A stretch of DNA of 64,000 bases from Phyllobacterium sp. 628 (GTDB lineage Bacteria; Pseudomonadota; Alphaproteobacteria; Rhizobiales; Rhizobiaceae), in NCBI RefSeq assembly GCF_014189505.1, contig NZ_CP050303.1:310001-374000 (forward strand), given 5' to 3'. The translations under genes were made by a program, and so were the position numbers. Positions 1 through 64,000 of the stretch are shown here, piece after piece. The notes beneath the pieces were generated by a model. It had not been told where the DNA came from. It ran no database searches and worked only from the letters and a program-made list of their open reading frames with translations. Numbering within the stretch: position 1 is the stretch's first letter; every line of letters begins with the position of its first letter.

Positions 1-752
1 AAAACTGCAAAGGGCTCTTCCACCGTCCGTTTGAGATAGGCCAGATAGGCTGCATAACTGGCGTGATCCGGGGCGATGCGCCCGAACTCGGCATTCGGTG
101 TGGATGCCATCGGAATCAGAACAATCGGCGCTGAAACCGGCGTCAATTGTGCACCGCGCCCTGCCTGCAGGGTTGTGAGAATTCCATACATTTCGCCGGT
201 GATCGAGGGACGCGAAACGATGATCAGGCGGTGCTGGCCGGATGTGTTTGTCGCCAGATAAATATGGCCGGACAGGTTCGGAATAGACACTGTACCGCGC
301 TGGGTAAAAGCTGCATCAAGCCGTTCCATCTCGTGGAAACGCAAGTTGGCGGCAGCATCATTCCAGCCGATCTCGGTGCAATAGGCGAAGATTGCCTTGG
401 GATCACCGAAGGAAGGTCGCAGGGTCAGATATTTGCCCTCAATCCATGCAACCGCCGCACGGGAATAAGCGCCGAATTCTTCGGTCGCATGGTTATTGCT
501 CGTTGGGGCTGCACTTTCCGGATGTTCAGCGGCGCGCAACCGCATGCCAAGTGCCTCTTCCAGCCGAATAGTCGTTGCCAGCGTAAAAGGCCGGTGACCA
601 GACAGCGCCTTCTCCAATGTGGACAGGCTGATCTTCGCCTGATCGGCAAGATATTGCCGCGAGACCCGGCGCCGCGCCATTTCCTCACGGATCTTGGTGG
701 CGACCGCAAGGTTCTGCCGTTCCGATAGCTGACTGTCGATATCCCCGGTCAT
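1..752 (-). CDS. XRE-family HTH transcriptional regulator, partial (C-terminus beyond window)
   Basis: An open frame runs on the minus strand from an ATG at 752 to the window edge without a stop, giving about 250 visible residues. Residues about 15-75 form a helix-turn-helix of the XRE/Cro type, with a run reading VSRQYLADQAKISLSTLEKA followed by a second helix in a leucine-rich segment. The remaining ~170 residues look like a ligand or sensor domain that I cannot name. A cytosolic DNA-binding role is inferred from the N-terminal domain. It is divergent from the VIT/VWA and sortase genes, with 181 bp between the starts, so it may or may not control them. The C-terminus is missing, so the family assignment is only to the DNA-binding fold. 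Confidence 0.7.
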   Translation of the reverse strand, partial: MTGDIDSQLSERQNLAVATKIREEMARRRVSRQYLADQAKISLSTLEKALSGHRPFTLATTIRLEEALGMRLRAAEHPESAAPTSNNHATEEFGAYSRAAVAWIEGKYLTLRPSFGDPKAIFAYCTEIGWNDAAANLRFHEMERLDAAFTQRGTVSIPNLSGHIYLATNTSGQHRLIIVSRPSITGEMYGILTTLQAGRGAQLTPVSAPIVLIPMASTPNAEFGRIAPDHASYAAYLAYLKRTVEEPFAV

Positions 753-933
753 GCGCCCCCGCTTTCCGCCAAATCACGTACATTCCTTCACATATCCACA
801 CAAGGCCATCTTGGGCAAGACATGTTGTGACGGGAGCGTGCGGAACATTCCCGAACCTTACGCTGGCGGCAAAAGGGGCTGTGTATGAAATGGGGAAAGC
901 TTCCCGATGGGAGCACCAACAGGAGCTTTCCCG
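753..933. other. Divergent intergenic region
   Basis: This 181-bp gap separates the XRE-type regulator from the VIT/VWA gene. It must hold promoters for both directions, but I see no convincing -35/-10 pair or inverted repeat. The ribosome-binding site of the plus-strand gene, AGGAG at 921-925, sits nine bases before the ATG at 934 and decides that start over the in-frame ATG at 907. Confidence 0.4.
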
Positions 934-3198
934 ATGAAAACCGAAACCTGCACCTTACCTTCTTCGCTACACACAATGCCTCACTGGCTGCGCCGTACCT
1001 GCCAGACACTCTGGCTGATCAACATTGTTGGTTTGCCATTCGTCGCGCTCGCGGTGTTCTTTTTCAGTTTGGCAAATGCACATGCCGAAACCGCCCGGTC
1101 GCCTCTTGTCACGCTCGATGAAGTCAAATCGGGCACATTGCTTCTGAAGAGTTCAGATGCCGGCCGCTATATCGAAGCGCCACGCGTTGCCACCGATGTC
1201 GATATCGTTGTCAGTGGTCCGACAGCCCGTGCCCGTATCACACAAATCTTCACCAACCCGTCCAATGGCTGGGTCGAGGCGGTCTATGCCTATCCCCTGC
1301 CGGAAGACAGCGCGGTGCACGCCCTAAAAATGGTCGTCGGCAAGCGCGTCATCATCGGTGACATCAAGGAAAAGAAGGAAGCCAAGGCTATCTATGAAAC
1401 GGCAAAGGCATCCGGGCAAAAGGCCAGCCTTGTCGAACAGCAGCGCCCGAACCTTTTCACCAACTCCGTCGCCAATATCGGCCCGCATGAACAGGTTGTC
1501 GTACAGATCGATTATCAGGAACCGGTTCGTCTCTCCGGCGATGAGTTTTCGCTGCGCGTACCATTGGTTGTTGCACCGCGCTACAATCCAGCACCGGTAA
1601 CCCAGACAGCCGATCTTGCCGCCGATGGTTCCGGCTGGGGCACAACTGCCGATCCGGTTCCGGATCGCGAAAAGATTACTTCGCCCGTGCTTGATCCGCG
1701 TGTCAATGCTCCGGTCAATCCTGTCAGCATCAAAGTTCGTCTTCAGGCTGGCTTTGCCCTTGGCGAAGTCAAAAGCCATCACCATCCCGTCAACATCGAA
1801 ACCGTTGATGCACAGACACAGCTGATCTCGCTTGCTGGCGACAATCATGCCGATCGTGACTTTGAACTGACCTGGAAGCCGCAAAGTGCCAAGGCACCTG
1901 CCGTTGGCCTGTTCCGCGAAACAATCGGCAGCAATGATTACGCTCTTGCCTACATCACACCGCCCGTTATCGAACAGAAGCAGGAAGAGCGCCCCCGTGA
2001 AATCGTCTTTGTCATCGATAATTCCGGCTCCATGGGCGGTACATCGATGAATCAGGCCAAAGCCAGCCTCGATTATGCCTTGAGCCGCCTCAAGCCAGCC
2101 GACCGGTTTAATGTCATCCGCTTTGACGACACGATGACCTCGCTGTTTCAGGACACTGTGACCGCAGACCGGAACAATATCTCCACCGCCCGGGAGTTTG
2201 TTGGCAACCTTGAAGCAGCAGGCGGCACGGAAATGCTCGCCCCTCTTGAAGCTGCGCTTGATGATCGCCGTCCGAATGATCAGGCCTTTGTTCGTCAGAT
2301 TGTTCTTCTTACTGACGGCGCCATTGGCAACGAACAGCAACTGCTCGATACGATCGCTGCCAAGCTTGGCCGTTCACGTGTCTTCATGGTTGGCATCGGC
2401 TCTGCACCAAACAACTATCTGATGAACCGCGCAGCTGAACTCGGCCGTGGCACGTTCACTTCCATTGGTTCCACCGATCAGGTTGACGAGCGCATGCGCA
2501 ATCTCTTCGCCAAGCTTGAAAGCCCTGTTATCACCAATCTGAGCGCAACGTTCTCGAGTGGCAACGCCGATGTGACGCCAGCCATTCTGCCTGACCTTTA
2601 TCGCGGTGAACCACTCGTCATCGCCGCCAAGCTTAGCTCGCTCTCCGGTACGCTGACAGTCAAAGGCATGATCGGAAGCCAGCCTTGGGAAGTCACGCTG
2701 CCAGTTGCCAAGGCCGCCAAAGGCGAAGGCCTGTCAAAGCTCTGGGCACGCCGCAAGATTTCCGATGCGGAAGTTGAAAGCACTCTGGGCAAGATCAGCC
2801 GCGACGAAGCAGACAAGCGTATTCTTAAACTCGCTCTCGAAAACAGCCTCGTCTCCCGCCTGACAAGTCTGGTCGCTGTTGACAAGAATGTGTCCCGATC
2901 GCAGGACAAGCCGCTTACTCGCGCTGACGTGCCTTTGAACCTGCCAGCGGGTTGGGATTTCGACACAGTCTTCGGCGAACAGACGACGCGCAAGGCCGAT
3001 CTAGAAAACGGTTCCGATGTTCACCTGGCCAAACTTGTTCACAGCAACAAGCCGGTGACAATACAGCCTGCTGGAGAACAATTTCCCCTGCCGCAGACTG
3101 CAACCGATGCGGAGCTGCGCATGATTGCCGGACTGCTGATGCTGCTCGCAAGTGCCGGTCTGTTCTTCTTCACCCGCAAAACAGGGAAAGCATCATGA
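934..3198 (+). CDS. VIT/VWA-domain sortase target protein (marine proteobacterial sortase target type)
   Basis: A 754-residue exported surface protein. After a hydrophobic N-terminal segment it has a VIT (vault inter-alpha-trypsin) domain at about residues 50-200. A von Willebrand A domain follows, with a MIDAS motif DNSGSM (Asp362, Ser364, Ser366). The C-terminus is a textbook sorting signal: LPQTA at about 719-723, a hydrophobic helix and the basic tail RKTGKAS. Proteins of this layout are known partners of class GN sortases in Gram-negative bacteria, and a sortase gene overlaps the stop codon here. The protein is probably cleaved at the LPQTA motif and held at the envelope, with a metal-dependent adhesion or binding role. 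The start at 934 is chosen for its AGGAG; an in-frame ATG at 907 lacks one. Confidence 0.9.
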   Translation: MKTETCTLPSSLHTMPHWLRRTCQTLWLINIVGLPFVALAVFFFSLANAHAETARSPLVTLDEVKSGTLLLKSSDAGRYIEAPRVATDVDIVVSGPTARARITQIFTNPSNGWVEAVYAYPLPEDSAVHALKMVVGKRVIIGDIKEKKEAKAIYETAKASGQKASLVEQQRPNLFTNSVANIGPHEQVVVQIDYQEPVRLSGDEFSLRVPLVVAPRYNPAPVTQTADLAADGSGWGTTADPVPDREKITSPVLDPRVNAPVNPVSIKVRLQAGFALGEVKSHHHPVNIETVDAQTQLISLAGDNHADRDFELTWKPQSAKAPAVGLFRETIGSNDYALAYITPPVIEQKQEERPREIVFVIDNSGSMGGTSMNQAKASLDYALSRLKPADRFNVIRFDDTMTSLFQDTVTADRNNISTAREFVGNLEAAGGTEMLAPLEAALDDRRPNDQAFVRQIVLLTDGAIGNEQQLLDTIAAKLGRSRVFMVGIGSAPNNYLMNRAAELGRGTFTSIGSTDQVDERMRNLFAKLESPVITNLSATFSSGNADVTPAILPDLYRGEPLVIAAKLSSLSGTLTVKGMIGSQPWEVTLPVAKAAKGEGLSKLWARRKISDAEVESTLGKISRDEADKRILKLALENSLVSRLTSLVAVDKNVSRSQDKPLTRADVPLNLPAGWDFDTVFGEQTTRKADLENGSDVHLAKLVHSNKPVTIQPAGEQFPLPQTATDAELRMIAGLLMLLASAGLFFFTRKTGKAS

Positions 3199-3806
3199 GC
3201 GCGATAATTGTTCCAGCATCGTGGAAAGGCAGGGCGGTTATCCGCCCTGCTGTCCGGGCCGCAATGGCTGTCATGGCTCTCGCCGGTCTTCTGCTTTTCA
3301 GTCAGGGTATCTGGATCCATGCCAAAGCTATATTGGCACAGGTGCTTTTGGATCGTGCATTCACCCAGAGCATTCAGACCGGTGAACCGGTCAAACCCTG
3401 GTCTTGGGCTGATACATGGCCGGTTGCCCGCATCGAGTTTCCACGCATTGGCGAAAGCGCAATTGCACTGCACGGTGCCAGCGGTCAGGCTCTGGCTTTT
3501 GGTCCTGGCCATGTGGATCACAGCGCCGAAGCGGGTGAGAATGGAACAGCGGTTTATGCCGCGCACCGCGACACGCATTTCGCCTTTCTCAAGCAGGTAC
3601 AGATAGGCGACACAATCAGGATCACACGGCGTGACGGCAAGGCGTTCACCTATAGGGTGAGCGGAAAATCAGTGGTGCGTTGGGATCAATCGGGCATTGA
3701 TACCAATGCCAGAGGTAAGAACCTCGTTCTTGCCACCTGCTGGCCATTCAATGCCACGACGTCAGGGCCGATGCGCTATCTGGTAACAGCAGAAATAGCC
3801 GAGTGA
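3195..3806 (+). CDS. Class GN sortase
   Basis: A 203-residue membrane-anchored cysteine transpeptidase. One transmembrane helix lies near residues 20-40. The catalytic triad is visible as His124 (in AAHRDTHF), Cys182 (in LATCWPF) and Arg194 (in GPMRYLV). The start ATG at 3195 overlaps the TGA of the VIT/VWA gene by four bases, implying translational coupling and a dedicated enzyme-substrate pair. Class GN sortases are the Gram-negative branch of the family and are usually encoded directly after their single VIT/VWA substrate, as here. The substrate's LPQTA motif is the expected cleavage site. An in-frame ORF extends upstream inside the target gene, but it is not a plausible start because the coupled ATG fits the family length. 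Confidence 0.93.
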   Translation: MSAIIVPASWKGRAVIRPAVRAAMAVMALAGLLLFSQGIWIHAKAILAQVLLDRAFTQSIQTGEPVKPWSWADTWPVARIEFPRIGESAIALHGASGQALAFGPGHVDHSAEAGENGTAVYAAHRDTHFAFLKQVQIGDTIRITRRDGKAFTYRVSGKSVVRWDQSGIDTNARGKNLVLATCWPFNATTSGPMRYLVTAEIAE

Positions 3807-3808
3807 GA

Positions 3809-5415
3809 TTACGCCGGAGGGTCCAATTCGTTGCGGCGGATCAGCTCTTCCTTGATGAGTTTCTTGGCGATTTTGCCATAGGCGGATTTCGGCATTTCCG
3901 GCCAGAAGACAAACCGCTTCGGCAGTTTGTAACGGGCCATTTTGCCATTCAGCCAAGCCATGATCGCATCGCCGTCAGGTGTACTGCCGACGCGGGCAAC
4001 GCAAACTGCCAACCCGACCTCACCCCACACCGGATCGGGTATGCCCAGCACCGCCACTTCGCTGATATCTGGATGTGTGAGGATCTTCTCCTCGATCTCG
4101 CGCGGATAGACGTTTGAACCACCGGAAATATACATATCCGAAGCCCGGCCGGTGATGTAGACGAAGCCCGCCTCGTCCATATGGCCAAGATCGCCGGTCC
4201 GGAACCAGCCATCGCGAAATGCTTTCGCATTGGCTTCAGGGTTGTCGTAATAACCGGCAAAAACAGCCGGGCCGATAACGCAAATCTCGCCGGTTGCGCC
4301 CGGGGCCACTTCCTTGCCCGTATCATCCTGAATGGCAACCTGCATACCGGTGCGGGCAAAACCGCATGTGCCCAGACGGGTGTCATTACCAGCGTCATGG
4401 TAAGCTGGTGGCAGTACGGTGATATTGCCGGTGACTTCGCCAAGGCCGAAATATTGCACCAGAACCGGACCTAATGTCTTCAGAGCGTGAATCTGATCCG
4501 TACGATACATGGGGGCGCCGGCATAAATCACATAGCGCAGTGATGAATGATCGCGCTCATTTACCGATGGGTGCTCTGTCAGCATTTTGAGGATTGTCGG
4601 CACCGTGAACATGTTGCTCACCTGCCATTTTTCGACCAGCCGCCATGCTTCCGCCACGTCAAATTTCTCGGTTGGCAAGAGGATGGTTTTCGCGCCCCGC
4701 GCGACCTGAGTGAGTTGATGAATGCCCGCGCCATGCGATAGCGGAGCCACAACCAGCGATGCATCTTTCTCGGTTGTTCCCGGCATAAGATCGCACAAAT
4801 GATTGGTGATCACAAAGGCCATCTGGCCATGGGTCAACACCGCCGCCTTGGGCCGCCCTGTGGTGCCTGACGTGAAGAAAAACCAGCAGGGATCGTCGTG
4901 TTCAACAGCCGCTACTGCAACCTTTTTACCATCGAACCGTGCGACAATGTCATCATAGTCCTCGCCGAACTCTGCCTTGCCAACAGCAATGACGAAAGCA
5001 AGGTCGGGATTGATCTTCCGGCAGGCGGCAACATGGTCGGGAAAAAGATGGCCACAGATCATCCCCTTCGCGCCACTTGCCTTGGCAAGATATGCGACCT
5101 CGTCTGGCGTCTGGCGGAAATTGGTTGGCACCCATACTGCGCCCAGCTGAAAGCAGGCGAACATGGATTCAAACATCTGGTTGCAGTTCTGCGACTGGAT
5201 CAGGATGCGGTCGCCCTTGACCACTCCGAATTCGGTGTATAGCGCGGCAGCCATGGCATCGACACGCCGCTGCAGCTGATCCCACGTCCAGCTTTTTTCC
5301 CCCAGACAAAGCCGATCTCATCCGGCAACCGCCGGGCGGTCTGCGCCAGAAAATCCGAGAGGTTCATTACACGTTTTGACATGGCGGTAATCAGTGCCGC
5401 ATCTCCACTGCTCAT
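3809..5415 (-). pseudogene. Acyl-CoA synthetase (AMP-forming), frameshifted near the N-terminus as sequenced
   Basis: A class I adenylate-forming enzyme that activates a carboxylic acid to its CoA ester. The main frame (3809 to about 5296) carries the AMP-binding P-loop TSGTTGRPK, the GWFRTGDLGH motif, the hinge region GRASDMYISGGSNVYPREIEE shortened here to its core, and the catalytic lysine in YGKIAKK near the end. The N-terminal ~40 residues (MSSGDAALITAMSKRVMNLSDFL) lie in another frame starting at 5415. The frames join at a run of five C and six T on the plus strand (5293-5303). One extra G on the coding strand would restore VWGEKSWTWDQLQ, the sequence expected for the family. Its start overlaps the IclR stop by four bases, so the two are co-transcribed. 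A sequencing indel, a recent mutation or slippage on the A-run are all possible. Confidence 0.8.
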
Positions 5416-6281
5416 GCTTTTATCCGTTCCGCTTTAACTCTGGCTTTCATGGCTGGCGTTGGCACCCGTCTGGGCCGTTCGTTCAATGGCTGCAGATGTG
5501 CCAATCTTGCCTCGATCTTTTTGGCCTCGATGCGCATCAGATCTGCGAGCTCCAACTGCCGATCCGGCTGCATGCGGCTGTCAATGGCAGCAATGCTCAG
5601 CGCACCGGCTGCGCGGCCATCGGGAAAATGGATGGCAATACCGATGCCCCACGAATTGGCAAGAATACGGCCGGGATTGAGCGCAAAGCCCCGTTCGCGC
5701 GTGATAGCGATATCTTCTTTGATCTGCGGCGGCGCGAGATTGGGATAATCCGCCAGAAGCACAGATTCATTGGCTGCCAGAATGATATCAATCTCGTCAT
5801 CCGGCATTGTCGCAAGAATGGCCAGCGAGCCGCCGCCAACACCGAGCGGATGCCGGTAACCCGCCTGCAACGCGTGCGTGCGGATAGGGTAAGTGCCCTC
5901 TTCCCGGTGCAGGCAGACGGCATAGGTCTCGCGCTGGATCGACAGAAAGCTGGTATCCTGTGTCTTCGCGGAGAGAATGCCCAGACTGTCACGGGCGATC
6001 TGCAGCAGCCCGTACCGCCGGGTGGCCAGTGTTCCCAGCACATAGGCTTCCTGCCCCAGATAATAGCGGCGGGTCTGGCTATCCTGCTCAATGAGTCCCG
6101 AGCGGATAAGCGCCAGCAGCAGCCGCCGCGTCGTCGGTTTGTTCAGCCCGCCCTGCTCGACGATCTCGCTGAGCGATCCGCCCTGATCGCCGAAATAGCT
6201 GACAAGGCTCAAAAGGCCGAGCGCCCTGTCAACGCTTTGCGATCCATTGAGGCTGGCCGGTGCCGTAATGCGTTCCTCCAT
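5412..6281 (-). CDS. IclR-family transcriptional regulator
   Basis: A 289-residue regulator. The winged helix-turn-helix is at about residues 10-75 (ALGLLSLVSYFGDQGGSLSE, then NKPTTRRLLLALIRSGLIEQ), followed by the IclR effector-binding domain to the C-terminus. IclR proteins bind small organic acids and control adjacent catabolic genes. This one is divergent from a TRAP transporter operon and overlaps the acyl-CoA synthetase gene downstream. A 17-bp perfect inverted repeat at 6302-6318, just upstream of its start, is the likely operator. ATG at 6281 follows a GGGGGAG tract very closely; a GTG at 6293 would add four residues and has no visible ribosome site. Confidence 0.88.
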   Translation of the reverse strand: MEERITAPASLNGSQSVDRALGLLSLVSYFGDQGGSLSEIVEQGGLNKPTTRRLLLALIRSGLIEQDSQTRRYYLGQEAYVLGTLATRRYGLLQIARDSLGILSAKTQDTSFLSIQRETYAVCLHREEGTYPIRTHALQAGYRHPLGVGGGSLAILATMPDDEIDIILAANESVLLADYPNLAPPQIKEDIAITRERGFALNPGRILANSWGIGIAIHFPDGRAAGALSIAAIDSRMQPDRQLELADLMRIEAKKIEARLAHLQPLNERPRRVPTPAMKARVKAERIKA

Positions 6282-6301
6282 GCTCCCCCGCACGTTTTAT
6301 C

Positions 6302-6318
6302 GATCCATATTGTGGATC
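6302..6318. promoter_or_regulatory. Inverted repeat, probable IclR operator
   Basis: The sequence is GATCCA, five bases, TGGATC: a perfect 6-bp dyad 21 bases upstream of the IclR-family gene and on the promoter side of the TRAP operon. Position and symmetry fit an IclR-type autoregulatory operator. The protein-site link is inferred. Confidence 0.5.
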
Positions 6319-6388
6319 ATTTTCTGTAACTATTGAACTATGCCATAAAAATTATTGCAAGATGCCAGCATTTGTTTATGGTTTTATC

Positions 6389-6417
6389 TGGCTTTAGGAG
6401 GATTTGCATTCTATAAT
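6389..6417 (+). promoter_or_regulatory. Putative sigma70 promoter of the TRAP operon
   Basis: TGGCTT at 6389-6394 and a consensus TATAAT at 6412-6417 are separated by 17 bases, about 90 bases before the TRAP binding-protein start. The -10 is a perfect match; the -35 is weak, as expected for a promoter that needs an activator. Confidence 0.45.
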
Positions 6418-6507
6418 ATGGACCTATGATTTTGATTGACGCGATGGAGGTCGTGTCTGTCCAATGAGCTCCAAAGGAATGCGCTACACTGTTCGGGAGG
6501 AAATCAT

Positions 6508-7524
6508 ATGAACACTTTGTCACGCCGTCAGGTGCTGCTCGGCACTGCCGTAACCCTTGTTGCCAGCCCATTTATTATGCGGCGCCCGGCTGCCGCCGCG
6601 GAATTCTCCTACAAATATGCCAATAACCTTCCAGTCACCCATCCGATGAATGTCCGGGCGCAGGAAGCCGCAGACAAGATCAAGGAAGAAACGGGCGGAC
6701 GCTTCGAGTTGTCGATCTTCCCATCAAGCCAGCTCGGCTCCGATACCGACACATTGAGCCAATTGCGCTCCGGCGCTGTTGAATTCTTCACGCTCTCCGG
6801 CCTTATCCTGTCAACGCTGGTTCCAGCGGCCTCCATCAACGGCATCGGCTTTGCCTTCCCTGACAATGCAACCGTCTGGAAAGCCATGGATGGCGAACTC
6901 GGCGCGCATGTGCGCAAGCAGATTGAGAAATCCAATCTCGTTGCCATGGAAAAAATCTGGGATAATGGCTTCCGCCATATCACATCCAGCACCAAGCCGA
7001 TTGCGACGCCGGATGATCTGAAAAACTTCAAGATCCGTGTCCCGGTCAGCCCGCTATGGACATCCATGTTCACAGCGTTCCAGTCATCACCCGCCAGCAT
7101 CAATTTCAACGAAGTCTATTCATCGTTGCAGACCAAGGTGGTTGAAGGACAGGAAAATCCGCTCGCTATCATCTCCACGGCGAAGCTCTATGAAGTGCAG
7201 AAATATTGCTCGCTGACGAGCCATATGTGGGACGGCTTCTGGTTCCTGTCGAACCGGCGCGCATGGGAAGCCCTGCCAGACGATATCAAGACCATCGTAG
7301 CGAAACACATTAATGCGGCCGGGCTTGCAGAGCGCGACGATGTCGAAAAATTGACGGGAACGCTGCAGGCGGATTTGAAGGCCAAGGGCCTCACATTCAA
7401 CACGCCCGACCCCGTGCCATTCCGCGATGCCCTGCGCAAGGCGGGCTTCTACTCCGAGTGGAAGGGCAAATATGGCGAAGAAGCCTGGGGCCTGCTGGAA
7501 AAAGTCGTAGGTCAATTGGCATAA
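6508..7524 (+). CDS. TRAP transporter substrate-binding protein (DctP family)
   Basis: A 338-residue periplasmic binding protein of a tripartite ATP-independent transporter. The N-terminus (MNTLSRRQVLLG, then a hydrophobic run ending in AAA-AEF) has a twin-arginine type signal peptide. The mature protein has the DctP-type layout, with the conserved stretch KNFKIRVPVSPLWTSMF around residue 175 and the NEVYSSLQTKVVEGQENPL segment around 200, typical of the carboxylate-binding region. A strong GGGAGG at 6495-6500 supports the start. It is the first gene of an operon with the fused permease, two SDR dehydrogenases and a PPC protein, and faces an IclR regulator. The substrate is probably an organic acid, since the divergent unit contains a CoA ligase; its identity cannot be read from the sequence. 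Confidence 0.92.
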   Translation: MNTLSRRQVLLGTAVTLVASPFIMRRPAAAAEFSYKYANNLPVTHPMNVRAQEAADKIKEETGGRFELSIFPSSQLGSDTDTLSQLRSGAVEFFTLSGLILSTLVPAASINGIGFAFPDNATVWKAMDGELGAHVRKQIEKSNLVAMEKIWDNGFRHITSSTKPIATPDDLKNFKIRVPVSPLWTSMFTAFQSSPASINFNEVYSSLQTKVVEGQENPLAIISTAKLYEVQKYCSLTSHMWDGFWFLSNRRAWEALPDDIKTIVAKHINAAGLAERDDVEKLTGTLQADLKAKGLTFNTPDPVPFRDALRKAGFYSEWKGKYGEEAWGLLEKVVGQLA

Positions 7525-7534
7525 GGCCGGATCG

Positions 7535-9436
7535 ATGGCGGGGATCAGACTGACCGAAGGCGCTGTCGCTGCGGATGGGGAGAGCATTCTTTCTCCCCCG
7601 CCACGCAATGATCATTCATTGGTTTCAAAACTGGACCGGATGCTCGGCCATATCATCGAATTTCCAGTGGCTATTCTGGTCGTCGCCGAAGTGGTCATTC
7701 TGTTTGCCGGCATCATCGCCCGCTATGTTGTGCACCAGCCCCTGATCTGGTCGGATGAACTCGCATCGATCCTCTTTCTCTGGCTGGCCATGCTTGGTGC
7801 CGTTGTTGCGTTCCGTCGCGGCGAGCATATGCGCATGACAGCTCTGGTCGGCATGATGAGCCCGCAGCGACGGGCTTTCTTTGATGTCGTCGCCGTAGTC
7901 GGCGCGCTGGCATTTCTGCTGTTCATCGTCTACCCCGCCTATGACTATGCCCACGAGGAAACCTACATTACGACGCCAGCACTGGAGATCACCAATGCTT
8001 GGCGCGCCGCCGCTTTGCCCGTTGGCGCAGGTCTGATGATCATCTCTGCATTTATCAAACTGTTTCAGGTGTCAAACCTGCGCAATGTGGTAACTGCCGT
8101 TGTTTTGATTGGTGCCCTCACCCTTATATTCTGGCTGCTGGGCCCTTCCTTGAAGCCGCTGGGTAACATCAATCTGCTGATCTTCTTTGTCGGTGTCGTT
8201 GCGGCACTTGTCCTCAGCGGGGTACCCATCGCCTTTTCCTTTGGCCTCGCCACGTTCGGCTATCTGGCGCTGACTACCAATGTGCCGATGATTGTCGTCG
8301 TTGGGCGCATGGATGAAGGCATGTCCCATCTCATCCTGCTCGCCGTGCCGCTCTTCGTGTTTCTTGGCGTATTGATTGAGATGACCGGCATGGCGCGTGC
8401 CATGGTGCAGTTTCTGGCAAGTCTGCTTGGACACGTGCGTGGTGGTCTTTCCTATGTGCTGATCGGCGCCATGTATCTTGTATCCGGCATTTCAGGTGCA
8501 AAGGCAGCGGATATGGCTGCTGTCGCGCCAGTGCTTTTTCCGGAAATGAAAGCGCGCGGTGCCAAGCCGGGTGATCTCGTTGCCCTACTCTCTGCTACCG
8601 GCGCACAGACAGAAACCATTCCACCCAGTCTCGTTCTGATCACCATTGGTTCGGTGACAGGCGTTTCCATTGCTGCGCTGTTTACCGGCGGGCTGCTGCC
8701 AGGCGTCGTTCTCGCGGTGATGTTGTGTTTCGTCGTCCATAGGCGCTATCGCAACGAAGACCTGTCGCATGTCACGCGCGCAACCGGGCGGCAGATCGGC
8801 CGGGCATTTATCATCGCTCTACCTGCACTTGCGCTGCCTTTCATCATTCGCGCATCTGTGGTTGAAGGCGTGGCCACGGCAACGGAAGTGTCGACTATAG
8901 GCATTGTCTATTCCGTGCTGGCCGGGCTTTTTATCTATCGCCAGTTTGACTGGGCACGGTTGAAGCCCATGCTGGTTGACACTGCTTCGCTGTCAGGCGC
9001 CATTCTGCTGATCATCGGCGCGGCAACGGGCATGGCATGGGCATTGACCCAGTCCGGCTTCTCGCGCGATCTTGCCGCCGCCATGACCGGCTTGCCAGGC
9101 GGACCCATCACGTTCCTTGCAGTGTCGATCATCGCCTTCATCATCCTTGGCAGCGTGCTCGAAGGCATTCCTGCCATCGTGCTGTTTGGCCCCCTGCTGT
9201 TCCCGATTGCCCGTCAGGTCGGCGTGCATGAGGTGCATTATGCGATGGTGGTCATTCTTTCGATGGGTATCGGTCTTTTCGCTCCACCCTTTGGCGTCGG
9301 CTACTACGCCGCCTGTGCCATTGGCCGTGTCAACCCTGACGAAGGCATGCGCCCGATCTGGGGTTATCTTGCCGCGCTTATTCTCGGCATCATTCTTGTT
9401 GCCGCAATCCCATGGATTTCGATTGGCTTCCTGTAA
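7535..9436 (+). CDS. TRAP transporter permease, DctQ-DctM fusion
   Basis: A 633-residue inner-membrane protein in which the small DctQ subunit (four helices, residues about 30-185) and the large DctM subunit (about residues 200-633, many helices) are joined in one chain. The linker contains an extra pair of hydrophobic segments. DctM uses the sodium or proton gradient to drive uptake from the binding protein. The DctM part keeps the glycine-rich segment GISGAKAADMAAVAPVL and the C-terminal PPFGVGYYAACAIG block. Fused QM proteins are a known TRAP variant. The gene lies 10 bp after the binding-protein stop, and its own stop overlaps the start of the next SDR gene by one base (TAATG), so the group is one transcript. 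Confidence 0.92.
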   Translation: MAGIRLTEGAVAADGESILSPPPRNDHSLVSKLDRMLGHIIEFPVAILVVAEVVILFAGIIARYVVHQPLIWSDELASILFLWLAMLGAVVAFRRGEHMRMTALVGMMSPQRRAFFDVVAVVGALAFLLFIVYPAYDYAHEETYITTPALEITNAWRAAALPVGAGLMIISAFIKLFQVSNLRNVVTAVVLIGALTLIFWLLGPSLKPLGNINLLIFFVGVVAALVLSGVPIAFSFGLATFGYLALTTNVPMIVVVGRMDEGMSHLILLAVPLFVFLGVLIEMTGMARAMVQFLASLLGHVRGGLSYVLIGAMYLVSGISGAKAADMAAVAPVLFPEMKARGAKPGDLVALLSATGAQTETIPPSLVLITIGSVTGVSIAALFTGGLLPGVVLAVMLCFVVHRRYRNEDLSHVTRATGRQIGRAFIIALPALALPFIIRASVVEGVATATEVSTIGIVYSVLAGLFIYRQFDWARLKPMLVDTASLSGAILLIIGAATGMAWALTQSGFSRDLAAAMTGLPGGPITFLAVSIIAFIILGSVLEGIPAIVLFGPLLFPIARQVGVHEVHYAMVVILSMGIGLFAPPFGVGYYAACAIGRVNPDEGMRPIWGYLAALILGIILVAAIPWISIGFL

Positions 9437-10239
9437 TGACCCACAGACTGAAAGGTAAAATCGCCGTTATCTTTGGCGCGGGTTCTTCGGGTCCCGGCTG
9501 GAGCAATGGCAAAGCAGCTGCTGTCTCCTATGCACGGGAAGGTGCAACGGTCGTCTGTATCGATCTGCAGGAGGATGTGGCTCAAGAAACCGCAGGGATC
9601 ATTCTGAGCGAAGGCTTCAAGGCGATAGCTGTCAAATCGGATGTCACAAGCACTGAATCGGTTACCGCTGCAGTGAACACTGTGATTGACCATTATGGCC
9701 GTATCGACATCCTGCACAATAATGTCGGCGTCGCCACTTCAGGCGGTCCGGAAGACCTGGATGATGAGACATTCAGGAAATCACTCGATATCAATGTCGG
9801 TTCCGTTTTTCGCACGGCAAAGGCCGTGCTGCCGCACATGAAGGCTCGCAAATCCGGCGCCATTATCAACATATCTTCGCTGGCCGCCATTCGCTGGACC
9901 GGCTATCCTTATTTCGCCTATTACGCCGCCAAGGGAGCCGTCAATCAGGCCACGGTCGCCCTCGCCCTGCAATATGCTCCGCATGGTATTCGCGCCAATT
10001 GCATCATGCCGGGCATGATCGATACCCCGCTAATCTACAAGCAAATATCCGCCAATTATGCATCGAATGACGAAATGATCGCAGCGCGTAACCGGCTTGT
10101 GCCACTGGGGCAGATGGGCAGTGCTTTTGACGTTGCCAATGCGGCCGTATTCCTTGCCTCCGACGAAGCAAAATTCATTACTGGTGTCTGCCTGCCTGTT
10201 GACGGCGGACAAAGCTGTTCGGCGGTGGTCGGTGCCTGA
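9436..10239 (+). CDS. SDR-family oxidoreductase
   Basis: A 267-residue short-chain dehydrogenase/reductase using NAD(P). The Rossmann glycine motif is unusual, GAGSSGPGWSNGKAAA in place of the usual TGGxxGIG, with a one-step longer loop. The downstream NNVG motif, the active-site serine (INISSLAAI) and the YYAAK catalytic Tyr/Lys pair are present. It is the third gene of the IclR/TRAP operon and its start overlaps the permease stop by one base. It probably oxidises a hydroxyl group on the imported compound or an intermediate. The exact substrate is not deducible. Confidence 0.88.
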   Translation: MTHRLKGKIAVIFGAGSSGPGWSNGKAAAVSYAREGATVVCIDLQEDVAQETAGIILSEGFKAIAVKSDVTSTESVTAAVNTVIDHYGRIDILHNNVGVATSGGPEDLDDETFRKSLDINVGSVFRTAKAVLPHMKARKSGAIINISSLAAIRWTGYPYFAYYAAKGAVNQATVALALQYAPHGIRANCIMPGMIDTPLIYKQISANYASNDEMIAARNRLVPLGQMGSAFDVANAAVFLASDEAKFITGVCLPVDGGQSCSAVVGA

Positions 10240-11089
10240 CCGCCGTTTGCAGCAACCCGGCCCTGCAACAGCAGAGCGTTTTGAAAGTTTTGCCGGTACT
10301 GGCCGGTTGCTGAGCTTTGATTTGCAACCCGGCCTCAGCATCAACGACGCCATAGCCGGGCCGCTCGTTGCTGCCAATATTCGCGCGGCGGCTCTGGTGA
10401 TCGAAGGTGGCGCGTTCCAACCCTTCCACTATCTCATGCCCGCACTTTCAAAAGATGATCTTCACGCAGCGTGGTACAGCGATACATTCTCCCCACCCGG
10501 CGAAACGAAGCTGGAACGCGGCAACGTGACCTTCGGTGAGCGCGATGGGGCGCCATTCATTCATTGCCATGCCACGTGGATCGAACCGGATGGAAAGCGT
10601 TGTGCTGGCCATATCCTGCCACATGAAACCATGGTCAGCCAACCAGTCCGGGCGACGGCGTGGGGTGTTGAAGACATCCGCATGATTTCCGAGCCGGATG
10701 CGGAAACCGCTTTCACCATCTTTCATCCTGTACCTCTCGATAAAACATCAGGGGATGCGACAGGACCGCGAACAATCATCGCCCGCGTCAGGCCTAACGA
10801 AGACATTATCACAGCGCTCGAAGCGATCTGCCGCAAGCATGGATTGGCCGGCGCACATCTGCGCGGCGGCGTCGGCAGCCTGATAGGCGCTCGGTATACA
10901 AACGGATCGCGAGTTGGGGACATTGCGACTGAAGTCTTCATCACCGGAGGTTTTGTTTCAGCGAACTCCAGCAGGACACAGTTGGAAATTACCATGGTTG
11001 ATACCAAAGGCGGCATCACCAATGGGGCACTGCTTCGCGGCGAGAACCCGGTTTGCATCACCTTCGAACTTTGTCTGGAAGAGGCCTGA
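10232..11089 (+). CDS. Tandem PPC-domain (DUF296) protein
   Basis: A 285-residue protein made of two PPC/DUF296-like halves. The first half has the HCHATWIEPDGKRCAGH signature, matching the family's spaced histidines and GH. The second half (about residues 175-285) repeats the fold with the GALLRGENPVCITFELCL ending. The family includes plant AT-hook proteins and bacterial proteins of unknown biochemical role with a possible metal site. The GTG at 10232 overlaps the preceding SDR stop by eight bases and is the only sensible start, since the ORF extends upstream only inside that gene. Its place between two SDR genes suggests an enzymatic or small-molecule role in the pathway rather than DNA binding. 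That is inference from context. Confidence 0.75.
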   Translation: MPDRRLQQPGPATAERFESFAGTGRLLSFDLQPGLSINDAIAGPLVAANIRAAALVIEGGAFQPFHYLMPALSKDDLHAAWYSDTFSPPGETKLERGNVTFGERDGAPFIHCHATWIEPDGKRCAGHILPHETMVSQPVRATAWGVEDIRMISEPDAETAFTIFHPVPLDKTSGDATGPRTIIARVRPNEDIITALEAICRKHGLAGAHLRGGVGSLIGARYTNGSRVGDIATEVFITGGFVSANSSRTQLEITMVDTKGGITNGALLRGENPVCITFELCLEEA

Positions 11090-11126
11090 CTGTTCCTCTT
11101 CCTCGAGAATTGAGAGGACCTTCACG

Positions 11127-11894
11127 ATGACAGAACTTGATACGAGCGAGCGCACAGCACTGGTTACCGGCGGTGCGTCGGGTATCGGCCTTGCCACTGT
11201 GCATGCGCTGGCTGGTGACGGCTGGAAGGTCGTGGTAGCAGACCGCGACGTGAAGGAAAGTCTGCGGACGGCACTCGAGAGGGACTATCCCCATCGCATC
11301 AGGCTTGTACAACTTGATGTGACGGACGAAACCGCAGTCGAAGCGCTCATGGCGGAGACAGAGGCTGACTTCGGTCCGCTGCGAGGCGTTGTCTGTTCGG
11401 CCGGAATAGGCCGCGACACACCTTTCTTTGACACAACCGCGGATATGTTCCGGCAGATATACGAAATCAATGTCATCGGTACGTTTCTGGTGACGCAATC
11501 CGGTGCGCGGATCATGGCCGCAAGCGGTGGCGGCGCAATCGTCAATCTGGCGTCGATTTCCGGCATGCGCGGCAATATCGGACGTTCTGCCTATGGCGCA
11601 TCGAAGGGCGCCATCATCAACCTCACCAAGGTGATGGCGGTCGAACTTGCCCCATACAATATCCGCGTCAACGCTATTGCACCTGGGCCCGTCGAAACAC
11701 CGATGGCTGCCGCGCTGCACACCCCGGAAATTCGCGAGGGCTGGAGCCGGACAGTACCGCAACGTCGCTACGGCCAACCGGAAGAAATCGCCAGCACAAT
11801 CGCCTTTCTTCTGGATGAAAGCCGCTCAAGTTATGTGACCGGCCAAACCCTTGCCGTCGATGGCGGGTTCACGGCTGGGGGGCTTATCGGCTAA
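11127..11894 (+). CDS. SDR-family oxidoreductase
   Basis: A 255-residue classical short-chain dehydrogenase/reductase. It has the cofactor motif TGGASGIG near residue 14, an aspartate at the end of strand two (VADRD) that suggests NAD(H), the SSAGIG-type turn (CSAGIG), the catalytic serine in NLASISG and the YGASK Tyr/Lys pair. The C-terminal VDGGFTAGG is typical of the FabG/BdhA group. GAGAGGA at 11112-11118 supports ATG 11127. It is the last gene of the TRAP operon, and its stop overlaps the convergent LacI gene by four bases. A second dehydrogenase in the same operon suggests two redox steps in the pathway. Confidence 0.9.
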   Translation: MTELDTSERTALVTGGASGIGLATVHALAGDGWKVVVADRDVKESLRTALERDYPHRIRLVQLDVTDETAVEALMAETEADFGPLRGVVCSAGIGRDTPFFDTTADMFRQIYEINVIGTFLVTQSGARIMAASGGGAIVNLASISGMRGNIGRSAYGASKGAIINLTKVMAVELAPYNIRVNAIAPGPVETPMAAALHTPEIREGWSRTVPQRRYGQPEEIASTIAFLLDESRSSYVTGQTLAVDGGFTAGGLIG

Positions 11895-12946
11895 TCGGTC
11901 TCATGCAATTCGGGATAGCTAAGGCTCTGCAATTCGGTGGGATCACGTCCTTCGATCCGGCGTAATACAGCAAGGGCCAGCTCACGCCCCGCGTGACGGA
12001 CATCCTCGTTGAACACGATGATCTCGGGGCGAAACCATTGCAGAAAATCTGTTGTCTGTTTCGACACCAGATCGATGTCACGGCCGAGTTTCAGGCCAAC
12101 AGCTTCGATACCTGCAACCACGGCAACGGCCAGCCCACCTGTACAGCAGATAATGCCATCTGGCGGGTTGGGTTCGCGCATGAACATTTCGGTCCGGTTG
12201 CGCACATCGCTCAGCGAGACACTGCCATTCCAATGATCAACGGTCACGCCGGTTGCACCGCACTCCTGCAGCCCGCGTTTGAAACCGTCATCGAGATGCC
12301 AATAATATGTGTGAGCAGGACCCGGTCCTGCAACCATGGCAATCCTGCGCCGGCCGCGTTCGACAAGGCTTTTCACTGCTGCATAGGCGTAAGCTTCATT
12401 GTCGAAGTCGTGAAAGGGATGTTCAATCCCCATTTTGGTCCGTCCATGGGTGGCGAAGGGAAAATCGTGTTCCGTGAGATAACGAACGCGCGGATCCGAT
12501 GGTTCAGTCTGGGACATGATAATCCCGTCCGCCGAGCCCGTTTCAATGATGTAGCGGATCGGATGCATCGGATCATGCTCCGGCGAATAGGGCGTAACGA
12601 TCAGATGATAGGGTGTCTCCGCAAGAATTTCGGAAATGCCGTAAACGAGATTGGATGTGAGCCCCATGATCTCGCTTTGCGCGTTGAGAACAAGACTGAT
12701 GACATTGGTTTTGCCGGTGCGCAAACGGACACCTGCCCGGTTCGGCCGGTAACCAATCTGTTTGGCTATAAGCTTTACGCGGGTCTTCGTTGCCTGACCA
12801 ATCTCCGGCGCATCCTTCAGGGCGCGTGATACGGTTGTCACACCCAGCCCCGCCATGAAAGCGATCGTCTTCAGCGTCGGCCGCTCGCCGTCCGCGAGAA
12901 CTGCCACCCTTTCCCCATCGCTGGGATTATGCCGCTTGTCGTTCAT
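11891..12946 (-). CDS. LacI-family transcriptional regulator
   Basis: A 351-residue repressor. The LacI helix-turn-helix spans about residues 22-75: LKTIAFMAGLGVTTVSRALK, followed by the hinge region IGYRPNRAGVRLRTGKTN. A periplasmic-binding-protein-like sugar-binding domain follows. It is divergent from the sugar ABC operon. Two identical sites containing TGTAACGTTTCA, a LacI-type dyad with a central CG, lie in the intergenic region, one near each gene. The protein therefore probably represses both itself and the sugar genes, with a sugar as inducer. The ATG at 12946 is chosen; the frame can be extended to a TTG at 13009, but homologues normally begin close to the helix-turn-helix. Confidence 0.92.
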   Translation of the reverse strand: MNDKRHNPSDGERVAVLADGERPTLKTIAFMAGLGVTTVSRALKDAPEIGQATKTRVKLIAKQIGYRPNRAGVRLRTGKTNVISLVLNAQSEIMGLTSNLVYGISEILAETPYHLIVTPYSPEHDPMHPIRYIIETGSADGIIMSQTEPSDPRVRYLTEHDFPFATHGRTKMGIEHPFHDFDNEAYAYAAVKSLVERGRRRIAMVAGPGPAHTYYWHLDDGFKRGLQECGATGVTVDHWNGSVSLSDVRNRTEMFMREPNPPDGIICCTGGLAVAVVAGIEAVGLKLGRDIDLVSKQTTDFLQWFRPEIIVFNEDVRHAGRELALAVLRRIEGRDPTELQSLSYPELHETD

Positions 12947-13025
12947 GCCATTGCAACCAGTTAAAGCCCTGTCTTTTCTCTGTATGGACCCGCAAAGCTT
13001 GATCTTCAAGATACCTTTTTCGAAA

Positions 13026-13041
13026 ACCTGTAACGTTTCAG
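13026..13041. promoter_or_regulatory. LacI-type operator O1 (lacI side)
   Basis: The 16-mer ACCTGTAACGTTTCAG contains the near-perfect dyad TGTAACGTTTCA (one mismatched pair around a central CG), the typical pattern of LacI-family operators. On the minus strand it lies four bases beyond a TATAAA element and about 80 bases before the regulator start, consistent with autorepression. An identical copy is at 13266-13281. Confidence 0.7.
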
Positions 13042-13236
13042 TTATTTATAATTTTGGTTTGATCCATCATTGTCCAAGCTAATTTTTCTGCCAACTTCTG
13101 TCGCTCCTCTCGACAGAACCTGCATATAAATCGGCGACACCTCTCTACAAAATCCGGATAATTATATGATTTTATTGAAGTTTATGCGAACTTCCACATA
13201 TTATATCGATTATCGAAAAAAATAGAGACCAGCCGA

Positions 13237-13281
13237 TTGCCTCATTCAAAGTTTTGAATTACCGTACCTGTAACGTTTCAG
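13237..13281 (+). promoter_or_regulatory. Sugar operon promoter with LacI-type operator O2
   Basis: TTGCCT at 13237-13242, a 17-base spacer and TACCGT at 13260-13265 form a plausible sigma70 promoter. The 16-mer ACCTGTAACGTTTCAG follows immediately at 13266-13281, covering the expected transcription start. It is identical to the copy 240 bp upstream, so one repressor could bridge both by looping. GGGAGG at 13286-13291 follows. Confidence 0.65.
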
Positions 13282-13296
13282 ATTTGGGAGGATACG

Positions 13297-14541
13297 ATGC
13301 GTTACCGTACATCAATGGCCATTCTGGCTGCATCCACATTTCTTTGGACAACTGGCATAGCCAGCGCTGTCGACCTCGAAGTCACCCATTGGTGGACATC
13401 AGGCGGCGAAGCAGCGGCTGCGAAGGTTCTCGCAGAATCATTTGACAAACAGGGCGGCGACAAATGGGTCGACGGCGCCATTGCCGGTAGCGGCTCCACC
13501 GCAACCCCGATTATTGTCAGCCGTATTCTGGGCGGCAACCCCATGGGCGCGACACAGCTCAACACCGGGCGCGACGCCGAAGATCTGGTCAAGGCCGGTA
13601 TGATGACCGACTTGTCCGAACTTGCAGCCAAGGAGGGCTGGACGAGTTTTATCCGCCCGGCAAAGTTGCTCGATGCCTGCAAATATGAAGGCAAGATTTA
13701 TTGCGTTCCGGTCAATATCCATTCAGCCCAGTGGATGTGGATTAATCCCGAGACGTTCAAGGATGCGGGCGTGCCCGTGCCTGCCAACTGGAAGGATTTT
13801 GTCGCAGCAGCGCCCAAACTGAAGGAAAAAGGTATCATTCCTTTGGCTACGGGTGACGCATGGCAGGTCAACGCCATTTTTAACGTCATGATCCCTTCGC
13901 TTGGTGGCAAGGAGCTTTTCAAGAAGGTCTATCAGGACAAGGATGCCGAAGCCGCTGCAAGTCCGGAAATGAAAGCCATCTGGGAGTCTTTCGCACAGAC
14001 CCGCGATCTGGTTGATCCAGGTTATGTGGGCCGATCATGGAACGAGGCAACCAATCTGGTGATTACCGGAAAAGCCGGTGCGCAGGTCATGGGCGACTGG
14101 GCGCAGGGTGAGTTTGGACTTGCCAAGAAAGTTGCCGGCAAGGATTACGACTGCCTGCCCGGATTGGGTGTTAATGCCATCCTCGATACGGGCGGCGATG
14201 CATTCTATTTCCCTAAGAACCAGAACCCTGAAGTGACCAAAGCGCAGCTCAAGCTGGCGAGCATTTTGCTTTCAAAAGAAACGCAGGTTGCCTTCAACCT
14301 CGCCAAGGGTTCATTACCCGTGCGCGGTGATGTGGATCTGGAAGCGGCCAATGCCTGTATGAAGAAAGGCATCGAGATTCTCAAAAGCCCTGAGAATATC
14401 CTGCCTTCGCTCAATCAGAATCTGACAGCCGACACCAAAGGGCAAATCGAGGATTTGACGAAAGAATTCTTTGCCGATGCGAGCATCAGTGTCGATGCCG
14501 CGCAGGCGCGTTTCGTCGATATCATCAAGCAAGCTCAGTAA
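13297..14541 (+). CDS. Sugar ABC transporter substrate-binding protein
   Basis: A 414-residue periplasmic binding protein of carbohydrate uptake type 1 (extracellular solute-binding family 1). A signal peptide of about 24 residues ends near SASA-VDLEV. The mature start VTHWWTSGGEAAA and the block MGDWAQGEFG near residue 270 resemble glucose/mannose-type binding proteins. It is the first gene of a six-gene operon with two permeases, an ATPase, an isomerase-like protein and a dehydrogenase. A strong GGGAGG precedes the ATG. Expression is probably controlled by the divergent LacI protein through the operator at 13266-13281. The exact sugar is unknown; a glucose-like monosaccharide or glycoside is my guess. 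Confidence 0.92.
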   Translation: MRYRTSMAILAASTFLWTTGIASAVDLEVTHWWTSGGEAAAAKVLAESFDKQGGDKWVDGAIAGSGSTATPIIVSRILGGNPMGATQLNTGRDAEDLVKAGMMTDLSELAAKEGWTSFIRPAKLLDACKYEGKIYCVPVNIHSAQWMWINPETFKDAGVPVPANWKDFVAAAPKLKEKGIIPLATGDAWQVNAIFNVMIPSLGGKELFKKVYQDKDAEAAASPEMKAIWESFAQTRDLVDPGYVGRSWNEATNLVITGKAGAQVMGDWAQGEFGLAKKVAGKDYDCLPGLGVNAILDTGGDAFYFPKNQNPEVTKAQLKLASILLSKETQVAFNLAKGSLPVRGDVDLEAANACMKKGIEILKSPENILPSLNQNLTADTKGQIEDLTKEFFADASISVDAAQARFVDIIKQAQ

Positions 14542-14558
14542 AGCTTACCTTCCCATTT

Positions 14559-14592
14559 GTAGCTACCGGTTGCGGAAGTAACCGGCTGCTAC
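14559..14592 (+). promoter_or_regulatory. Intercistronic stem-loop between binding-protein and permease genes
   Basis: CCGGTT (14566-14571) pairs with AACCGG (14580-14585) around an 8-base loop. The stem continues after a 2x2 internal mismatch with GTAGC (14559-14563) and GCTAC (14588-14592). There is no T-run. Hairpins here commonly protect the binding-protein mRNA or attenuate the permeases, giving excess binding protein. Confidence 0.55.
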
Positions 14593-14614
14593 GAGAGGGC
14601 TGCCGGAGAACATT

Positions 14615-15508
14615 ATGGGTTCCACAGCACGTCCAAATACGCTCTTCAAGAATTTGAATGCCAAGGTTGCAGCGCTGCCGATGATAGCGACCGTCCTTGT
14701 GGTCTTCATCGGCTGCACATTGTGGACCGTTGTTTATTCCTTCACAGCTTCGCGGGCTTTGCCCGAATTGACCTTTGTCGGATTTGATCAGTATGTGCGT
14801 CTGTTTAATACGCCCCGCTGGAACATCTCCGCCGTCAACCTCGCCATATTTGGCGTGTGCCTTTTGTTTTTCTCATCCATTGTCGGCTTTATTCTTGCCG
14901 CGCTGATGGACCAGAAAATTCGCTTCGAGAATACATTCCGCACCATCTTCCTCTATCCCTACGCGCTTTCCTTCATCGTCACCGGCCTTGTGTGGCAATG
15001 GATATTGACGCCGACCTACGGCATCCAGAAAGTAGTGCGCGATCTTGGCTTCGAGAACTTCACCTTCTCCATCCTCAATGATCAGCGTTATGCAATCTAC
15101 GCCATCGTTATCGCCGGCATGTGGCACGGCACGGGCCTCGTCATGGCGCTGATGCTTGCGGGCTTGCGCAATATTGACGAGGAAATCTGGAAGGCGGCGC
15201 GTGTCGATGGCATTCCGACCTGGAAGACCTACCTTTTCATCATCATCCCGATGATGCGTCCGGTTTTCATTACGACGATTGTTTTGACATCGGCCGGTAT
15301 TGTCCGCGTCTACGATCTTGTGGTCGCGTTGACCGATGGCGGCCCTGGCAATGCCAGTGAGGTACCCGCTAAGTATGTCTACGAATTCATGTTCCGCCGC
15401 GCCAATCTCGGACAAGGCCTCGCTGCGTCTACGATCATGCTGACAACCGTTCTCATCATCCTCATCCCGTGGGCCTTGATGGAATTCCGTGAGGGCAAAC
15501 GCAAATGA
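14615..15508 (+). CDS. Sugar ABC transporter permease 1 (MalF/UgpA type)
   Basis: A 297-residue inner-membrane protein with six predicted helices. The cytoplasmic EAA loop, which contacts the ATPase, is visible as EEIWKAARVDGIPTWKTYLF around residues 190-210. It forms the membrane channel with the next permease and imports the sugar delivered by the binding protein. Its stop overlaps the start of permease 2 by four bases (ATGA), implying coupled translation and equal amounts. GGAGAA about eight bases before the ATG serves as the ribosome site. A stem-loop separates it from the binding-protein gene. Confidence 0.92.
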   Translation: MGSTARPNTLFKNLNAKVAALPMIATVLVVFIGCTLWTVVYSFTASRALPELTFVGFDQYVRLFNTPRWNISAVNLAIFGVCLLFFSSIVGFILAALMDQKIRFENTFRTIFLYPYALSFIVTGLVWQWILTPTYGIQKVVRDLGFENFTFSILNDQRYAIYAIVIAGMWHGTGLVMALMLAGLRNIDEEIWKAARVDGIPTWKTYLFIIIPMMRPVFITTIVLTSAGIVRVYDLVVALTDGGPGNASEVPAKYVYEFMFRRANLGQGLAASTIMLTTVLIILIPWALMEFREGKRK

Positions 15509-16405
15509 CCATTGCAAGCCAGACCAACGAACCACGCGGCAAGCGGCCCACGCAGCGGTTCGCACCATCCACCATCATGATTTATGGCGTGCTAATCGTC
15601 GCCGCCGTTTATTATCTGCTGCCGCTTTACGTGATGATTGTCACATCCTTGAAAGGCATGCCGGAAATCCGTCTTGGCAACATCTTCTCGCCGCCCGTCG
15701 AAGTGACGTTTCAGTCATGGAGCACGGCTTGGGACAGCGCCTGTACCGGACTTTATTGCGAAGGCTTGAAGGTCGGCTTCATGAATTCGGTGAAGATAAC
15801 CATACCAAGCGTGATCGCCTCGATTCTGATCGCGTCGGTGAATGGCTATGCGCTTGCCAACTGGCGCTTCAAGGGCTCGGAAGTGTTCTTCAGCATTCTG
15901 CTGTTCGGTGCCTTCATTCCCTATCAGGTTATGCTTTATCCGCTGGTGATCATCACCCGCGATCTCGGCATCTTCGGCACGCTTACCGGTGTTATCGTCA
16001 TCCATACGATTTTCGGCATGCCAATCCTCACGCTGTTGTTTCGCAACTATTTTGCGTCGCTGCCGGTTGAACTGTTCAAAGCCGCACGGGTGGACGGTGC
16101 GGGATTCTGGCGGATTTTCTTCCAGATCATGGTGCCGATGTCCGCGCCGATCTTTGTCGTGGCGATCATCCTGCAGGTCACAGGTATCTGGAACGATTTT
16201 CTCTTCGGCGTCGTCTTTGCCGGGACGAAGAATGTGCCGATGACCGTTCAGCTCAACAACATCGTCAACTCGACGCAAGGCGTCAAGGAATACAACGTCA
16301 ACATGGCAGCCACCATTCTCACTGGTCTGGTGCCGCTGCTTGTCTACTTCTTTTCAGGCAAATATTTCGTCAGGGGGCATTGCCGCTGGCGCTGTCAAAG
16401 GATGA
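15505..16405 (+). CDS. Sugar ABC transporter permease 2 (MalG type), frameshift near the C-terminus
   Basis: A six-helix inner-membrane permease of the CUT1 class, partner of permease 1. The EAA loop reads ELFKAARVDGAGFWRIFFQI. As sequenced, the frame leaves the family sequence at a run of five G (16373-16377) and reads on to 16740, inside the ATPase gene. With four G the protein would end VRGIAAGAVKG and stop at 16405, giving 299 residues, the normal ending for this family. I therefore annotate the corrected end. The extra base is probably a sequencing error; if real, it replaces the last ~11 residues with a ~110-residue tail and overlaps the ATPase gene, which could affect its translation. 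Confidence 0.85.
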
Positions 16406-16450
16406 TTGCGGATGCAGGAAATTTTTCCAACCCAGAAGGAGCGGATCAGC

Positions 16451-17572
16451 ATGACCCAAAAGAGCTCCAGTGTTTCGATCAAAGACCTTTCGCTCAATTA
16501 CGGTTCAGTAAGTGTGTTGAAGGACCTCAATATCGATGTGGCCGATGGCGAGTTTCTCGTCCTGCTCGGCCCGTCGGGTTGCGGCAAATCCACCTTGCTC
16601 AATTGCATTGCCGGGCTTCTGGAAATCTCCGACGGGCAAATCTTCATCAAAGACAAAAATGTCACCTGGAAAGAGCCGAAAGATCGTGGCATCGGCATGG
16701 TATTCCAGTCCTATGCGCTTTACCCGCAAATGACGGTTGAGAAAAATCTTTCCTTCGGGTTGCGTGTTGCCGGACTGCCGAAAGCGGAGATTGCCAAACG
16801 CATTGCCAATGCTGCCGATATCCTGCAAATCGGCCCACTTCTGCAGCGCAAGCCCGGAGCGCTTTCCGGTGGTCAGCGCCAGCGCGTGGCTATCGGCCGG
16901 GCACTGGTGCGTGACGTCGACGTGTTCCTTTTCGATGAACCGCTCTCCAATCTCGACGCCAAGCTGCGTTCCGAATTGCGCGTGGAAATCAAACGGCTGC
17001 ATCACAAGCTTGCCAACACAATGATCTATGTCACACACGATCAGATCGAGGCATTGACGCTTGCGGATCGCATCGCCGTGATGAAGGGCGGGCTGATTCA
17101 GCAGTTGGACGAGCCACTGACGATTTACAACAAGCCGCGCAATTTGTTTGTCGCCAGCTTCATCGGTTCACCCTCTATGAATTTTCTGAAAGGTGAGATC
17201 GGCGAGAAAGACGGCAAGCCGGTTTTCCGCATTGCCGACCTGGATATTTCGCTCGAAAACTATGTGGCGCAGGAACCGTTGCAACCGGGCCGTTCCGTGA
17301 TTTTCGGTTTTCGCCCCGAGCACATCGCCATCAGCGATCAGCCCGGCGTGGCGGGACGTTCCTGTCGGGCGGTCGTTGATCTTGACGAGCCGATGGGTGC
17401 CGACAGCCTTGTCTGGCTGAAAGTTGCAGGCAAGGCCATCTCCGTGCGCGTCGATTCCGGACGGCGTTACCAGAATGGCGAAATTGTTCATCTTACCTTC
17501 GATCCCGCCCTCGCCTCCCTCTTCGACTCCCCAGACCGAAGACCGTATCTAGCAAACCTTATGGAGTACTGA
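16451..17572 (+). CDS. Sugar ABC transporter ATP-binding protein (UgpC/MalK type)
   Basis: A 373-residue ATPase that energises the sugar permeases. Walker A GPSGCGKST, signature LSGGQRQRVAIGRAL, Walker B VFLFDEPLSNLD and the switch histidine in YVTHDQ are all present. The C-terminal ~130 residues form the TOBE/OB regulatory domain typical of MalK and UgpC. GAAGGAG just upstream supports ATG 16451; the frame extends 15 codons further without a ribosome site. It follows permease 2, whose frameshifted frame would overlap it. Confidence 0.93.
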   Translation: MTQKSSSVSIKDLSLNYGSVSVLKDLNIDVADGEFLVLLGPSGCGKSTLLNCIAGLLEISDGQIFIKDKNVTWKEPKDRGIGMVFQSYALYPQMTVEKNLSFGLRVAGLPKAEIAKRIANAADILQIGPLLQRKPGALSGGQRQRVAIGRALVRDVDVFLFDEPLSNLDAKLRSELRVEIKRLHHKLANTMIYVTHDQIEALTLADRIAVMKGGLIQQLDEPLTIYNKPRNLFVASFIGSPSMNFLKGEIGEKDGKPVFRIADLDISLENYVAQEPLQPGRSVIFGFRPEHIAISDQPGVAGRSCRAVVDLDEPMGADSLVWLKVAGKAISVRVDSGRRYQNGEIVHLTFDPALASLFDSPDRRPYLANLMEY

Positions 17573-17574
17573 CC

Positions 17575-18321
17575 GTGACTGACTTTTCCTACCAGCTCTA
17601 CAGTTCCCGCAATTTTCCGCCGCTTGAGAAGATACTCGCGATCCTGCAGAAAAATGGCTATGCGCAGGTCGAAGGTTATGGCGGTGTCTATACGGATGCG
17701 GCAGCGACCAGAGCCGCACTTGATGCCTATGGTTTGACCATGGCGTCCGGCCACTTCAGCATCGATCTTCTGGAGAAGGAGCCGAACAAGGTTCTCGACA
17801 TCGCCGGAACACTTGGCCTGAAGGTGATTTACTGTCCGCATCTTGCAGCAGACGAACGTCCGGCGACCGCTTCCGGCTGGTCGGATTTCGGCAAGCGGCT
17901 TGAGGCGGCAAATGCAACCTATAGCGATGCAGGATACATTTTCGGCTGGCATAACCATGATTTCGAATTCAAGGCTCTGCCTGACGGATCTATCCCGCAA
18001 AAACTCATCCTTGATGCAGCGCCCAGCATATCCTGGGAAGCGGACATTGCGTGGGTTATCCGGGGTGGCGCCGATCCTTTCCAGTGGATCAAGGATTATG
18101 GCTCCCGCATTACGGCCGTCCATGTGAAAGACATCGCGCCTGCGGGCGAGAACACCAATGAAGACGGCTGGTCCGATGTCGGCTACGGCACCGTTGACTG
18201 GAAGGCACTCTTCGCCGCGCTGAAGGGCACACCGGTTCAATATTTCGTCATGGAACACGACAACCCGGCAGATGATGAGCGGTTCGCCCGCCGCTCCATC
18301 GCTACCGTCAAGGCATTTTGA
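17575..18321 (+). CDS. Sugar phosphate isomerase/epimerase family protein (xylose isomerase-like TIM barrel)
   Basis: A 248-residue protein of the AP endonuclease 2/xylose isomerase-like TIM-barrel superfamily. Likely metal ligands are seen in FGWHNHDFEF (His/Asp), in the strand ISWEADIAWV, in VHVKD and in the final YFVMEHDNP. It starts at a GTG two bases after the ATPase stop, with GGAG eight bases upstream. Relatives isomerise or epimerise sugars, or act with Gfo/Idh/MocA dehydrogenases on 3-keto sugars. Such a dehydrogenase is the next gene, so a 3-keto-sugar step is a reasonable inference, not proven. Confidence 0.85.
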   Translation: MTDFSYQLYSSRNFPPLEKILAILQKNGYAQVEGYGGVYTDAAATRAALDAYGLTMASGHFSIDLLEKEPNKVLDIAGTLGLKVIYCPHLAADERPATASGWSDFGKRLEAANATYSDAGYIFGWHNHDFEFKALPDGSIPQKLILDAAPSISWEADIAWVIRGGADPFQWIKDYGSRITAVHVKDIAPAGENTNEDGWSDVGYGTVDWKALFAALKGTPVQYFVMEHDNPADDERFARRSIATVKAF

Positions 18322-18335
18322 AGAAAGACAGCATC

Positions 18336-19475
18336 ATGGCCAAAACACTTGGTATCGGCATTATCGGTGCCGGCAATATTTCCGCCACTTATCTCAAGCT
18401 GGCCCCGTTGTTCAAGGGCATCCAAATCCGCGCAGTTGCCGATCTCAACAAGAAGGCAGCAGAGGAACGGGCAAAAGAATTTGGCATCGAGGCACGCAGC
18501 ATCGACAAGCTGCTTGCCAGCGATGATATTGATCTTGTCGTCAATTTGACCATTCCCGATGCGCATTTCGACGTGTCGCAGCAAATCCTTTCAGCAGGCA
18601 AGCACCTCTATTCGGAAAAGCCGCTGACGCTCTCTCTCAAGGATGGTCTGGAGCTGCAGAAACTTGCCAACAAGAAGGGCCTGAAAGCGGGTTGTGCGCC
18701 CGATACGTTCCTCGGCGGCGCACATCAGCTGGCACGCAAGGCTGTTGATGACGGACAGGTTGGCACGATCACATCAGGCACAGCGCATGTCATGAGCCAC
18801 GGCATGGAACACTGGCACCCGAACCCGGACTTCTTCTTCCGTCCGGGTGGCGGCCCCATCCTTGATCTTGGCCCATACTATATTGCCAATCTGGTCAACC
18901 TCATTGGTCCGGTCAGGCGGGTTGCGGCTCTGACCTCCATGGCAACACCCACGCGCACCATTTCCAGTGAACCGCGCAAGGGTGAAAAAATTGATGTGAC
19001 GACACCGACCACCATTCAGGCTCTGCTTGAATTTGAAAGTGGCGCATCGATCACCTTGTCCGCGAGCTGGGATGTCTGGGCGCACCACCATCCGAACATG
19101 GAGCTCTATGGCACTGACGGCTCGCTGTTTCTGCCCGACCCGAATTTCTTCGGCGGCGATGTCAAACTGGCCAAGCCTGGCAAAAAGGCAAAGTCGCTCA
19201 AGAACTGGTCGCATCCGTTCGGCATTCCCAACCAGAAGCACTCGGTCGGCATGATGGCCAATTACCGGACAGCCGGGCTTGCGGACATGGCCGCGGCCAT
19301 TCTCGAAGGCCGCGATATTCGCTGCTCCCTCGAGCGGGCACTGCACGGCGTCGATGTCATGGTATCGATCCTGCGCTCCGGCGAGGAAAAGAAGTTCATC
19401 GACATCAAGTCGACGTGCTCGCGTCCGGAAGCTCTGGGCATCAAGGAAGCAAAATCCCTGCTCAAGAAGAAATAA
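18336..19475 (+). CDS. Gfo/Idh/MocA-family oxidoreductase
   Basis: A 379-residue NAD(P)-dependent sugar dehydrogenase. The N-terminal Rossmann fold has GIIGAGNISATY at residues 6-17 and the EKPLTLSL motif with its conserved Lys near residue 95. The C-terminal alpha/beta domain contains GGGPILDLGPYYI with the active-site Asp. ATG 18336 is preferred over an in-frame TTG at 18318. It is the last gene of the LacI-linked sugar operon and probably oxidises the imported sugar or its isomerised form. A stable hairpin downstream probably ends the transcript. Confidence 0.9.
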   Translation: MAKTLGIGIIGAGNISATYLKLAPLFKGIQIRAVADLNKKAAEERAKEFGIEARSIDKLLASDDIDLVVNLTIPDAHFDVSQQILSAGKHLYSEKPLTLSLKDGLELQKLANKKGLKAGCAPDTFLGGAHQLARKAVDDGQVGTITSGTAHVMSHGMEHWHPNPDFFFRPGGGPILDLGPYYIANLVNLIGPVRRVAALTSMATPTRTISSEPRKGEKIDVTTPTTIQALLEFESGASITLSASWDVWAHHHPNMELYGTDGSLFLPDPNFFGGDVKLAKPGKKAKSLKNWSHPFGIPNQKHSVGMMANYRTAGLADMAAAILEGRDIRCSLERALHGVDVMVSILRSGEEKKFIDIKSTCSRPEALGIKEAKSLLKKK

Positions 19476-19501
19476 GCGTTCACCCTCCCAAGGTGTACCA
19501 T

Positions 19502-19524
19502 CCCCTCTGCCTCAGGCAGAGGGG
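19502..19524. terminator. Hairpin between convergent genes (bidirectional terminator)
   Basis: CCCCTCTGCC and GGCAGAGGGG form a perfect 10-bp stem with a 3-base loop. It sits between the dehydrogenase stop (19475) and the soxR stop (19536), which are convergent. No long T-run follows on either side, so termination efficiency is uncertain. Confidence 0.6.
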
Positions 19525-19535
19525 CAGCGCTTATT

Positions 19536-20000
19536 CTACTCCGCTGCCGGATCGAGCAGTCTCGGCCCCGGCCCCTGTTCCGACAGTTCGTCCCACGGAT
19601 TGCGCAAGGGACAATCCTGCATCGATAAACAGCCGCAGCCGATGCATGTGCTGAGCTGGTCTCGCAAACCAATCAGCTTGTTGATTCGTTCATCCAGATC
19701 GGCCTTCCAGCCCACCGAAAGCCTTCGCCAGTCCTCAGCTGTCGGCGTACGCCCTTGCGGCAAAGTCGATAACGCGTCCGCAATGGATGCGAGGGGAATG
19801 CCAGTGCGCTGCGCCACCTTGATGATAGCAACACGCCGCAATATTTCGCGCGGGTAGCGCCGCTGATTGCCCCGGTTACGTTCGCTCTGGATGAGGCCTT
19901 TGCTCTCATAGAAATGCAGCGTGGAAACAGCGACACCACTGCGGGAAGCCACCTCTCCGACTGTTAACTGCCTGTTGCGTTCGCCGGGTTTGATTGTCAT
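19536..20000 (-). CDS. soxR: Redox-sensitive transcriptional activator SoxR
   Basis: A 154-residue MerR-family regulator. The N-terminal winged helix ([20 protein letters not shown]) and dimerisation helix are followed by the [2Fe-2S] cluster loop Cys119, Cys122, Cys124 and Cys130 (CIGCGC then DC), the exact Cx2CxCx5C spacing of SoxR. It senses redox-cycling compounds or superoxide through cluster oxidation. No soxS is present, as is normal outside enterobacteria, where SoxR regulates its targets directly. A SoxR-box-like dyad at 20015-20032 lies between it and the divergent gamma-glutamyltranspeptidase gene, so either or both may be targets. Confidence 0.95.
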
Positions 20001-20014
20001 TGCTTATGCCTTAA

Positions 20015-20032
20015 CCTCAATAATACTTCAGG
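20015..20032. promoter_or_regulatory. SoxR-box-like operator
   Basis: CCTCAA, six bases, TTCAGG matches the 18-bp SoxR operator pattern (CCTCAAG...CTTGAGG) except at the inner positions. It lies 15 bases upstream of the soxR start and 118 bases before ggt. Autoregulation is likely; control of ggt is possible. Confidence 0.6.
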
Positions 20033-20149
20033 TTTATACGAAAGGAAAACGCGTTTGTAAATTTGCCGGGCATGCTCTTTCGGGCTGGACATGCGCCCTG
20101 CGAAAGGGTCCTTTAATGAAACCAGTGATTGCCAGGAGGAGAAAAGCCT

Positions 20150-21895
20150 ATGCAGCCCCGCTATACCACAGTGGTTTCTTTTGCCGTCTCTCTCGCTCTA
20201 TCTACAATTCCCATCACCACTACCTTTGCAGCATCGCCCGAACCGGCAAAAGCCGAACATGGCATGGTTGTGACCGCGCAGCATCTTGCATCGGAAGTCG
20301 GCGTTGATGTTCTGAAAAGCGGCGGCAATGCTGTCGATGCAGCGGTAGCGGTGGGCTATGCGCTCGCTGTTGTTTACCCGACGGCGGGTAATATCGGCGG
20401 TGGCGGCTTCATGACGATTCGTCTCAAGGACGGCAAGACTACCTTTCTCGACTTTCGCGAGCGGGCTCCGCTTGCATCCAGCAAAACCATGTATCTCGAC
20501 GACAAGGGCAATATCGTCAAAGGTCTGAGCACCGACGGGTATCTGGCGGTTGGCGTGCCGGGGTCCGTTGCCGGATCCGAACTTGCGCGCACAAAATACG
20601 GCACCAAAAAACGCGAGGAATTGCTCGGGCCAGCCATACGCCTTGCCCGTGATGGCTTTGCCCTGGTACAAGGCGATATCAATTCTCTAAAGAGCGGCAA
20701 CAAGAAACTGGCGAAGGATCCGGCTGCAGCCGCCATCTTTCTGAAGCCGGATGGCAAACCCTATGCGGTTGGCGAAACACTGATTCAGACTGATCTTGCC
20801 GCCACACTTTCCGGCATATCCGATAAAGGCCCGGATTCGTTTTACAAAGGCGCGACTGCCGACATGATTGTCAAGGCGAGCCAGGACAAGGGCGGCATTC
20901 TGGCAAAGCAGGATTTCGAGCAATATTCGGTTCGTGAACTAGAGCCGGTCAAGTGTAATTACCGCGGCTATGATATCGTTTCGTCACCACCACCCAGTTC
21001 CGGCGGCGTTATTATCTGCGAAATCCTGAATGTACTTGAGGGCTATCCGCTATCCTATCTCGGCTATGGCTCGGCCGAAACTGTACATGCCATGGTTGAA
21101 GCAATGCGCTATGCCTATGTTGATCGCAACTCAGCGCTTGGCGATCCGGACTTCGTCAATAATCCTGTCTCGAAACTGCTCGACAAGGCCTATGCCAAGG
21201 AAATTCGCGAGAAGATCAGCCCGTTCAAGGCTGGTGTTTCGCAGGAGTTGATGCCCAAAGGCCTTGGCGAAAGCAAGGAAACCACGCACTATTCCATCAT
21301 TGACGATGAGGGCAACGCTGTTGCGGTAACCTATACGTTGAATGGTTCGTTCGGCGCCGGCGTCGTGGCTGCGGGAACCGGCATCCTCCTCAACAATGAG
21401 ATGGATGATTTCACGTCCAAGCCGGGTGTGCCCAATCTCTACGGACTTGTGCAGGGCGAGGCCAATGCCATTGCTCCGAAGAAAACACCGCTATCATCCA
21501 TGAGCCCGACCATCATCTCGAAAGACGGCAAGCCGTTCATGGTCATTGGCAGTCCGGGCGGTGCGCGCATCATTACCATCACGCTGGAAGCAATCCTCAA
21601 TGTGATCGACCATGGCATGAATATTCAGGAAGCCATCGATGCGCCCCGCGTTCATCATCAATGGCTCCCGGACAAAGTCTATATGGAGCCCTACGCACTG
21701 TCGGCTGACACACGCAAGGTTCTGAGCGATATGGGTCACGTAGTCCAGATCGATAAGGACTGGTCAATCTGGGGTCAGGCTGCCGGCATTCTCGTCGGTG
21801 GTGAAAGCCTTTCAGTCATCGAAAAGGGTGACGGCGCCCGTTACAACGGTGCGATTGACAGCCGCGCGAGCTCCGGCGAGGCCAAGGGCTACTGA
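20150..21895 (+). CDS. ggt: Gamma-glutamyltransferase (periplasmic)
   Basis: A 581-residue precursor of gamma-glutamyltranspeptidase, which cleaves glutathione and other gamma-glutamyl compounds in the periplasm. A signal peptide (MQPRYTTVVSFAVSLALS onward) ends near residue 30. The enzyme self-cleaves before Thr378 in the TTHYSIIDDEGNAVAVTYTLN block, and that Thr becomes the nucleophile of the small subunit. The oxyanion-site LSSMSPT block and the GSPGGARI segment follow. AGGAGGAG upstream fixes the ATG at 20150. It is divergent from soxR and convergent with an aminotransferase, with a terminator hairpin between. Confidence 0.95.
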   Translation: MQPRYTTVVSFAVSLALSTIPITTTFAASPEPAKAEHGMVVTAQHLASEVGVDVLKSGGNAVDAAVAVGYALAVVYPTAGNIGGGGFMTIRLKDGKTTFLDFRERAPLASSKTMYLDDKGNIVKGLSTDGYLAVGVPGSVAGSELARTKYGTKKREELLGPAIRLARDGFALVQGDINSLKSGNKKLAKDPAAAAIFLKPDGKPYAVGETLIQTDLAATLSGISDKGPDSFYKGATADMIVKASQDKGGILAKQDFEQYSVRELEPVKCNYRGYDIVSSPPPSSGGVIICEILNVLEGYPLSYLGYGSAETVHAMVEAMRYAYVDRNSALGDPDFVNNPVSKLLDKAYAKEIREKISPFKAGVSQELMPKGLGESKETTHYSIIDDEGNAVAVTYTLNGSFGAGVVAAGTGILLNNEMDDFTSKPGVPNLYGLVQGEANAIAPKKTPLSSMSPTIISKDGKPFMVIGSPGGARIITITLEAILNVIDHGMNIQEAIDAPRVHHQWLPDKVYMEPYALSADTRKVLSDMGHVVQIDKDWSIWGQAAGILVGGESLSVIEKGDGARYNGAIDSRASSGEAKGY

Positions 21896-21906
21896 CGGGA
21901 TCAATC

Positions 21907-21930
21907 GGGCTGGCGGCAAACTGCCAGCCC
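21907..21930. terminator. Bidirectional terminator hairpin
   Basis: GGGCTGGC (21907-21914) and GCCAGCCC (21923-21930) form a perfect 8-bp GC-rich stem with an 8-base loop, followed by ATTTCTC. It lies between the convergent ends of ggt and the aminotransferase. Confidence 0.7.
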
Positions 21931-21935
21931 ATTTC

Positions 21936-23111
21936 TCACAAGCTGAAATCAAGCATCCGGTCACGCAGCTGCCGGATGGTTGCAGCATCGGCATTGGCAA
22001 AGGCAAAACGCAGAAACTCAGTATGGCCTGCTCCGAAATATTCGCCCGGAATGGCCAATATTCCTGCCTGTTTGGCCAGATGTTCAGCAACTTCCACCGA
22101 TGATCTCTCTGCAAACGGATGGCGTACGAAGGCAAAATATGCGCCGATCGCTTCAAGCCGCCAGCCGCCGAGGCCAGTCATGACTTCGCGCAACGCCTGA
22201 GCCCGGGTATCGATCTCATGCCGGTTGCCGGAGCGCCAGTCACTCAAAGCCGGAAGCGCTTGGGCCACCGCAATCTGCGGCGCGCGCGGTGCACATATTT
22301 GCAGATTGTCCATGATCTTGGCAATTTCCGTGACAACAGTTTCGCCTGCTGTGATCGCGCCCAGCCTGTGTCCCGGAATACAGAAAGATTTGGAAAAGCT
22401 GTAGAGCTGGATCAGATTGTCTTCCCAGCCTGCCTCGTTCAAAAGCCCATGCGGTGCACCGGCCCCTTCCAGCAGAAAGTCGCGATAGGTCTCGTCAAGA
22501 ATAAGCCAGATGCCATGCTGCTTGCAGACATCGAAGATCGCCTTGAGACGCTCCGGCGAATACACGGCGCCTGTCGGATTGTTCGGCGTAACCAGCGCCA
22601 GCCCCCGCACGCCCGGCACCAATGCCTGCTCGACCGCTTCTACCGTCGGCACAAAACCGTCTTCGGCATCACAGGCGACGAAGCCCGTTTTGATACCGAG
22701 CATGGACAGTGTGGTCTCGTGATTGAAATAAAACGGATCACTCATCAGCACCGTGTCACCCGCCGCCGCAACAGCCATCGCTGCGCAGATAAAGGCCTGA
22801 TTGCAGCCCGACGTGATGTGGATATTCTCAGCAGCAATTCCGGCACGGTAAAGCTCTGACACATGCGCCGCGTAGGCCGTACGCAACACGCTTTCGCCCT
22901 CGATGGGGCCATAGTTGGCATAGGCAACGGATGAGGACGCCTCGCCCAGCCATTTCAGCATGTCCGGATGCGGCGGATAACCTGGAACCGCCTGCGATAG
23001 ATCAATCAATGGCCCATGCGTGCCCGTATACGACCTGCCCCAGGCCTGCACTGCCGGGATCGGCGGCGGTGACAGACGGGTGACGAGCGAATTCAGCACA
23101 GCGGCAGTCAT
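21936..23111 (-). CDS. Pyridoxal-phosphate aminotransferase (class I/II)
   Basis: A 391-residue fold-type I aminotransferase. The PLP lysine is in YSFSKSFCIPGHRLGAI. The upstream NNPTGAVYSPERL and the LDETYRDF Asp/Tyr pair that contacts the cofactor are intact. The C-terminal FLRFAFAN segment carries the carboxylate-binding Arg. It probably transfers the amino group of an amino acid to a keto acid; the substrate is not evident. ATG 23111 is chosen over a TTG at 23117. The LysR gene immediately upstream on the same strand ends nine bases before it, so they form one operon. Confidence 0.9.
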   Translation of the reverse strand: MTAAVLNSLVTRLSPPPIPAVQAWGRSYTGTHGPLIDLSQAVPGYPPHPDMLKWLGEASSSVAYANYGPIEGESVLRTAYAAHVSELYRAGIAAENIHITSGCNQAFICAAMAVAAAGDTVLMSDPFYFNHETTLSMLGIKTGFVACDAEDGFVPTVEAVEQALVPGVRGLALVTPNNPTGAVYSPERLKAIFDVCKQHGIWLILDETYRDFLLEGAGAPHGLLNEAGWEDNLIQLYSFSKSFCIPGHRLGAITAGETVVTEIAKIMDNLQICAPRAPQIAVAQALPALSDWRSGNRHEIDTRAQALREVMTGLGGWRLEAIGAYFAFVRHPFAERSSVEVAEHLAKQAGILAIPGEYFGAGHTEFLRFAFANADAATIRQLRDRMLDFSL

Positions 23112-23120
23112 GGGCAAGTC

Positions 23121-24167
23121 CTATCGGATATCGGTTTTAACGCGGCGCTTTTGCGTGCGATCAACTCGTTTGGGGCGTGTGACGGGGATGGATGGCGGTG
23201 CGGTCAAAAGCTCGGGAGCACTGACTTTGCCACTGCGGCGGCGGATGATCCGGCGTGCCGACGTCTGCGGTTCGGTGATGGTATCGGCGTCCAGTGAGGC
23301 AAACAGCCAGTCGATAAACACTTTGACGATAGGTGCGTTGCGCACCTCGTTGCGGCAGGCAACATAAAACGCATCATTGGCTGGCACCGTCAGATCAAAA
23401 GGCACGATGAGTTCGCCCTTGGCAATCAGGTTGCTGGCGGTGATTGTATCGCCAAGCGATATGCCCTGACCATAAAGCGCCGCTTCGGTCGACAGACGTG
23501 CATCGCTCATGAAATGCTGTGCGCCACGTGCCAGATCGGTGGCATCGGCCGCCGCCAGCCATGTGTCCCATTCGCGTCCGTCATCGCCATGCAGCAGCAC
23601 GTGATTGCGCAAGTCGCGGACAGATCGCAGCGGCCTGCTGTTGAGCAGCGTCGGGCTGGCCACTGGAAACAGCTTCAACGTACTCCATAGCCGCGTCCAG
23701 CAATCGGACCATTTGCCGTCGCCGTAAAGCACACAGACATCCACATCCGTGGACAAAAGACGATCCGCCTCGTTGGTGGCAATCAACGTGAGCCGGATAT
23801 CCGGATACTGCTCTGTGAACTGGTTCATGCGCGGAATGAGCCAGAGCGACAGAAGCGCCGGGACGCAGGTAACCGTCAGTTCACCCTTCGTCGTTGGGCG
23901 CTTCATCAGCGCCGTCGCCGTGGCGATATCTTCAAAAGCTTTTGATACGGTGGGCAGCAGAAGCGCTCCCTGCGCGGTGAGTTTCAGCCGCTGCGCGCCG
24001 CGCTCGAACAATTGCACATCAAGTGTCGTTTCCAGCGCCTTGATCTGGTGGCTGATGGCACCGTGCGTCACATTAAGCTCACGTGCCGCAGCCGTCACGG
24101 AACCATGCCGCGCCGTCGCTTCAAAGGCACGCAAAGGATTGAGTGGGGGCAGCCGGCCGGGTGTCAT
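23121..24167 (-). CDS. LysR-family transcriptional regulator (GcvA-like)
   Basis: A 348-residue regulator. The N-terminal winged helix NPLRAFEATARHGSVTAAARELNVTH with SHQIKALE is the GcvA-type LysR signature, followed by the effector-binding domain. The last ~45 residues form a basic extension rich in Arg and Lys (ARRIIRRRSGKV and beyond) that is longer than usual. A GGAG eight bases upstream supports ATG 24167. It is co-transcribed with the aminotransferase and divergent from the agmatinase-family gene. A T-N11-A type inverted repeat at 24203-24221 is the probable binding site, so it may control both directions. Confidence 0.9.
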   Translation of the reverse strand: MTPGRLPPLNPLRAFEATARHGSVTAAARELNVTHGAISHQIKALETTLDVQLFERGAQRLKLTAQGALLLPTVSKAFEDIATATALMKRPTTKGELTVTCVPALLSLWLIPRMNQFTEQYPDIRLTLIATNEADRLLSTDVDVCVLYGDGKWSDCWTRLWSTLKLFPVASPTLLNSRPLRSVRDLRNHVLLHGDDGREWDTWLAAADATDLARGAQHFMSDARLSTEAALYGQGISLGDTITASNLIAKGELIVPFDLTVPANDAFYVACRNEVRNAPIVKVFIDWLFASLDADTITEPQTSARRIIRRRSGKVSAPELLTAPPSIPVTRPKRVDRTQKRRVKTDIR

Positions 24168-24202
24168 GAAAGACTCCATTAGAACTCAAACGCACATTTG
24201 TC

Positions 24203-24221
24203 ATGTGAGTTTTTTTCACAT
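24203..24221. promoter_or_regulatory. LysR-type inverted repeat in divergent region
   Basis: ATGTGA, seven bases, TCACAT is a perfect 6-bp dyad containing the LysR motif T-N11-A. It lies 36 bp before the lysR start and 167 bp before the agmatinase-family gene. The rest of the 220-bp region shows no clear promoter or riboswitch. Confidence 0.55.
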
Positions 24222-24387
24222 AAAAGCCTACAACAATGTCAATTGCTTTTCCAAGACTTTTGTACCGATAATGCCGGGAATAGAGGCTTAAGCCCAGGGG
24301 AACGAGCATAGCGGATTGGTTTCATGGTTCCGGCTTCGGCACGCCCGCAACCGTCCTCCCCGGCTTTACACATAGCGGGACATTGTC

Positions 24388-25452
24388 ATGACATTATGGG
24401 ATGAGAAGAAGCTGAATGATCTGCGCGCGAAATATGGCGAGAGCCATGGCGGCGACATTTTCGATCCGACATTCCGCAAAGTGGCCGACAAGATTTTCTC
24501 CAAGAGCGGCACGCGGCTTGCACCTTATGCGGGCGTTCCAACCTTCCTGACAGCCCCTTACATGCCGGTTGATGCCGTCAATCCGGATTTTGGCAATCTG
24601 CAGGTTGCCATTGTAGGCGTGCCAATGGATCTCGGCGTTACCAATCGCCCGGGTTCGCGCTTTGGCCCACGCGCACTGCGCACCATCGAACGGATAGGCC
24701 CTTACAATCATGTCCTTGAATGCGCCCCAGTGTTTGATCTGCGCGTCGCGGACATCGGCGACGTGCCGTTCGCCAGCCGCTACCGGCTTGAACAGAGCCA
24801 CGATGATATCGAGCGCCGTTTCAACCAGATTGTCGATGCGGGCGTTGTTCCGCTGACCGTTGGCGGCGATCATTCGATCACCCATCCCATCCTGAAGGCA
24901 GTCGGCAAGAAACGCCCTGTGGGCCTGATCCATATCGACGCGCATTGTGATACGAGCGGTGCGTTCGACCAGACAAAGTTCCATCACGGCGGACCGTTCC
25001 GCAATGCGGTGCTGGACGGCGTTCTTGACCCGACGCGTACGATCCAGATCGGCATACGCGGCTCGGCGGAATATTTGTGGGAGTTCTCGTACGAATCCGG
25101 AATGACTGTCGTTCACGCGGAGGAAGTCACCGGCCTTGGCATGCCTGCCATCATCGAGAAAGCCCGCAAAATTATTGGTGACGGCCCCACCTATCTCTCC
25201 TTCGATATTGACAGCGTTGATCCAAGCTTCGCACCGGGCACCGGCACACCTGAAGTGGGCGGCCTGACCACCCGTGAAGTGCTGGAACTGATCCGCGGTC
25301 TCAAAGGCATGAATATCGTCGGCGGTGATGTGGTGGAGGTTGCTCCACAATATGATGCAACCACCAACACTGCCCATGCGGGTGCGCAGGTTCTATTCGA
25401 AATCCTCAGCCTCATGGTCTTCAGCCCGTTCATCACAGCGCAACATGGCTAG
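24388..25452 (+). CDS. Agmatinase/arginase-family ureohydrolase
   Basis: A 354-residue ureohydrolase that cleaves a guanidino group to urea with two manganese ions. The metal ligands are visible in order: GGDHSITHP (His), DAHCDTSGAFD (Asp, His, Asp) and SFDIDSVDPSFAPGTGTPE (two Asp). The family splits into agmatinase, guanidinobutyrase and guanidinopropionase, which sequence alone separates poorly. The operon also has a D-arginine dehydrogenase-like gene, whose product is one step from 4-guanidinobutyrate, so guanidinobutyrase is a good candidate. It leads a plus-strand run with two ABC transporters. Confidence 0.9.
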   Translation: MTLWDEKKLNDLRAKYGESHGGDIFDPTFRKVADKIFSKSGTRLAPYAGVPTFLTAPYMPVDAVNPDFGNLQVAIVGVPMDLGVTNRPGSRFGPRALRTIERIGPYNHVLECAPVFDLRVADIGDVPFASRYRLEQSHDDIERRFNQIVDAGVVPLTVGGDHSITHPILKAVGKKRPVGLIHIDAHCDTSGAFDQTKFHHGGPFRNAVLDGVLDPTRTIQIGIRGSAEYLWEFSYESGMTVVHAEEVTGLGMPAIIEKARKIIGDGPTYLSFDIDSVDPSFAPGTGTPEVGGLTTREVLELIRGLKGMNIVGGDVVEVAPQYDATTNTAHAGAQVLFEILSLMVFSPFITAQHG

Positions 25453-25474
25453 AAATTCTAATATCTGGAAATAA

Positions 25475-25500
25475 CGGTGCGGCGAAAACAGTCCGCATCG
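25475..25500 (+). promoter_or_regulatory. Intercistronic stem-loop before the amino acid ABC genes
   Basis: CGGTGCGG (25475-25482) pairs with CCGCATCG (25493-25500) through eight pairs with one G-T wobble and a 10-base loop. It lies in the 75-bp gap between the ureohydrolase and the binding-protein gene. It could partly separate expression of the two. Confidence 0.35.
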
Positions 25501-25527
25501 GCCAACAAAAATAAACAGGGGACCGAC

Positions 25528-26337
25528 ATGACATTGAAAACCACTCTCAAATCAACCTTTGCTGCACTCTTGCTGTTGGGCAGTGCAGGCATTGGCTTCA
25601 TGACAAGCGACGCGCGCGCCGATGCCATTGACGACATCACCAAGGCAGGCGTGCTCAATGTTGGCGTCTTTGCCGATTTCCCGCCCTTCTCCTCGGCCAG
25701 CGCCGATATGACCTTGAAGGGCTATGATATCGACGTGGCGCAAGCGCTTGCAGATTCGTTGAAGGTGAAGCTCAAAACGGTCAGCGTGACCGGTCAAAAC
25801 CGCATTCCCTACCTGACCGAACATCGCGTCGATCTTCTGATGAGCGTCGGCTACAGCAAGGAACGCGAACAGGTTATCGACTTCGCCGCAGCTTATGCGC
25901 CTTACTATATCGCGGTCATTGGTCCGAAGGCACTGGAGATCAAAAATAAGGATGATCTGGCTGGCAAGAGCATTGCCGTTAATCGCGGCACACTTGAAGA
26001 CACGTCGCTGACAGCTGCTGCGCCAGCTTCGGCCGATGTAAAGCGCTTCGACAATTATAATTCGGTTATCCAAGCGTTCATCTCAGGCCAGACCCAGCTT
26101 ATGGTCGTCGGCAATGACGTCGGTGCGCAGGTTCTCTCGCGTCAGGAAGCGCTGGCTCCCGAGCAGAAATTCCAGTTGCTGACATCTCCTTCGCACATCG
26201 CTCTCAACAAGAAAGAAGATCGCCTCAAGCAGGCTATCAATGATGCTGTGGCTAAGATGCTGGCGGACGGCAGCCTCAACAAGAGTTCGGAAGCCTGGCT
26301 CAAGACACCGCTCAATCCTGCAAACCTCAAGGATTGA
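25528..26337 (+). CDS. Polar amino acid ABC transporter substrate-binding protein
   Basis: A 269-residue periplasmic binding protein of solute-binding family 3. A signal peptide ends near DARA-DAID. The mature fold begins VLNVGVFADFPPFSSASADMTLKGYDIDVAQALA, the usual lobe-1 pattern for amino acid binders, and the second lobe has the GKSIAVNRGTLEDTS segment. AGGGGA ten bases upstream supports the ATG at 25528; the frame extends upstream without a ribosome site. Its two permeases follow directly. A basic amino acid or guanidino compound is likely from context. Confidence 0.9.
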   Translation: MTLKTTLKSTFAALLLLGSAGIGFMTSDARADAIDDITKAGVLNVGVFADFPPFSSASADMTLKGYDIDVAQALADSLKVKLKTVSVTGQNRIPYLTEHRVDLLMSVGYSKEREQVIDFAAAYAPYYIAVIGPKALEIKNKDDLAGKSIAVNRGTLEDTSLTAAAPASADVKRFDNYNSVIQAFISGQTQLMVVGNDVGAQVLSRQEALAPEQKFQLLTSPSHIALNKKEDRLKQAINDAVAKMLADGSLNKSSEAWLKTPLNPANLKD

Positions 26338-26340
26338 TCA

Positions 26341-27009
26341 GTGGGCTATGCGCTCGATTTCGGTTGGCTGAATGGTGCGATCGGCATGATCGCCAGCGGT
26401 GCTGTCATGACGGTTTTTCTGATCGTCGTGACATCCATCGCTGGCACACTGCTCAGCATCTTCGGCGCCATCGGGCGCCGCAGCCGCCATGCGATCTTGC
26501 GCAAGCTCGTTGCCGGTTATGTCGAGCTTATTCGCAACACGCCATTTCTGGTACAGCTGTTTTTCATCTTCTTCGGCCTGCCGCGCTTTGGCATCCGCCT
26601 TGATCCGGTAACGGCCGCTATCCTCGCCATGACCCTGAACATGGCGGCCTATAGTACTGAAATCGTCGGCGCTGGTCTCGACGCGGTGCCGAAAGGCCAG
26701 AGTGAAGCGGCCAAGGCGCTTGGTCTGCGCCCCCGGACAATCTTTATCAAGATCATCCTGCCGCAGGCATTGAAGGTCATCTTCCCTGCCTTGACCAGCC
26801 AGATCGTCATTATGATGCTGGAATCTGCTGTGGTCTCGCAGATCGCCGTCCGCGAACTGACCTATGAAGCCGATATGTTGCAGGCGCGCACTTTCCGCGC
26901 CTTCGAGACCTATTTTGTCGTGACCCTTGTCTATCTCGGGCTCAGCATCGCTTTGCGCAAACTGCTTTATACGGCTGGCAGGCGGTCGATTGCCGGAGGC
27001 ATGGCATGA
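26341..27009 (+). CDS. Amino acid ABC transporter permease 1
   Basis: A 222-residue inner-membrane permease of the HisMQ/GlnP type with four to five helices. The ATPase-contact loop reads PKGQSEAAKALGLRPRTIFIKIILPQAL. A GTG three bases after the binding-protein stop is the likely start, and the stop overlaps the next permease by four bases. It pairs with permease 2 to import the bound amino acid. No ATPase of the polar amino acid class accompanies it. Confidence 0.9.
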   Translation: MGYALDFGWLNGAIGMIASGAVMTVFLIVVTSIAGTLLSIFGAIGRRSRHAILRKLVAGYVELIRNTPFLVQLFFIFFGLPRFGIRLDPVTAAILAMTLNMAAYSTEIVGAGLDAVPKGQSEAAKALGLRPRTIFIKIILPQALKVIFPALTSQIVIMMLESAVVSQIAVRELTYEADMLQARTFRAFETYFVVTLVYLGLSIALRKLLYTAGRRSIAGGMA

Positions 27010-27653
27010 TCGAATTCACCTTCTGGGACATCGCGCGCAATTTGCTACTTGCAGCCCGTTGGACCGTGCTGCTGTCCATTGTTGCCTTTGCTGGTGGCGC
27101 TATTTTTGGTGTGGCTATCCTGCTGGCACGGATATCCAAGCGCAAATGGCTGCGACGCAGTGCGGAATATTACATTGGCCTGTTTCAGGGCACGCCACTG
27201 CTGATGCAGCTGTTTCTCCTGTTCTTCGGCCTGCCGCTGCTTGGTTTCCGTATCGAGGCGTGGACCGCGGCAGTTCTCGGGTTGACGCTTTGCGCCAGTG
27301 CTTTCCTCGCCGAAATCTGGCGCGGCGGCGTTCAATCCCTGCCAAGCGGACAATGGGACGCGGGAAGCAGTCTGGGCTTGCACTATGTCGCGCAACTGCG
27401 GCTGATCATTCTGCCTCAAGCCTTTGCAATCACAAGGGCACCCACGGTCGGGTTTCTGGTTCAGTTGATCAAGAGCACCGCACTGACGTCCATTATCGGG
27501 TTCGAAGAATTGGTGAGAACCTCGAACGCCATCAACAATGCAACATTTGAACCTTTCACCGTCTACGGGCTGGTCGCGCTGATCTATTTTGTTCTGTGCT
27601 ATCCGCTCACGCGCTATACAAAGAAACTGGAACTTCGCGCTGCTCAGCGCTAG
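27006..27653 (+). CDS. Amino acid ABC transporter permease 2
   Basis: A 215-residue permease of the same HisMQ/GlnP type. The contact loop is LPSGQWDAGSSLGLHYVAQLRLIILPQAF. It starts in a four-base overlap with permease 1. The next gene is a binding protein of a different class, not the expected GlnQ-type ATPase. The system must borrow an ATPase, either the PotA-like one at 28944 or one encoded elsewhere. Confidence 0.9.
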   Translation: MIEFTFWDIARNLLLAARWTVLLSIVAFAGGAIFGVAILLARISKRKWLRRSAEYYIGLFQGTPLLMQLFLLFFGLPLLGFRIEAWTAAVLGLTLCASAFLAEIWRGGVQSLPSGQWDAGSSLGLHYVAQLRLIILPQAFAITRAPTVGFLVQLIKSTALTSIIGFEELVRTSNAINNATFEPFTVYGLVALIYFVLCYPLTRYTKKLELRAAQR

Positions 27654-27725
27654 AGCTTGCGTGGATCTTGGGTAAAAAGAGTGGGAATCAGCCAGAAAAC
27701 TGGCAATAGAAAAGGAGATTTGACA

Positions 27726-28814
27726 ATGGATACAATTCTGAGGAAAGGCGTTAGCCGCCGCGCCGTGCTCGGCGCAGGTGCGCTCGGTACCGCGATGCTC
27801 GCCATGCCTTCCGTACTGAGGGCACAAGACAAGTCATTGAAGGTCGGCGTTTATGGCGGCTACTTCAAAAATTCGTTCGACAAGAATATTTTCCCTGAAT
27901 TTACCAAAGCGACAGGTATCGCCGTGGAGTCTGTCGCGGAGCCGACCGGTGAAGCCTGGCTGGTGCAGCTTGAACAGGCCGCCAAGGCAAGCGCTGCTCC
28001 GGCTGACGTTTCGATGATGTCACAGGTCTCGATGATCAAGGGACAGTCGACAGAATTGTGGACACCATTGGATGTGGCAAAGCTGCCAAACTCGAAGAAC
28101 CTGATTGACCGGTTCATCAACAAATACCCGGATGGACGTGTCGCCGGTATTGGTGCCGTTGCGTGGTACATCACTCTTGTAACCAACACGGACGTTTACA
28201 AGGAAGCACCAACCTCGTGGCAGGCGCTTTGGGACCCGGCAAATGCCGACAAACTCGGTCTGCTTGCGCTTGTTTCCAACTCGTTCCTCCTGGAAGTGAC
28301 GGCCAAGACATTTTTCGGCGGCACCAATGCACTTGATACCGAAGAAGGTCTGCTCAAGGCGTTCGACAAACTGGCCGAGGTCAAGCCGAATGTCCGCCTT
28401 TGGTATCGCGATGAAGCACAGTTTGAACAGGCACTGAAATCCGGCGAAATCCCGATGGGTCAGTATTATCACGATGTGACCGGACTGGCCGCGTCCGAAG
28501 GACATCCCGTACGCTCAACCTTCCCGAAAGAAGGCGGCATTCAGGATTCCGGTTGCTGGGCCCTGTCACGCGCATCCAAGAAAGTGGATGAAGCCCATAT
28601 CTTCATCGACTATATGAGCCAGCCAGCCATTCAGGCAACGTTGTCCCGCAAGGTCGGCACTGCACCAACAGTCAAACGTGAACTGCTGGATCTTACCGAC
28701 AAGGAATTTGCGGCGGTATCGTCTGATATCGAACCGATCCTGCCACGCTATGATCTGTTGACGACCAAGGCCGACTTCCTCAACCAGAAGTGGACAGAGC
28801 TGATCGTCGGCTGA
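27726..28814 (+). CDS. Polyamine-type ABC transporter substrate-binding protein
   Basis: A 362-residue periplasmic binding protein of the PotD/family 1 class. The twin-arginine-like signal (GVSRRAVLGAGALG, then a hydrophobic stretch ending SVLRAQDK) suggests Tat export. The mature protein has two lobes, with the conserved DVSMMSQVSM segment near residue 95 and W-containing YHDVTG and SGCWALS blocks around 240-280. AAAGGAG eight bases before the ATG is a strong ribosome site. It begins the second transporter of the operon. Polyamines, opines or arginine derivatives are plausible substrates. Confidence 0.88.
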   Translation: MDTILRKGVSRRAVLGAGALGTAMLAMPSVLRAQDKSLKVGVYGGYFKNSFDKNIFPEFTKATGIAVESVAEPTGEAWLVQLEQAAKASAAPADVSMMSQVSMIKGQSTELWTPLDVAKLPNSKNLIDRFINKYPDGRVAGIGAVAWYITLVTNTDVYKEAPTSWQALWDPANADKLGLLALVSNSFLLEVTAKTFFGGTNALDTEEGLLKAFDKLAEVKPNVRLWYRDEAQFEQALKSGEIPMGQYYHDVTGLAASEGHPVRSTFPKEGGIQDSGCWALSRASKKVDEAHIFIDYMSQPAIQATLSRKVGTAPTVKRELLDLTDKEFAAVSSDIEPILPRYDLLTTKADFLNQKWTELIVG

Positions 28815-28886
28815 ACCAAACCAGCAACGGGCTTGCCAGGGTTGATCACTGGCGGGCCGGTTGCATAGTATGAGATTGTTGCAGGG

Positions 28887-28914
28887 AAACCCGGCATATT
28901 GCGGATCCGGGTTT
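28887..28914 (+). terminator. Terminator-like hairpin after polyamine binding-protein gene
   Basis: AAACCCGG (28887-28894) and CCGGGTTT (28907-28914) form an 8-bp stem with a 12-base loop, ending in a short T-run. It lies in the 129-bp gap between binding protein and ATPase genes. It probably attenuates rather than ends the operon, keeping binding protein in excess. Confidence 0.5.
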
Positions 28915-28943
28915 TCACTTATTCAGAATTAAACGGGGGCTGA

Positions 28944-29981
28944 ATGTCCGGACTGGTCTTGAACAATGTAACCAAGCAATTTGGTTCATTCACTGCCGTG
29001 GAGAACGTGCAGCTCTCCGTACCGCATGGAACGTTCGTGTGCATGCTTGGACCGTCAGGCTGCGGCAAGACTACCCTGCTGCGTATGATTGCCGGACTGG
29101 ATGATCCGACAGGCGGCGCCATTCTGCTGGATGGCGAGGATATTACCAAAGTACCCACCCATAAACGCAATCTCGGCATGGTGTTTCAGTCGCTGGCCCT
29201 CTTCCCGCATCTGAGTGTTGGCGAGAACATCGCCTATCCCCTGCGCATTCGCGGCAAGTCCCGTGAAGACCAGAAGAAGCGGGTGGATGACCTGCTCTCT
29301 CTGATTCATCTGTCCGGCTATGGCGACAGGCCCGTTTCGAAACTATCCGGAGGCCAGCGCCAGCGCGTTGCTATTGCCCGCGCCCTTGCGCTTTCGCCCA
29401 AGCTTTTCCTGCTGGATGAACCGCTTTCCGCACTCGACGCCAAGCTGCGCGAGGCGATGCAGGTGGAACTACGCCAGTTGCAGCAGAAGCTGGGTATTAC
29501 AACCATCGTTGTCACGCACGACCAGCGGGAAGCGATGACCATGGCCGATACGGTGGTGGTCATGAACGGCGGACATATCCGTCAGGCCGCGTCACCAATC
29601 GAGATTTACCGGAAACCCGCCGACACTTTTGTTGCGGATTTCATCGGCTCGACCAATCTCATCGAAACATCCGCCGACAGTTCAGGCGATGCGACGATTT
29701 TTGGCCACAAGATTCCCGGTCTGACATTGCCAAGCGGCATGCAAAAAGCCACAATTTCCGTGCGCCCGGAAGATGTACATCTGACAACGCCGGGCAATGG
29801 TGCGATCTCAGGCATCGTCACATTCGTGCGTGATCTTGGCGGCACAATCGAAACCTTTGTCGAAGCCGGTGGCAAGCAGATCGTAGCCGTGTCGACACCG
29901 CGCGCTCGGCCCAACGTGATCGCCGGACAGCAGGTCGGAATCGTGCTCGCTCCGGATGTCTGCGTGGTACTTAAACAATGA
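28944..29981 (+). CDS. Polyamine-type ABC transporter ATP-binding protein (PotA-like)
   Basis: A 345-residue ATPase. Walker A GPSGCGKTT, signature LSGGQRQRVAIARAL, Walker B LFLLDEPLSALD and the switch His in VVTHDQREA are intact. A TOBE domain occupies the last ~100 residues (RPEDVHLTTPG region). It drives the two PotB/PotC-like permeases that follow, with overlapping start and stop codons. It is the only ATPase in the operon and might also serve the amino acid permeases upstream, although their contact loops belong to another class. Confidence 0.92.
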   Translation: MSGLVLNNVTKQFGSFTAVENVQLSVPHGTFVCMLGPSGCGKTTLLRMIAGLDDPTGGAILLDGEDITKVPTHKRNLGMVFQSLALFPHLSVGENIAYPLRIRGKSREDQKKRVDDLLSLIHLSGYGDRPVSKLSGGQRQRVAIARALALSPKLFLLDEPLSALDAKLREAMQVELRQLQQKLGITTIVVTHDQREAMTMADTVVVMNGGHIRQAASPIEIYRKPADTFVADFIGSTNLIETSADSSGDATIFGHKIPGLTLPSGMQKATISVRPEDVHLTTPGNGAISGIVTFVRDLGGTIETFVEAGGKQIVAVSTPRARPNVIAGQQVGIVLAPDVCVVLKQ

Positions 29982-30832
29982 AGCGCGAGCCGCCCCAATC
30001 CGTTGCCGATTATGGCCCCCTGTTCTTTCCGGCGGGGATGCTGCTGATCTTCTTCGTCGTGCCCTTTGGAACTATGATCGCTGTCAGTTTCTTTCAGCGC
30101 CAGCAAGGCGGATTCTATACGCCCGCATTCGTCTTCTCCAATTACGAACGCTTTCTCAGCGTCTTTTTTGGCGGCGTTCTGGGTTTCTCCCTGATGCTGG
30201 CAATCACAGTGGCCATCTGCTGTGTCGTTCTTGCCCTGCCCTTTACCTACCTCTTGTCCAAGATGGCGCGGCGTTTGCAAGTCGTATGGCTTGTTGCCTT
30301 GCTTTCGGTGCTGTCGCTGTCGGAAGTCATCATCGGTTTTGCCTGGTCGACCTTGTTCTCGCGTACAGCCGGGATTACCAACATCCTCGTTGAGCTTGGA
30401 GTGATGAAACAGGCCGTAGCGCTTTCACCCAGCTTTGGTGCTGTCCTGACAGGGATGGTCTATCAGGCGTTTCCCTATACGGTACTCGTGCTCTATCCGG
30501 CCATCGTCCGTCTTGATCCGACACTTGTTGAAGCTGCGCGTACACTCGGCTCGTCGCCGCTGCGCGCCTTCTTCAACGTGCTGGTTCCGGCACTGCGCAA
30601 TACGATCATGGCGACGTTGATCATGGTCTTCATCTTCGCGCTAGGTTCCTATCTCCTGCCGCAGATTCTCGGCCGGCCACAGCACTGGACACTCTCCGTC
30701 CTCATCACCGATCAGGCGATCTACCAGTCCAACATGCCGTTTGCAGCGGCCATGGCAGTGTTTCTGGTGCTTGTGACGCTCGGTCTCGTGGCACTGACAC
30801 TGCTCATCGGACGCAAGGGAGAGAAAGCATGA
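29978..30832 (+). CDS. Polyamine-type ABC transporter permease 1 (PotB-like)
   Basis: A 284-residue inner-membrane permease with six helices. The EAA-type loop is LDPTLVEAARTLGSSPLRAFFNVLVPAL. It overlaps the ATPase stop by four bases and the next permease start by four, so the three are translationally coupled. It forms the channel with the PotC-like protein. Confidence 0.9.
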   Translation: MKREPPQSVADYGPLFFPAGMLLIFFVVPFGTMIAVSFFQRQQGGFYTPAFVFSNYERFLSVFFGGVLGFSLMLAITVAICCVVLALPFTYLLSKMARRLQVVWLVALLSVLSLSEVIIGFAWSTLFSRTAGITNILVELGVMKQAVALSPSFGAVLTGMVYQAFPYTVLVLYPAIVRLDPTLVEAARTLGSSPLRAFFNVLVPALRNTIMATLIMVFIFALGSYLLPQILGRPQHWTLSVLITDQAIYQSNMPFAAAMAVFLVLVTLGLVALTLLIGRKGEKA

Positions 30833-31629
30833 CCAACTGGCTCAGACGGCTTTACTTCTTCGCCATCGGGCTCTTTCTGGCGCTGCCGCTGATCGTGGTC
30901 TTGGGCGTATCGGTCAATGAGAAACAGACCCTTGCCTTTCCGCCAAAAGGATTCTCGCTGGCATGGTACAGCGAAATTTTCGTCAACCCGGAATGGCGCA
31001 GCGCGCTTGTTGCCTCAGTTCTTCTGGCAACAACGTCAGCAGCGCTCGCCGTGCTGATCGCTTTGCCGCTGTCGTGGTTTCTTTGGCGGCGCATTGCACC
31101 CTGGGCCAATATCTTTCAGGTGCTTGGCATTGCGCCATTCACGCTGCCACCGGTCATCACGGCACTGGGACTTTTGACTTTCTGGGCGACAACCGGCTTT
31201 TACGGCCAGCCTTGGACGGCGGTGATCGGCCATGCGATCTTCTTTGTCACCTTGCCACTTGTCACCCTGTCACTTGGATTTTCCGCGATTGACCGCTCCT
31301 TTGTCGAAGCGGCGGCCACAATGGGTGCAAGTGACCGCACCATTTTTCGCACGGTTATCCTGCCGCTGATCCTACCCTATCTGGTCTCGGGCTATGCCTT
31401 TGCCTTCGTACTGTCGCTCAACGAATATATCGTTGCCTATATGACAGTTGGTTTCACGCTGGAAACATTGCCGATCAAAATCTTTAACGCGCTGCGTTAT
31501 GGTTACACGCCAACAATGGCCTCTGTAACGATCCTCTTCGTTGCAACTGCCGCCGTGATTTTCTCGCTTGTCGCCAAGTTCGGCGATCTGCCGAAACTGC
31601 TCGGCGCCATGGCAGCGGACGACAAATGA
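30829..31629 (+). CDS. Polyamine-type ABC transporter permease 2 (PotC-like)
   Basis: A 266-residue six-helix permease. The loop IDRSFVEAAATMGASDRTIFRTVILPLIL contacts the ATPase. Its ATG overlaps the PotB-like stop, and its stop overlaps the start of the carbon-nitrogen hydrolase gene. This tight packing ties uptake to the following catabolic enzymes. Confidence 0.9.
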   Translation: MTNWLRRLYFFAIGLFLALPLIVVLGVSVNEKQTLAFPPKGFSLAWYSEIFVNPEWRSALVASVLLATTSAALAVLIALPLSWFLWRRIAPWANIFQVLGIAPFTLPPVITALGLLTFWATTGFYGQPWTAVIGHAIFFVTLPLVTLSLGFSAIDRSFVEAAATMGASDRTIFRTVILPLILPYLVSGYAFAFVLSLNEYIVAYMTVGFTLETLPIKIFNALRYGYTPTMASVTILFVATAAVIFSLVAKFGDLPKLLGAMAADDK

Positions 31630-32405
31630 TGCGCATTGCAGCCCTTCAAATGCAGGCCATTTGCGGTAACGTATCCGCAAACCTTGCCCGCATTGAGCAG
31701 GCAGCAAAGGACGCGGCAGAAGACGGTGCCGATCTCCTGATCGCACCGGAACTTGCTCTGACCGGCTATGGTGCCGGTGATAAAATCGCCAGCCTTGCAG
31801 AGGGAGCCGACGGCGGCCAGATCAAACGATTGCAAGCCATTTCCAAAGCCAATGCGATTGCAATCGTAGCGGGCTTTGCCGAGCGTGACCGCGAGCATGT
31901 CTATAACAGTGCGGCTTTCGTTTGCGGCGACGCAGCTCCGGCCATCTACCGCAAATCGCATCTCTATGGCGACTACGAACGAGCCCTGTTCACGCCAGAA
32001 GTGCCTGGCAATTGCATTGTTCAGATCGCCGGACTGAAGCTTGGTATACTGATCTGTTATGACGTGGAATTCCCCGAAAATGTCCGGCGCCTCGCACTTG
32101 CGGGTGCCCAGATAATCGTGGTGCCAACGGCGCTACCTGCAGGGCCCTCGGGTGATTTCATTGCTGCCTATATGATCCAGGTGCGGGCATTCGAGAACCA
32201 GATATTCGTTGCCTATGTCAATCATGCCCGCAAGGACGAGCGTTTTGTCTTTGCCGGGCTCTCGCGTATCGCCGCGCCCGATGGCAGCCTGATTGCTGCA
32301 AGCGACGACAGCAAAGAACACTTGCTGTTCGCGGATATCGACCGGCACATCTTCGCTGCGTCAATCGACAACAATCCTTACCTGAAAGACCTGAAACGCA
32401 CATGA
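31626..32405 (+). CDS. Carbon-nitrogen hydrolase (nitrilase superfamily)
   Basis: A 259-residue nitrilase-fold amidase or carbamoylase. The catalytic triad is visible as Glu42 (APELALTG), Lys110 (YRKSHLYG) and Cys144 (LICYDVEFPENVR). The superfamily includes N-carbamoylputrescine amidase, omega-amidase and guanidinobutyramide-type hydrolases. Next to a ureohydrolase and a D-arginine dehydrogenase-like enzyme, an amide or carbamoyl intermediate of arginine breakdown is a sensible substrate, but this is inference. Start and stop overlap both neighbours by four bases; a second ATG lies one codon later. Confidence 0.87.
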   Translation: MMRIAALQMQAICGNVSANLARIEQAAKDAAEDGADLLIAPELALTGYGAGDKIASLAEGADGGQIKRLQAISKANAIAIVAGFAERDREHVYNSAAFVCGDAAPAIYRKSHLYGDYERALFTPEVPGNCIVQIAGLKLGILICYDVEFPENVRRLALAGAQIIVVPTALPAGPSGDFIAAYMIQVRAFENQIFVAYVNHARKDERFVFAGLSRIAAPDGSLIAASDDSKEHLLFADIDRHIFAASIDNNPYLKDLKRT

Positions 32406-33514
32406 CCGATACGATTGAAACGGACGTTCTCATCATCGGCGCGGGTATTGCCGGTGTCGGTGCAGCTGCGGAACTTGCCAGCACCCACAAAGTCATCATT
32501 CTCGAACGTGAGAGCCAGCCAGCCTATCACTCTACCGGACGCTCAGCGGCAATCTTCCTGCCGAACTACGGCAATGATGTCATTCGCGCACTAAACTATG
32601 CCAGCGCGCCAATGTTCAAGCAGCGCGACACGAAGCTCTTTCCCGAGCCGCTTCTTACCCCCCGCGGATCGCTGACTGTCGCCGATGACAGCGGCATTGC
32701 GCATGTGGAAGAGCTGCTCAAGAACGGCGTCAATGTTGAAGAAGTCGATGTCGATCGCGCTTTGAAGATGATACCGATCCTCAACCGCGATTATATCAAG
32801 GCAGCCTGCTTTCAGGCCGAAGCGCAGGATATCGACGTCAACGCCCTGCATCAGGGCTGGCTGCGCAAAGCAACAGGTCTGGGTGCACAGCTCCACACCA
32901 AGGCAGAGGTGATCCGTGCCACGCGCGAGAATGGCACATGGCTGGTTGAAACACCGGGCCAGACGTTCCGTGCGAAAACTGTTGTGAATGCATCAGGTGC
33001 CTGGGCTGATGTCCTGGCCGTGATTTTTGGTGGTACACCAGTGGGCCTGACACCCATGCGACGGACCATAGCTGTATTACCAGCGCCGGAAGGATATGAC
33101 ACCAGGGGCTGGCCGCTTCTCGATGACGCCAATCAGGGTTGGTATCTAAAGCCGGATGGTGGCCGGATTTTTGTTTCGCCCTGCGATGAAACACCGGTCG
33201 AACCGCACGATGCCTATGTGGATGACATGATCCTTGCCGAGGGTCTCTACCGCTATGAACAGGCCGTCACTGTGCCGGTCAACCGGGTTGAACGCAGTTG
33301 GGCTGGCCTGCGCACTTTCGCGCCGGACCGCACGCCTGTTGCCGGATTTGACAGCGAACTCGAAGGATTTTTCTGGCTGGCCGGACAGGGCGGATATGGC
33401 ATTCAGACGGCCCCTGCCCTGTCGCAATTTGCGGCCACATTAATCCGCCAGCAATCATTGCCTGATGCGCTTGCCAAGATCGAATCCCGGCTTTCTCCAA
33501 AGCGCTTCCATTAG
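32402..33514 (+). CDS. FAD-dependent D-arginine dehydrogenase-like oxidoreductase (DauA-like)
   Basis: A 370-residue flavoenzyme of the DadA/DAO group. The FAD-binding motif GAGIAGVGAAAEL is at residues 13-25. The next block, ERESQPAYHSTGRSAAIF, and the C-terminal GLRTFAPDRTPVAGFD and WLAGQGGYGIQTAPA blocks match D-arginine dehydrogenase of Pseudomonas aeruginosa as I remember it. DauA oxidises D-arginine and D-lysine to the 2-keto acid and ammonia. In the operon it would yield 2-ketoarginine, upstream of guanidinobutyrate and the ureohydrolase. Its stop overlaps a convergent LysR gene by four bases. Related D-amino acids remain possible substrates. Confidence 0.82.
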   Translation: MTDTIETDVLIIGAGIAGVGAAAELASTHKVIILERESQPAYHSTGRSAAIFLPNYGNDVIRALNYASAPMFKQRDTKLFPEPLLTPRGSLTVADDSGIAHVEELLKNGVNVEEVDVDRALKMIPILNRDYIKAACFQAEAQDIDVNALHQGWLRKATGLGAQLHTKAEVIRATRENGTWLVETPGQTFRAKTVVNASGAWADVLAVIFGGTPVGLTPMRRTIAVLPAPEGYDTRGWPLLDDANQGWYLKPDGGRIFVSPCDETPVEPHDAYVDDMILAEGLYRYEQAVTVPVNRVERSWAGLRTFAPDRTPVAGFDSELEGFFWLAGQGGYGIQTAPALSQFAATLIRQQSLPDALAKIESRLSPKRFH

Positions 33515-34422
33515 TCCAGCAGCGGATAGCCGCCGAATATGGCTGTCTGGCCTTCCAGCTCCGATTTGATGAAATTGCTGAGGACCCGGATGCGCGGGGT
33601 GTTGACGATATCCTCATGGCAGATCAGCCAGTAATCGCGGTTGAGATGCATCTCCTTAGGCAGCACGGGGACGAGTTCCGGATAGTTGCAGGCAATAAAA
33701 TACGGGAGGATGCATAGTCCAAAACCCGACCGGCCTGCACTCAGCTGGGCAAAAATGCTGGAGCTCTGATAGGAGGCGCGCAAGCCCGGCAGGATCTCGC
33801 GCATATAATCGAGCCCCGGCGTAAAAATCATATCTTCGATATAGCCGATGAACCGATGCGCGGAGAGATCAGATCTCTGCCGGATTGGCGGATGACGCGC
33901 CAGATAATCCTTCGCGCCATAAATGAACAGGCGATAGGGCATCAGCTTTTCCTGATGGTACGGCCCTGTCCGTGTGGCATTCAAAGTGATCGAGAGATCC
34001 GCTTCACGGCGCGACAAGGATACGATCTGCTGGATTGTTACCATTTCAACGGAAAGACTGGGATAGGCCTGTGCCATAAGCGGGAGCCGGTCTGCCAGAA
34101 AGAAATTGGCAATGCCCTCCAGAATGCTCAGCCGCACGACACCGCTCAGGGAGATCGTTCCGCCTGATGCTTCGTTCTGAAACCGCTCCGCTTCGCGCTC
34201 CATGATTTCAGCTGACTCAATCAGTTTTTCGCCCAGCGCTGTCAGGATGTAGCCGCGCGGATTGCGTTCAAACAGGCGTGCGGCAAGCGCTTCCTCCAGC
34301 CGGTCAATGCGCCGGGAGACCGTGACGTGGTTTGTACGCAAGCGGCGTGCGGCTGTGGTCAATTGACCGGTGCGGGCGACCGCGAGAAAATATTGCAGAT
34401 CATCCCACGTATATTGCCTCAT
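33511..34422 (-). CDS. LysR-family transcriptional regulator
   Basis: A 303-residue regulator. The winged helix YTWDDLQYFLAVARTGQLTTAARRL with HVTVSRRIDRLEE is at the N-terminus, followed by the inducer-binding domain. GGAG upstream supports the ATG at 34422; a GTG two codons earlier is less likely. It is divergent from the Liv-type transporter and convergent with the DauA-like gene. The inverted repeat GTACA-TTTT-TGTAC at 34436-34449 is close to its start and may be its operator. Confidence 0.9.
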   Translation of the reverse strand: MRQYTWDDLQYFLAVARTGQLTTAARRLRTNHVTVSRRIDRLEEALAARLFERNPRGYILTALGEKLIESAEIMEREAERFQNEASGGTISLSGVVRLSILEGIANFFLADRLPLMAQAYPSLSVEMVTIQQIVSLSRREADLSITLNATRTGPYHQEKLMPYRLFIYGAKDYLARHPPIRQRSDLSAHRFIGYIEDMIFTPGLDYMREILPGLRASYQSSSIFAQLSAGRSGFGLCILPYFIACNYPELVPVLPKEMHLNRDYWLICHEDIVNTPRIRVLSNFIKSELEGQTAIFGGYPLLD

Positions 34423-34722
34423 AACCACTCCATCTGTACATTTTTGTACTTATTATGTGCAAAAATAGGTGTTTGTGTACTTATTTGTCAATGCTACAGT
34501 TTTTTCAACAGGATGGTTGCCCACGGGAAGAAACGGGACAATCATAGGGGCAAGAAATATCCGGCAGGAAGAATGGCTGACCGGACTGAGGAGGAGAATA
34601 ATACCCTGGGATGCAGACATATCTGCGTCACGGCTTTGGGTCATTTTCAATCGAGACGAGCAAGTCCGCGACGGCCATCATACGATGATCCTGTGAGCGG
34701 CATTCTTTGGGAGGAGAACCGG
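34423..34722. promoter_or_regulatory. Divergent control region with GTACA/TGTAC repeats
   Basis: This 300-bp region separates the LysR gene from the Liv binding-protein gene. Near the LysR end it holds GTACA, four T, TGTAC (34436-34449) and further TGTAC-like and TGTGC half-sites within the next 40 bases, so several regulator sites may be stacked. The middle and right parts show no gene. GGAGGAG at 34710-34716 is the ribosome site of the plus-strand gene. Confidence 0.45.
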
Positions 34723-35928
34723 ATGAAACTACTCGCTATTGCAACTGCAGCCCTGATGGCCGCAACAGTCATGCCTGCGGCAAGTGCAGAAATCTCCGAT
34801 GGCAAGGTCAAGATCGGCATTCTGAACGATCAGTCCGGCGTCTACGCGGATTATGGCGGGAAGTGGTCCTATGAAGCTGCGAAGATGGCTGCGGAAGACT
34901 TTGGCGGCAAGGTTCTGGACGCGCCAATCGAGATCATCACTGCCGATCATCAGAACAAGCCTGATATCGCCTCCAATATAGCCCGTCAGTGGTACGACAC
35001 AGAACAAGTCGACTCGATCATGGAGTTGACCACGTCTTCTGTCGCGCTCGCCGTACAGGGTATCTCCAAAGAAAAGAAGAAGATCGATCTTGTCACCGGT
35101 GCGGCCACGGCAGAGCTCACCGGCAAACAGTGCTCGCCCTACGGTTTCCACTGGGCCTTTGACACCCATGCCTTGGCTGTCGGAACCGGCGGTGCGCTGG
35201 TGAAACAGGGCGGCGATACATGGTTCTTCCTCACCGCTGACTATGCTTTCGGTTATTCCCTCGAAGAACAGACAAGCAAATATGTCACTTCAAAGGGCGG
35301 CAAGATCGTCGGTTCCGTTCGCCATCCCCTGGCAACCAGCGATTATTCATCCTTCCTGCTGCAGGCACAATCATCCGGCGCCAAGGTGATCGGCCTTGCC
35401 AATGCCGGTCTTGATACGGCAAATGCCATCAAGCAGGCTGCCGAATTCGGCATCGTGGCGGGTGGCCAGCGTCTGGCGGCTTTGCTTTTCACACTTTCCG
35501 AAGTGCATGGCCTTGGTCTTGAAGCCGCGCAGGGGCTGACGCTGACTGAAAGCTTCTATTGGGACCGCGATGACCAGTCGCGCGAGTTTGGCCGCAAATT
35601 CTTCAAACGCACCGGCCGCATGCCCAATATGATCCAGGCCGCCACCTATTCCGGCGTGACACAGTATCTCAAGGCCATTCAGAAAGCTGGAACTGACGAT
35701 ACCGTAAAGGTCGCCGCCGCCATGCATGAAATGCCGGTCGATGATGTCTTCGCCCGCGGTGCCAAAGTCGGCGCCAATGGCCGCCTGCTCAGCGATGTCT
35801 ATCTGATGGAAGTCAAGAAGCCGTCGGAAAGCAAGGAGCCTTGGGACTATTACAAGGTCCTCGCGACAGTTCCCGGTGCTGAAGCCTATATCAAACCAGC
35901 CGAAAGCGGCTGCGATTTGGCCAAGTAA
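34723..35928 (+). CDS. Branched-chain amino acid-type ABC transporter substrate-binding protein
   Basis: A 401-residue periplasmic binding protein of the LivJ/family 6 class. The signal peptide is MKLLAIATAALMAATVMPAASA. The mature protein opens KIGILNDQSGVYADYGGKWSYEAAKMA and continues with the usual two-lobed pattern. A very long in-frame extension to 34327 has no ribosome site and is not used. It begins a five-gene transporter cluster plus a GMC oxidoreductase. Such systems in rhizobia import many things besides branched-chain amino acids, so the substrate is open; a GMC enzyme hints at an alcohol or aromatic compound. Confidence 0.92.
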   Translation: MKLLAIATAALMAATVMPAASAEISDGKVKIGILNDQSGVYADYGGKWSYEAAKMAAEDFGGKVLDAPIEIITADHQNKPDIASNIARQWYDTEQVDSIMELTTSSVALAVQGISKEKKKIDLVTGAATAELTGKQCSPYGFHWAFDTHALAVGTGGALVKQGGDTWFFLTADYAFGYSLEEQTSKYVTSKGGKIVGSVRHPLATSDYSSFLLQAQSSGAKVIGLANAGLDTANAIKQAAEFGIVAGGQRLAALLFTLSEVHGLGLEAAQGLTLTESFYWDRDDQSREFGRKFFKRTGRMPNMIQAATYSGVTQYLKAIQKAGTDDTVKVAAAMHEMPVDDVFARGAKVGANGRLLSDVYLMEVKKPSESKEPWDYYKVLATVPGAEAYIKPAESGCDLAK

Positions 35929-35933
35929 CCCGT

Positions 35934-36755
35934 ATGACGGTTTCACAGAACAATGCGGCAGCCGGGGAAGGACAGTCCTTCCCCGGTCACGCCGATAAAA
36001 TCGAATCCCGGGTAGTGCTATCGGCGCGTGGATTGCGCCGTGACTTTGGCGGCTTCATTGCCGTCAACAATGTGGATCTGGATGTCAACCATGCTCAGGT
36101 GCATGCATTGATCGGTCCGAACGGGGCCGGAAAAACCACGGTTTTCAATCTTCTGACTAAATTTCTGCAACCCACGGCAGGCACCATTACCCTGCTGGAT
36201 CACGATATAACCCGGACAGATCCTGCCAAGGTTGCGCGTATGGGGCTTGTGCGCTCTTTCCAGATTTCGGCAGTCTTCCCGCATCTGACCGTACTCGATA
36301 ATGTCCGCGTCGCCTTGCAGCGGCCGAGCGGACTTTCAACCCAATTCTGGCTGCCTACCAGCGCACTGAACCGGCTGAATGACCGCGCCATGGAGTTGAT
36401 CACCGCAGTCGGCCTGCACGATGCGCGCAATAAACTTGCCGCCGATCTGTCATACGGCCGCAAGCGTGTGCTGGAAATCGCAACCACATTGGCACTCGAT
36501 CCGAAGGTCCTGTTGCTGGATGAACCAATGGCTGGCATGGGCCATGAGGATGTTCACATCGTTTCCGACATCATCCGTGAAGTTGCGCGTGACCGGGCGA
36601 TCCTGATGGTCGAACATAATTTGAAAGTTGTCGCTGATCTCTGCGATCAGGTCACCGTGTTGCAACGGGGTGAAATCCTCATTTCCGGAGACTATCAGAC
36701 CGTCAGCAATGATGAGCGCGTGCGCGTGGCATACATGGGGACCGACCATGAGTGA
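35934..36755 (+). CDS. Branched-chain amino acid-type ABC transporter ATP-binding protein (LivG-like)
   Basis: A 273-residue ATPase. Walker A GPNGAGKTT, the signature region DLSYGRKRVLEIA and Walker B VLLLDEPMAGM identify a LivG-type subunit. An N-terminal ~30-residue extension precedes the nucleotide-binding domain. Its stop lies inside the start of the LivF gene (8-base overlap), so they are coupled. Confidence 0.9.
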   Translation: MTVSQNNAAAGEGQSFPGHADKIESRVVLSARGLRRDFGGFIAVNNVDLDVNHAQVHALIGPNGAGKTTVFNLLTKFLQPTAGTITLLDHDITRTDPAKVARMGLVRSFQISAVFPHLTVLDNVRVALQRPSGLSTQFWLPTSALNRLNDRAMELITAVGLHDARNKLAADLSYGRKRVLEIATTLALDPKVLLLDEPMAGMGHEDVHIVSDIIREVARDRAILMVEHNLKVVADLCDQVTVLQRGEILISGDYQTVSNDERVRVAYMGTDHE

Positions 36756-37458
36756 TCCGAAACCCCTCCTCAGTGTCCGCGATCTGCATGCCTGGTATGG
36801 CGAAGGCCATGCGCTGCACGGCGTCAATCTCGATATCCACGAAGGCGAAACGGTTACGCTTCTTGGCCGCAACGGTGTCGGCAAGACGACAACCTTGCGC
36901 TCGATCATGGGCATCATCCGCAAGCGCACAGGCAGCATCAACTTCAACGGCAAGGACATGATGCGGGTGCCACTGCATCGCACCGCCCATGCCGGGATTG
37001 GTTTCGTGCCGGAAGAGCGCGGCATCTTCGCGACACTTTCCGTCGATGAAAACCTTAATCTGCCCCCAATCGTTGCCAAAGGCGGCATGACGATTGCCGA
37101 AATTTATGAGCTGTTTCCCAATCTGAAAGAACGCCGCAACAGCCCGGGTACAAAGCTGTCGGGCGGTGAACAGCAGATGCTGGCGATTGCCCGCATTCTG
37201 CGCACTGGCGTCAAGCTTCTGTTGCTGGATGAGCCAACCGAAGGACTTGCCCCGGTTATTGTCCAGCGTATCGGCGAAGTGCTCGTCACGCTGAAACAGC
37301 GGGGCATGACCATTCTGCTGGTTGAACAGAATTTTCGCTTTGCCAGCAAGGTTGCTGATCGTTTTTACGTGGTGGATCACGGCAAGGTCATCGACAATTT
37401 TCATGTCAAGGAGCTGCCTGACCGCATGGCCATGCTCAACGAAGCGCTGGGGGTCTGA
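36748..37458 (+). CDS. Branched-chain amino acid-type ABC transporter ATP-binding protein (LivF-like)
   Basis: A 236-residue ATPase. Walker A GRNGVGKTT, signature LSGGEQQMLAIARIL and Walker B LLLLDEPTEGLAP are present. The ATG at 36748 overlaps the LivG stop; the frame extends upstream within LivG and is not used. With LivG it forms the heterodimeric motor of the transporter. Confidence 0.92.
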   Translation: MSDPKPLLSVRDLHAWYGEGHALHGVNLDIHEGETVTLLGRNGVGKTTTLRSIMGIIRKRTGSINFNGKDMMRVPLHRTAHAGIGFVPEERGIFATLSVDENLNLPPIVAKGGMTIAEIYELFPNLKERRNSPGTKLSGGEQQMLAIARILRTGVKLLLLDEPTEGLAPVIVQRIGEVLVTLKQRGMTILLVEQNFRFASKVADRFYVVDHGKVIDNFHVKELPDRMAMLNEALGV

Positions 37459-37460
37459 CC

Positions 37461-38342
37461 ATGATTTTCGGAATACCCATGCAAGCTCTGTTCGGACAGT
37501 TGTTGATCGGGCTGATCAACGGCTCGTTCTACGCCATGCTCAGTCTTGGTCTTGCCATCATCTTCGGACTGTTGCGTGTGATCAACTTCGCCCATGGCGC
37601 CCAATATATGCTGGGCGCCTTCATCGGCTATCTGCTGCTTGCACAACTTGGCATCGGCTATTGGCCTGCGCTGATCCTTGCGCCCATCGTGGTCGGCATC
37701 GCCGGCGCTATTGTCGAGCGCGTGGCACTGTCGCGTCTCTATAACCTCGATCACCTCTATGGCCTGCTTTTCACATTCGGGCTGGCACTCGTGATCGAGG
37801 GCACATTCCGTTATTACTACGGCGCGGCGGGACAGCCTTATGCGGTGCCAAGCGCGCTAGCAGGCGGATATAATCTCGGCTTCATGTTCCTGCCGAAATA
37901 CCGCGCCTGGGTTGTCCTTGCATCGCTTGTCATTTGCCTTGGCACATGGCTTCTCATCGAAAAAACCCGGCTCGGTTCCTATCTGCGTGCAGCCACAGAG
38001 AACCCCACGCTTGTCCGCGCCTTCGGCATCAATGTCCCGCTGCTTCTGACCTTCACCTATGGTCTCGGTGCAGGGCTTGCCGGGCTCGCCGGGATCATGG
38101 CTGCCCCCATTTATCAGGTGAGCCCCTTGATGGGGTCAAATCTCATCATTGTGGTGTTCGCCGTTGTCGTTGTCGGCGGTATGGGATCCATTCTTGGCGC
38201 TATCGTGACAGGCTATATGCTCGGGATTTTCGAAGGCCTGACCAAGGTGTTCTATCCGGAGGCTTCCAATATCGTGATCTTCGTCATCATGGCGATTGTG
38301 CTGCTTGTCCGTCCAGCAGGCCTGTTCGGAAGGGAGGTCTGA
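37461..38342 (+). CDS. Branched-chain amino acid-type ABC transporter permease (LivH-like)
   Basis: A 293-residue inner-membrane permease. The LivH hallmark GLINGSFYAMLSLGLAIIFG followed by the RVINFAHG motif is at residues 13-45, with many helices after it. It starts two bases after the LivF stop and is followed one base later by LivM. Confidence 0.92.
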   Translation: MIFGIPMQALFGQLLIGLINGSFYAMLSLGLAIIFGLLRVINFAHGAQYMLGAFIGYLLLAQLGIGYWPALILAPIVVGIAGAIVERVALSRLYNLDHLYGLLFTFGLALVIEGTFRYYYGAAGQPYAVPSALAGGYNLGFMFLPKYRAWVVLASLVICLGTWLLIEKTRLGSYLRAATENPTLVRAFGINVPLLLTFTYGLGAGLAGLAGIMAAPIYQVSPLMGSNLIIVVFAVVVVGGMGSILGAIVTGYMLGIFEGLTKVFYPEASNIVIFVIMAIVLLVRPAGLFGREV

Positions 38343-38343
38343 G

Positions 38344-39327
38344 ATGACCGATACAACTGTTGCTTCCGTGCAAAAGAGCAAGTTCTTCACGCTGGAGATG
38401 GTGCTGATCCTGATCGGTGTTGCCGCACTGATCCTGGCGCCCTTCCATTTCTATCCGGTCTTCCTGATGAAGGTTTTGTGCTTTGCGCTGTTTGCCTGCG
38501 CTTTCAACCTTCTGCTTGGCTACACGGGAATCCTTTCCTTCGGTCATGCGGCATTCTTCGGCGGTGCCGCCTACTTCACCGCACATTCTGTCAAGGAATG
38601 GGGCTTTCCGCCGGAGCTTGGTATTTTGCTCGGCGTCTTTGGCGCCGCAGTGCTTGGGTTGATCATTGGCTTCTTCGCCATCCGCCGTCAGGGCATCTAT
38701 TCGACGATGATCACGCTTGCCCTATCCCAGATGTTTTTCTTCTTCTGCCTGCAGGCCTCTTTCACTAAGGGTGAAGATGGCATTCAGGGCGTACCGCGCG
38801 GCAAGCTTCTCGGTTTCATCGATCTGAATGATCCACTCAACATGTACTTCTTCGTTCTCGCCGTGTTTCTGATCGGCGTGTTCATCATCTGGCGCATTAT
38901 CAATTCACCCTTTGGCATGATCCTGAAATCCGTCCGCGAGAATGAGAACCGCGCAATCTCGCTTGGCTATTCGGTGGCACGCTACAAACTGGCGGCCTTT
39001 GTCATGTCTGCTGCGCTGACCGGCTTGGCTGGCGGCCTGAAAGCCATCGTCTTCCAGTTCGCCACCCTGACCGATGTCAGCTGGCAAATGTCGGGTGAAG
39101 TTGTCCTGATGACCCTGCTCGGCGGCATCGGCACTCTGGTTGGGCCGATCATCGGTGCCGGGTTCATTTCCGCGCTGGAAAACTATCTCGCCACGTCTGA
39201 ATTCCCGGTCACAGTGGTCACGGGCATCACCTTCATGGTCTGCGTTCTAGTGTTCCGCCGCGGCGTTATCGGTGAACTCTACGCCTCACGTTTTGGCAAG
39301 AAACTCGAGAGCAATTCCGGGCACTGA
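38344..39327 (+). CDS. Branched-chain amino acid-type ABC transporter permease (LivM-like)
   Basis: A 327-residue permease. The block NLLLGYTGILSFGHAAFFGGAAY and the C-terminal GGIGTLVGPIIGAGF segment are typical of LivM. It pairs with the LivH-like permease. The GMC oxidoreductase gene begins two bases after its stop triplet, so the enzyme is likely in the same transcript. Confidence 0.92.
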   Translation: MTDTTVASVQKSKFFTLEMVLILIGVAALILAPFHFYPVFLMKVLCFALFACAFNLLLGYTGILSFGHAAFFGGAAYFTAHSVKEWGFPPELGILLGVFGAAVLGLIIGFFAIRRQGIYSTMITLALSQMFFFFCLQASFTKGEDGIQGVPRGKLLGFIDLNDPLNMYFFVLAVFLIGVFIIWRIINSPFGMILKSVRENENRAISLGYSVARYKLAAFVMSAALTGLAGGLKAIVFQFATLTDVSWQMSGEVVLMTLLGGIGTLVGPIIGAGFISALENYLATSEFPVTVVTGITFMVCVLVFRRGVIGELYASRFGKKLESNSGH

Positions 39328-39328
39328 C

Positions 39329-40921
39329 ATGGCAGACAGCTACGATTACATTATCGTCGGCGCTGGCACGGCTGGCTGCACATTGGCCAACCGCCTGTCT
39401 GAGGACAGGAACGTTTCCGTGCTTCTGCTCGAAGCTGGCGGAAAGGACAACTATCCATGGATCCATATCCCGGTCGGCTATCTCTATTGCATCTCCAACC
39501 CGCGCACCGACTGGTGCTTTTCCACCGAGGCCGAGCCCGGTTTGAATGGCCGTATTCTGAATTATCCGCGTGGCAAGGTGCTGGGTGGCTGCTCTTCAAT
39601 CAATGGCATGATCTATATGCGCGGGCAGGCCCGCGACTATGACCTCTGGCGCCAAGATGGCTGCACCGGCTGGGGCTGGGACGACGTGCTGCCCTATTTC
39701 AAAAAGTCAGAAGATTATTATCAGGGCAAAAGCGAATTTCACGGATCAGGCGGTGAATGGCGCGTGGAAGAAGCCCGCCTGCATTGGGATATTCTCGATG
39801 CTTTCCGCGACGCGGCGGAAGCAGCAGGCATCCCGCGTACCGATGATTTCAATCGCGGCGACAATGAAGGCAGTTCCTATTTCAAGGTGAACCAGAAGCG
39901 TGGCATTCGCTGGAATACGGCAAAAGCTTTTCTGCGTCCGGCGCTGAAACGATCCAATCTGACAGTTGAGACGGGCGCCCATGTGCGCAGGCTTATCCTC
40001 GATAATTTGAGAGTCACCGGTGTCGAAATTGAGCAGGCCGGCACTATCCGCACAGTCCAATGCCGACGTGAAGTCATTCTTGCTGCGGGTGCCATTGGCT
40101 CACCGCAGATTCTCGAACTTTCCGGTATTGGCCGTGGCGATGTTTTGCAGAGCGCCGGGATTAGGCCGGTGCTCGAACGCCGCTCCGTTGGGGAAAATCT
40201 GCAGGACCATTTGCAATTGCGCTGTGCTTATAAGGTCTCGGGCATTCCTACCCTCAACGAAAAAGCCAACCGTCTGCTCGGCAAGGCGTCCATCGCACTG
40301 GAATATCTGTTCAACCAGTCTGGCCCCATGTCGATGGCACCCAGTCAACTGGGGGTATTTACACGCTCGGATCCGTCTTTCGCGACCGCCAATCTGCAAT
40401 ATCATGTGCAGCCGCTCTCGCTGGAAAAGTTCGGCGAGAACGTCCATCCCTTCCCGGCCTTTACCGCAAGTGTCTGCAATCTTCGCCCCGAGAGCCGGGG
40501 CTCTGTGCATGTCAAATCGCCGGATCACCGCGCGCATCCTGCCATCAGACCAAACTATCTGACGACGGAAGCGGATCGGCGTGTAGCCGCCGACTCGATC
40601 CGCATCACCCGCAATATCATCGCTCAGAAGCCATTGCAGCGTTACAAGCCGGAAGAGTTCAAACCCGGCCCGCAATACGAAAGTGAAGCCGAGTTGATCG
40701 AAGCTGCCGGTGCCATCGGCACGACGATTTTTCATCCGGTCGGCACCTGTCGCATGGGCGCTGATGCAGAGTCGGTTGTCGATCCGCAATTGCGGGTACG
40801 GGGCATCAAAGGATTGCGTGTTGCCGACGCTTCCATCATGCCATCGATCACATCAGGCAATACCAACTCACCAACCATCATGATCGCAGAGAAAGCGGCG
40901 GAGATGATTGAGCAGGTTTGA
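39329..40921 (+). CDS. GMC-family oxidoreductase (choline dehydrogenase-like)
   Basis: A 530-residue FAD-dependent alcohol dehydrogenase of the GMC family. The N-terminal DYIIVGAGTAGCTLANRLSE motif binds FAD. The GKVLGGCSSINGMIYMRG block is the family's first signature, AGAIGSPQILELSGIG the second, and HPVGTCRMG near the C-terminus carries the catalytic histidine. Choline, other amino alcohols and aromatic alcohols are known substrates. Its coupling to the Liv-type uptake genes suggests it oxidises the imported compound. No betB or betA partners are present, so choline is not favoured. Confidence 0.9.
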   Translation: MADSYDYIIVGAGTAGCTLANRLSEDRNVSVLLLEAGGKDNYPWIHIPVGYLYCISNPRTDWCFSTEAEPGLNGRILNYPRGKVLGGCSSINGMIYMRGQARDYDLWRQDGCTGWGWDDVLPYFKKSEDYYQGKSEFHGSGGEWRVEEARLHWDILDAFRDAAEAAGIPRTDDFNRGDNEGSSYFKVNQKRGIRWNTAKAFLRPALKRSNLTVETGAHVRRLILDNLRVTGVEIEQAGTIRTVQCRREVILAAGAIGSPQILELSGIGRGDVLQSAGIRPVLERRSVGENLQDHLQLRCAYKVSGIPTLNEKANRLLGKASIALEYLFNQSGPMSMAPSQLGVFTRSDPSFATANLQYHVQPLSLEKFGENVHPFPAFTASVCNLRPESRGSVHVKSPDHRAHPAIRPNYLTTEADRRVAADSIRITRNIIAQKPLQRYKPEEFKPGPQYESEAELIEAAGAIGTTIFHPVGTCRMGADAESVVDPQLRVRGIKGLRVADASIMPSITSGNTNSPTIMIAEKAAEMIEQV

Positions 40922-40933
40922 ATTTCTTCGTGC

Positions 40934-40970
40934 TTGAGCCTATGTGATCTCTTTGCTATCATTGAGATCA
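40934..40970 (+). promoter_or_regulatory. FitAB-type promoter with embedded inverted-repeat operator
   Basis: TTGAGC (40934-40939) and TATCAT (40957-40962) are 17 bases apart and form a sigma70-like promoter. TGATCTC (40945-40951) and GAGATCA (40964-40970) form a perfect 7-bp dyad 12 bases apart that brackets the -10. A toxin-antitoxin complex bound here would block its own promoter. Confidence 0.65.
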
Positions 40971-40982
40971 ATGGAGGCATAA

Positions 40983-41222
40983 ATGGCCGGAAACCTGCAC
41001 GTCAGAAATCTTGACGACGATCTGATTATAAAACTCAAGCTTCGGGCAGCCAGACATGGCCGATCAGCCGAGGCAGAACATCGAGAAATTTTACGCCAAG
41101 CCTTGGAAACTGAGGTCGACTCATCGTTCGATGAACTTGCCGAGCAGCTGCGTAAGCTTACAGCGAAACGGAAACAAACTGCTTCAGAAGTGCTGTTACG
41201 CGAAGGGCGTGACGAGCGCTGA
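40983..41222 (+). CDS. FitA-like ribbon-helix-helix antitoxin
   Basis: A 79-residue antitoxin. Residues 1-45 form an Arc/FitA-type ribbon-helix-helix (LHVRNLDDDLIIKLKLRAARHGRSAEAEHREILRQAL), binding DNA as a dimer. The C-terminal part would wrap the toxin and block its active site. It overlaps the toxin start by one base (TGATG) and has a good ribosome site (GGAGG). The upstream dyad at 40945-40970 is the probable operator. Confidence 0.9.
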   Translation: MAGNLHVRNLDDDLIIKLKLRAARHGRSAEAEHREILRQALETEVDSSFDELAEQLRKLTAKRKQTASEVLLREGRDER

Positions 41223-41650
41223 TGGAGACCCTGATTATCGATGCCAGTATTGCTATCAAATGGGTCGTTGAGGAAGATGGAACGGATCAGGCACTCAAAC
41301 TGCGTGGCCGTTACAGATTTGCTGCTCCGGAACTGCTCGTTGCTGAATGCGCAAATATTCTTTGGAAGAAAGTACAGCGAAATGAGCTTGTAGCGGATGA
41401 AGCAAATCTTGGCGCCCGTTTGCTCCAGCGCGCGGACATTGAACTGATTGGCATGCGCGGGCTCATGGAGCAAGCGACGATGCTGGCCATTTTACTCGGC
41501 CACCCTGCTTATGATTGCATCTACATTGCGCTTGCCCAGCATCAAAAATGTCGGTTTGTCACTGCGGATGAAAGACTGCTTCGGGTCATCAATCATAAGG
41601 CAACAAAAGAGCTGGCCGCACGTTGTGTATCACTCGACGAAATTGACTAG
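41222..41650 (+). CDS. PIN-domain toxin (VapC/FitB family)
   Basis: A 142-residue PIN-domain ribonuclease. The acidic metal-binding residues are Asp7 (LIIDAS), Glu42 (LLVAECAN), Asp98 (AYDCIY) and Asp116 (VTADERL), all in place, so the toxin should be active. VapC-type toxins cut tRNA or other RNA when the labile antitoxin is lost. The pair stands between a transporter operon and the TonB genes and shows no other mobile-element sign. Confidence 0.9.
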   Translation: METLIIDASIAIKWVVEEDGTDQALKLRGRYRFAAPELLVAECANILWKKVQRNELVADEANLGARLLQRADIELIGMRGLMEQATMLAILLGHPAYDCIYIALAQHQKCRFVTADERLLRVINHKATKELAARCVSLDEID

Positions 41651-41673
41651 TTTCGTCTGCGAGGGATCATGCT

Positions 41674-42513
41674 CTAAAAACTGAACGGCAGGATTTTTAA
41701 CTGAGCGCCTTTGCCTATTCCTTCAGGCGGCGCAGGTAGAGGAGAAGCTCTCTGCACCATTGCGATAGCCGCCTGATCATATTCAGCGTTCCCAGAAGAT
41801 TGCCCAATGGTCGCAGATTGAACGGTTCCATCGGCACCGATTAAGAGACGAACTGAAAGTTTGATATTACCCCGTGCATCAATTTTTACAGTTCTTTTGT
41901 AACGCGCCAAATGCCGGTTCAACTTAGAATTCCATTGCTGTGCCTCCGCAGCAGAGGCCGATCGGGAAACACTTGGCTGCGATTTTGCTTCCTGAACCGC
42001 TTCAGCTTTCACAGTGGCAACCTGTGGTTTGACCGGTTTACGGACAACCTTCTTGGGAACATCCTTCTTGGGCTGATCCGGGTTCTTCTGTTCGGGTCGT
42101 ACAACCGGGAGAGGCACCTCCACCTTTGGTAATTCGACAACTTTTTCCGGCTGAATTTCTTCCGGAATAGCCTGTTCTTCAGGTACAGGCTCTTCGACGG
42201 GCTCCAGCGGCTTTTCAGGCTGAATCTCGGGAGCCATGGCTTCCTGAACAGGTTCCGGTGTCACTTTCTCAGGCTCGACGGGTGGTGTTTCCGCAACGGC
42301 TTCCGGCACGACAGGCGCAGGCAATGGCTCCATATCGATCATCACCGCGGCGGCAACTTCGCCATCGGATGCATCGGCTTGATAATTGAAACCGTACCAT
42401 CCCGCCCCGGCATGAACGCCAATCATCACAAGCCCGGCAGCCGACCAGAGGCCAACTTCGCGCCAGCTCAGTTTGAACTGTCCTACCCTTGGAGCGATTG
42501 GTCTGACAGGCAT
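41674..42513 (-). CDS. tonB: TonB-family energy transducer
   Basis: A 279-residue periplasm-spanning protein. A single transmembrane helix (VGLWSAAGLVMIGVHAGAGWYGF) follows a short cytoplasmic start. A long proline/glutamate-rich linker covers about residues 55-180, and the TonB C-terminal domain (LNRHLARYKRTVKIDARGNI to ILPFSF) ends the chain. It couples the proton gradient to outer-membrane receptors for siderophores or haem. It is the last gene of the exbB-exbD-tonB operon, and its start overlaps the ExbD stop by one base (TAATG). Confidence 0.92.
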   Translation of the reverse strand: MPVRPIAPRVGQFKLSWREVGLWSAAGLVMIGVHAGAGWYGFNYQADASDGEVAAAVMIDMEPLPAPVVPEAVAETPPVEPEKVTPEPVQEAMAPEIQPEKPLEPVEEPVPEEQAIPEEIQPEKVVELPKVEVPLPVVRPEQKNPDQPKKDVPKKVVRKPVKPQVATVKAEAVQEAKSQPSVSRSASAAEAQQWNSKLNRHLARYKRTVKIDARGNIKLSVRLLIGADGTVQSATIGQSSGNAEYDQAAIAMVQRASPLPAPPEGIGKGAQLKILPFSF

Positions 42514-42986
42514 TATTGCGCGCTTCCAACTGGCTGAGCGGCAGGGGCAGCGCGCGGCGCGGCGGGAGCGCTCTCCAAACCAACCAGCGCAATCTTCAGA
42601 TAGCCATTGTCACGCAGAGTGTTCATCAAATCCATCAGCGCGCCGTAATCGACGGCACGGTCTGCACGCAGGAAAACGCGGGTTTCCTTGTCGCCCTGTG
42701 TCTTCTGATCAAGAAAGGCGCCAATCGTTTCCTTGGTCACCGTGTCATTGACAATGGCAATCGTGTGATTTTCCTTCAACGTGAGAAAAAGCGGCGTTTC
42801 AGGGCGTGTAGCCGGTGGCGCCGTTGATGCAGGCAAATCGACATTGATATCGACGGTTGCCAGCGGGGCAGCCACCATGAAGATGATCAGCAAAACCAGC
42901 ATGACATCGATAAAAGGCGTCACGTTGATTTCATGGTTTTCCTGCAGATCATCGTCGGATGCGTTGTGCCTGATGCCGCCAGCCAT
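42513..42986 (-). CDS. exbD: ExbD (biopolymer transport protein)
   Basis: A 157-residue inner-membrane protein. The ExbD motif INVTPFIDVMLVLLIIFMVAAP contains the essential Asp in its single helix (residues about 20-42). The periplasmic part follows. It forms the proton channel with ExbB. A proline/alanine-rich tail (APAAPRAAPAAQP) at the C-terminus is unusual but common in alphaproteobacterial ExbD proteins. Confidence 0.93.
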   Translation of the reverse strand: MAGGIRHNASDDDLQENHEINVTPFIDVMLVLLIIFMVAAPLATVDINVDLPASTAPPATRPETPLFLTLKENHTIAIVNDTVTKETIGAFLDQKTQGDKETRVFLRADRAVDYGALMDLMNTLRDNGYLKIALVGLESAPAAPRAAPAAQPVGSAQ

Positions 42987-42997
42987 AATCGCTACCC

Positions 42998-44005
42998 CTA
43001 TTCTGCAGCTGCGGCCCGTGGCTGATGAGCCACCGGCACGAGGGCATAATCGACATCGCGGCTGACAAGCCGTTCAACCCCGGCAGATGCATCTGCCAAA
43101 AGCTGCCGATAACCAGTGATGGAACGGGCAAAGACATTGTAGATCACGACGGCGGGGATCGCTGCAACGAGACCAATGGCTGTTGCCAGCAGCGCTTCAG
43201 CAATGCCCGGTGCGACGATAGCGAGGTTGGTTGTCTGAGATTCCGAAATGCCGATGAAGGAATTCATGATGCCCCATACGGTGCCAAACAAACCGACAAA
43301 CGGTGCAGTCGATCCGATGGTTGCTAGCACGCCCGTTCCACGGCTCATGCGACGGCCGGCCTGCGCCTCGATACGCGAAAGGCGCGAAGCCACACGCTCC
43401 TTCAATCCGTCCGCGCCCGCATAGGGCTGCGCTTCATGTGACATGCGAACTTCTTCACGTGCTGCATTAACGAGCTGCGCACCCGGTCCGCCACGTCCCT
43501 CCAGAGCCTGCTCGGCATCACGCAGTGAGCGCGCATTGCCAATAGCATTGAGGGCGCGGTAAGCGCGGACACGTGCACCGGCTAGCTCAAGCGTCTTGGC
43601 GAGCCAGACCGTCCAGGTGATGAGCGACGCAAAAGCCAATCCGATCATTACACCTTTCACCACCCAGTCGGCGGCCATGAACATGCCCCATGGTGAAAGA
43701 TTGTGCGGCAAAGTCAGCTTCGCACCAGAGGCCGGTGTCGCTGCAACTGCAGGCTGTGCAGGTGCGGGTGCGGGTACAATGGGCGCTGTCGCCGGAATTG
43801 TCTGGGGTGTTGGCGTTATCGGGGCAACTTGTGCGGAAGGCACAGGAGCAACCGGTTGCACTTGAGTTGGCTGTGGAGCGGCCTCCTGAGCCAGAGCCGG
43901 TGACAACAGAAGGCCAGGAAGCAGCAGCGCCGATCCAAGAGCGCCTACCCGCAAATATGCTGCAACGGTGTTCATTATCGGAAACGTTGATTTGCTTGTG
44001 CGCAT
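42998..44005 (-). CDS. exbB: ExbB (TonB-system energiser) with proline-rich periplasmic extension
   Basis: A 335-residue protein. The MotA/TolQ/ExbB core with three helices occupies about residues 105-335; the block FVGLFGTVWGIMNSFIGI and a C-terminal helix pair with the ExbD Asp. Before it lie a signal peptide (ALLLPGLLLSPALA) and about 60 residues rich in Pro, Ala and Gln. Such long ExbB proteins are typical of rhizobia. ATG 44005 is preferred over an in-frame GTG at 44035. A TGA-N9-TCA site lies about 90 bases upstream, suggesting RirA control. Confidence 0.92.
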   Translation of the reverse strand: MRTSKSTFPIMNTVAAYLRVGALGSALLLPGLLLSPALAQEAAPQPTQVQPVAPVPSAQVAPITPTPQTIPATAPIVPAPAPAQPAVAATPASGAKLTLPHNLSPWGMFMAADWVVKGVMIGLAFASLITWTVWLAKTLELAGARVRAYRALNAIGNARSLRDAEQALEGRGGPGAQLVNAAREEVRMSHEAQPYAGADGLKERVASRLSRIEAQAGRRMSRGTGVLATIGSTAPFVGLFGTVWGIMNSFIGISESQTTNLAIVAPGIAEALLATAIGLVAAIPAVVIYNVFARSITGYRQLLADASAGVERLVSRDVDYALVPVAHQPRAAAAE

Positions 44006-44094
44006 AGCCTTGCGATCTTTCACTTCTGTCGCCACGGCGACGATGGAACCTTGGGAGTGGCGCTTTTATCTGGATGGAGCGGCTTTAATATTTA

Positions 44095-44109
44095 TGAGTA
44101 TAATAATCA
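44095..44109. promoter_or_regulatory. Iron-responsive operator (RirA IRO box) before exbB
   Basis: TGA, nine AT-rich bases, TCA matches the TGA-N9-TCA core of the RirA-bound IRO box known in rhizobia. It lies about 90 bases upstream of exbB. The short core occurs by chance, but its place before an iron-uptake operon makes it credible. Confidence 0.6.
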
Positions 44110-44156
44110 ACTATTAACTGCCGCAACCCCTGTTTTAACCGGGAGACATTTCACAC

Positions 44157-45251
44157 TCAGTCGTCCCGGCGCGCATTGTCGCCATCAAAGCCGCGACGCC
44201 AGTATGCGACGACCAGATGTTTCTCGCGGTCGTGTTTGCGTTCTTTGCGCAGATAGGAGCGGATCGCCTTGAAGTCGCTGAATTCACAACCGGCCCAGAC
44301 AAACGTGTCGGGAGACAATGTTGCGGCATCAAGTTCCCGAACAATTTCAGCGAGCTTTCCGGTCGTTCCCGCCGCTGCTCCATTACGAAACTCCCAGCGG
44401 TAATCTATAGTCGCGGATGTTGGGAAATCCTGCTGATCCGCCAGACTGTCTATTTCCAGAATGACTTTTGCCTTGGCGTGCGCAGGCAGCGTTTCCAAAA
44501 TTCGTCCAATGGCGGGCAACGCGGTTTCATCACCGACAAGCAAATATTGCGGCGCTTCTTCCACGCCGCCGCCACCGGGGCCGGTCATGCCGACAATATC
44601 GCCAGGCTTGGTATTCAGCGCCCATGTCGCGCCGGGTGTGTTGCCGCCGGGGTGCACAACCATATCGATATCAACTTCGCCGTGCGCCACATCGATGTTG
44701 CGGATCGTGTAAACCCGGGCAATCAACGCATCCTCTCCATTCGGCCAGACCGGACGCCCATCCCGCCCCATGCTGGGCCACTTCGGTGCCCTTCCCTCTG
44801 GAGCAAACAATAACCGGATATGCAGGCCACCCGTTGCAAACCGGGCAATATCATCGCCCCGCAAAGTGACGCGGCGCATATGCGGCGTCAGGTCACGAGC
44901 GGAGACCACGCGCATCTCGCGGAAATAGGGCAGCGTGGTTCCCGAGAGCCCATCGCCATTCCATGACAGATGCGGCTTCTCGCTACCGGCAATATCAAGA
45001 ATATTATCGGCGAGGATCATCCGGACATAGGCGAGCGATGTTTCATCATCCGCTTCAACGTCGAGGGAAAGCACATCCCCCGCAACCAGCAACCGCGCCT
45101 TGCCGTAAGGTGTTTCAATACGGCCTTCCAGCGGATCACGGTCCACTCGCGAATATTCGGCATACAGCGCGCAAAGCTTGTCGAGCATATCTACCGGCGC
45201 CTGAAGTTTAACCGCAGCAGAGCTGCTCAGAACATGAGGCACGACAGACAT
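44157..45251 (-). CDS. Siderophore-interacting protein (ferric-siderophore reductase)
   Basis: A 364-residue protein. An N-terminal DUF2218-like domain (about residues 15-95) is followed by the SIP/ViuB flavin-binding barrel (RRVTLRGDDIARFATGG and RVYTIRNID near residue 180) and a NAD(P)H-binding SIP C-terminal domain (YLLVGDETALPAIGRIL). The family reduces iron inside the cytoplasm to release it from siderophores. CAGGAG seven bases before ATG 45251 fixes the start. It ends next to the exbB control region. An IRO-like box lies 80 bases upstream, so it probably shares iron control with the TonB genes. Confidence 0.92.
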   Translation of the reverse strand: MSVVPHVLSSSAAVKLQAPVDMLDKLCALYAEYSRVDRDPLEGRIETPYGKARLLVAGDVLSLDVEADDETSLAYVRMILADNILDIAGSEKPHLSWNGDGLSGTTLPYFREMRVVSARDLTPHMRRVTLRGDDIARFATGGLHIRLLFAPEGRAPKWPSMGRDGRPVWPNGEDALIARVYTIRNIDVAHGEVDIDMVVHPGGNTPGATWALNTKPGDIVGMTGPGGGGVEEAPQYLLVGDETALPAIGRILETLPAHAKAKVILEIDSLADQQDFPTSATIDYRWEFRNGAAAGTTGKLAEIVRELDAATLSPDTFVWAGCEFSDFKAIRSYLRKERKHDREKHLVVAYWRRGFDGDNARRDD

Positions 45252-45288
45252 GGCATTCTCCTGGCAATTTCTCACCGGATGCATGAGC

Positions 45289-45301
45289 CTAAGACTCTTA
45301 G
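45289..45301. promoter_or_regulatory. Short palindrome in the siderophore-interacting gene leader
   Basis: CTAAGA, one base, TCTTAG is a perfect 6-bp dyad 38 bases upstream of the siderophore-interacting gene, between its start and the IRO-like box. Its binder is unknown; it may be a second regulator site or a leader hairpin. Confidence 0.35.
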
Positions 45302-45330
45302 AACGGTGATGCCGGGACATTAGTAAAATA

Positions 45331-45345
45331 TGATTTATTTAGTCA
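45331..45345. promoter_or_regulatory. Iron-responsive operator (RirA IRO box) before siderophore-interacting gene
   Basis: TGA, nine AT-rich bases, TCA repeats the pattern seen before exbB. It lies 80 bases upstream of the start at 45251. Two such sites in the same cluster strengthen both calls. Confidence 0.6.
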
Positions 45346-45415
45346 AGTATTAAGACAAAAATTCTGCCCGCCAAATCTGCGCCGCTTATGCAGAACCCGC
45401 GCTTTTCCTAAAAAC

Positions 45416-48400
45416 TCAGAACTTTCCGACCACGTTGAGGAATACACCCTGATCATTGAGCGTCAAATCTCTCAGATCATCGGAGAACGAGCCGAAATTG
45501 TAGCCAACGCCGACCTTGAAGTTTTCACCGACATGCCGGTAGAGAGCAACAAGTGCGCCAAAGTCCGTGGTCTTGGCCTCCGGCATGTGCAGCACGCGCC
45601 CTTCCAGCAGTCCATCCCAATTCTTGACGATGTGCAGGTCGGTGCGAATGATCCCAAGGTGAGCTGACGATGTCTGCCACTCGTCAAACTTGTCACGATC
45701 ACCTTCAAGCAGACGCTGGCGCACCTCGCCATAACGGAAGCCGTATTTGCCACCGACGGAAAGCCACGGGAACAGATCGTAGGTAAAGTCTGCCGACATG
45801 ATGTGGCTGCGTTGTGACGGACCATACTCGTCACCGGTTATTGCGCTGACCTGATTTTCGCCCGGCGCATCATACAGCCAGGTATATTTGAACAGGGCAT
45901 TCAGCCGGTCATTGTCAACAGGCCGATAGGCATAGCCAAAGGATGCCTCAACATAGTTGCCATCGCGGAAAGAGCTCTCCGAGCTTGAATCCGAAAGAAC
46001 AGCATCAACATTGACCAGCATACGCCAGTTATCATTGGTCTTGTAATTCAGACCCGTGGCGAAGAGATAGGTGTTTCTGTCCCGTGTGCCGTCATCGGAA
46101 TCTTCGAAGCGGGCTTCACCGCGGACACGCGCCGTAATCTTGTCATTGTCTTTGTATCCGACCGACAAGGAGACAGCTTTGCGGTCAAAGTCGGAACGGT
46201 CAAGACCGGTGCTGGGATCGATCGTATCGTCCTGGATCGTTCCGGCTTCAAAGCCGCCATCGACCGTCCATTGCTTGTCGGGCGTGTAAACGACGCCGTA
46301 GGATTTTGTGATGGAGTCGCGCTGACCGAACAGATCGTAATTGTTCTCGGCATAGGCCGACCAATATTCGTCAAACTTGCGCCGTGCGCCGAAGACGATG
46401 GAACCCTTGTCAACGCCAGACAGATCATAGGAGCGCTCCAGATCAAACGCCCTGTCAGGATCGAGACGATAGCCAAAATAGTAACTGTCGTCCGCCGTGG
46501 GATTGTAGGTTATAGCCGCCAGCGCGCCTACACCGGTTTCACCATAGGACACTTCGCCTTCAAGACCGATCTTGTCGGTGAGCTTGAATTTGGACCCCAC
46601 ACCGATGCGGTCACCGCGATCGAGATCGCCCGAATAAGCAACAGTCGCCTGACCAAAACCGTAATAGGTGTGATCCGCATCCGGCGCATATTCCAGCCGC
46701 ACACCCAGATCCACACGTGAGCCGTTATAACCGTCCTTGCGGATCGAAGATGCACGCGGATTGGATATGTCGATATAGCTGACACCGAACGAGGCTTTCC
46801 AGTATTCGTTCAACTGCTTGCTGACCGATGCTGTTCCCTTGCGCTTGGTGCGCCCGCCGAGTTCACGGCCGTCAAATTCGCTCCGGGCATTGGATTCAAC
46901 AAAATCGTCATAGGTCAGGTTCAGCTTGACGTCCTTGGTCACATCCACATCCGCGTGGGCACCCCAGATGCGCTGATCAACGGAGATCTGATCGGACAGC
47001 GTCGAGAAACCGGCCTGCTTCTGTTCGTAGTAAGCGCCGACTGTGCCCTTCATACCGCTCTTGGTAATATCCTCCAGAGCCACCTGCCCCTTGGCTCTCC
47101 AGGCGACAGCGGCACGGTTCCGCGTTCCGGTTGTATCGATATCGCTCAGCGTCAAGCCGCCATCCGTGGACCGCGATGAACCAAAGCCGGGGCCCTTGGA
47201 ATGAGAAATTTCTCCTTCAAGGAAGGTTTTTTCCGAGTGGCGTATCTGGATGTCGGCACCATAGGCCTGCTGGTTGGCAAGACCCGTGTTTTCGTTCATT
47301 CCGGTGACACCGATACGAACCTTGTCATCAAACCATTGCTGCGCACGGCCGCCATAGACATAACCGTCAAGATCGCCTGCCAGCGGTGTAAACTCATACT
47401 GGGAGATGAGGTAAACCTTATTGCCGCCCAAGGCACCTTCGCGCACGGGACTATCGGTTACCGTTGAGGATGACAGCGGCCGCTTCAAAATCAACATGCC
47501 CTGCAGATAGTCGAACGAATAATCTTCGCCATAGCGCAGCGAACGGCGCTCTATCACCTGATTGGTGGTTGAATCACGCACTTCAACAGTCACGGTTTCC
47601 GAACCGACAGTGATATCCTGCCGGCGCATGAAGTAAGCCGATCCGCCTGTACCAAGAAATTCGTCACGCTGCGGCAGCGTGTCGGGCTGCGCGGCATAGA
47701 GCGTTACTTCGGTCTTGCGCTCACCAAAAGGCGTGGTGGCTTCCGATCGGTAAACACCGCTTGCACCATACAGAGCCCGTTCGGACCGCATGAATTCCGT
47801 GCCTTTGATAATGGCTTTGTAATTGCCCCACATCACATGGCTGTCGCCGCGATCGAGGCGGACATAGAACTTGCCATTGGTCGGTGCATCATCGACAACC
47901 GTCGAGTCGTCGCCATAGATCGGATAAAACTCATTCGGATCAAGCCGGCGCAACAATTGACGCGGGTCCTTGGCATCCAAGCCGCGGAAGAGGTTTCCGA
48001 GTTTGTCTTCGCCCGTATCCCCGGCAGCAGTCAGCAGATACTGACCTTTGATCTTGCCCTTCAGATAGAAGGCCAGCCTGCCCTTTGTATAAACATCGTC
48101 ATATTCACCGGAGCGGACAGTTTCGATGTTTTTGTCGCCGAACCGCTTTCCGACAGTCAGGTCAGCGAGAGCAACATAGAACCAGTCGTTCTTGGGAATG
48201 TTGATCTGACGCTTGAAATCAAGCGCACTGCCCTTCAACGAGCCAAGCACTGCAACATCCACATCGTGATCGCCCGGCGGCAATATGCGCTGCATCACAA
48301 AGGCATGGTCAGGGTCGATAGGTATGGTGTCGTTCAGCGCGCGGACCTGATACCCCTCGGGAACGTTGCGGCCATAAACGGTAACCGCACCACCATAGAT

Positions 48401-49252
48401 CTGGATGTTGCGCAACGCAGTATTGTCTTCACCCATACCGGGCGCTACCGCATCGGTAACCTTGCCCTGATTTTCCGGCGGGAGTTCCCGGTCGGTGCGC
48501 GCAAGCGGGCGCGCCATGGTTTCATCGTAGCGGCCCTTGTCATCATAAACGCGCAGGACATATTTGAAACGGGTCTCGTCGTTCTTTGTCTGCGGCATGA
48601 CCCATCCGGCTTCGCCATTGACGGCAACAGGAATGACCGCGGCAGGCGTTTCAGTGACCTGATCCTTCCCTTCAAAGATACGGATTTCCGAGCGGGTGAT
48701 AAAGGCCGGATAGTTGGACGTTGCGAGGAACCGGACCGGTTCCCCCACGCGATAAGACCGCCTGACCGGCGTGGTCGAGACGTTCAATACCGGTTTGGTA
48801 TCGAGACCGTCGAACTTCACCTGAATGTCGACAGCGCTCAAACCCACATCGGCTTTGCGCTGGCGGTCCGGGGTCTTCTCGGCAGATACCTGAGCTGGCT
48901 TCGCTGGCGCTGCACCGGGTTTTTCCGGCTTCTTGCTTTCGACAACCGGTTCGCCGTCAACACTGATCGAGAAGGGAATATTTCCGGCTTCGCCGGGTTT
49001 TTCCTGTTCGACATTGGGGGCAATGCGCGCGCCTTTGACGGCGACGCTGCTGTCAAGAACCTTGCCGCGCAGCGCAGATGTGCAGGCCGTGTCGAGGCAC
49101 TCCTGCTTCGGAGCCTGTTCCTGTGCACGCGCCGGAACAGCGGCAAAACTTGCACCAACAATGGCACAACCGGCGAGCAGCAAACGGCGGCGCATACCAA
49201 TATCCAAAGTGGATGTGTTACGAACCTTTGAGTTAACGCGGGTCATTTTCAT
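45416..49252 (-). CDS. Large outer-membrane beta-barrel protein, partner of giant repeat protein
   Basis: A 1278-residue exported protein I cannot assign to a named family. A signal peptide ends near PARAQEQ (about residue 44). A Pro/Glu/Lys-rich segment with two cysteines follows, then an Ig-like beta-sandwich (about 150-260, STTPVRRSYRVGEPVRF), a second beta region (about 280-400) and a middle region up to about 640. From there to the end alternating short strands with aromatic turn residues and a terminal Phe (VVGKF) indicate an outer-membrane barrel. No TonB box or plug is evident. Its ATG overlaps the stop of the giant repeat gene by four bases, so the two are coupled. It may anchor, translocate or bind the giant. 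ATG 20 codons later is an alternative start. Confidence 0.7.
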   Translation of the reverse strand: MKMTRVNSKVRNTSTLDIGMRRRLLLAGCAIVGASFAAVPARAQEQAPKQECLDTACTSALRGKVLDSSVAVKGARIAPNVEQEKPGEAGNIPFSISVDGEPVVESKKPEKPGAAPAKPAQVSAEKTPDRQRKADVGLSAVDIQVKFDGLDTKPVLNVSTTPVRRSYRVGEPVRFLATSNYPAFITRSEIRIFEGKDQVTETPAAVIPVAVNGEAGWVMPQTKNDETRFKYVLRVYDDKGRYDETMARPLARTDRELPPENQGKVTDAVAPGMGEDNTALRNIQIYGGAVTVYGRNVPEGYQVRALNDTIPIDPDHAFVMQRILPPGDHDVDVAVLGSLKGSALDFKRQINIPKNDWFYVALADLTVGKRFGDKNIETVRSGEYDDVYTKGRLAFYLKGKIKGQYLLTAAGDTGEDKLGNLFRGLDAKDPRQLLRRLDPNEFYPIYGDDSTVVDDAPTNGKFYVRLDRGDSHVMWGNYKAIIKGTEFMRSERALYGASGVYRSEATTPFGERKTEVTLYAAQPDTLPQRDEFLGTGGSAYFMRRQDITVGSETVTVEVRDSTTNQVIERRSLRYGEDYSFDYLQGMLILKRPLSSSTVTDSPVREGALGGNKVYLISQYEFTPLAGDLDGYVYGGRAQQWFDDKVRIGVTGMNENTGLANQQAYGADIQIRHSEKTFLEGEISHSKGPGFGSSRSTDGGLTLSDIDTTGTRNRAAVAWRAKGQVALEDITKSGMKGTVGAYYEQKQAGFSTLSDQISVDQRIWGAHADVDVTKDVKLNLTYDDFVESNARSEFDGRELGGRTKRKGTASVSKQLNEYWKASFGVSYIDISNPRASSIRKDGYNGSRVDLGVRLEYAPDADHTYYGFGQATVAYSGDLDRGDRIGVGSKFKLTDKIGLEGEVSYGETGVGALAAITYNPTADDSYYFGYRLDPDRAFDLERSYDLSGVDKGSIVFGARRKFDEYWSAYAENNYDLFGQRDSITKSYGVVYTPDKQWTVDGGFEAGTIQDDTIDPSTGLDRSDFDRKAVSLSVGYKDNDKITARVRGEARFEDSDDGTRDRNTYLFATGLNYKTNDNWRMLVNVDAVLSDSSSESSFRDGNYVEASFGYAYRPVDNDRLNALFKYTWLYDAPGENQVSAITGDEYGPSQRSHIMSADFTYDLFPWLSVGGKYGFRYGEVRQRLLEGDRDKFDEWQTSSAHLGIIRTDLHIVKNWDGLLEGRVLHMPEAKTTDFGALVALYRHVGENFKVGVGYNFGSFSDDLRDLTLNDQGVFLNVVGKF

Positions 49253-52200
49253 TGGCCTGCCTCCACGCGTGTCTCAATGTTCAGTTCGTAGTCTCCTCCA
49301 ACCGTTTTCCATCGTTTTGCGACTTCCTCCTGAACCGCGTCCATACGCTGTTTGGCGAGGTCCTTGTTCGAGTTCGCGGCGTAGCTGATCCGCAGGGTTG
49401 ATGGTTTCTCCTTCAGCACGCTGATGAGCTGATCAACACCCTTGCTCCACTCATTCTTCAGCTCGCTATTTCCGGGCTGGAACGCTTCATCCTTTAGGTC
49501 GAGCCGCACAACACGGCCAAGCGATGCACCGAAATTCAGCGATGACATCTTGCCTGCGGTGAGACGGATGACACGCGGATTTTCTGTCGTCAGGCGATAG
49601 CCGGTCGGCAACGTACGTGGATCAAGCTTCATGATAAAGTTGGAACCGATGCGCGAATCCGGAAGATCGGCACAGGCCACGTGGAAGCGTCCGAACTTGT
49701 CCGTTGTAATAAGCAAGCCGCGCACCGTGGCAACGCGCACGCCCGGCAAGCCCGGCTCGCCATCGTCCTGATAGCCATTGCCATTCAAGTCATCGAACAC
49801 TTTGCCGACGATGTCACCGCAATCGAATACAGGCTCAACCATAATCTCAACGGATGCGCTGGCCTCCGGTGCAAGCGAATTACCGCCCGGTCCTGTGACA
49901 CGCGCCCTGTTCACATGCTTGCCCGGCCCGGCCGTGCTCAATGCCAGCATCTGCAGACGAATGACCACTTCAGCCTTCGGTCCCAAAGCTATGTTTTCAA
50001 AGAAGACATTCAGACCGTTGACAACCGGCGTGACAGCCACGCCGTTAATCGATGCTGATCCCTCGACATAGCGGAAACCGGAAGGCATGCGATCAACGAC
50101 ATTCACCCCGCCAACATTGCTGTTGGTCTTGTTGGTGACCTTGATGGTGAACGGTGCCTTTTCACCACGCCTTATCTGACGCAGGCCAGCCTGCTTGGTA
50201 ATCGTCACATCGGAAGGCTGCGCGGCGGGAAGATCGATGAGCGACTTGGCTTCAGCCGCATCGATGGCCGTTCCGCCGCTGGCACCGCCACGATAGTAGC
50301 CGCGAGCTGTCGCCTTATTCAGAACGCCGTCCTTGACGCCTGCAGCACCATCCACATCGGACTGAGCCAATGTATATGTCGCGGTGAAGGTATGGTTTTG
50401 GCCGGGCGCGATAGCAGTCAGCCCCGGTGAGAACGCACCGAGTTTGTTGGCTGCTGTTTTCCCGTTAAAAGTCGGACCGGCATCGATCGGGGCAATGTCG
50501 TTGACAACCACATTGCCGACATTTGTCACCACGAAATTGTAAGTGATTGTATCGCCGGCATCGATAAATCCGTTGCCATTGACGTCACTGACCTTCCCCG
50601 TCTTTGTAACTTCGATTTTTGGATCCTGCTGGATCGGCGAAGTGACCGAACTCGGCATACTGGTGATTGCGGCGCCGCCGCTGGACGGTGTGCCCGAAGC
50701 CGTGGCTGAATTCACCACTTGCCCCGCATCAAGATCCTGCTGTGTCAGCTTGTAGCGAGCTGTGAAGGTCGTGCTATCCGTCGTTCCCGTCGTAAGCAAT
50801 GCGATAGGCCCGCCAGAGACGACCACATTGGGCAATGTGTCGGCGAGCGTGACATTTGTCAGATCCACGTTGCCCGTGTTGGTCACGACAAATGTGTAAT
50901 CAATCGTCGAGCCGACCGTGCTTCCCGATGGCGTTCCGCCGGTTTTAACGACAGTCAATGTGGCAACCGGGGTCACCGGTGTGGTCACCTGACTAGGAGG
51001 ACTGACAATCGGATTGCCACCCGTTGCGGGCGTGCCAGATACCGTTGCCGAGTTTTCGACTTTGCCCTTGTTCAGATCAGCCTGCGTCAGCGTGTAACGC
51101 GCCTTGAACGTCGTGGTATCCTGCGCACCAGGTGCCAGATCAATGGGTCCGCCTGTGAGCACGATGCCCGCAAGGCTATCATTCAGCGTGATACCGTTCA
51201 TCGTGACATTACCGGTGTTCTTGACGATGAAGGTGTAATCGATCGTCGAACCAACTGTATTCCCGGATGGAGTTCCAGCCTTTTTCTCAACCGTCAGCGC
51301 CGGGGAAAGTGTTGCCTTGGCTGTAGCCGTTACTTCCGGCGACGTAGTGGTTCCATCGGTCGCCTTGGCTTTGTTGGTGACTGATCCAGTATCAAGGTCA
51401 GGCTGCTTGACCGTATAAGTGCCTGTGCAGGTAAGGGTAGCTTTTGGCGCGAGACCGCCCACCGGTAGAGCGGGGCAATTTACGGCGGCAATCTTGTCGT
51501 CCGCAACGGAAATCGGCTGCGTGATCGTCACATTACCGCTGTTGGTCACCAGATAGCGGTAGCTGACAACACTGCCCACGGCCGTATAAGGATCACCAGC
51601 AGTTATCGACTTCACCATCGTTAGTGCAGGCGTTTTTGTTGCCAGCGCCTTCGCTTCAACCTCTGGCGAAACCGTTGTTCCGTCAGTGGCTGTTGCTTTA
51701 TTGGTGACGGAACCGGCATCAATGTCTGTCTGCGTCACCTTATAACTTGCGGTACAGGTCAGCGTCCCCTTCGGGATAAGACCGCCCGCGGGTAATGATG
51801 GGCACTGCACAGCATTGGGTGCTGTGATCTTGTCATCGTTAACCGAAAGCGGCTGTTTGATGGTGACGTTACCGCTATTGGTGACCACGTATTCATAGGT
51901 CACCACATCTCCCGTCACAGCATAGGGATTGCCTGACGTTATGCTCTTGACGAGAACGATCGCCGGAGCCGCCGTGATAGTTGACGTCACGCTGCCAGTC
52001 GCGCTGACAAGTTTGCCATCCAGCGTAGTGCCCGTTGCGGTAACTTTGTTCTTTACTGACCCAAGATCGACGTCAGCCTGAGTGAGCGTATATTCGGCAG
52101 TGAAGGTCGTGCTGTCCACAGCCTTCGGAATGAAGGTGTTGATCGCCGTACCATTCAGCGTAACGCCAGCGAGCTGTTCAGAAAGCATCACATCTTTCAA

Positions 52201-55200
52201 CGTCACATTGCCGGTATTCTCAAGTTTGAACGTGTAGCTGATCTTCGACCCAACAGTGTTGCCCGTCGGCGCACTTGCCGTTTTCACAATCGTCAGCGCT
52301 GGTGCCGACGTGATTGGCGTCGAAACTTTGCTATTGCCCGTTACCGCTGCGCTGTTAGCGGGTTTGCCAGTGGCAGTGACTTCGTTGTCAACTTTACCCG
52401 CGTCGATGTCCCTCTGCTTAAGCTTATAACTAGCTTTGAATGTCGTGCTATCCTCGGCACCGGGGATCAGATCAATCGGACCACCGGTCAGCACAATATC
52501 AGTCAGCGTATCGGTGAGCGTGATGCCCTTCAGCGTCACGTTGCCCGTATTCTTGACGGTGAATGTGTAATCAATGGTCGAGTCGATAATATTACCGGAA
52601 GGAGGACCGGCAGTCTTCACCACCGTAATGGCAGCGGCAGATGCGATAGGCGTTGAGGTACCGCTTGTACCAGTTACGTCAGCCCCGGTCGGTGGTGTAC
52701 CTTTGACACTGGCCGCATTGTCGACCTTGCCAGCATCCACATCATCCGTCTGTTTGAGCGTGTAGGTACCGGTACAGGTTGTTGTTGCATTTGGCGCCAG
52801 TTCCGTCACTGCGCAAACTGGCGGTGTCGGAAGTTTCGTATCGGTAACGGCAATGGCCTTCAGCGTCACATTACCGGTGTTCTTGACCGTGAAAGTATAG
52901 ACGATCGTCGAACCTGCGGTATTGCCCGATGGCGGGCCTGCCGTTTTGACCAGCGAGATTCCGGCAGCGGAAGTAATCGTCGATGTCACCGTGCTATCGT
53001 TCTTGACCACGATACCATTCGGCGCTGTGCCGGAGCCGGTCACAGTGTTGATGACCAAGCCTTTATCGATATCTTCCTGTTTGAGCGTATAGCGCGCAGT
53101 AAATGTCGCCGTGTCCACTGCTCCGGGTTCCAAAGTCGCGATCGCATTTCCGGACAGTACGACACCCGCCAGCTGATCCGAGAGCATGACCTGTGTCAGC
53201 GTGACATTGCCCGTGTTTTCAATCCGGAATGTGTAATCAATGGTCGAACCAACGGTATTGCCGGATGGCGTGCCTGCGGTCTTTTCTACTTTCAGAGCGG
53301 GTGCAGCGGTAATCTGCACGGTCGCCTGATCTCCCGCTGAGACAGCGGCCCCCGTGGGCGGCGTGCCGCTCACCGTAGCCTGATTAACAACACTGCCGGT
53401 ATTCACATCGCCCTGGTCCAGCGTATAGCTGCCGGTACAGGTTGTGCTTATGCCGGGTTCTAGTGTCGTCGCGGCGCATGTCGGAGCAACGGCCAGTTTT
53501 GTATCGGTAATGGCTATTCCTTTGAGGGTCACATTGCCGATATTCTGCACCGTAAAGGTGTAGGGAATTGTCGAACCTTTGACGCTGCCGCTTGGTATAC
53601 CCGCAGACTTCTGAAGCGAGATACCGGGAGCTGAAGCCACCGGAGTCGATGTGGTTGAATTGTTGCTGGTTACAGATGGTGCGCCCCGCGACGGCGTACC
53701 CGTGGCATTGGCTGTGTTGTTGACAACACCGGCGTTCACTTCCGGCTGCGTAATGGCGTAGGTGCCTGTGCACTGTGCGACGTCTTTCGGATCAAGCGCA
53801 GTCTTGTCGCACGTGATCGATGCGATCTTGACGTCATGCACGACAATCGCGGTGACCCTCACATTGCCGGTATTGGTAACCGTGAATGTGTACGGAATTG
53901 TCGACCCCTGACTTTGTCCCGACAAGGTTCCTGCCGACTTCACTATAGACAAGGCAGCAGCGGCCGGAACGTTTGTGGTAAAACTGTCAGGCGGGCTAGT
54001 GATCTTTTGATTGGTCGGCGTAAAGCCGGAAGCCGTCGCTGTATTGGTGATCGTGCCGTTTTCGATATCCGCCTGCGTCAGGGTGTAATCCGCAGTGAAT
54101 ACTTTGCTCTCGCCCGGCTGCATGGTGTACGGGCCACCGCTGACATCAACACTGATCCGGTTGTCGGCCACATCGACAAGCGTCAGCGGGATATTGCCGG
54201 TATTGGTCACTGTAAAGGTGTAGTGAACAATCGATCCGGCCGTATTGCCTGTTGGTGGAGTCGCCGTCTTGACGATGACCAGCGAACCCTCTTCCGGGAT
54301 GATCTTCTCAACGGTTGATGGCGGACTGATCACAGACTTGCCGGTCGCCGTCTGACCTGCAGCAGTCGCAGTATTTGTGACCTTGCCGGCATTGACGTCA
54401 GCCTGGGTCAGCGTATGTGAACCGGTGCAGACTGTCTGCGCACCCGGCGCAAGCGACGTCACGGGACAGGAAGCCGCCGCATCGAGCTTACCATCGCTGA
54501 CAGCGATGTTTGTCAGTGGCAGATTGCCGTCATTCTTTACCGTAAAGGTGTAATCAATCTTCGAACCAGCCCTGTTTTGGGCAGGTGTCCCGGCAACCAC
54601 CGCTTTGACGATGGACAAGGAAGGCTTTTGCTCAAGCAGCGTATCGGTTGAACTTTGCAGGCTTGGAACCGCTGTTTCGTTCGTGTCGGTACCCGATGCC
54701 GTTGCGCTGTTGGTCACATGGCCGCGATCAATGTCAGCCTGCGTGATTGTGTAAACACCGGTTATTGCCGAGCTGGTTTGATTCACTGCCAATGTGGCAA
54801 TCGGGTTGCCTGAAAGGACAACACCGGCGAGGCTTTCTGTTACCGTGACGTTTGTGAGCGGCAGATTACCCGTATTTGTAACCGCAAATGTGTAAGGGAT
54901 GGTCGATCCGACAGTGCTGCCCGTTGGTGTTCCATGGGTCTTGACCAGCGTCAATTGCGGCGTTTGTGCAATGGCGACAATCGCACTGGCGCTGGCATCA
55001 ACGGAAGCGCCTGCGGCCGTCTGTCCAGCGGCTGAAGCAGTGTTTACCACCTCGCCCTTGTTCACATCCGCCTGGGTCAGGATATACGTGGCCGTGAATA
55101 CATGTGTATCACCCACCGCAAGAGCCACAGGTCCACCTGGAACCGTTACCAGCGGATCTGTAACATTGACATTGCTCAATGGCAGGTTGCCGGTGTTCTT

Positions 55201-58200
55201 AACCGTGAACGTATAAACAACGGTTGAACCAGCCGTATTGCCGGATGGCGTTCCAGCCGTTTTGACCAAACTGATGTTTGGCTCTGCTGCAATCGGCGTT
55301 GTCGTGCCGGATGAATTACTGTTGACGGGTGACGTACCGCGCGATGGCGTGCCGCTTGCAGTCGCCGTGTTCACCACCTTGCCGGCATTCACCTCGGGCT
55401 GCGTGATGGCGTAAGTGCCCGTACAGGTCGTTACCGCTTCCGGCACAAGCGAGGTAGGATTGCATGTAACACTCGTCAATTTCGGATCATTGATCGCTAT
55501 ATTTGTGACAAGCACGTTACCCGTATTGGTGACTTCAAATGTATAGACAATCGTTGAGCCTGCGGCATTGCCCGACGGCGCAGCGGCGCGCTTGACCAGC
55601 GACAAAGCTGGTGCCGCGCTGATCGTCGTTGATGTTGTCGATGGCGCGCTGGTGAAATCAGCACCGCCACCCTGCGGTGTACCTGTCGCAGTCGCGCTGT
55701 TGTTGACAACGCCCGCTTCAATGTCCGCTTGGACAAGGGTGTATGTCGCCGTGAATGTGGTCGTATCAACAGCACCCGGCACGAATGTCGGGATCGGACC
55801 ACCGGCCAGAATGATGTTTGGCAAAAGATCCGCGACTTTCACGTTTGTCAACGTCACGTTGCCGGTATTTTCGATCCGGAATGAATAGGTAATCGTGTCG
55901 CCCACCCGGTTGCCTGTGAGGGCTCCGGCGGTCTTGACGATGGTCAGGTTCGGCGTGCGGGTGATCGGCGTCGCTGTGGTATCCGGTGTGCTTGTCACGC
56001 TAGCACCGGTCGGAGACGTTCCCGTTGCCGTTGCGCTGTTAGTCACCGTTCCGGCGTTAACTTCGCCCTGTGTAATCGTATGGGTGCCTGTGCATGTCGT
56101 GTTTGCACCGGGAACCAATGTCGTTACAGGACAGGTAGCAACTGCATCCAGTTTCGCATCGTTGATCACAAGTCCGGTCAGCGTCACATTGCCCGTATTA
56201 ACAACGTTGAATGTATAGCTGATCGTTGCGCCTGCAGCATTACCGGTCGGCGTTCCCGCTACCTTGTCGATGGTCAATGCAGGTACGCGCGTAAGTGTTG
56301 TATCTGTCGTGGACGGGCCGCCAGTAATGGCCGGTCCGGACGGCGGCGTGCCGCTCACCGTTGCCGAGTTGCTGGCCCTGCCGGCGTTCACTTCCGCCTG
56401 GGTGATGGTATGCGTACCCGTGCATGTCGTGCTGGCATTGGGCGCAAGTGTGGTTGCCGCGCAGACCGCAGCCGCATCCAGCTTTGCATCCGTGATTGCA
56501 ATCGTCGTCAGCGTTACGTTACCAGTGTTCTTGACCGTAAACGTATAGGGAATTGTCGACCCCGCCGTATTGCCCGTCGGTGTTCCCGCAACCTTGTCGA
56601 TGGTGATTGACTTCGACTGGGTGATCGGAGTCGTGGTGGTTGACGGCGTGCTTGTAACAGGGCCCGTTGGCGATGTGCCCGTAGATGTCGCCGAGTTGGC
56701 GACCTGACCGGCATTAATATCGGCCTGGGTCAGCGCATAAGTGCCTGTACAGGTGGTGTTTGCGCCCGGTGCCAGCGTCGTTACCGTACAAACCGGCGCA
56801 GCCGGAAGCTTCGAATCGTTCACGGCAATATTGGTCAATGTCACGTTGCCGGTGTTTGTTACTGTGAACGAATAGGCGATCGTTGATCCCGGGGTGTTGC
56901 CTGTCGGTGCACCTGCGGACTTCGCGATTGCGATTGATGACGAACGTGTCAATGGCGTGGCTGTGCCATCCGGGGTGCTGATCGCCTTGGGTCCGGTCGG
57001 CGGTGTGCCATTGGCAGTGGCGCTGTTATCCGCAGTTCCCGCATCAACCTCAGCCTGCGTGATCGTATGCGAGCCAGTGCAGATCGTGCTGTCGCCCGGC
57101 TGCAATGTCGTCGCCGGACAGGTGGCAGGACTGCTCAGTTTCGCATCATTGATGCCGACGGATGTTAACGTGACGTTGCCGGTGTTCTTCACGGTGAACG
57201 TGTAGGCAATGGTACCGCCCGCTGCATTGCTAGTTGGCGTGCCTGCGGCCTTGTCGATCGTCAGCGCCGGTGCGCTGGCAAGCGGGGTGGCTGTGGTGCT
57301 TGGCGGGCTGGTGATGGCGCCACCGGTTGGCGGTGTCCCACTCGCAGTGGCACTGTTGTTCGATGTTCCGGCGTTTACTTCCGCCTGCGTAATCGTATGT
57401 GTACCGGTACACGTTGTGCTGGCATTCGGTACAAGCGTCGTTGCAGCGCATGTTGCGGCGGCATCCAATTTCGCATCGTTGATGACAACCCCTGTGAGGG
57501 TGACATTGCCTGTGTTTTTCACCGTGAACGTGTAAGGGATCGTCGATCCGGCTGTTGCTCCAGTTGCAGTACCCGCAACCTTGTTGACGGTCATCGATGC
57601 GGAGCGGGTTAGCGGCGTATTGACAGTTGAAGTACCGCTGTTGACCGGGCTGCCATCAGGACCTGTCGTGGTTGCACTTGCCGTATTGTTGGAGGTCCCG
57701 GCATCGACTTCGGCCTGGGTGATCGTGTGGGTACCGGTACAGGTGGTTACTGCACCTGGCGCCAGTGTCGTCTGCGCGCAGGTGGCACCCGGCGCATCAA
57801 GCTTTGCGTCGTTAATAACCAGAGTGATCAGCGTGGTGTTGCCGGTGTTTTGAACCCGGAAGGAATAAGCAATGGTTGAACCTGTGGTATTGCCCGATGG
57901 CGCACCCGCAGTCTTCACAATGGAAACCGAACCAGTCCGGGTGAGCGGTGTTGATGTCGTGCTGGGACCGCCATTGACGGGATCACCGGTTGGCGGTGTG
58001 CCACGCACCGTTGCACTATTATCAACCTTACCGGCGTCCACTTCAGCCTGAGTGATCGTATGCGTACCGGTGCAGATCGTGTTGGCATTCGGGGCCAGCT
58101 GCGTAACGGGACATAACGGACCTGGAGCGGGAATCTTGGGGTCAGTGACCACGATGGATTTCAGCGTCACATTGCCGGTATTCGTTACGGTAAAGTTATA

Positions 58201-59991
58201 GTTGATCGTCGAGCCCGCCGTACTGCCACTCGGCACGCCTGCAGCCTTCGCAATTGTTATTGTAGGGGTGGACGCAATCGTTGTCGTCGTCGTGCTTGGC
58301 GGCGTTGTGATTGGTGTCGCACCACCGGGCGGTGTGCCTGTTGCGGTCGCGCTGTTTGTGACAGTGCCCGCATCCACTTCCGCCTGTGTGATCGTGTGCG
58401 TGCCCGTGCAAACCGCGCTGGCACCCGGTGCCAGCGGCGCGGACGGACAGGTAGCCGCTGCGTCCAGCTTCGGATCGGTGATCGACGATGGTGTAAGCGG
58501 AACGTCGCCGGTATTCGTAATGGTGAAGCTGTACGTAATCTTCGATCCAGCTGTTGTTCCAGTTGGCGTACCCGCGCTTTTTACCATCGTCATGGATGGG
58601 CGTTTTGGCGTGTTGGTAAAGGTACACGTGATGTCGTCACCCGCTGTTGGGGTAACAGAGAAACTTGTCCCGGCTCCCGACGGCAATGTCGTCGTTGCCC
58701 CGGACTTGGCATTTGTACAGGCGATCGTACCGCCATAGAGTGCGATAGGGCTGGAGCTGCCGCTCGCCATCGCTTCTGAAAGCGTGTAGGCCGTGCCAAC
58801 CGAAATATTGGAAAGCTGAGCCTGACCATTGGCCGCTGCACCTGCGCCTGTCGTATCGACGGAAACCGGCCCATTGGCACCTGCAATCGTCAGCGCAAAC
58901 TGATCGCTTGCCGCGACACGTGTTCCGGTCAATGCCTTCTTCACGGTAAGGCGCGCATCGTCATCGAGGATCGTGTAGGTCGAGGTACCGTTGGCAGCGG
59001 CGCCACAGGACGTCGCACTGGCAATCGTGTACGATCCTGGATTGGCCGTCATCGTAAACACGATTGTTTTGTTCGGTTCGATGACAGTGTCATTGACGAT
59101 TGAGACGCCGGTCGCAATGGTTTGCGTACCGTCGTAATCACCGGCAGGGATGGTCACGTTAAATGTGTTCGTCCCGTTTGGCGTGGTGTAATCGGTCGTC
59201 AGTGCGGCTGTACCACTAAGTGTTACCTGTACTGTTATTGCAGAGGTCAGAGTACCCGCAACGCGGAAGGCAGGCAGGTTCGCGGTCGGGATGCTTTCGG
59301 CACCCGACGCGCTTCCGGGCTGGAATTCCACGTAAGGCGACAAGGTAATCTGAATGTTATCAAGAAAGTTGCCGACACTGCCTGAATTAAGCGATTCAAA
59401 TCCAAGCGTCTGCACACCTGAGGCACCGTTATATGTGTAGGTGCCACTTCTGTTGAACCACGAACTTGCATTCGCATCCGATCTGGAGATCTGCGTCGTC
59501 GCCCCCGTGGGTGTCGAAGCAATGTTGAACGAGATGCTTTCTGTACCACTGGTTGCCCGGCGGCGATGCGAAAACTGCCAGTTGAAGCGTTCACCACTGA
59601 CAAGGCAAACGTTCTGGTACAGACGCGAAGAGACGTTCGCATTCAACTCAACGAACTGCGACCCCTGTGCCGCTGGCACGCCTTGGAACCCGCTGCCCCA
59701 AAACTCCATCAACCGCCCGGTCGATGCAACCGGCTTGGTTGGGCAACTGCTGCTCGTTGCGGCAGATGGATGTGTTGTTTCCCAACCCGGAACCTCGCTG
59801 TCAGGGAAGAACGCAATACAGTTTGTTCCGCCCAGATTGGGGCTTTCAAAACCTTGGTTGATGAAACTGCGCTGAACCTGCCCGTAAGCAAATTCGGGCA
59901 ATGCTGCTGCAAAGAAAAGCAATAAAAAAGCAAAGACAAATGGAAGACGCAGAAGGTGTTTTTGAATGATGGTTGCGCCGCCGTATTCCAA
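49249..59991 (-). CDS. Giant secreted repeat protein (3580 aa) with 25 DUF11/DUF7507-like domains and OmpA-like C-terminus
   Basis: A 3580-residue exported protein. It starts at TTG 59991 (AGGA five bases upstream) with a hydrophobic signal peptide ending near FAYGQ. Residues about 40-220 resemble a beta-jellyroll lectin-like domain. A Calx-beta-like segment and a further domain (about 220-460) follow, then 25 tandem repeats of about 110 residues to about 3255. After these come one divergent DUF11 domain, an SdrD-B-like domain with a calcium-loop type DLNGNGYQDDGEPG, and a degenerate OmpA-like end (FQPGNSELKNEWSKG). The repeats share the ITYSFTVTNTGNVTLT core. Fifteen keep a cysteine pair and ten lack it. 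No autotransporter barrel or type I signal is seen. A surface adhesin or envelope filament is the best inference. The barrel-protein gene overlaps the stop. Confidence 0.85.
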   Translation of the reverse strand: MEYGGATIIQKHLLRLPFVFAFLLLFFAAALPEFAYGQVQRSFINQGFESPNLGGTNCIAFFPDSEVPGWETTHPSAATSSSCPTKPVASTGRLMEFWGSGFQGVPAAQGSQFVELNANVSSRLYQNVCLVSGERFNWQFSHRRRATSGTESISFNIASTPTGATTQISRSDANASSWFNRSGTYTYNGASGVQTLGFESLNSGSVGNFLDNIQITLSPYVEFQPGSASGAESIPTANLPAFRVAGTLTSAITVQVTLSGTAALTTDYTTPNGTNTFNVTIPAGDYDGTQTIATGVSIVNDTVIEPNKTIVFTMTANPGSYTIASATSCGAAANGTSTYTILDDDARLTVKKALTGTRVAASDQFALTIAGANGPVSVDTTGAGAAANGQAQLSNISVGTAYTLSEAMASGSSSPIALYGGTIACTNAKSGATTTLPSGAGTSFSVTPTAGDDITCTFTNTPKRPSMTMVKSAGTPTGTTAGSKITYSFTITNTGDVPLTPSSITDPKLDAAATCPSAPLAPGASAVCTGTHTITQAEVDAGTVTNSATATGTPPGGATPITTPPSTTTTTIASTPTITIAKAAGVPSGSTAGSTINYNFTVTNTGNVTLKSIVVTDPKIPAPGPLCPVTQLAPNANTICTGTHTITQAEVDAGKVDNSATVRGTPPTGDPVNGGPSTTSTPLTRTGSVSIVKTAGAPSGNTTGSTIAYSFRVQNTGNTTLITLVINDAKLDAPGATCAQTTLAPGAVTTCTGTHTITQAEVDAGTSNNTASATTTGPDGSPVNSGTSTVNTPLTRSASMTVNKVAGTATGATAGSTIPYTFTVKNTGNVTLTGVVINDAKLDAAATCAATTLVPNASTTCTGTHTITQAEVNAGTSNNSATASGTPPTGGAITSPPSTTATPLASAPALTIDKAAGTPTSNAAGGTIAYTFTVKNTGNVTLTSVGINDAKLSSPATCPATTLQPGDSTICTGSHTITQAEVDAGTADNSATANGTPPTGPKAISTPDGTATPLTRSSSIAIAKSAGAPTGNTPGSTIAYSFTVTNTGNVTLTNIAVNDSKLPAAPVCTVTTLAPGANTTCTGTYALTQADINAGQVANSATSTGTSPTGPVTSTPSTTTTPITQSKSITIDKVAGTPTGNTAGSTIPYTFTVKNTGNVTLTTIAITDAKLDAAAVCAATTLAPNASTTCTGTHTITQAEVNAGRASNSATVSGTPPSGPAITGGPSTTDTTLTRVPALTIDKVAGTPTGNAAGATISYTFNVVNTGNVTLTGLVINDAKLDAVATCPVTTLVPGANTTCTGTHTITQGEVNAGTVTNSATATGTSPTGASVTSTPDTTATPITRTPNLTIVKTAGALTGNRVGDTITYSFRIENTGNVTLTNVKVADLLPNIILAGGPIPTFVPGAVDTTTFTATYTLVQADIEAGVVNNSATATGTPQGGGADFTSAPSTTSTTISAAPALSLVKRAAAPSGNAAGSTIVYTFEVTNTGNVLVTNIAINDPKLTSVTCNPTSLVPEAVTTCTGTYAITQPEVNAGKVVNTATASGTPSRGTSPVNSNSSGTTTPIAAEPNISLVKTAGTPSGNTAGSTVVYTFTVKNTGNLPLSNVNVTDPLVTVPGGPVALAVGDTHVFTATYILTQADVNKGEVVNTASAAGQTAAGASVDASASAIVAIAQTPQLTLVKTHGTPTGSTVGSTIPYTFAVTNTGNLPLTNVTVTESLAGVVLSGNPIATLAVNQTSSAITGVYTITQADIDRGHVTNSATASGTDTNETAVPSLQSSTDTLLEQKPSLSIVKAVVAGTPAQNRAGSKIDYTFTVKNDGNLPLTNIAVSDGKLDAAASCPVTSLAPGAQTVCTGSHTLTQADVNAGKVTNTATAAGQTATGKSVISPPSTVEKIIPEEGSLVIVKTATPPTGNTAGSIVHYTFTVTNTGNIPLTLVDVADNRISVDVSGGPYTMQPGESKVFTADYTLTQADIENGTITNTATASGFTPTNQKITSPPDSFTTNVPAAAALSIVKSAGTLSGQSQGSTIPYTFTVTNTGNVRVTAIVVHDVKIASITCDKTALDPKDVAQCTGTYAITQPEVNAGVVNNTANATGTPSRGAPSVTSNNSTTSTPVASAPGISLQKSAGIPSGSVKGSTIPYTFTVQNIGNVTLKGIAITDTKLAVAPTCAATTLEPGISTTCTGSYTLDQGDVNTGSVVNQATVSGTPPTGAAVSAGDQATVQITAAPALKVEKTAGTPSGNTVGSTIDYTFRIENTGNVTLTQVMLSDQLAGVVLSGNAIATLEPGAVDTATFTARYTLKQEDIDKGLVINTVTGSGTAPNGIVVKNDSTVTSTITSAAGISLVKTAGPPSGNTAGSTIVYTFTVKNTGNVTLKAIAVTDTKLPTPPVCAVTELAPNATTTCTGTYTLKQTDDVDAGKVDNAASVKGTPPTGADVTGTSGTSTPIASAAAITVVKTAGPPSGNIIDSTIDYTFTVKNTGNVTLKGITLTDTLTDIVLTGGPIDLIPGAEDSTTFKASYKLKQRDIDAGKVDNEVTATGKPANSAAVTGNSKVSTPITSAPALTIVKTASAPTGNTVGSKISYTFKLENTGNVTLKDVMLSEQLAGVTLNGTAINTFIPKAVDSTTFTAEYTLTQADVDLGSVKNKVTATGTTLDGKLVSATGSVTSTITAAPAIVLVKSITSGNPYAVTGDVVTYEYVVTNSGNVTIKQPLSVNDDKITAPNAVQCPSLPAGGLIPKGTLTCTASYKVTQTDIDAGSVTNKATATDGTTVSPEVEAKALATKTPALTMVKSITAGDPYTAVGSVVSYRYLVTNSGNVTITQPISVADDKIAAVNCPALPVGGLAPKATLTCTGTYTVKQPDLDTGSVTNKAKATDGTTTSPEVTATAKATLSPALTVEKKAGTPSGNTVGSTIDYTFIVKNTGNVTMNGITLNDSLAGIVLTGGPIDLAPGAQDTTTFKARYTLTQADLNKGKVENSATVSGTPATGGNPIVSPPSQVTTPVTPVATLTVVKTGGTPSGSTVGSTIDYTFVVTNTGNVDLTNVTLADTLPNVVVSGGPIALLTTGTTDSTTFTARYKLTQQDLDAGQVVNSATASGTPSSGGAAITSMPSSVTSPIQQDPKIEVTKTGKVSDVNGNGFIDAGDTITYNFVVTNVGNVVVNDIAPIDAGPTFNGKTAANKLGAFSPGLTAIAPGQNHTFTATYTLAQSDVDGAAGVKDGVLNKATARGYYRGGASGGTAIDAAEAKSLIDLPAAQPSDVTITKQAGLRQIRRGEKAPFTIKVTNKTNSNVGGVNVVDRMPSGFRYVEGSASINGVAVTPVVNGLNVFFENIALGPKAEVVIRLQMLALSTAGPGKHVNRARVTGPGGNSLAPEASASVEIMVEPVFDCGDIVGKVFDDLNGNGYQDDGEPGLPGVRVATVRGLLITTDKFGRFHVACADLPDSRIGSNFIMKLDPRTLPTGYRLTTENPRVIRLTAGKMSSLNFGASLGRVVRLDLKDEAFQPGNSELKNEWSKGVDQLISVLKEKPSTLRISYAANSNKDLAKQRMDAVQEEVAKRWKTVGGDYELNIETRVEAGQ
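50230..58600 (-). repeat. Tandem array of 25 ~330-bp repeats encoding DUF11/DUF7507-like domains
   Basis: I counted 25 units from the translated sequence, each about 108-115 residues. The consensus runs from a lysine-threonine start (VKTAGTPSGN), through IxYTFTVTNTGNVTL, to a threonine-rich linker. Fifteen units (1-8, 10, 13, 15, 16, 18, 21, 22) have a Cys pair about 12-15 residues apart around TTLxPG; ten (9, 11, 12, 14, 17, 19, 20, 23-25) replace it with a GGPI-type loop and no cysteine. Boundaries are approximate. At the DNA level the units are diverged, not perfect copies. Confidence 0.85.
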
Positions 59992-60022
59992 TTAATCCTA
60001 CCCCGTATTAAACTATTTAAAA

Positions 60023-60044
60023 TTGAACAGGAAAAACTGTTCAA
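60023..60044 (-). promoter_or_regulatory. Perfect hairpin just upstream of the giant-gene start
   Basis: TTGAACAG (60023-60030) and CTGTTCAA (60037-60044) form a perfect 8-bp stem with a 6-base loop, 31 bases before the TTG start. A third TTGAACA half-site lies at 60052. It may be an operator dyad or an mRNA stem affecting translation of the large transcript. Confidence 0.5.
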
Positions 60045-60663
60045 CCGTAGATTGAACAATCAAACGCAAAAAAGCCGCGCTCAAAAACGCTGCAACATAA
60101 AAAAATACGCAACCCCTGCCCCAAACTGCGCAATCGGCAGTTGTGAGTCACGATAATAGTGCACCCAAGAAGTAGGGGTCAAGGGGAAATTGGATTTTGC
60201 ACCGATTTCCGGTATAAATTTCTACTAATATTTTACTTTTGAAATTTTGCGCGCGAGCGAGGCGTTTTGCCTGAGCAAATCCGGGTTAATCTTTAATATA
60301 TTAAAAATATATCATCTGCCGTGATTCAAATACGAATAAACTAGATTCAAATATTATCCACGCTCCAACGGCAATATTATAACGATACATATTATAGTAA
60401 TACAAATGGTATGGATGCTTTGCATATGACAAGAATTAATGATTCTTGGCCGATTTTTACGACGCTCGCCAATCGGAATTTGCATAAAAATGGGTCTATT
60501 TCGCTTGAAATCGGGTGCTCAAATGATCCGGGAGAAGCCGTGCAATCAGATGGCGGATCATCGCAATATATCCGGCTCGCGGGTCAGCGATGGCCTCACA
60601 CCTCACCCGTCCGCGCGCGGTATTAAAAAGCACAAAATATCTGGATTACGCAGACCGATCTTT

Positions 60664-60694
60664 GCCGGTTAAGAGCTTTATTTCGGCAACCGGC
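60664..60694 (-). terminator. Weak hairpin downstream of RHE_PE00001-type gene
   Basis: GCCGGTT (60664-60670) and AACCGGC (60688-60694) form a 7-bp stem with a 17-base loop about 30 bases past the stop at 60723. No T-run follows on the minus strand, so this is a tentative terminator. Confidence 0.3.
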
Positions 60695-60722
60695 TAACAA
60701 ATATCAGCATTGGTGCGTGACC

Positions 60723-61940
60723 TTAAACGATACCCCAGGCGCGATACCGGCCCCGGCCCGTCATCTCGCGTACACCCAGCTCCGCAACAAGATTGAGCGC
60801 ACCGCGTGACGTCACCTTCAATTCTTTGGCGATCAGCGCAGTCGAGACCATGGGGCGCGACAGAATCAAATCGATCATACCCGGCAGACTTGAGGTGGAA
60901 CGCCGGTCCTTCAATTTCCGCTCCATCTGCACTCGCGCGAGACTGAGGCGGTCAATTTCCTTCAGATTGGCAATAGCCGATGTTTGTGCGGCTTCCAGAA
61001 AGGCCGATAGCCGCGTGTTACGGTCACGCGCACGGCGGCGGTCACGCGGGATTGTTCGCAAACCGGCATTGAAGGCCGCCAGATGGGCGCGCGTTTTCGA
61101 CCGTTCGCGCAGCATCGATGCGACAAGCATGGGCCCAAGCCAATGCTGATGTTGCAATGGCTCGATATCTTCCCATGCATCCCAGAGCAGCGCAGCCGCA
61201 AGCATCGGCGGCAAATCGCGGGTCCGGTCAAGCACGGCGTACCATTGCTCCAATCGTCTGTCTTCGTCCCAGTCAGGATCATAGACCAATGGGTCGCCAT
61301 CCGGCGTCACGTCACTGGCCGAAGCCTTTCTGTTTCTGGATGCTTTTTCCGGGTGTCCGGCTTCCGCCGGTTGCTCGTCAGACGAGGGCTGGTTCAACAG
61401 ACGCGCCGACCGGTCAAGCAAAGCATCGAGCCGCGCCAACTCCTCCTCGAAAGCATTTTCAGCTTCGGAGCTTGGTTCACTCTCATTGTCGGGTTCCGGG
61501 CGTATGACGCGTTCATTGACAATGGGCGCGAGCAGCGTGTCAGTACCCCAGCGGCCACGCAGACTGGCAATACCTTTGGGACTGAGTGCCCATTGCGCCG
61601 GACTGGCAGAAATCTGCCGGCGCGTTCGCAAGATGGCATGCGCCCGGGTCAATTCGTGCGTTGGGGTACGGATGTCCATCCGGGCATCATGCAGCACGAG
61701 GTCTTCGACATGAACAAGTTCCCCCGACAGCCAGAGCGAATTGCAGGCTTCCATAAAATGCGAACGCGCAATCCAGCCCTCGTTCTCACGCAGGAGTCCA
61801 TCTTTTGATTGACGGCTACCCAACTCACCAAAGTCACCCTTGCGCGCTACGCGCTCATCCAGCCGCGCCAAGGCATCTTCGGCAGCAACAACCGGGCGAA
61901 GCAGATCTTTGAGTGAGTAGTCCGTAGAATCATAAGTCAT
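60723..61940 (-). CDS. RHE_PE00001-family protein (DUF1612 with HTH DNA-binding domain)
   Basis: A 405-residue protein that resembles the rhizobial RHE_PE00001 family: a conserved N-terminal DUF1612-like region (DALARLDERVARKG and GWIARSHFMEACNSLWLSGELVHVEDLVLHD shortened here to its core) and a C-terminal winged helix (ALIAKELKVTSRGALNLVAELGV). The middle is acidic and low in complexity (about 155-215). The family is named after a gene on a Rhizobium etli plasmid; its function is not established. The HTH suggests DNA binding. It is followed on the same strand by the AT-rich leader of the giant-protein unit, so it could regulate that unit, but this is speculation. Confidence 0.75.
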   Translation of the reverse strand: MTYDSTDYSLKDLLRPVVAAEDALARLDERVARKGDFGELGSRQSKDGLLRENEGWIARSHFMEACNSLWLSGELVHVEDLVLHDARMDIRTPTHELTRAHAILRTRRQISASPAQWALSPKGIASLRGRWGTDTLLAPIVNERVIRPEPDNESEPSSEAENAFEEELARLDALLDRSARLLNQPSSDEQPAEAGHPEKASRNRKASASDVTPDGDPLVYDPDWDEDRRLEQWYAVLDRTRDLPPMLAAALLWDAWEDIEPLQHQHWLGPMLVASMLRERSKTRAHLAAFNAGLRTIPRDRRRARDRNTRLSAFLEAAQTSAIANLKEIDRLSLARVQMERKLKDRRSTSSLPGMIDLILSRPMVSTALIAKELKVTSRGALNLVAELGVREMTGRGRYRAWGIV

Positions 61941-62043
61941 TGAAATAATGATAAGGGAATAGTGAAAGTGAAGCTATTGCCCGGTCCATAAAAGAAAACT
62001 CTTCAATCGGGAACGATGCAAACAGTTTGGTTCCACGCACCTT

Positions 62044-64000
62044 TCAAAGTGACCGCCAATGAAAAGCACCGGTATTCCCACGGCGGGTAGCAGTTGATGA
62101 ACCTGAGATCAGCGACGGATGATCTTCGACCATGACTGCGATGAGTCTCAGGGATGCGGCAGCCTGCAAGGTCAGTGGCGAAGCTGAGATCGCAGTAATT
62201 TCCTTTGCCAACAAGCGTGCCGATGCGACGAAGCCACTGATCGAACCAATATTCTGCGTCTGCAAACTCATCATTCGCGCCAGTTGCGCGAGGTTTTCCG
62301 AGACACGGTCAGCAACATTCTCTTCCAGACGCCCCCACAACAGCAGCCTGCGCAGCCGGATGATTTCGGCTCCCAAGGTGACGGAGGACAAGGCATCTTC
62401 GAGCAACGCGTCGCCAGCTTCTTTCATGTTTCTCAAAATTGGCATCAGCTGATTGATACGGTCGTATGCAAGACTGTTGAAAGCCGAAGAATTGGGAATG
62501 CGATCACGCAAACAGAGCCGCACAACATCCGTTCGCAATGCATTCATCATTCTGTTCACCGTTACCTGAGGGCGCTTTGGCAGGACGACGATAAAAACAA
62601 GAAGACCGATAAGTATGCCGGCCAGAACCGACAAGGACGTTTCCATGAATATATAGGGTTCAAAAGCCATTGTTTCATGCGGCTTCAAGAAGACAATGAA
62701 ATTGATGGCGAAAGCCGTTGCCGGACCAACATGACGCGGATCAGCCATCAACAGGGCAACCGGCACAAGGATGGGGATGACAAAGACGGTAAACCAGAAG
62801 AGGCCGGGAAAATGCGGCAGGACAAGCTGGCTGAGTATAAACGCAAAGGGCACCGCATAGAGAGTGCCCTTGAAAAAGCCCCAACTGGTCTGGAGCGGGT
62901 TTGGCATCGAGGCAAAAAGGCTGCAGACGACTGCCACGATGATTGCTGCAGCGGCAGTATCCGTATGCCTGCTTTGCATCCAGTAAGCCGTCATCAGAGC
63001 TGTAGCAACAACAGCCCGGATGGCATTGACAGATGCGGTGCTACGATCACGATAAACTGGCAAAGCCGGGGGCCTCTTGTTTACCGTTCCATACTGCGAG
63101 CGGCTGCGCAAAGCTGACAAGCCACTCAATGTTGCCTTCAGGCCGTCAACAAATTCGCCAAGCAGAGTCAACCGCGCCATCATACCGATCTGATCGTCAG
63201 ACCAGGGCTTGTCCTTGAGTTCGGTAATTTCACCGGCGATCGCTTCCAGCCGTTCCAGCCAGGGCCCGGTTGCATCAAGCTTGAAATCCTGCGCCATAGC
63301 ATCGAGCAGACTGCCGAGTTTATCGCGCAAAGCCTGCCATGTGGCGTCCGACGAGGCCCTATGGGCAACAAGGATGTTCACGATCGACAGGCAGGACATG
63401 AGGTGCCCGACAGTGTGGCGGGAATGACGCCCGTGCGTGACAAGACTTGGCGCTTCAAGCCGGGCGTGCGCCCGCATGGCTGCGAGAGCCTGCGTATCGG
63501 CAATCAATTTCCTATGGGCAATTTTGAGCTCATTCGCATCGCGTCCGGCAATGGCGCTGCTGGTGTACCGCGCAAGATCGGCGATACAGTTTTCCAGACC
63601 TTCAACGAGGGCGGCGCGCGCAAGTTGGGGTCTGAAGAAGCGGCTGGCTATACCGGCGAAGACAATGCCGAGCATGATTTCAGTGCAACGGGCATAGGCA
63701 ATTTCCGTGAGCAAATGAGACTGACCGAAGGCGGGCAGCGCAATGATAACGGCCGTATAGCCGGCCAAAGCGGCGCCATAGGATTCAGGATTGCGCAGCA
63801 TGGAAGCGGCATAGGTGCAAAACGCGACCCACAGCGCAATCGAGATTACAAACAGCCATTGAATATCACTGGTCAGCGCCGTAATTGCGATGGCTGCCAG
63901 TGCTCCTGCCACCGTCCCGGCCAGACGAAACAGGCCTTTGCTGATAACCATACCGGCAATCGGCTGGGATACGATGAAAACCGTCATCATGGCCCATTGC
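62044..64000 (-). CDS. FUSC-family transporter (fusaric acid resistance/aromatic exporter type), partial at N-terminus
   Basis: An inner-membrane protein of at least 652 residues; the frame stays open to the window edge, so the true start lies beyond 64000. The visible N-terminus QWAMMTVFIVSQPIAG is the conserved block after the first helix of FUSC proteins. Two groups of helices (about residues 1-115 and 335-480 of the visible part) flank two cytoplasmic regions, the usual FUSC/AaeB layout. Such proteins export aromatic acids and toxic compounds, usually with a membrane fusion protein; none is visible here. The gene is 103 bp upstream of the RHE_PE00001-type gene on the same strand. Confidence 0.88.
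   Translation of the reverse strand, partial: QWAMMTVFIVSQPIAGMVISKGLFRLAGTVAGALAAIAITALTSDIQWLFVISIALWVAFCTYAASMLRNPESYGAALAGYTAVIIALPAFGQSHLLTEIAYARCTEIMLGIVFAGIASRFFRPQLARAALVEGLENCIADLARYTSSAIAGRDANELKIAHRKLIADTQALAAMRAHARLEAPSLVTHGRHSRHTVGHLMSCLSIVNILVAHRASSDATWQALRDKLGSLLDAMAQDFKLDATGPWLERLEAIAGEITELKDKPWSDDQIGMMARLTLLGEFVDGLKATLSGLSALRSRSQYGTVNKRPPALPVYRDRSTASVNAIRAVVATALMTAYWMQSRHTDTAAAAIIVAVVCSLFASMPNPLQTSWGFFKGTLYAVPFAFILSQLVLPHFPGLFWFTVFVIPILVPVALLMADPRHVGPATAFAINFIVFLKPHETMAFEPYIFMETSLSVLAGILIGLLVFIVVLPKRPQVTVNRMMNALRTDVVRLCLRDRIPNSSAFNSLAYDRINQLMPILRNMKEAGDALLEDALSSVTLGAEIIRLRRLLLWGRLEENVADRVSENLAQLARMMSLQTQNIGSISGFVASARLLAKEITAISASPLTLQAAASLRLIAVMVEDHPSLISGSSTATRRGNTGAFHWRSL

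Follow-up and report, generated by a model that had tools for sequence, protein, structure and literature searches.

A giant repeat protein and a large outer-membrane barrel, encoded by overlapping genes in the soil bacterium Phyllobacterium sp. 628, appear to form a two-component export-and-anchor system for surface display, in which the tail of the giant would dock the fibre on its cognate barrel; we give this reading a probability of about 0.6. The partnership itself is strongly supported by sequence comparisons, which showed co-retention of the two proteins, a colinear domain order, fusions, and single barrels accompanied by several unlinked giants. That the pair is kept together across Proteobacteria, fused or shared, points to an undescribed route for surface fibres. 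An earlier sequence-only reading of the window (the whole 64,000-nt stretch analysed) had placed the two ORFs, of 3580 aa and 1278 aa on the minus strand, at coordinates that proved exact. It had also noted that the stop of the giant overlaps the ATG of the barrel gene, which we confirmed as an ATGA at 49249-49252. The features of the locus are as follows.

59997..60004, minus: Shine-Dalgarno-like GGGGTAGG, 5 nt 5' of the giant's TTG (read from sequence)
49249..59991, minus: giant fibre gene, 3580 aa, TTG start (ORF; full-length orthologues in two relatives)
59881..59991, minus: the giant's putative Sec signal peptide, about aa 1-37 (read from the translation)
58957..59880, minus: head region of the giant, aa 38-345, presumed binding end (without known family)
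58606..58950, minus: SpaA_3 prealbumin-like domain of the giant, aa 348-462 (Pfam, 1.6e-29)
50275..58602, minus: stalk of the giant, 25 tandem DUF7507/CLIPPER_2 domains, aa 464-3239 (Pfam and self-derived profile)
49834..50199, minus: tail part 1 of the giant (whole tail, aa 3265-3580), DUF11/CLIPPER domain
49516..49833, minus: tail part 2 of the giant, SdrD_B-like domain, which holds most invariant columns
49252..49515, minus: tail part 3 of the giant, degenerate OmpA-like domain
49260..49264, minus: Shine-Dalgarno-like GGAGG of the barrel gene, within the giant's end, 7 nt 5' of the ATG
49249..49252, minus: ATGA overlap of giant stop and barrel start (read from sequence)
45416..49252, minus: outer-membrane barrel gene, 1278 aa, ATG start (ORF and predicted fold)
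49124..49252, minus: putative signal peptide of the barrel protein, about aa 1-43 (read from the translation)
48413..48832, minus: first Ig-like domain of the barrel protein, about aa 141-280 (strand pattern of the model; boundaries by eye)
48167..48412, minus: second Ig-like domain of the barrel protein, about aa 281-362 (strand pattern of the model; boundaries by eye)
45419..48166, minus: beta-barrel domain, aa 363-1278, with C-terminal F (predicted fold)

Pfam identified 25 DUF7507 stretches, four DUF11 stretches and one SpaA_3 domain in the giant. A profile built from the giant itself likewise found 25 stalk units at residues 464-3239, in agreement with the 25 tandem domains counted by the sequence-only reading. 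These units share a mean identity of 45%, and cysteine pairs occur in 15 of the 25 (30 Cys). A table in PMC12617251 gives Lys, Asp and Asn as the isopeptide-bond residues of DUF7507; across the giant's stalk units, Lys and Asn were each present in 25/25 and Asp in 23/25, with Glu in two. We predict that each of the 25 Ig-like stalk domains is stapled by an isopeptide bond. No Pfam family matched best in the head, which the sequence-only reading had called jellyroll-like, and a PDB sequence search with it returned no match; the head region may end in a Calx-beta-like part. Behind the stalk, the SdrD_B match of the giant itself was sub-threshold in Pfam (18.9 bits vs. a cut-off of 29.7); 35/35 members matched SdrD_B in tail part 2 at E up to 1. 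The C-terminal end has a predicted beta-alpha-beta-alpha-beta fold order and aligned to six true OmpA domains from related loci with a probability of only 37% in hhalign. It gave no Pfam match to the OmpA family (PF00691), and inspection found the peptidoglycan-binding TD..G to be absent.

The giant was open with 25 repeats in all three congeneric genomes examined, which excludes a chance ORF. Two of these copies are full length (3579 and 3581 aa), and the third runs off the end of its record. Identity to the giant was 88-91% in the tail and 74-85% in the stalk. For the head, the full-length copies gave 75% and 82%, and the cut copy gave 92% across 173 residues. In P. pellucidum (L005, 3-2130), the reading frame of the giant is broken within the tail, which may be real or an assembly error. 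A promoter scan gave 7 matches vs. 11.8 in shuffles, and we claim no promoter because matches were rarer than in shuffles.

The beta-barrel domain has 34-41 strands of at least 8 residues in a weak predicted model (pLDDT 67, pTM 0.49, residues 255-377 below 50), and strand number and pore width are uncertain for this reason. No family in Pfam or NCBIfam scored above cut-off for the window barrel. Among 28 diverse barrels, the Pfam matches were mainly to general porin-like, OmpA, SdrD_B, DUF11 and Ig-like families, and the 25 of 44 NCBIfam families listed were mostly OmpA-type. The barrel family, unnamed so far, is given here as the cognate partner of stapled fibres. A viral structure library yielded no useful match, and none of the phage records searched matched the barrel. 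Two cyanobacterial plasmid records (H21 and H22) showed partial barrel matches of 25-26% identity at about 392-782 of the query, hinting that the family may reach beyond Pseudomonadota. The giant/barrel pair is also carried by a plasmid of Sinorhizobium meliloti (T073).

The barrel served as query in a single scan of GTDB contigs, which yielded the 58 related loci analysed here. A tail protein lay directly upstream of the barrel in 42 of them, three of which have a broken barrel (L050, L053 and L059). Scoring by script covered 40 of the 42 (L050 included; L053 and L059 outside) and found the in-frame ATGA overlap in 37/40; by-eye reading located TGGAG shortly 5' of the ATGA in 35 of these 37. 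Because L015/L027 and L023/L056 share one contig, these loci are counted but not independent. Every one of the ten loci without a partner beside the barrel came from Nitratireductor-named records. The barrel of L058 is truncated and has no partner, L042 is ambiguous, and L013, L022, L026 and L036 are uninformative on the upstream gene because they begin at or inside the barrel or have no readable start. The contig shared by L023, L056, L015 and L027, from Pseudorhizobium tarimense, carries two barrels with short giants (about 550-580 aa) facing each other; the L015 and L027 barrels are identical, and an inverted duplication or an assembly artefact is possible.

The arrangement extended to 20 loci picked from the strongest distant barrel matches (L149-L168), where giant and barrel were adjacent in 20/20 and the giant came first in 19/20, with a spacing from a 4-nt overlap to a 45-nt gap. 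The order is reversed in L156 (2539-16680), where the giant lies 45 nt downstream of the barrel, and L168 has a barrel split over two ORFs. Partner lengths ranged from 657 aa (L209) to 4354 aa (L152), and the stalks varied (SpaA_2 and DUF11 in L012, Big_9 in L165) while the tail stayed constant. Two tandem tail-bearing giants lie upstream of one barrel in L209 (8340-12424) and L024 (1-10004).

Co-occurrence was examined in partly overlapping phylum, order, genus and chosen-genome samples; in the phylum sample, the same 397 genomes were searched with the barrel and with the tail. The large genome searches scored at most two barrel and at most five tail candidates per genome. At the search's own threshold of E 0.001, the barrel was present in 51/397 genomes of the phylum and the tail in 60/397; 50 of these 60 carried the barrel, and the other ten had tail matches below 40 bits and no barrel. 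With a tail cut of 50 bits, which was chosen after the scores were seen, 50 genomes had a tail and 50/50 had the barrel, and 50/51 barrel genomes had such a tail. The order gave the same pattern, with the barrel in 21/397 genomes and the tail in 29 at E 0.001, of which 20 had the barrel and the remainder had matches below 40 bits; all 20 genomes with a tail of at least 50 bits had the barrel, and 20/21 barrel genomes had such a tail. In the genus, the barrel was found in 10/20 genomes and the tail in 9/20 (9/10 barrel genomes with a tail of at least 50 bits), and 9/10 chosen genomes contained a tail or tail fragments. Fisher tests, which ignore kinship, gave 4e-63 (phylum), 9e-33 (order) and 6e-5 (genus). 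Asked whether each gene routinely occurs alone, a test named at the outset, all four samples favoured pairing. The four exceptions over all samples, with a barrel and no strong tail, are broken or truncated barrels: a short 91-residue ORF with a stop in the phylum (G248), a two-piece barrel containing a stop in the order (G564), a match to only the final 114 barrel residues in the genus (G007), and a truncated barrel without tail (G461). Part of this co-occurrence, and of the tail-tree clustering described below, could stem from linked inheritance and kinship, but these do not account for co-retention when the genes are unlinked.

The solo Nitratireductor barrels first looked like evidence against the pairing, and a whole-genome tail search turned them into evidence for partnership in trans. 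The search covered 10 chosen genomes, with that of L047 left out. One genome (G454) has one barrel at 1.94 Mb and four tail ORFs at 1.42, 2.81, 2.81 and 3.18 Mb, up to about 1.2 Mb from the barrel, with open frames of 1384, 1161, 1645 and 1439 aa. Single barrels also coexist with four tail ORFs in G458, four in G459, and five plus a fragment in G457. Both G452 and G455 have two barrels, the former with three tails and the latter with one complete and two partial tails; the tail of G453 is broken over two frames, G456 has two short tail fragments, and G460 has three strong tails alongside a broken solo barrel and a pair-type barrel at a contig edge. In stretches L201, L202 and L204-L208, tail ORFs were listed with no barrel ORF among them; the tail ORF of L203 was left out of the ORF listing by an overlap filter. 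These distributions suggest that a solo barrel serves unlinked tail-bearing giants.

In a tree of 80 barrels, from which the broken barrel of L054 was left out, the solo barrels form one clade (9 rows, SH-aLRT 100). In the tail tree, built from 68 tails, the 17 tails labelled as trans required 2 changes vs. 15.3 in shuffles (0/500 as low), a difference to which relatedness contributes. Fourteen of the 17 group together with support of 92/96, and both this group and the solo barrels sit beside the L033/L035/L037 group, at a fork without resolved order. The trans-labelled tails L191, L192 and L193 do not join these fourteen; since the genome of L193 contains, in addition, a pair-type barrel located at a contig edge, that tail may instead belong to a truncated cis pair. 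G452, the one genome in the tail tree with both types, has its cis tail among cis tails and its trans tail among trans tails. The sequence-only reading had argued from coupled translation for a role of the barrel in handling, anchoring or displaying the giant. The partnership was borne out, but coupling is not essential, because some Nitratireductor genomes combine one solo barrel with several giants whose genes lie apart from it.

The partnership reading gains further strength from fusions and from a split point that moves. In another Phyllobacterium locus (L081), a single 1725-aa chain comprises DUF11, SdrD_B and the barrel. A chain from another family (L082), far from L081 on the barrel tree, contains DUF11, SdrD_B, an OmpA-like stretch (by inspection), Ig domains and the barrel. 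A distant group of 20 loci (L169-L188) comprises 13 single DUF11-barrel ORFs, four split pairs and three cut or fragmentary cases. The 13 fused ORFs are about 1614-2417 aa long, one being cut by a contig end, and their matches to the barrel profile fall mainly in its first part; a crude hydrophobicity scan for signal peptides found a hydrophobic stretch near the start in 12/12 examined, and an aromatic C-terminal residue was found in 0/12. In all fusions seen, the giant part comes first and the barrel is C-terminal. The position of a bona fide OmpA domain varies: it closes the giant in L165, opens the barrel protein in L078, L149 and L152, lies within the fusion L178, and is encoded by a gene of its own in L080. 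Given these placements, the order repeats-DUF11-SdrD_B-[OmpA]-[Ig]-barrel appears constant in the cases examined despite the shifting gene boundary. In L080 itself (4216-16581), a plasmid gene cluster of Acinetobacter haemolyticus, the separate OmpA-family gene is accompanied by genes for several DUF11 proteins and for a DUF11-barrel fusion.

We propose that the giant is a fibrillar adhesin, exported by Sec and composed of a head, a stapled 25-domain stalk and a C-terminal tail. The tail (DUF11, SdrD_B-like, OmpA-like) would act as an address label that docks in the periplasm on the cognate barrel, at or near its Ig-like domains. Head and stalk would then leave through the unusually large barrel, N-terminus first as in autotransporters, until the tail arrests export and stays in the periplasm as both stop and anchor. 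To get out, the stapled stalk domains would need either a wide pore or some means of staying unfolded. Since folded stapled domains presumably cannot be re-threaded, a wide barrel would suit them, and this option fits the size of the modelled barrel. The steps differ in how firmly they can be held: the tail very probably docks physically on the barrel, the stalk is likely to be surface-exposed, and the odds that the fibre passes through its cognate barrel, not another pore, are about even.

With its tandem DUF11/DUF7507 stalk and its Lys-Asp-Asn triad, as read from sequence, the giant classes as a CLIPPER-type fibrillar adhesin (PF01345/PF24346). A Gram-negative fibrillar adhesin with a DUF11/CLIPPER stalk and an OmpA-like anchor is described for Acinetobacter silvestris (B9T28_05395, PDB 9IFR; PMC12617251, PMC10952558). 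The giant resembles such adhesins in its DUF11/DUF7507 stalk, isopeptide staples, OmpA-like end and long single chain; in passages of these two papers they are described alone, whereas our comparison adds a cognate barrel. The words 'secretion', 'outer membrane' and 'barrel' are absent from the main text of PMC12617251, that of PMC10952558 lacks 'secretion' and 'outer membrane', and the accessible text of PMC8286594, on fibrillar adhesins, mentions no such barrel partner. As far as these texts go, proteobacterial adhesins with a DUF11 stalk and an OmpA end are already published, and the barrel and the exit route are not. Our searches of open-access literature brought up no account of the barrel or of how the fibres leave the cell, and the barrel has no curated family, which supports the earlier suggestion of an undescribed envelope system.

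The window pair had been reported to lack the marks of type I, two-partner and autotransporter export, and our searches agreed. In two-partner secretion (type Vb, FhaB/FhaC), a very large secreted protein has a barrel of its own, the two genes often sharing an operon, and our pair resembles this arrangement. Type Vb differs in its N-terminal address, compared with the proposed C-terminal one here, and the window barrel is much larger; no ShlB/POTRA or TPS-domain match was found in the giant or barrel (Pfam, E 0.1) or in the 28 barrels (0.01). In classical autotransporters (type Va/Vc), an N-terminal passenger and a C-terminal barrel share one chain. Our fusions resemble this layout, but the pair usually occupies two genes and one barrel can accompany several giants in trans. 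The window barrel matched neither PF03797 nor the YadA anchor; YadA_anchor matched 1/28 diverse barrels at 9e-4, and the other tested export families matched none. Inverse autotransporters (type Ve) carry the barrel N-terminally, before the passenger, whereas the fusions here carry it C-terminally, and the window proteins gave no intimin barrel match. Type I/RTX adhesins carry RTX repeats and lack a Sec signal, in contrast to the giant with its Sec-type signal peptide (by reading), in which Pfam found no RTX match. Chaperone-usher systems export subunits, unlike the single giant chain here; the fimbrial Usher profile (PF00577) matched neither the window barrel nor the 28 barrels, leaving structural similarity only. 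Type IX secretion, as treated in the accessible text of PMC7463736, combines the very large SprA barrel with several cargoes that share a C-terminal domain and one translocon. The system here is similar in its very large barrel, conserved cargo C-terminus and several putative cargoes per barrel, but type IX belongs to Bacteroidota and the giant/barrel system to Pseudomonadota. NCBIfam gave no SprA match, and TIGR04189 had no match in the genome, as it had none in the controls; SprA ranked second for the barrel in Foldseek at a TM of 0.18, a score that other barrels reach alike. For type XI (Slam, DUF560), neither the window proteins nor the 28 barrels gave a TPR/DUF560 match. PMC12282271 surfaced for DUF11, yet its available text is mostly on DUF1194, and it was set aside.

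The tested export families failed or stayed undecided on their defining feature, and we therefore rate the giant/barrel system, provisionally, as a new kind. In its fullest form, a new Pseudomonadota outer-membrane secretion system would comprise an Ig-bearing giant barrel, a DUF11-SdrD_B-OmpA-like tail signal, stapled fibres exported with the tail as anchor, cargo in cis or in trans, and fusions as the autotransporter form; we hold this tentatively, at somewhat below even odds. Known adhesins would thereby gain an unnamed cognate barrel family, a candidate C-terminal address, a natural trans experiment and natural fusions, and the outer-membrane passage of stapled DUF11 fibres is turned from an open into a testable question. 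If true, this would be a further Gram-negative protein export route, with possible use in displaying very long, very tough proteins. The rating as a new kind falls if the barrel proves to be a mere anchor, holding the tail in the outer membrane while the fibre exits by another pore. The genetic evidence (adjacency and co-occurrence) is equally compatible with that arrangement, the OmpA-like tail and the true OmpA domains elsewhere resemble anchors, and such ends are termed anchors in passages of PMC10952558 and PMC12617251. We nevertheless consider it rather unlikely, as none of the other genes around the pair in the window turned up next to related loci L001-L075 and the fusions already carry a barrel in the same chain.

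Other explanations fared less well against export and anchoring by the barrel. OmpA-like domains act in the periplasm, so giant and barrel might stabilise the envelope as a scaffold whose repeats stay there, but partners of 657-4354 aa far exceed the width of a periplasm. Variable stalks and stapled domains are moreover typical of surface fibres according to the accessible text of PMC12617251, and we regard a periplasmic scaffold as improbable. Some records annotate the barrel as 'TonB-dependent receptor', although record annotations disagree, and a TonB-dependent transporter with an incidental adhesin would agree with the siderophore-interacting, exbB, exbD and tonB genes just downstream of the barrel in the window, with the siderophore-type ABC transporter genes near solo Nitratireductor barrels (L031), and with the TonB-dependent transporters that Foldseek and VIA list for the barrel. 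However, no Plug or TonB_dep_Rec match was found in the window barrel (E up to 0.1) or in the 28 barrels (E up to 0.01), and the window's iron genes occur in none of the other loci L001-L075, which makes this reading very improbable. Least probable in our view is that the two genes are neighbours without physical partnership, kept by joint transfer. Such transfer would suit the patchy distribution (barrel in 21/397 genomes of the order) and the 24 plasmid records with a barrel match, 19 of which cover at least 80% of the barrel, but it sits poorly with the fusions, the moving split point and co-retention when the genes are unlinked.

In the window, genes for a siderophore-interacting protein, ExbB, ExbD and TonB follow the barrel on the same strand (41674-45320). 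We considered TonB energisation as a conserved part of the system and rejected it, these four genes being confined to the window among L001-L075. A 177-aa ORF at 40940-41473 had no Pfam match at E 0.001. Upstream of the giant, on the same strand, 60723-63990 encodes a DUF1612/HTH_13 protein and a FUSC family protein. In L031 (2621-18075), the solo Nitratireductor barrel lies between siderophore-type ABC transporter genes and acyl-CoA carboxylase/dehydrogenase-type genes.
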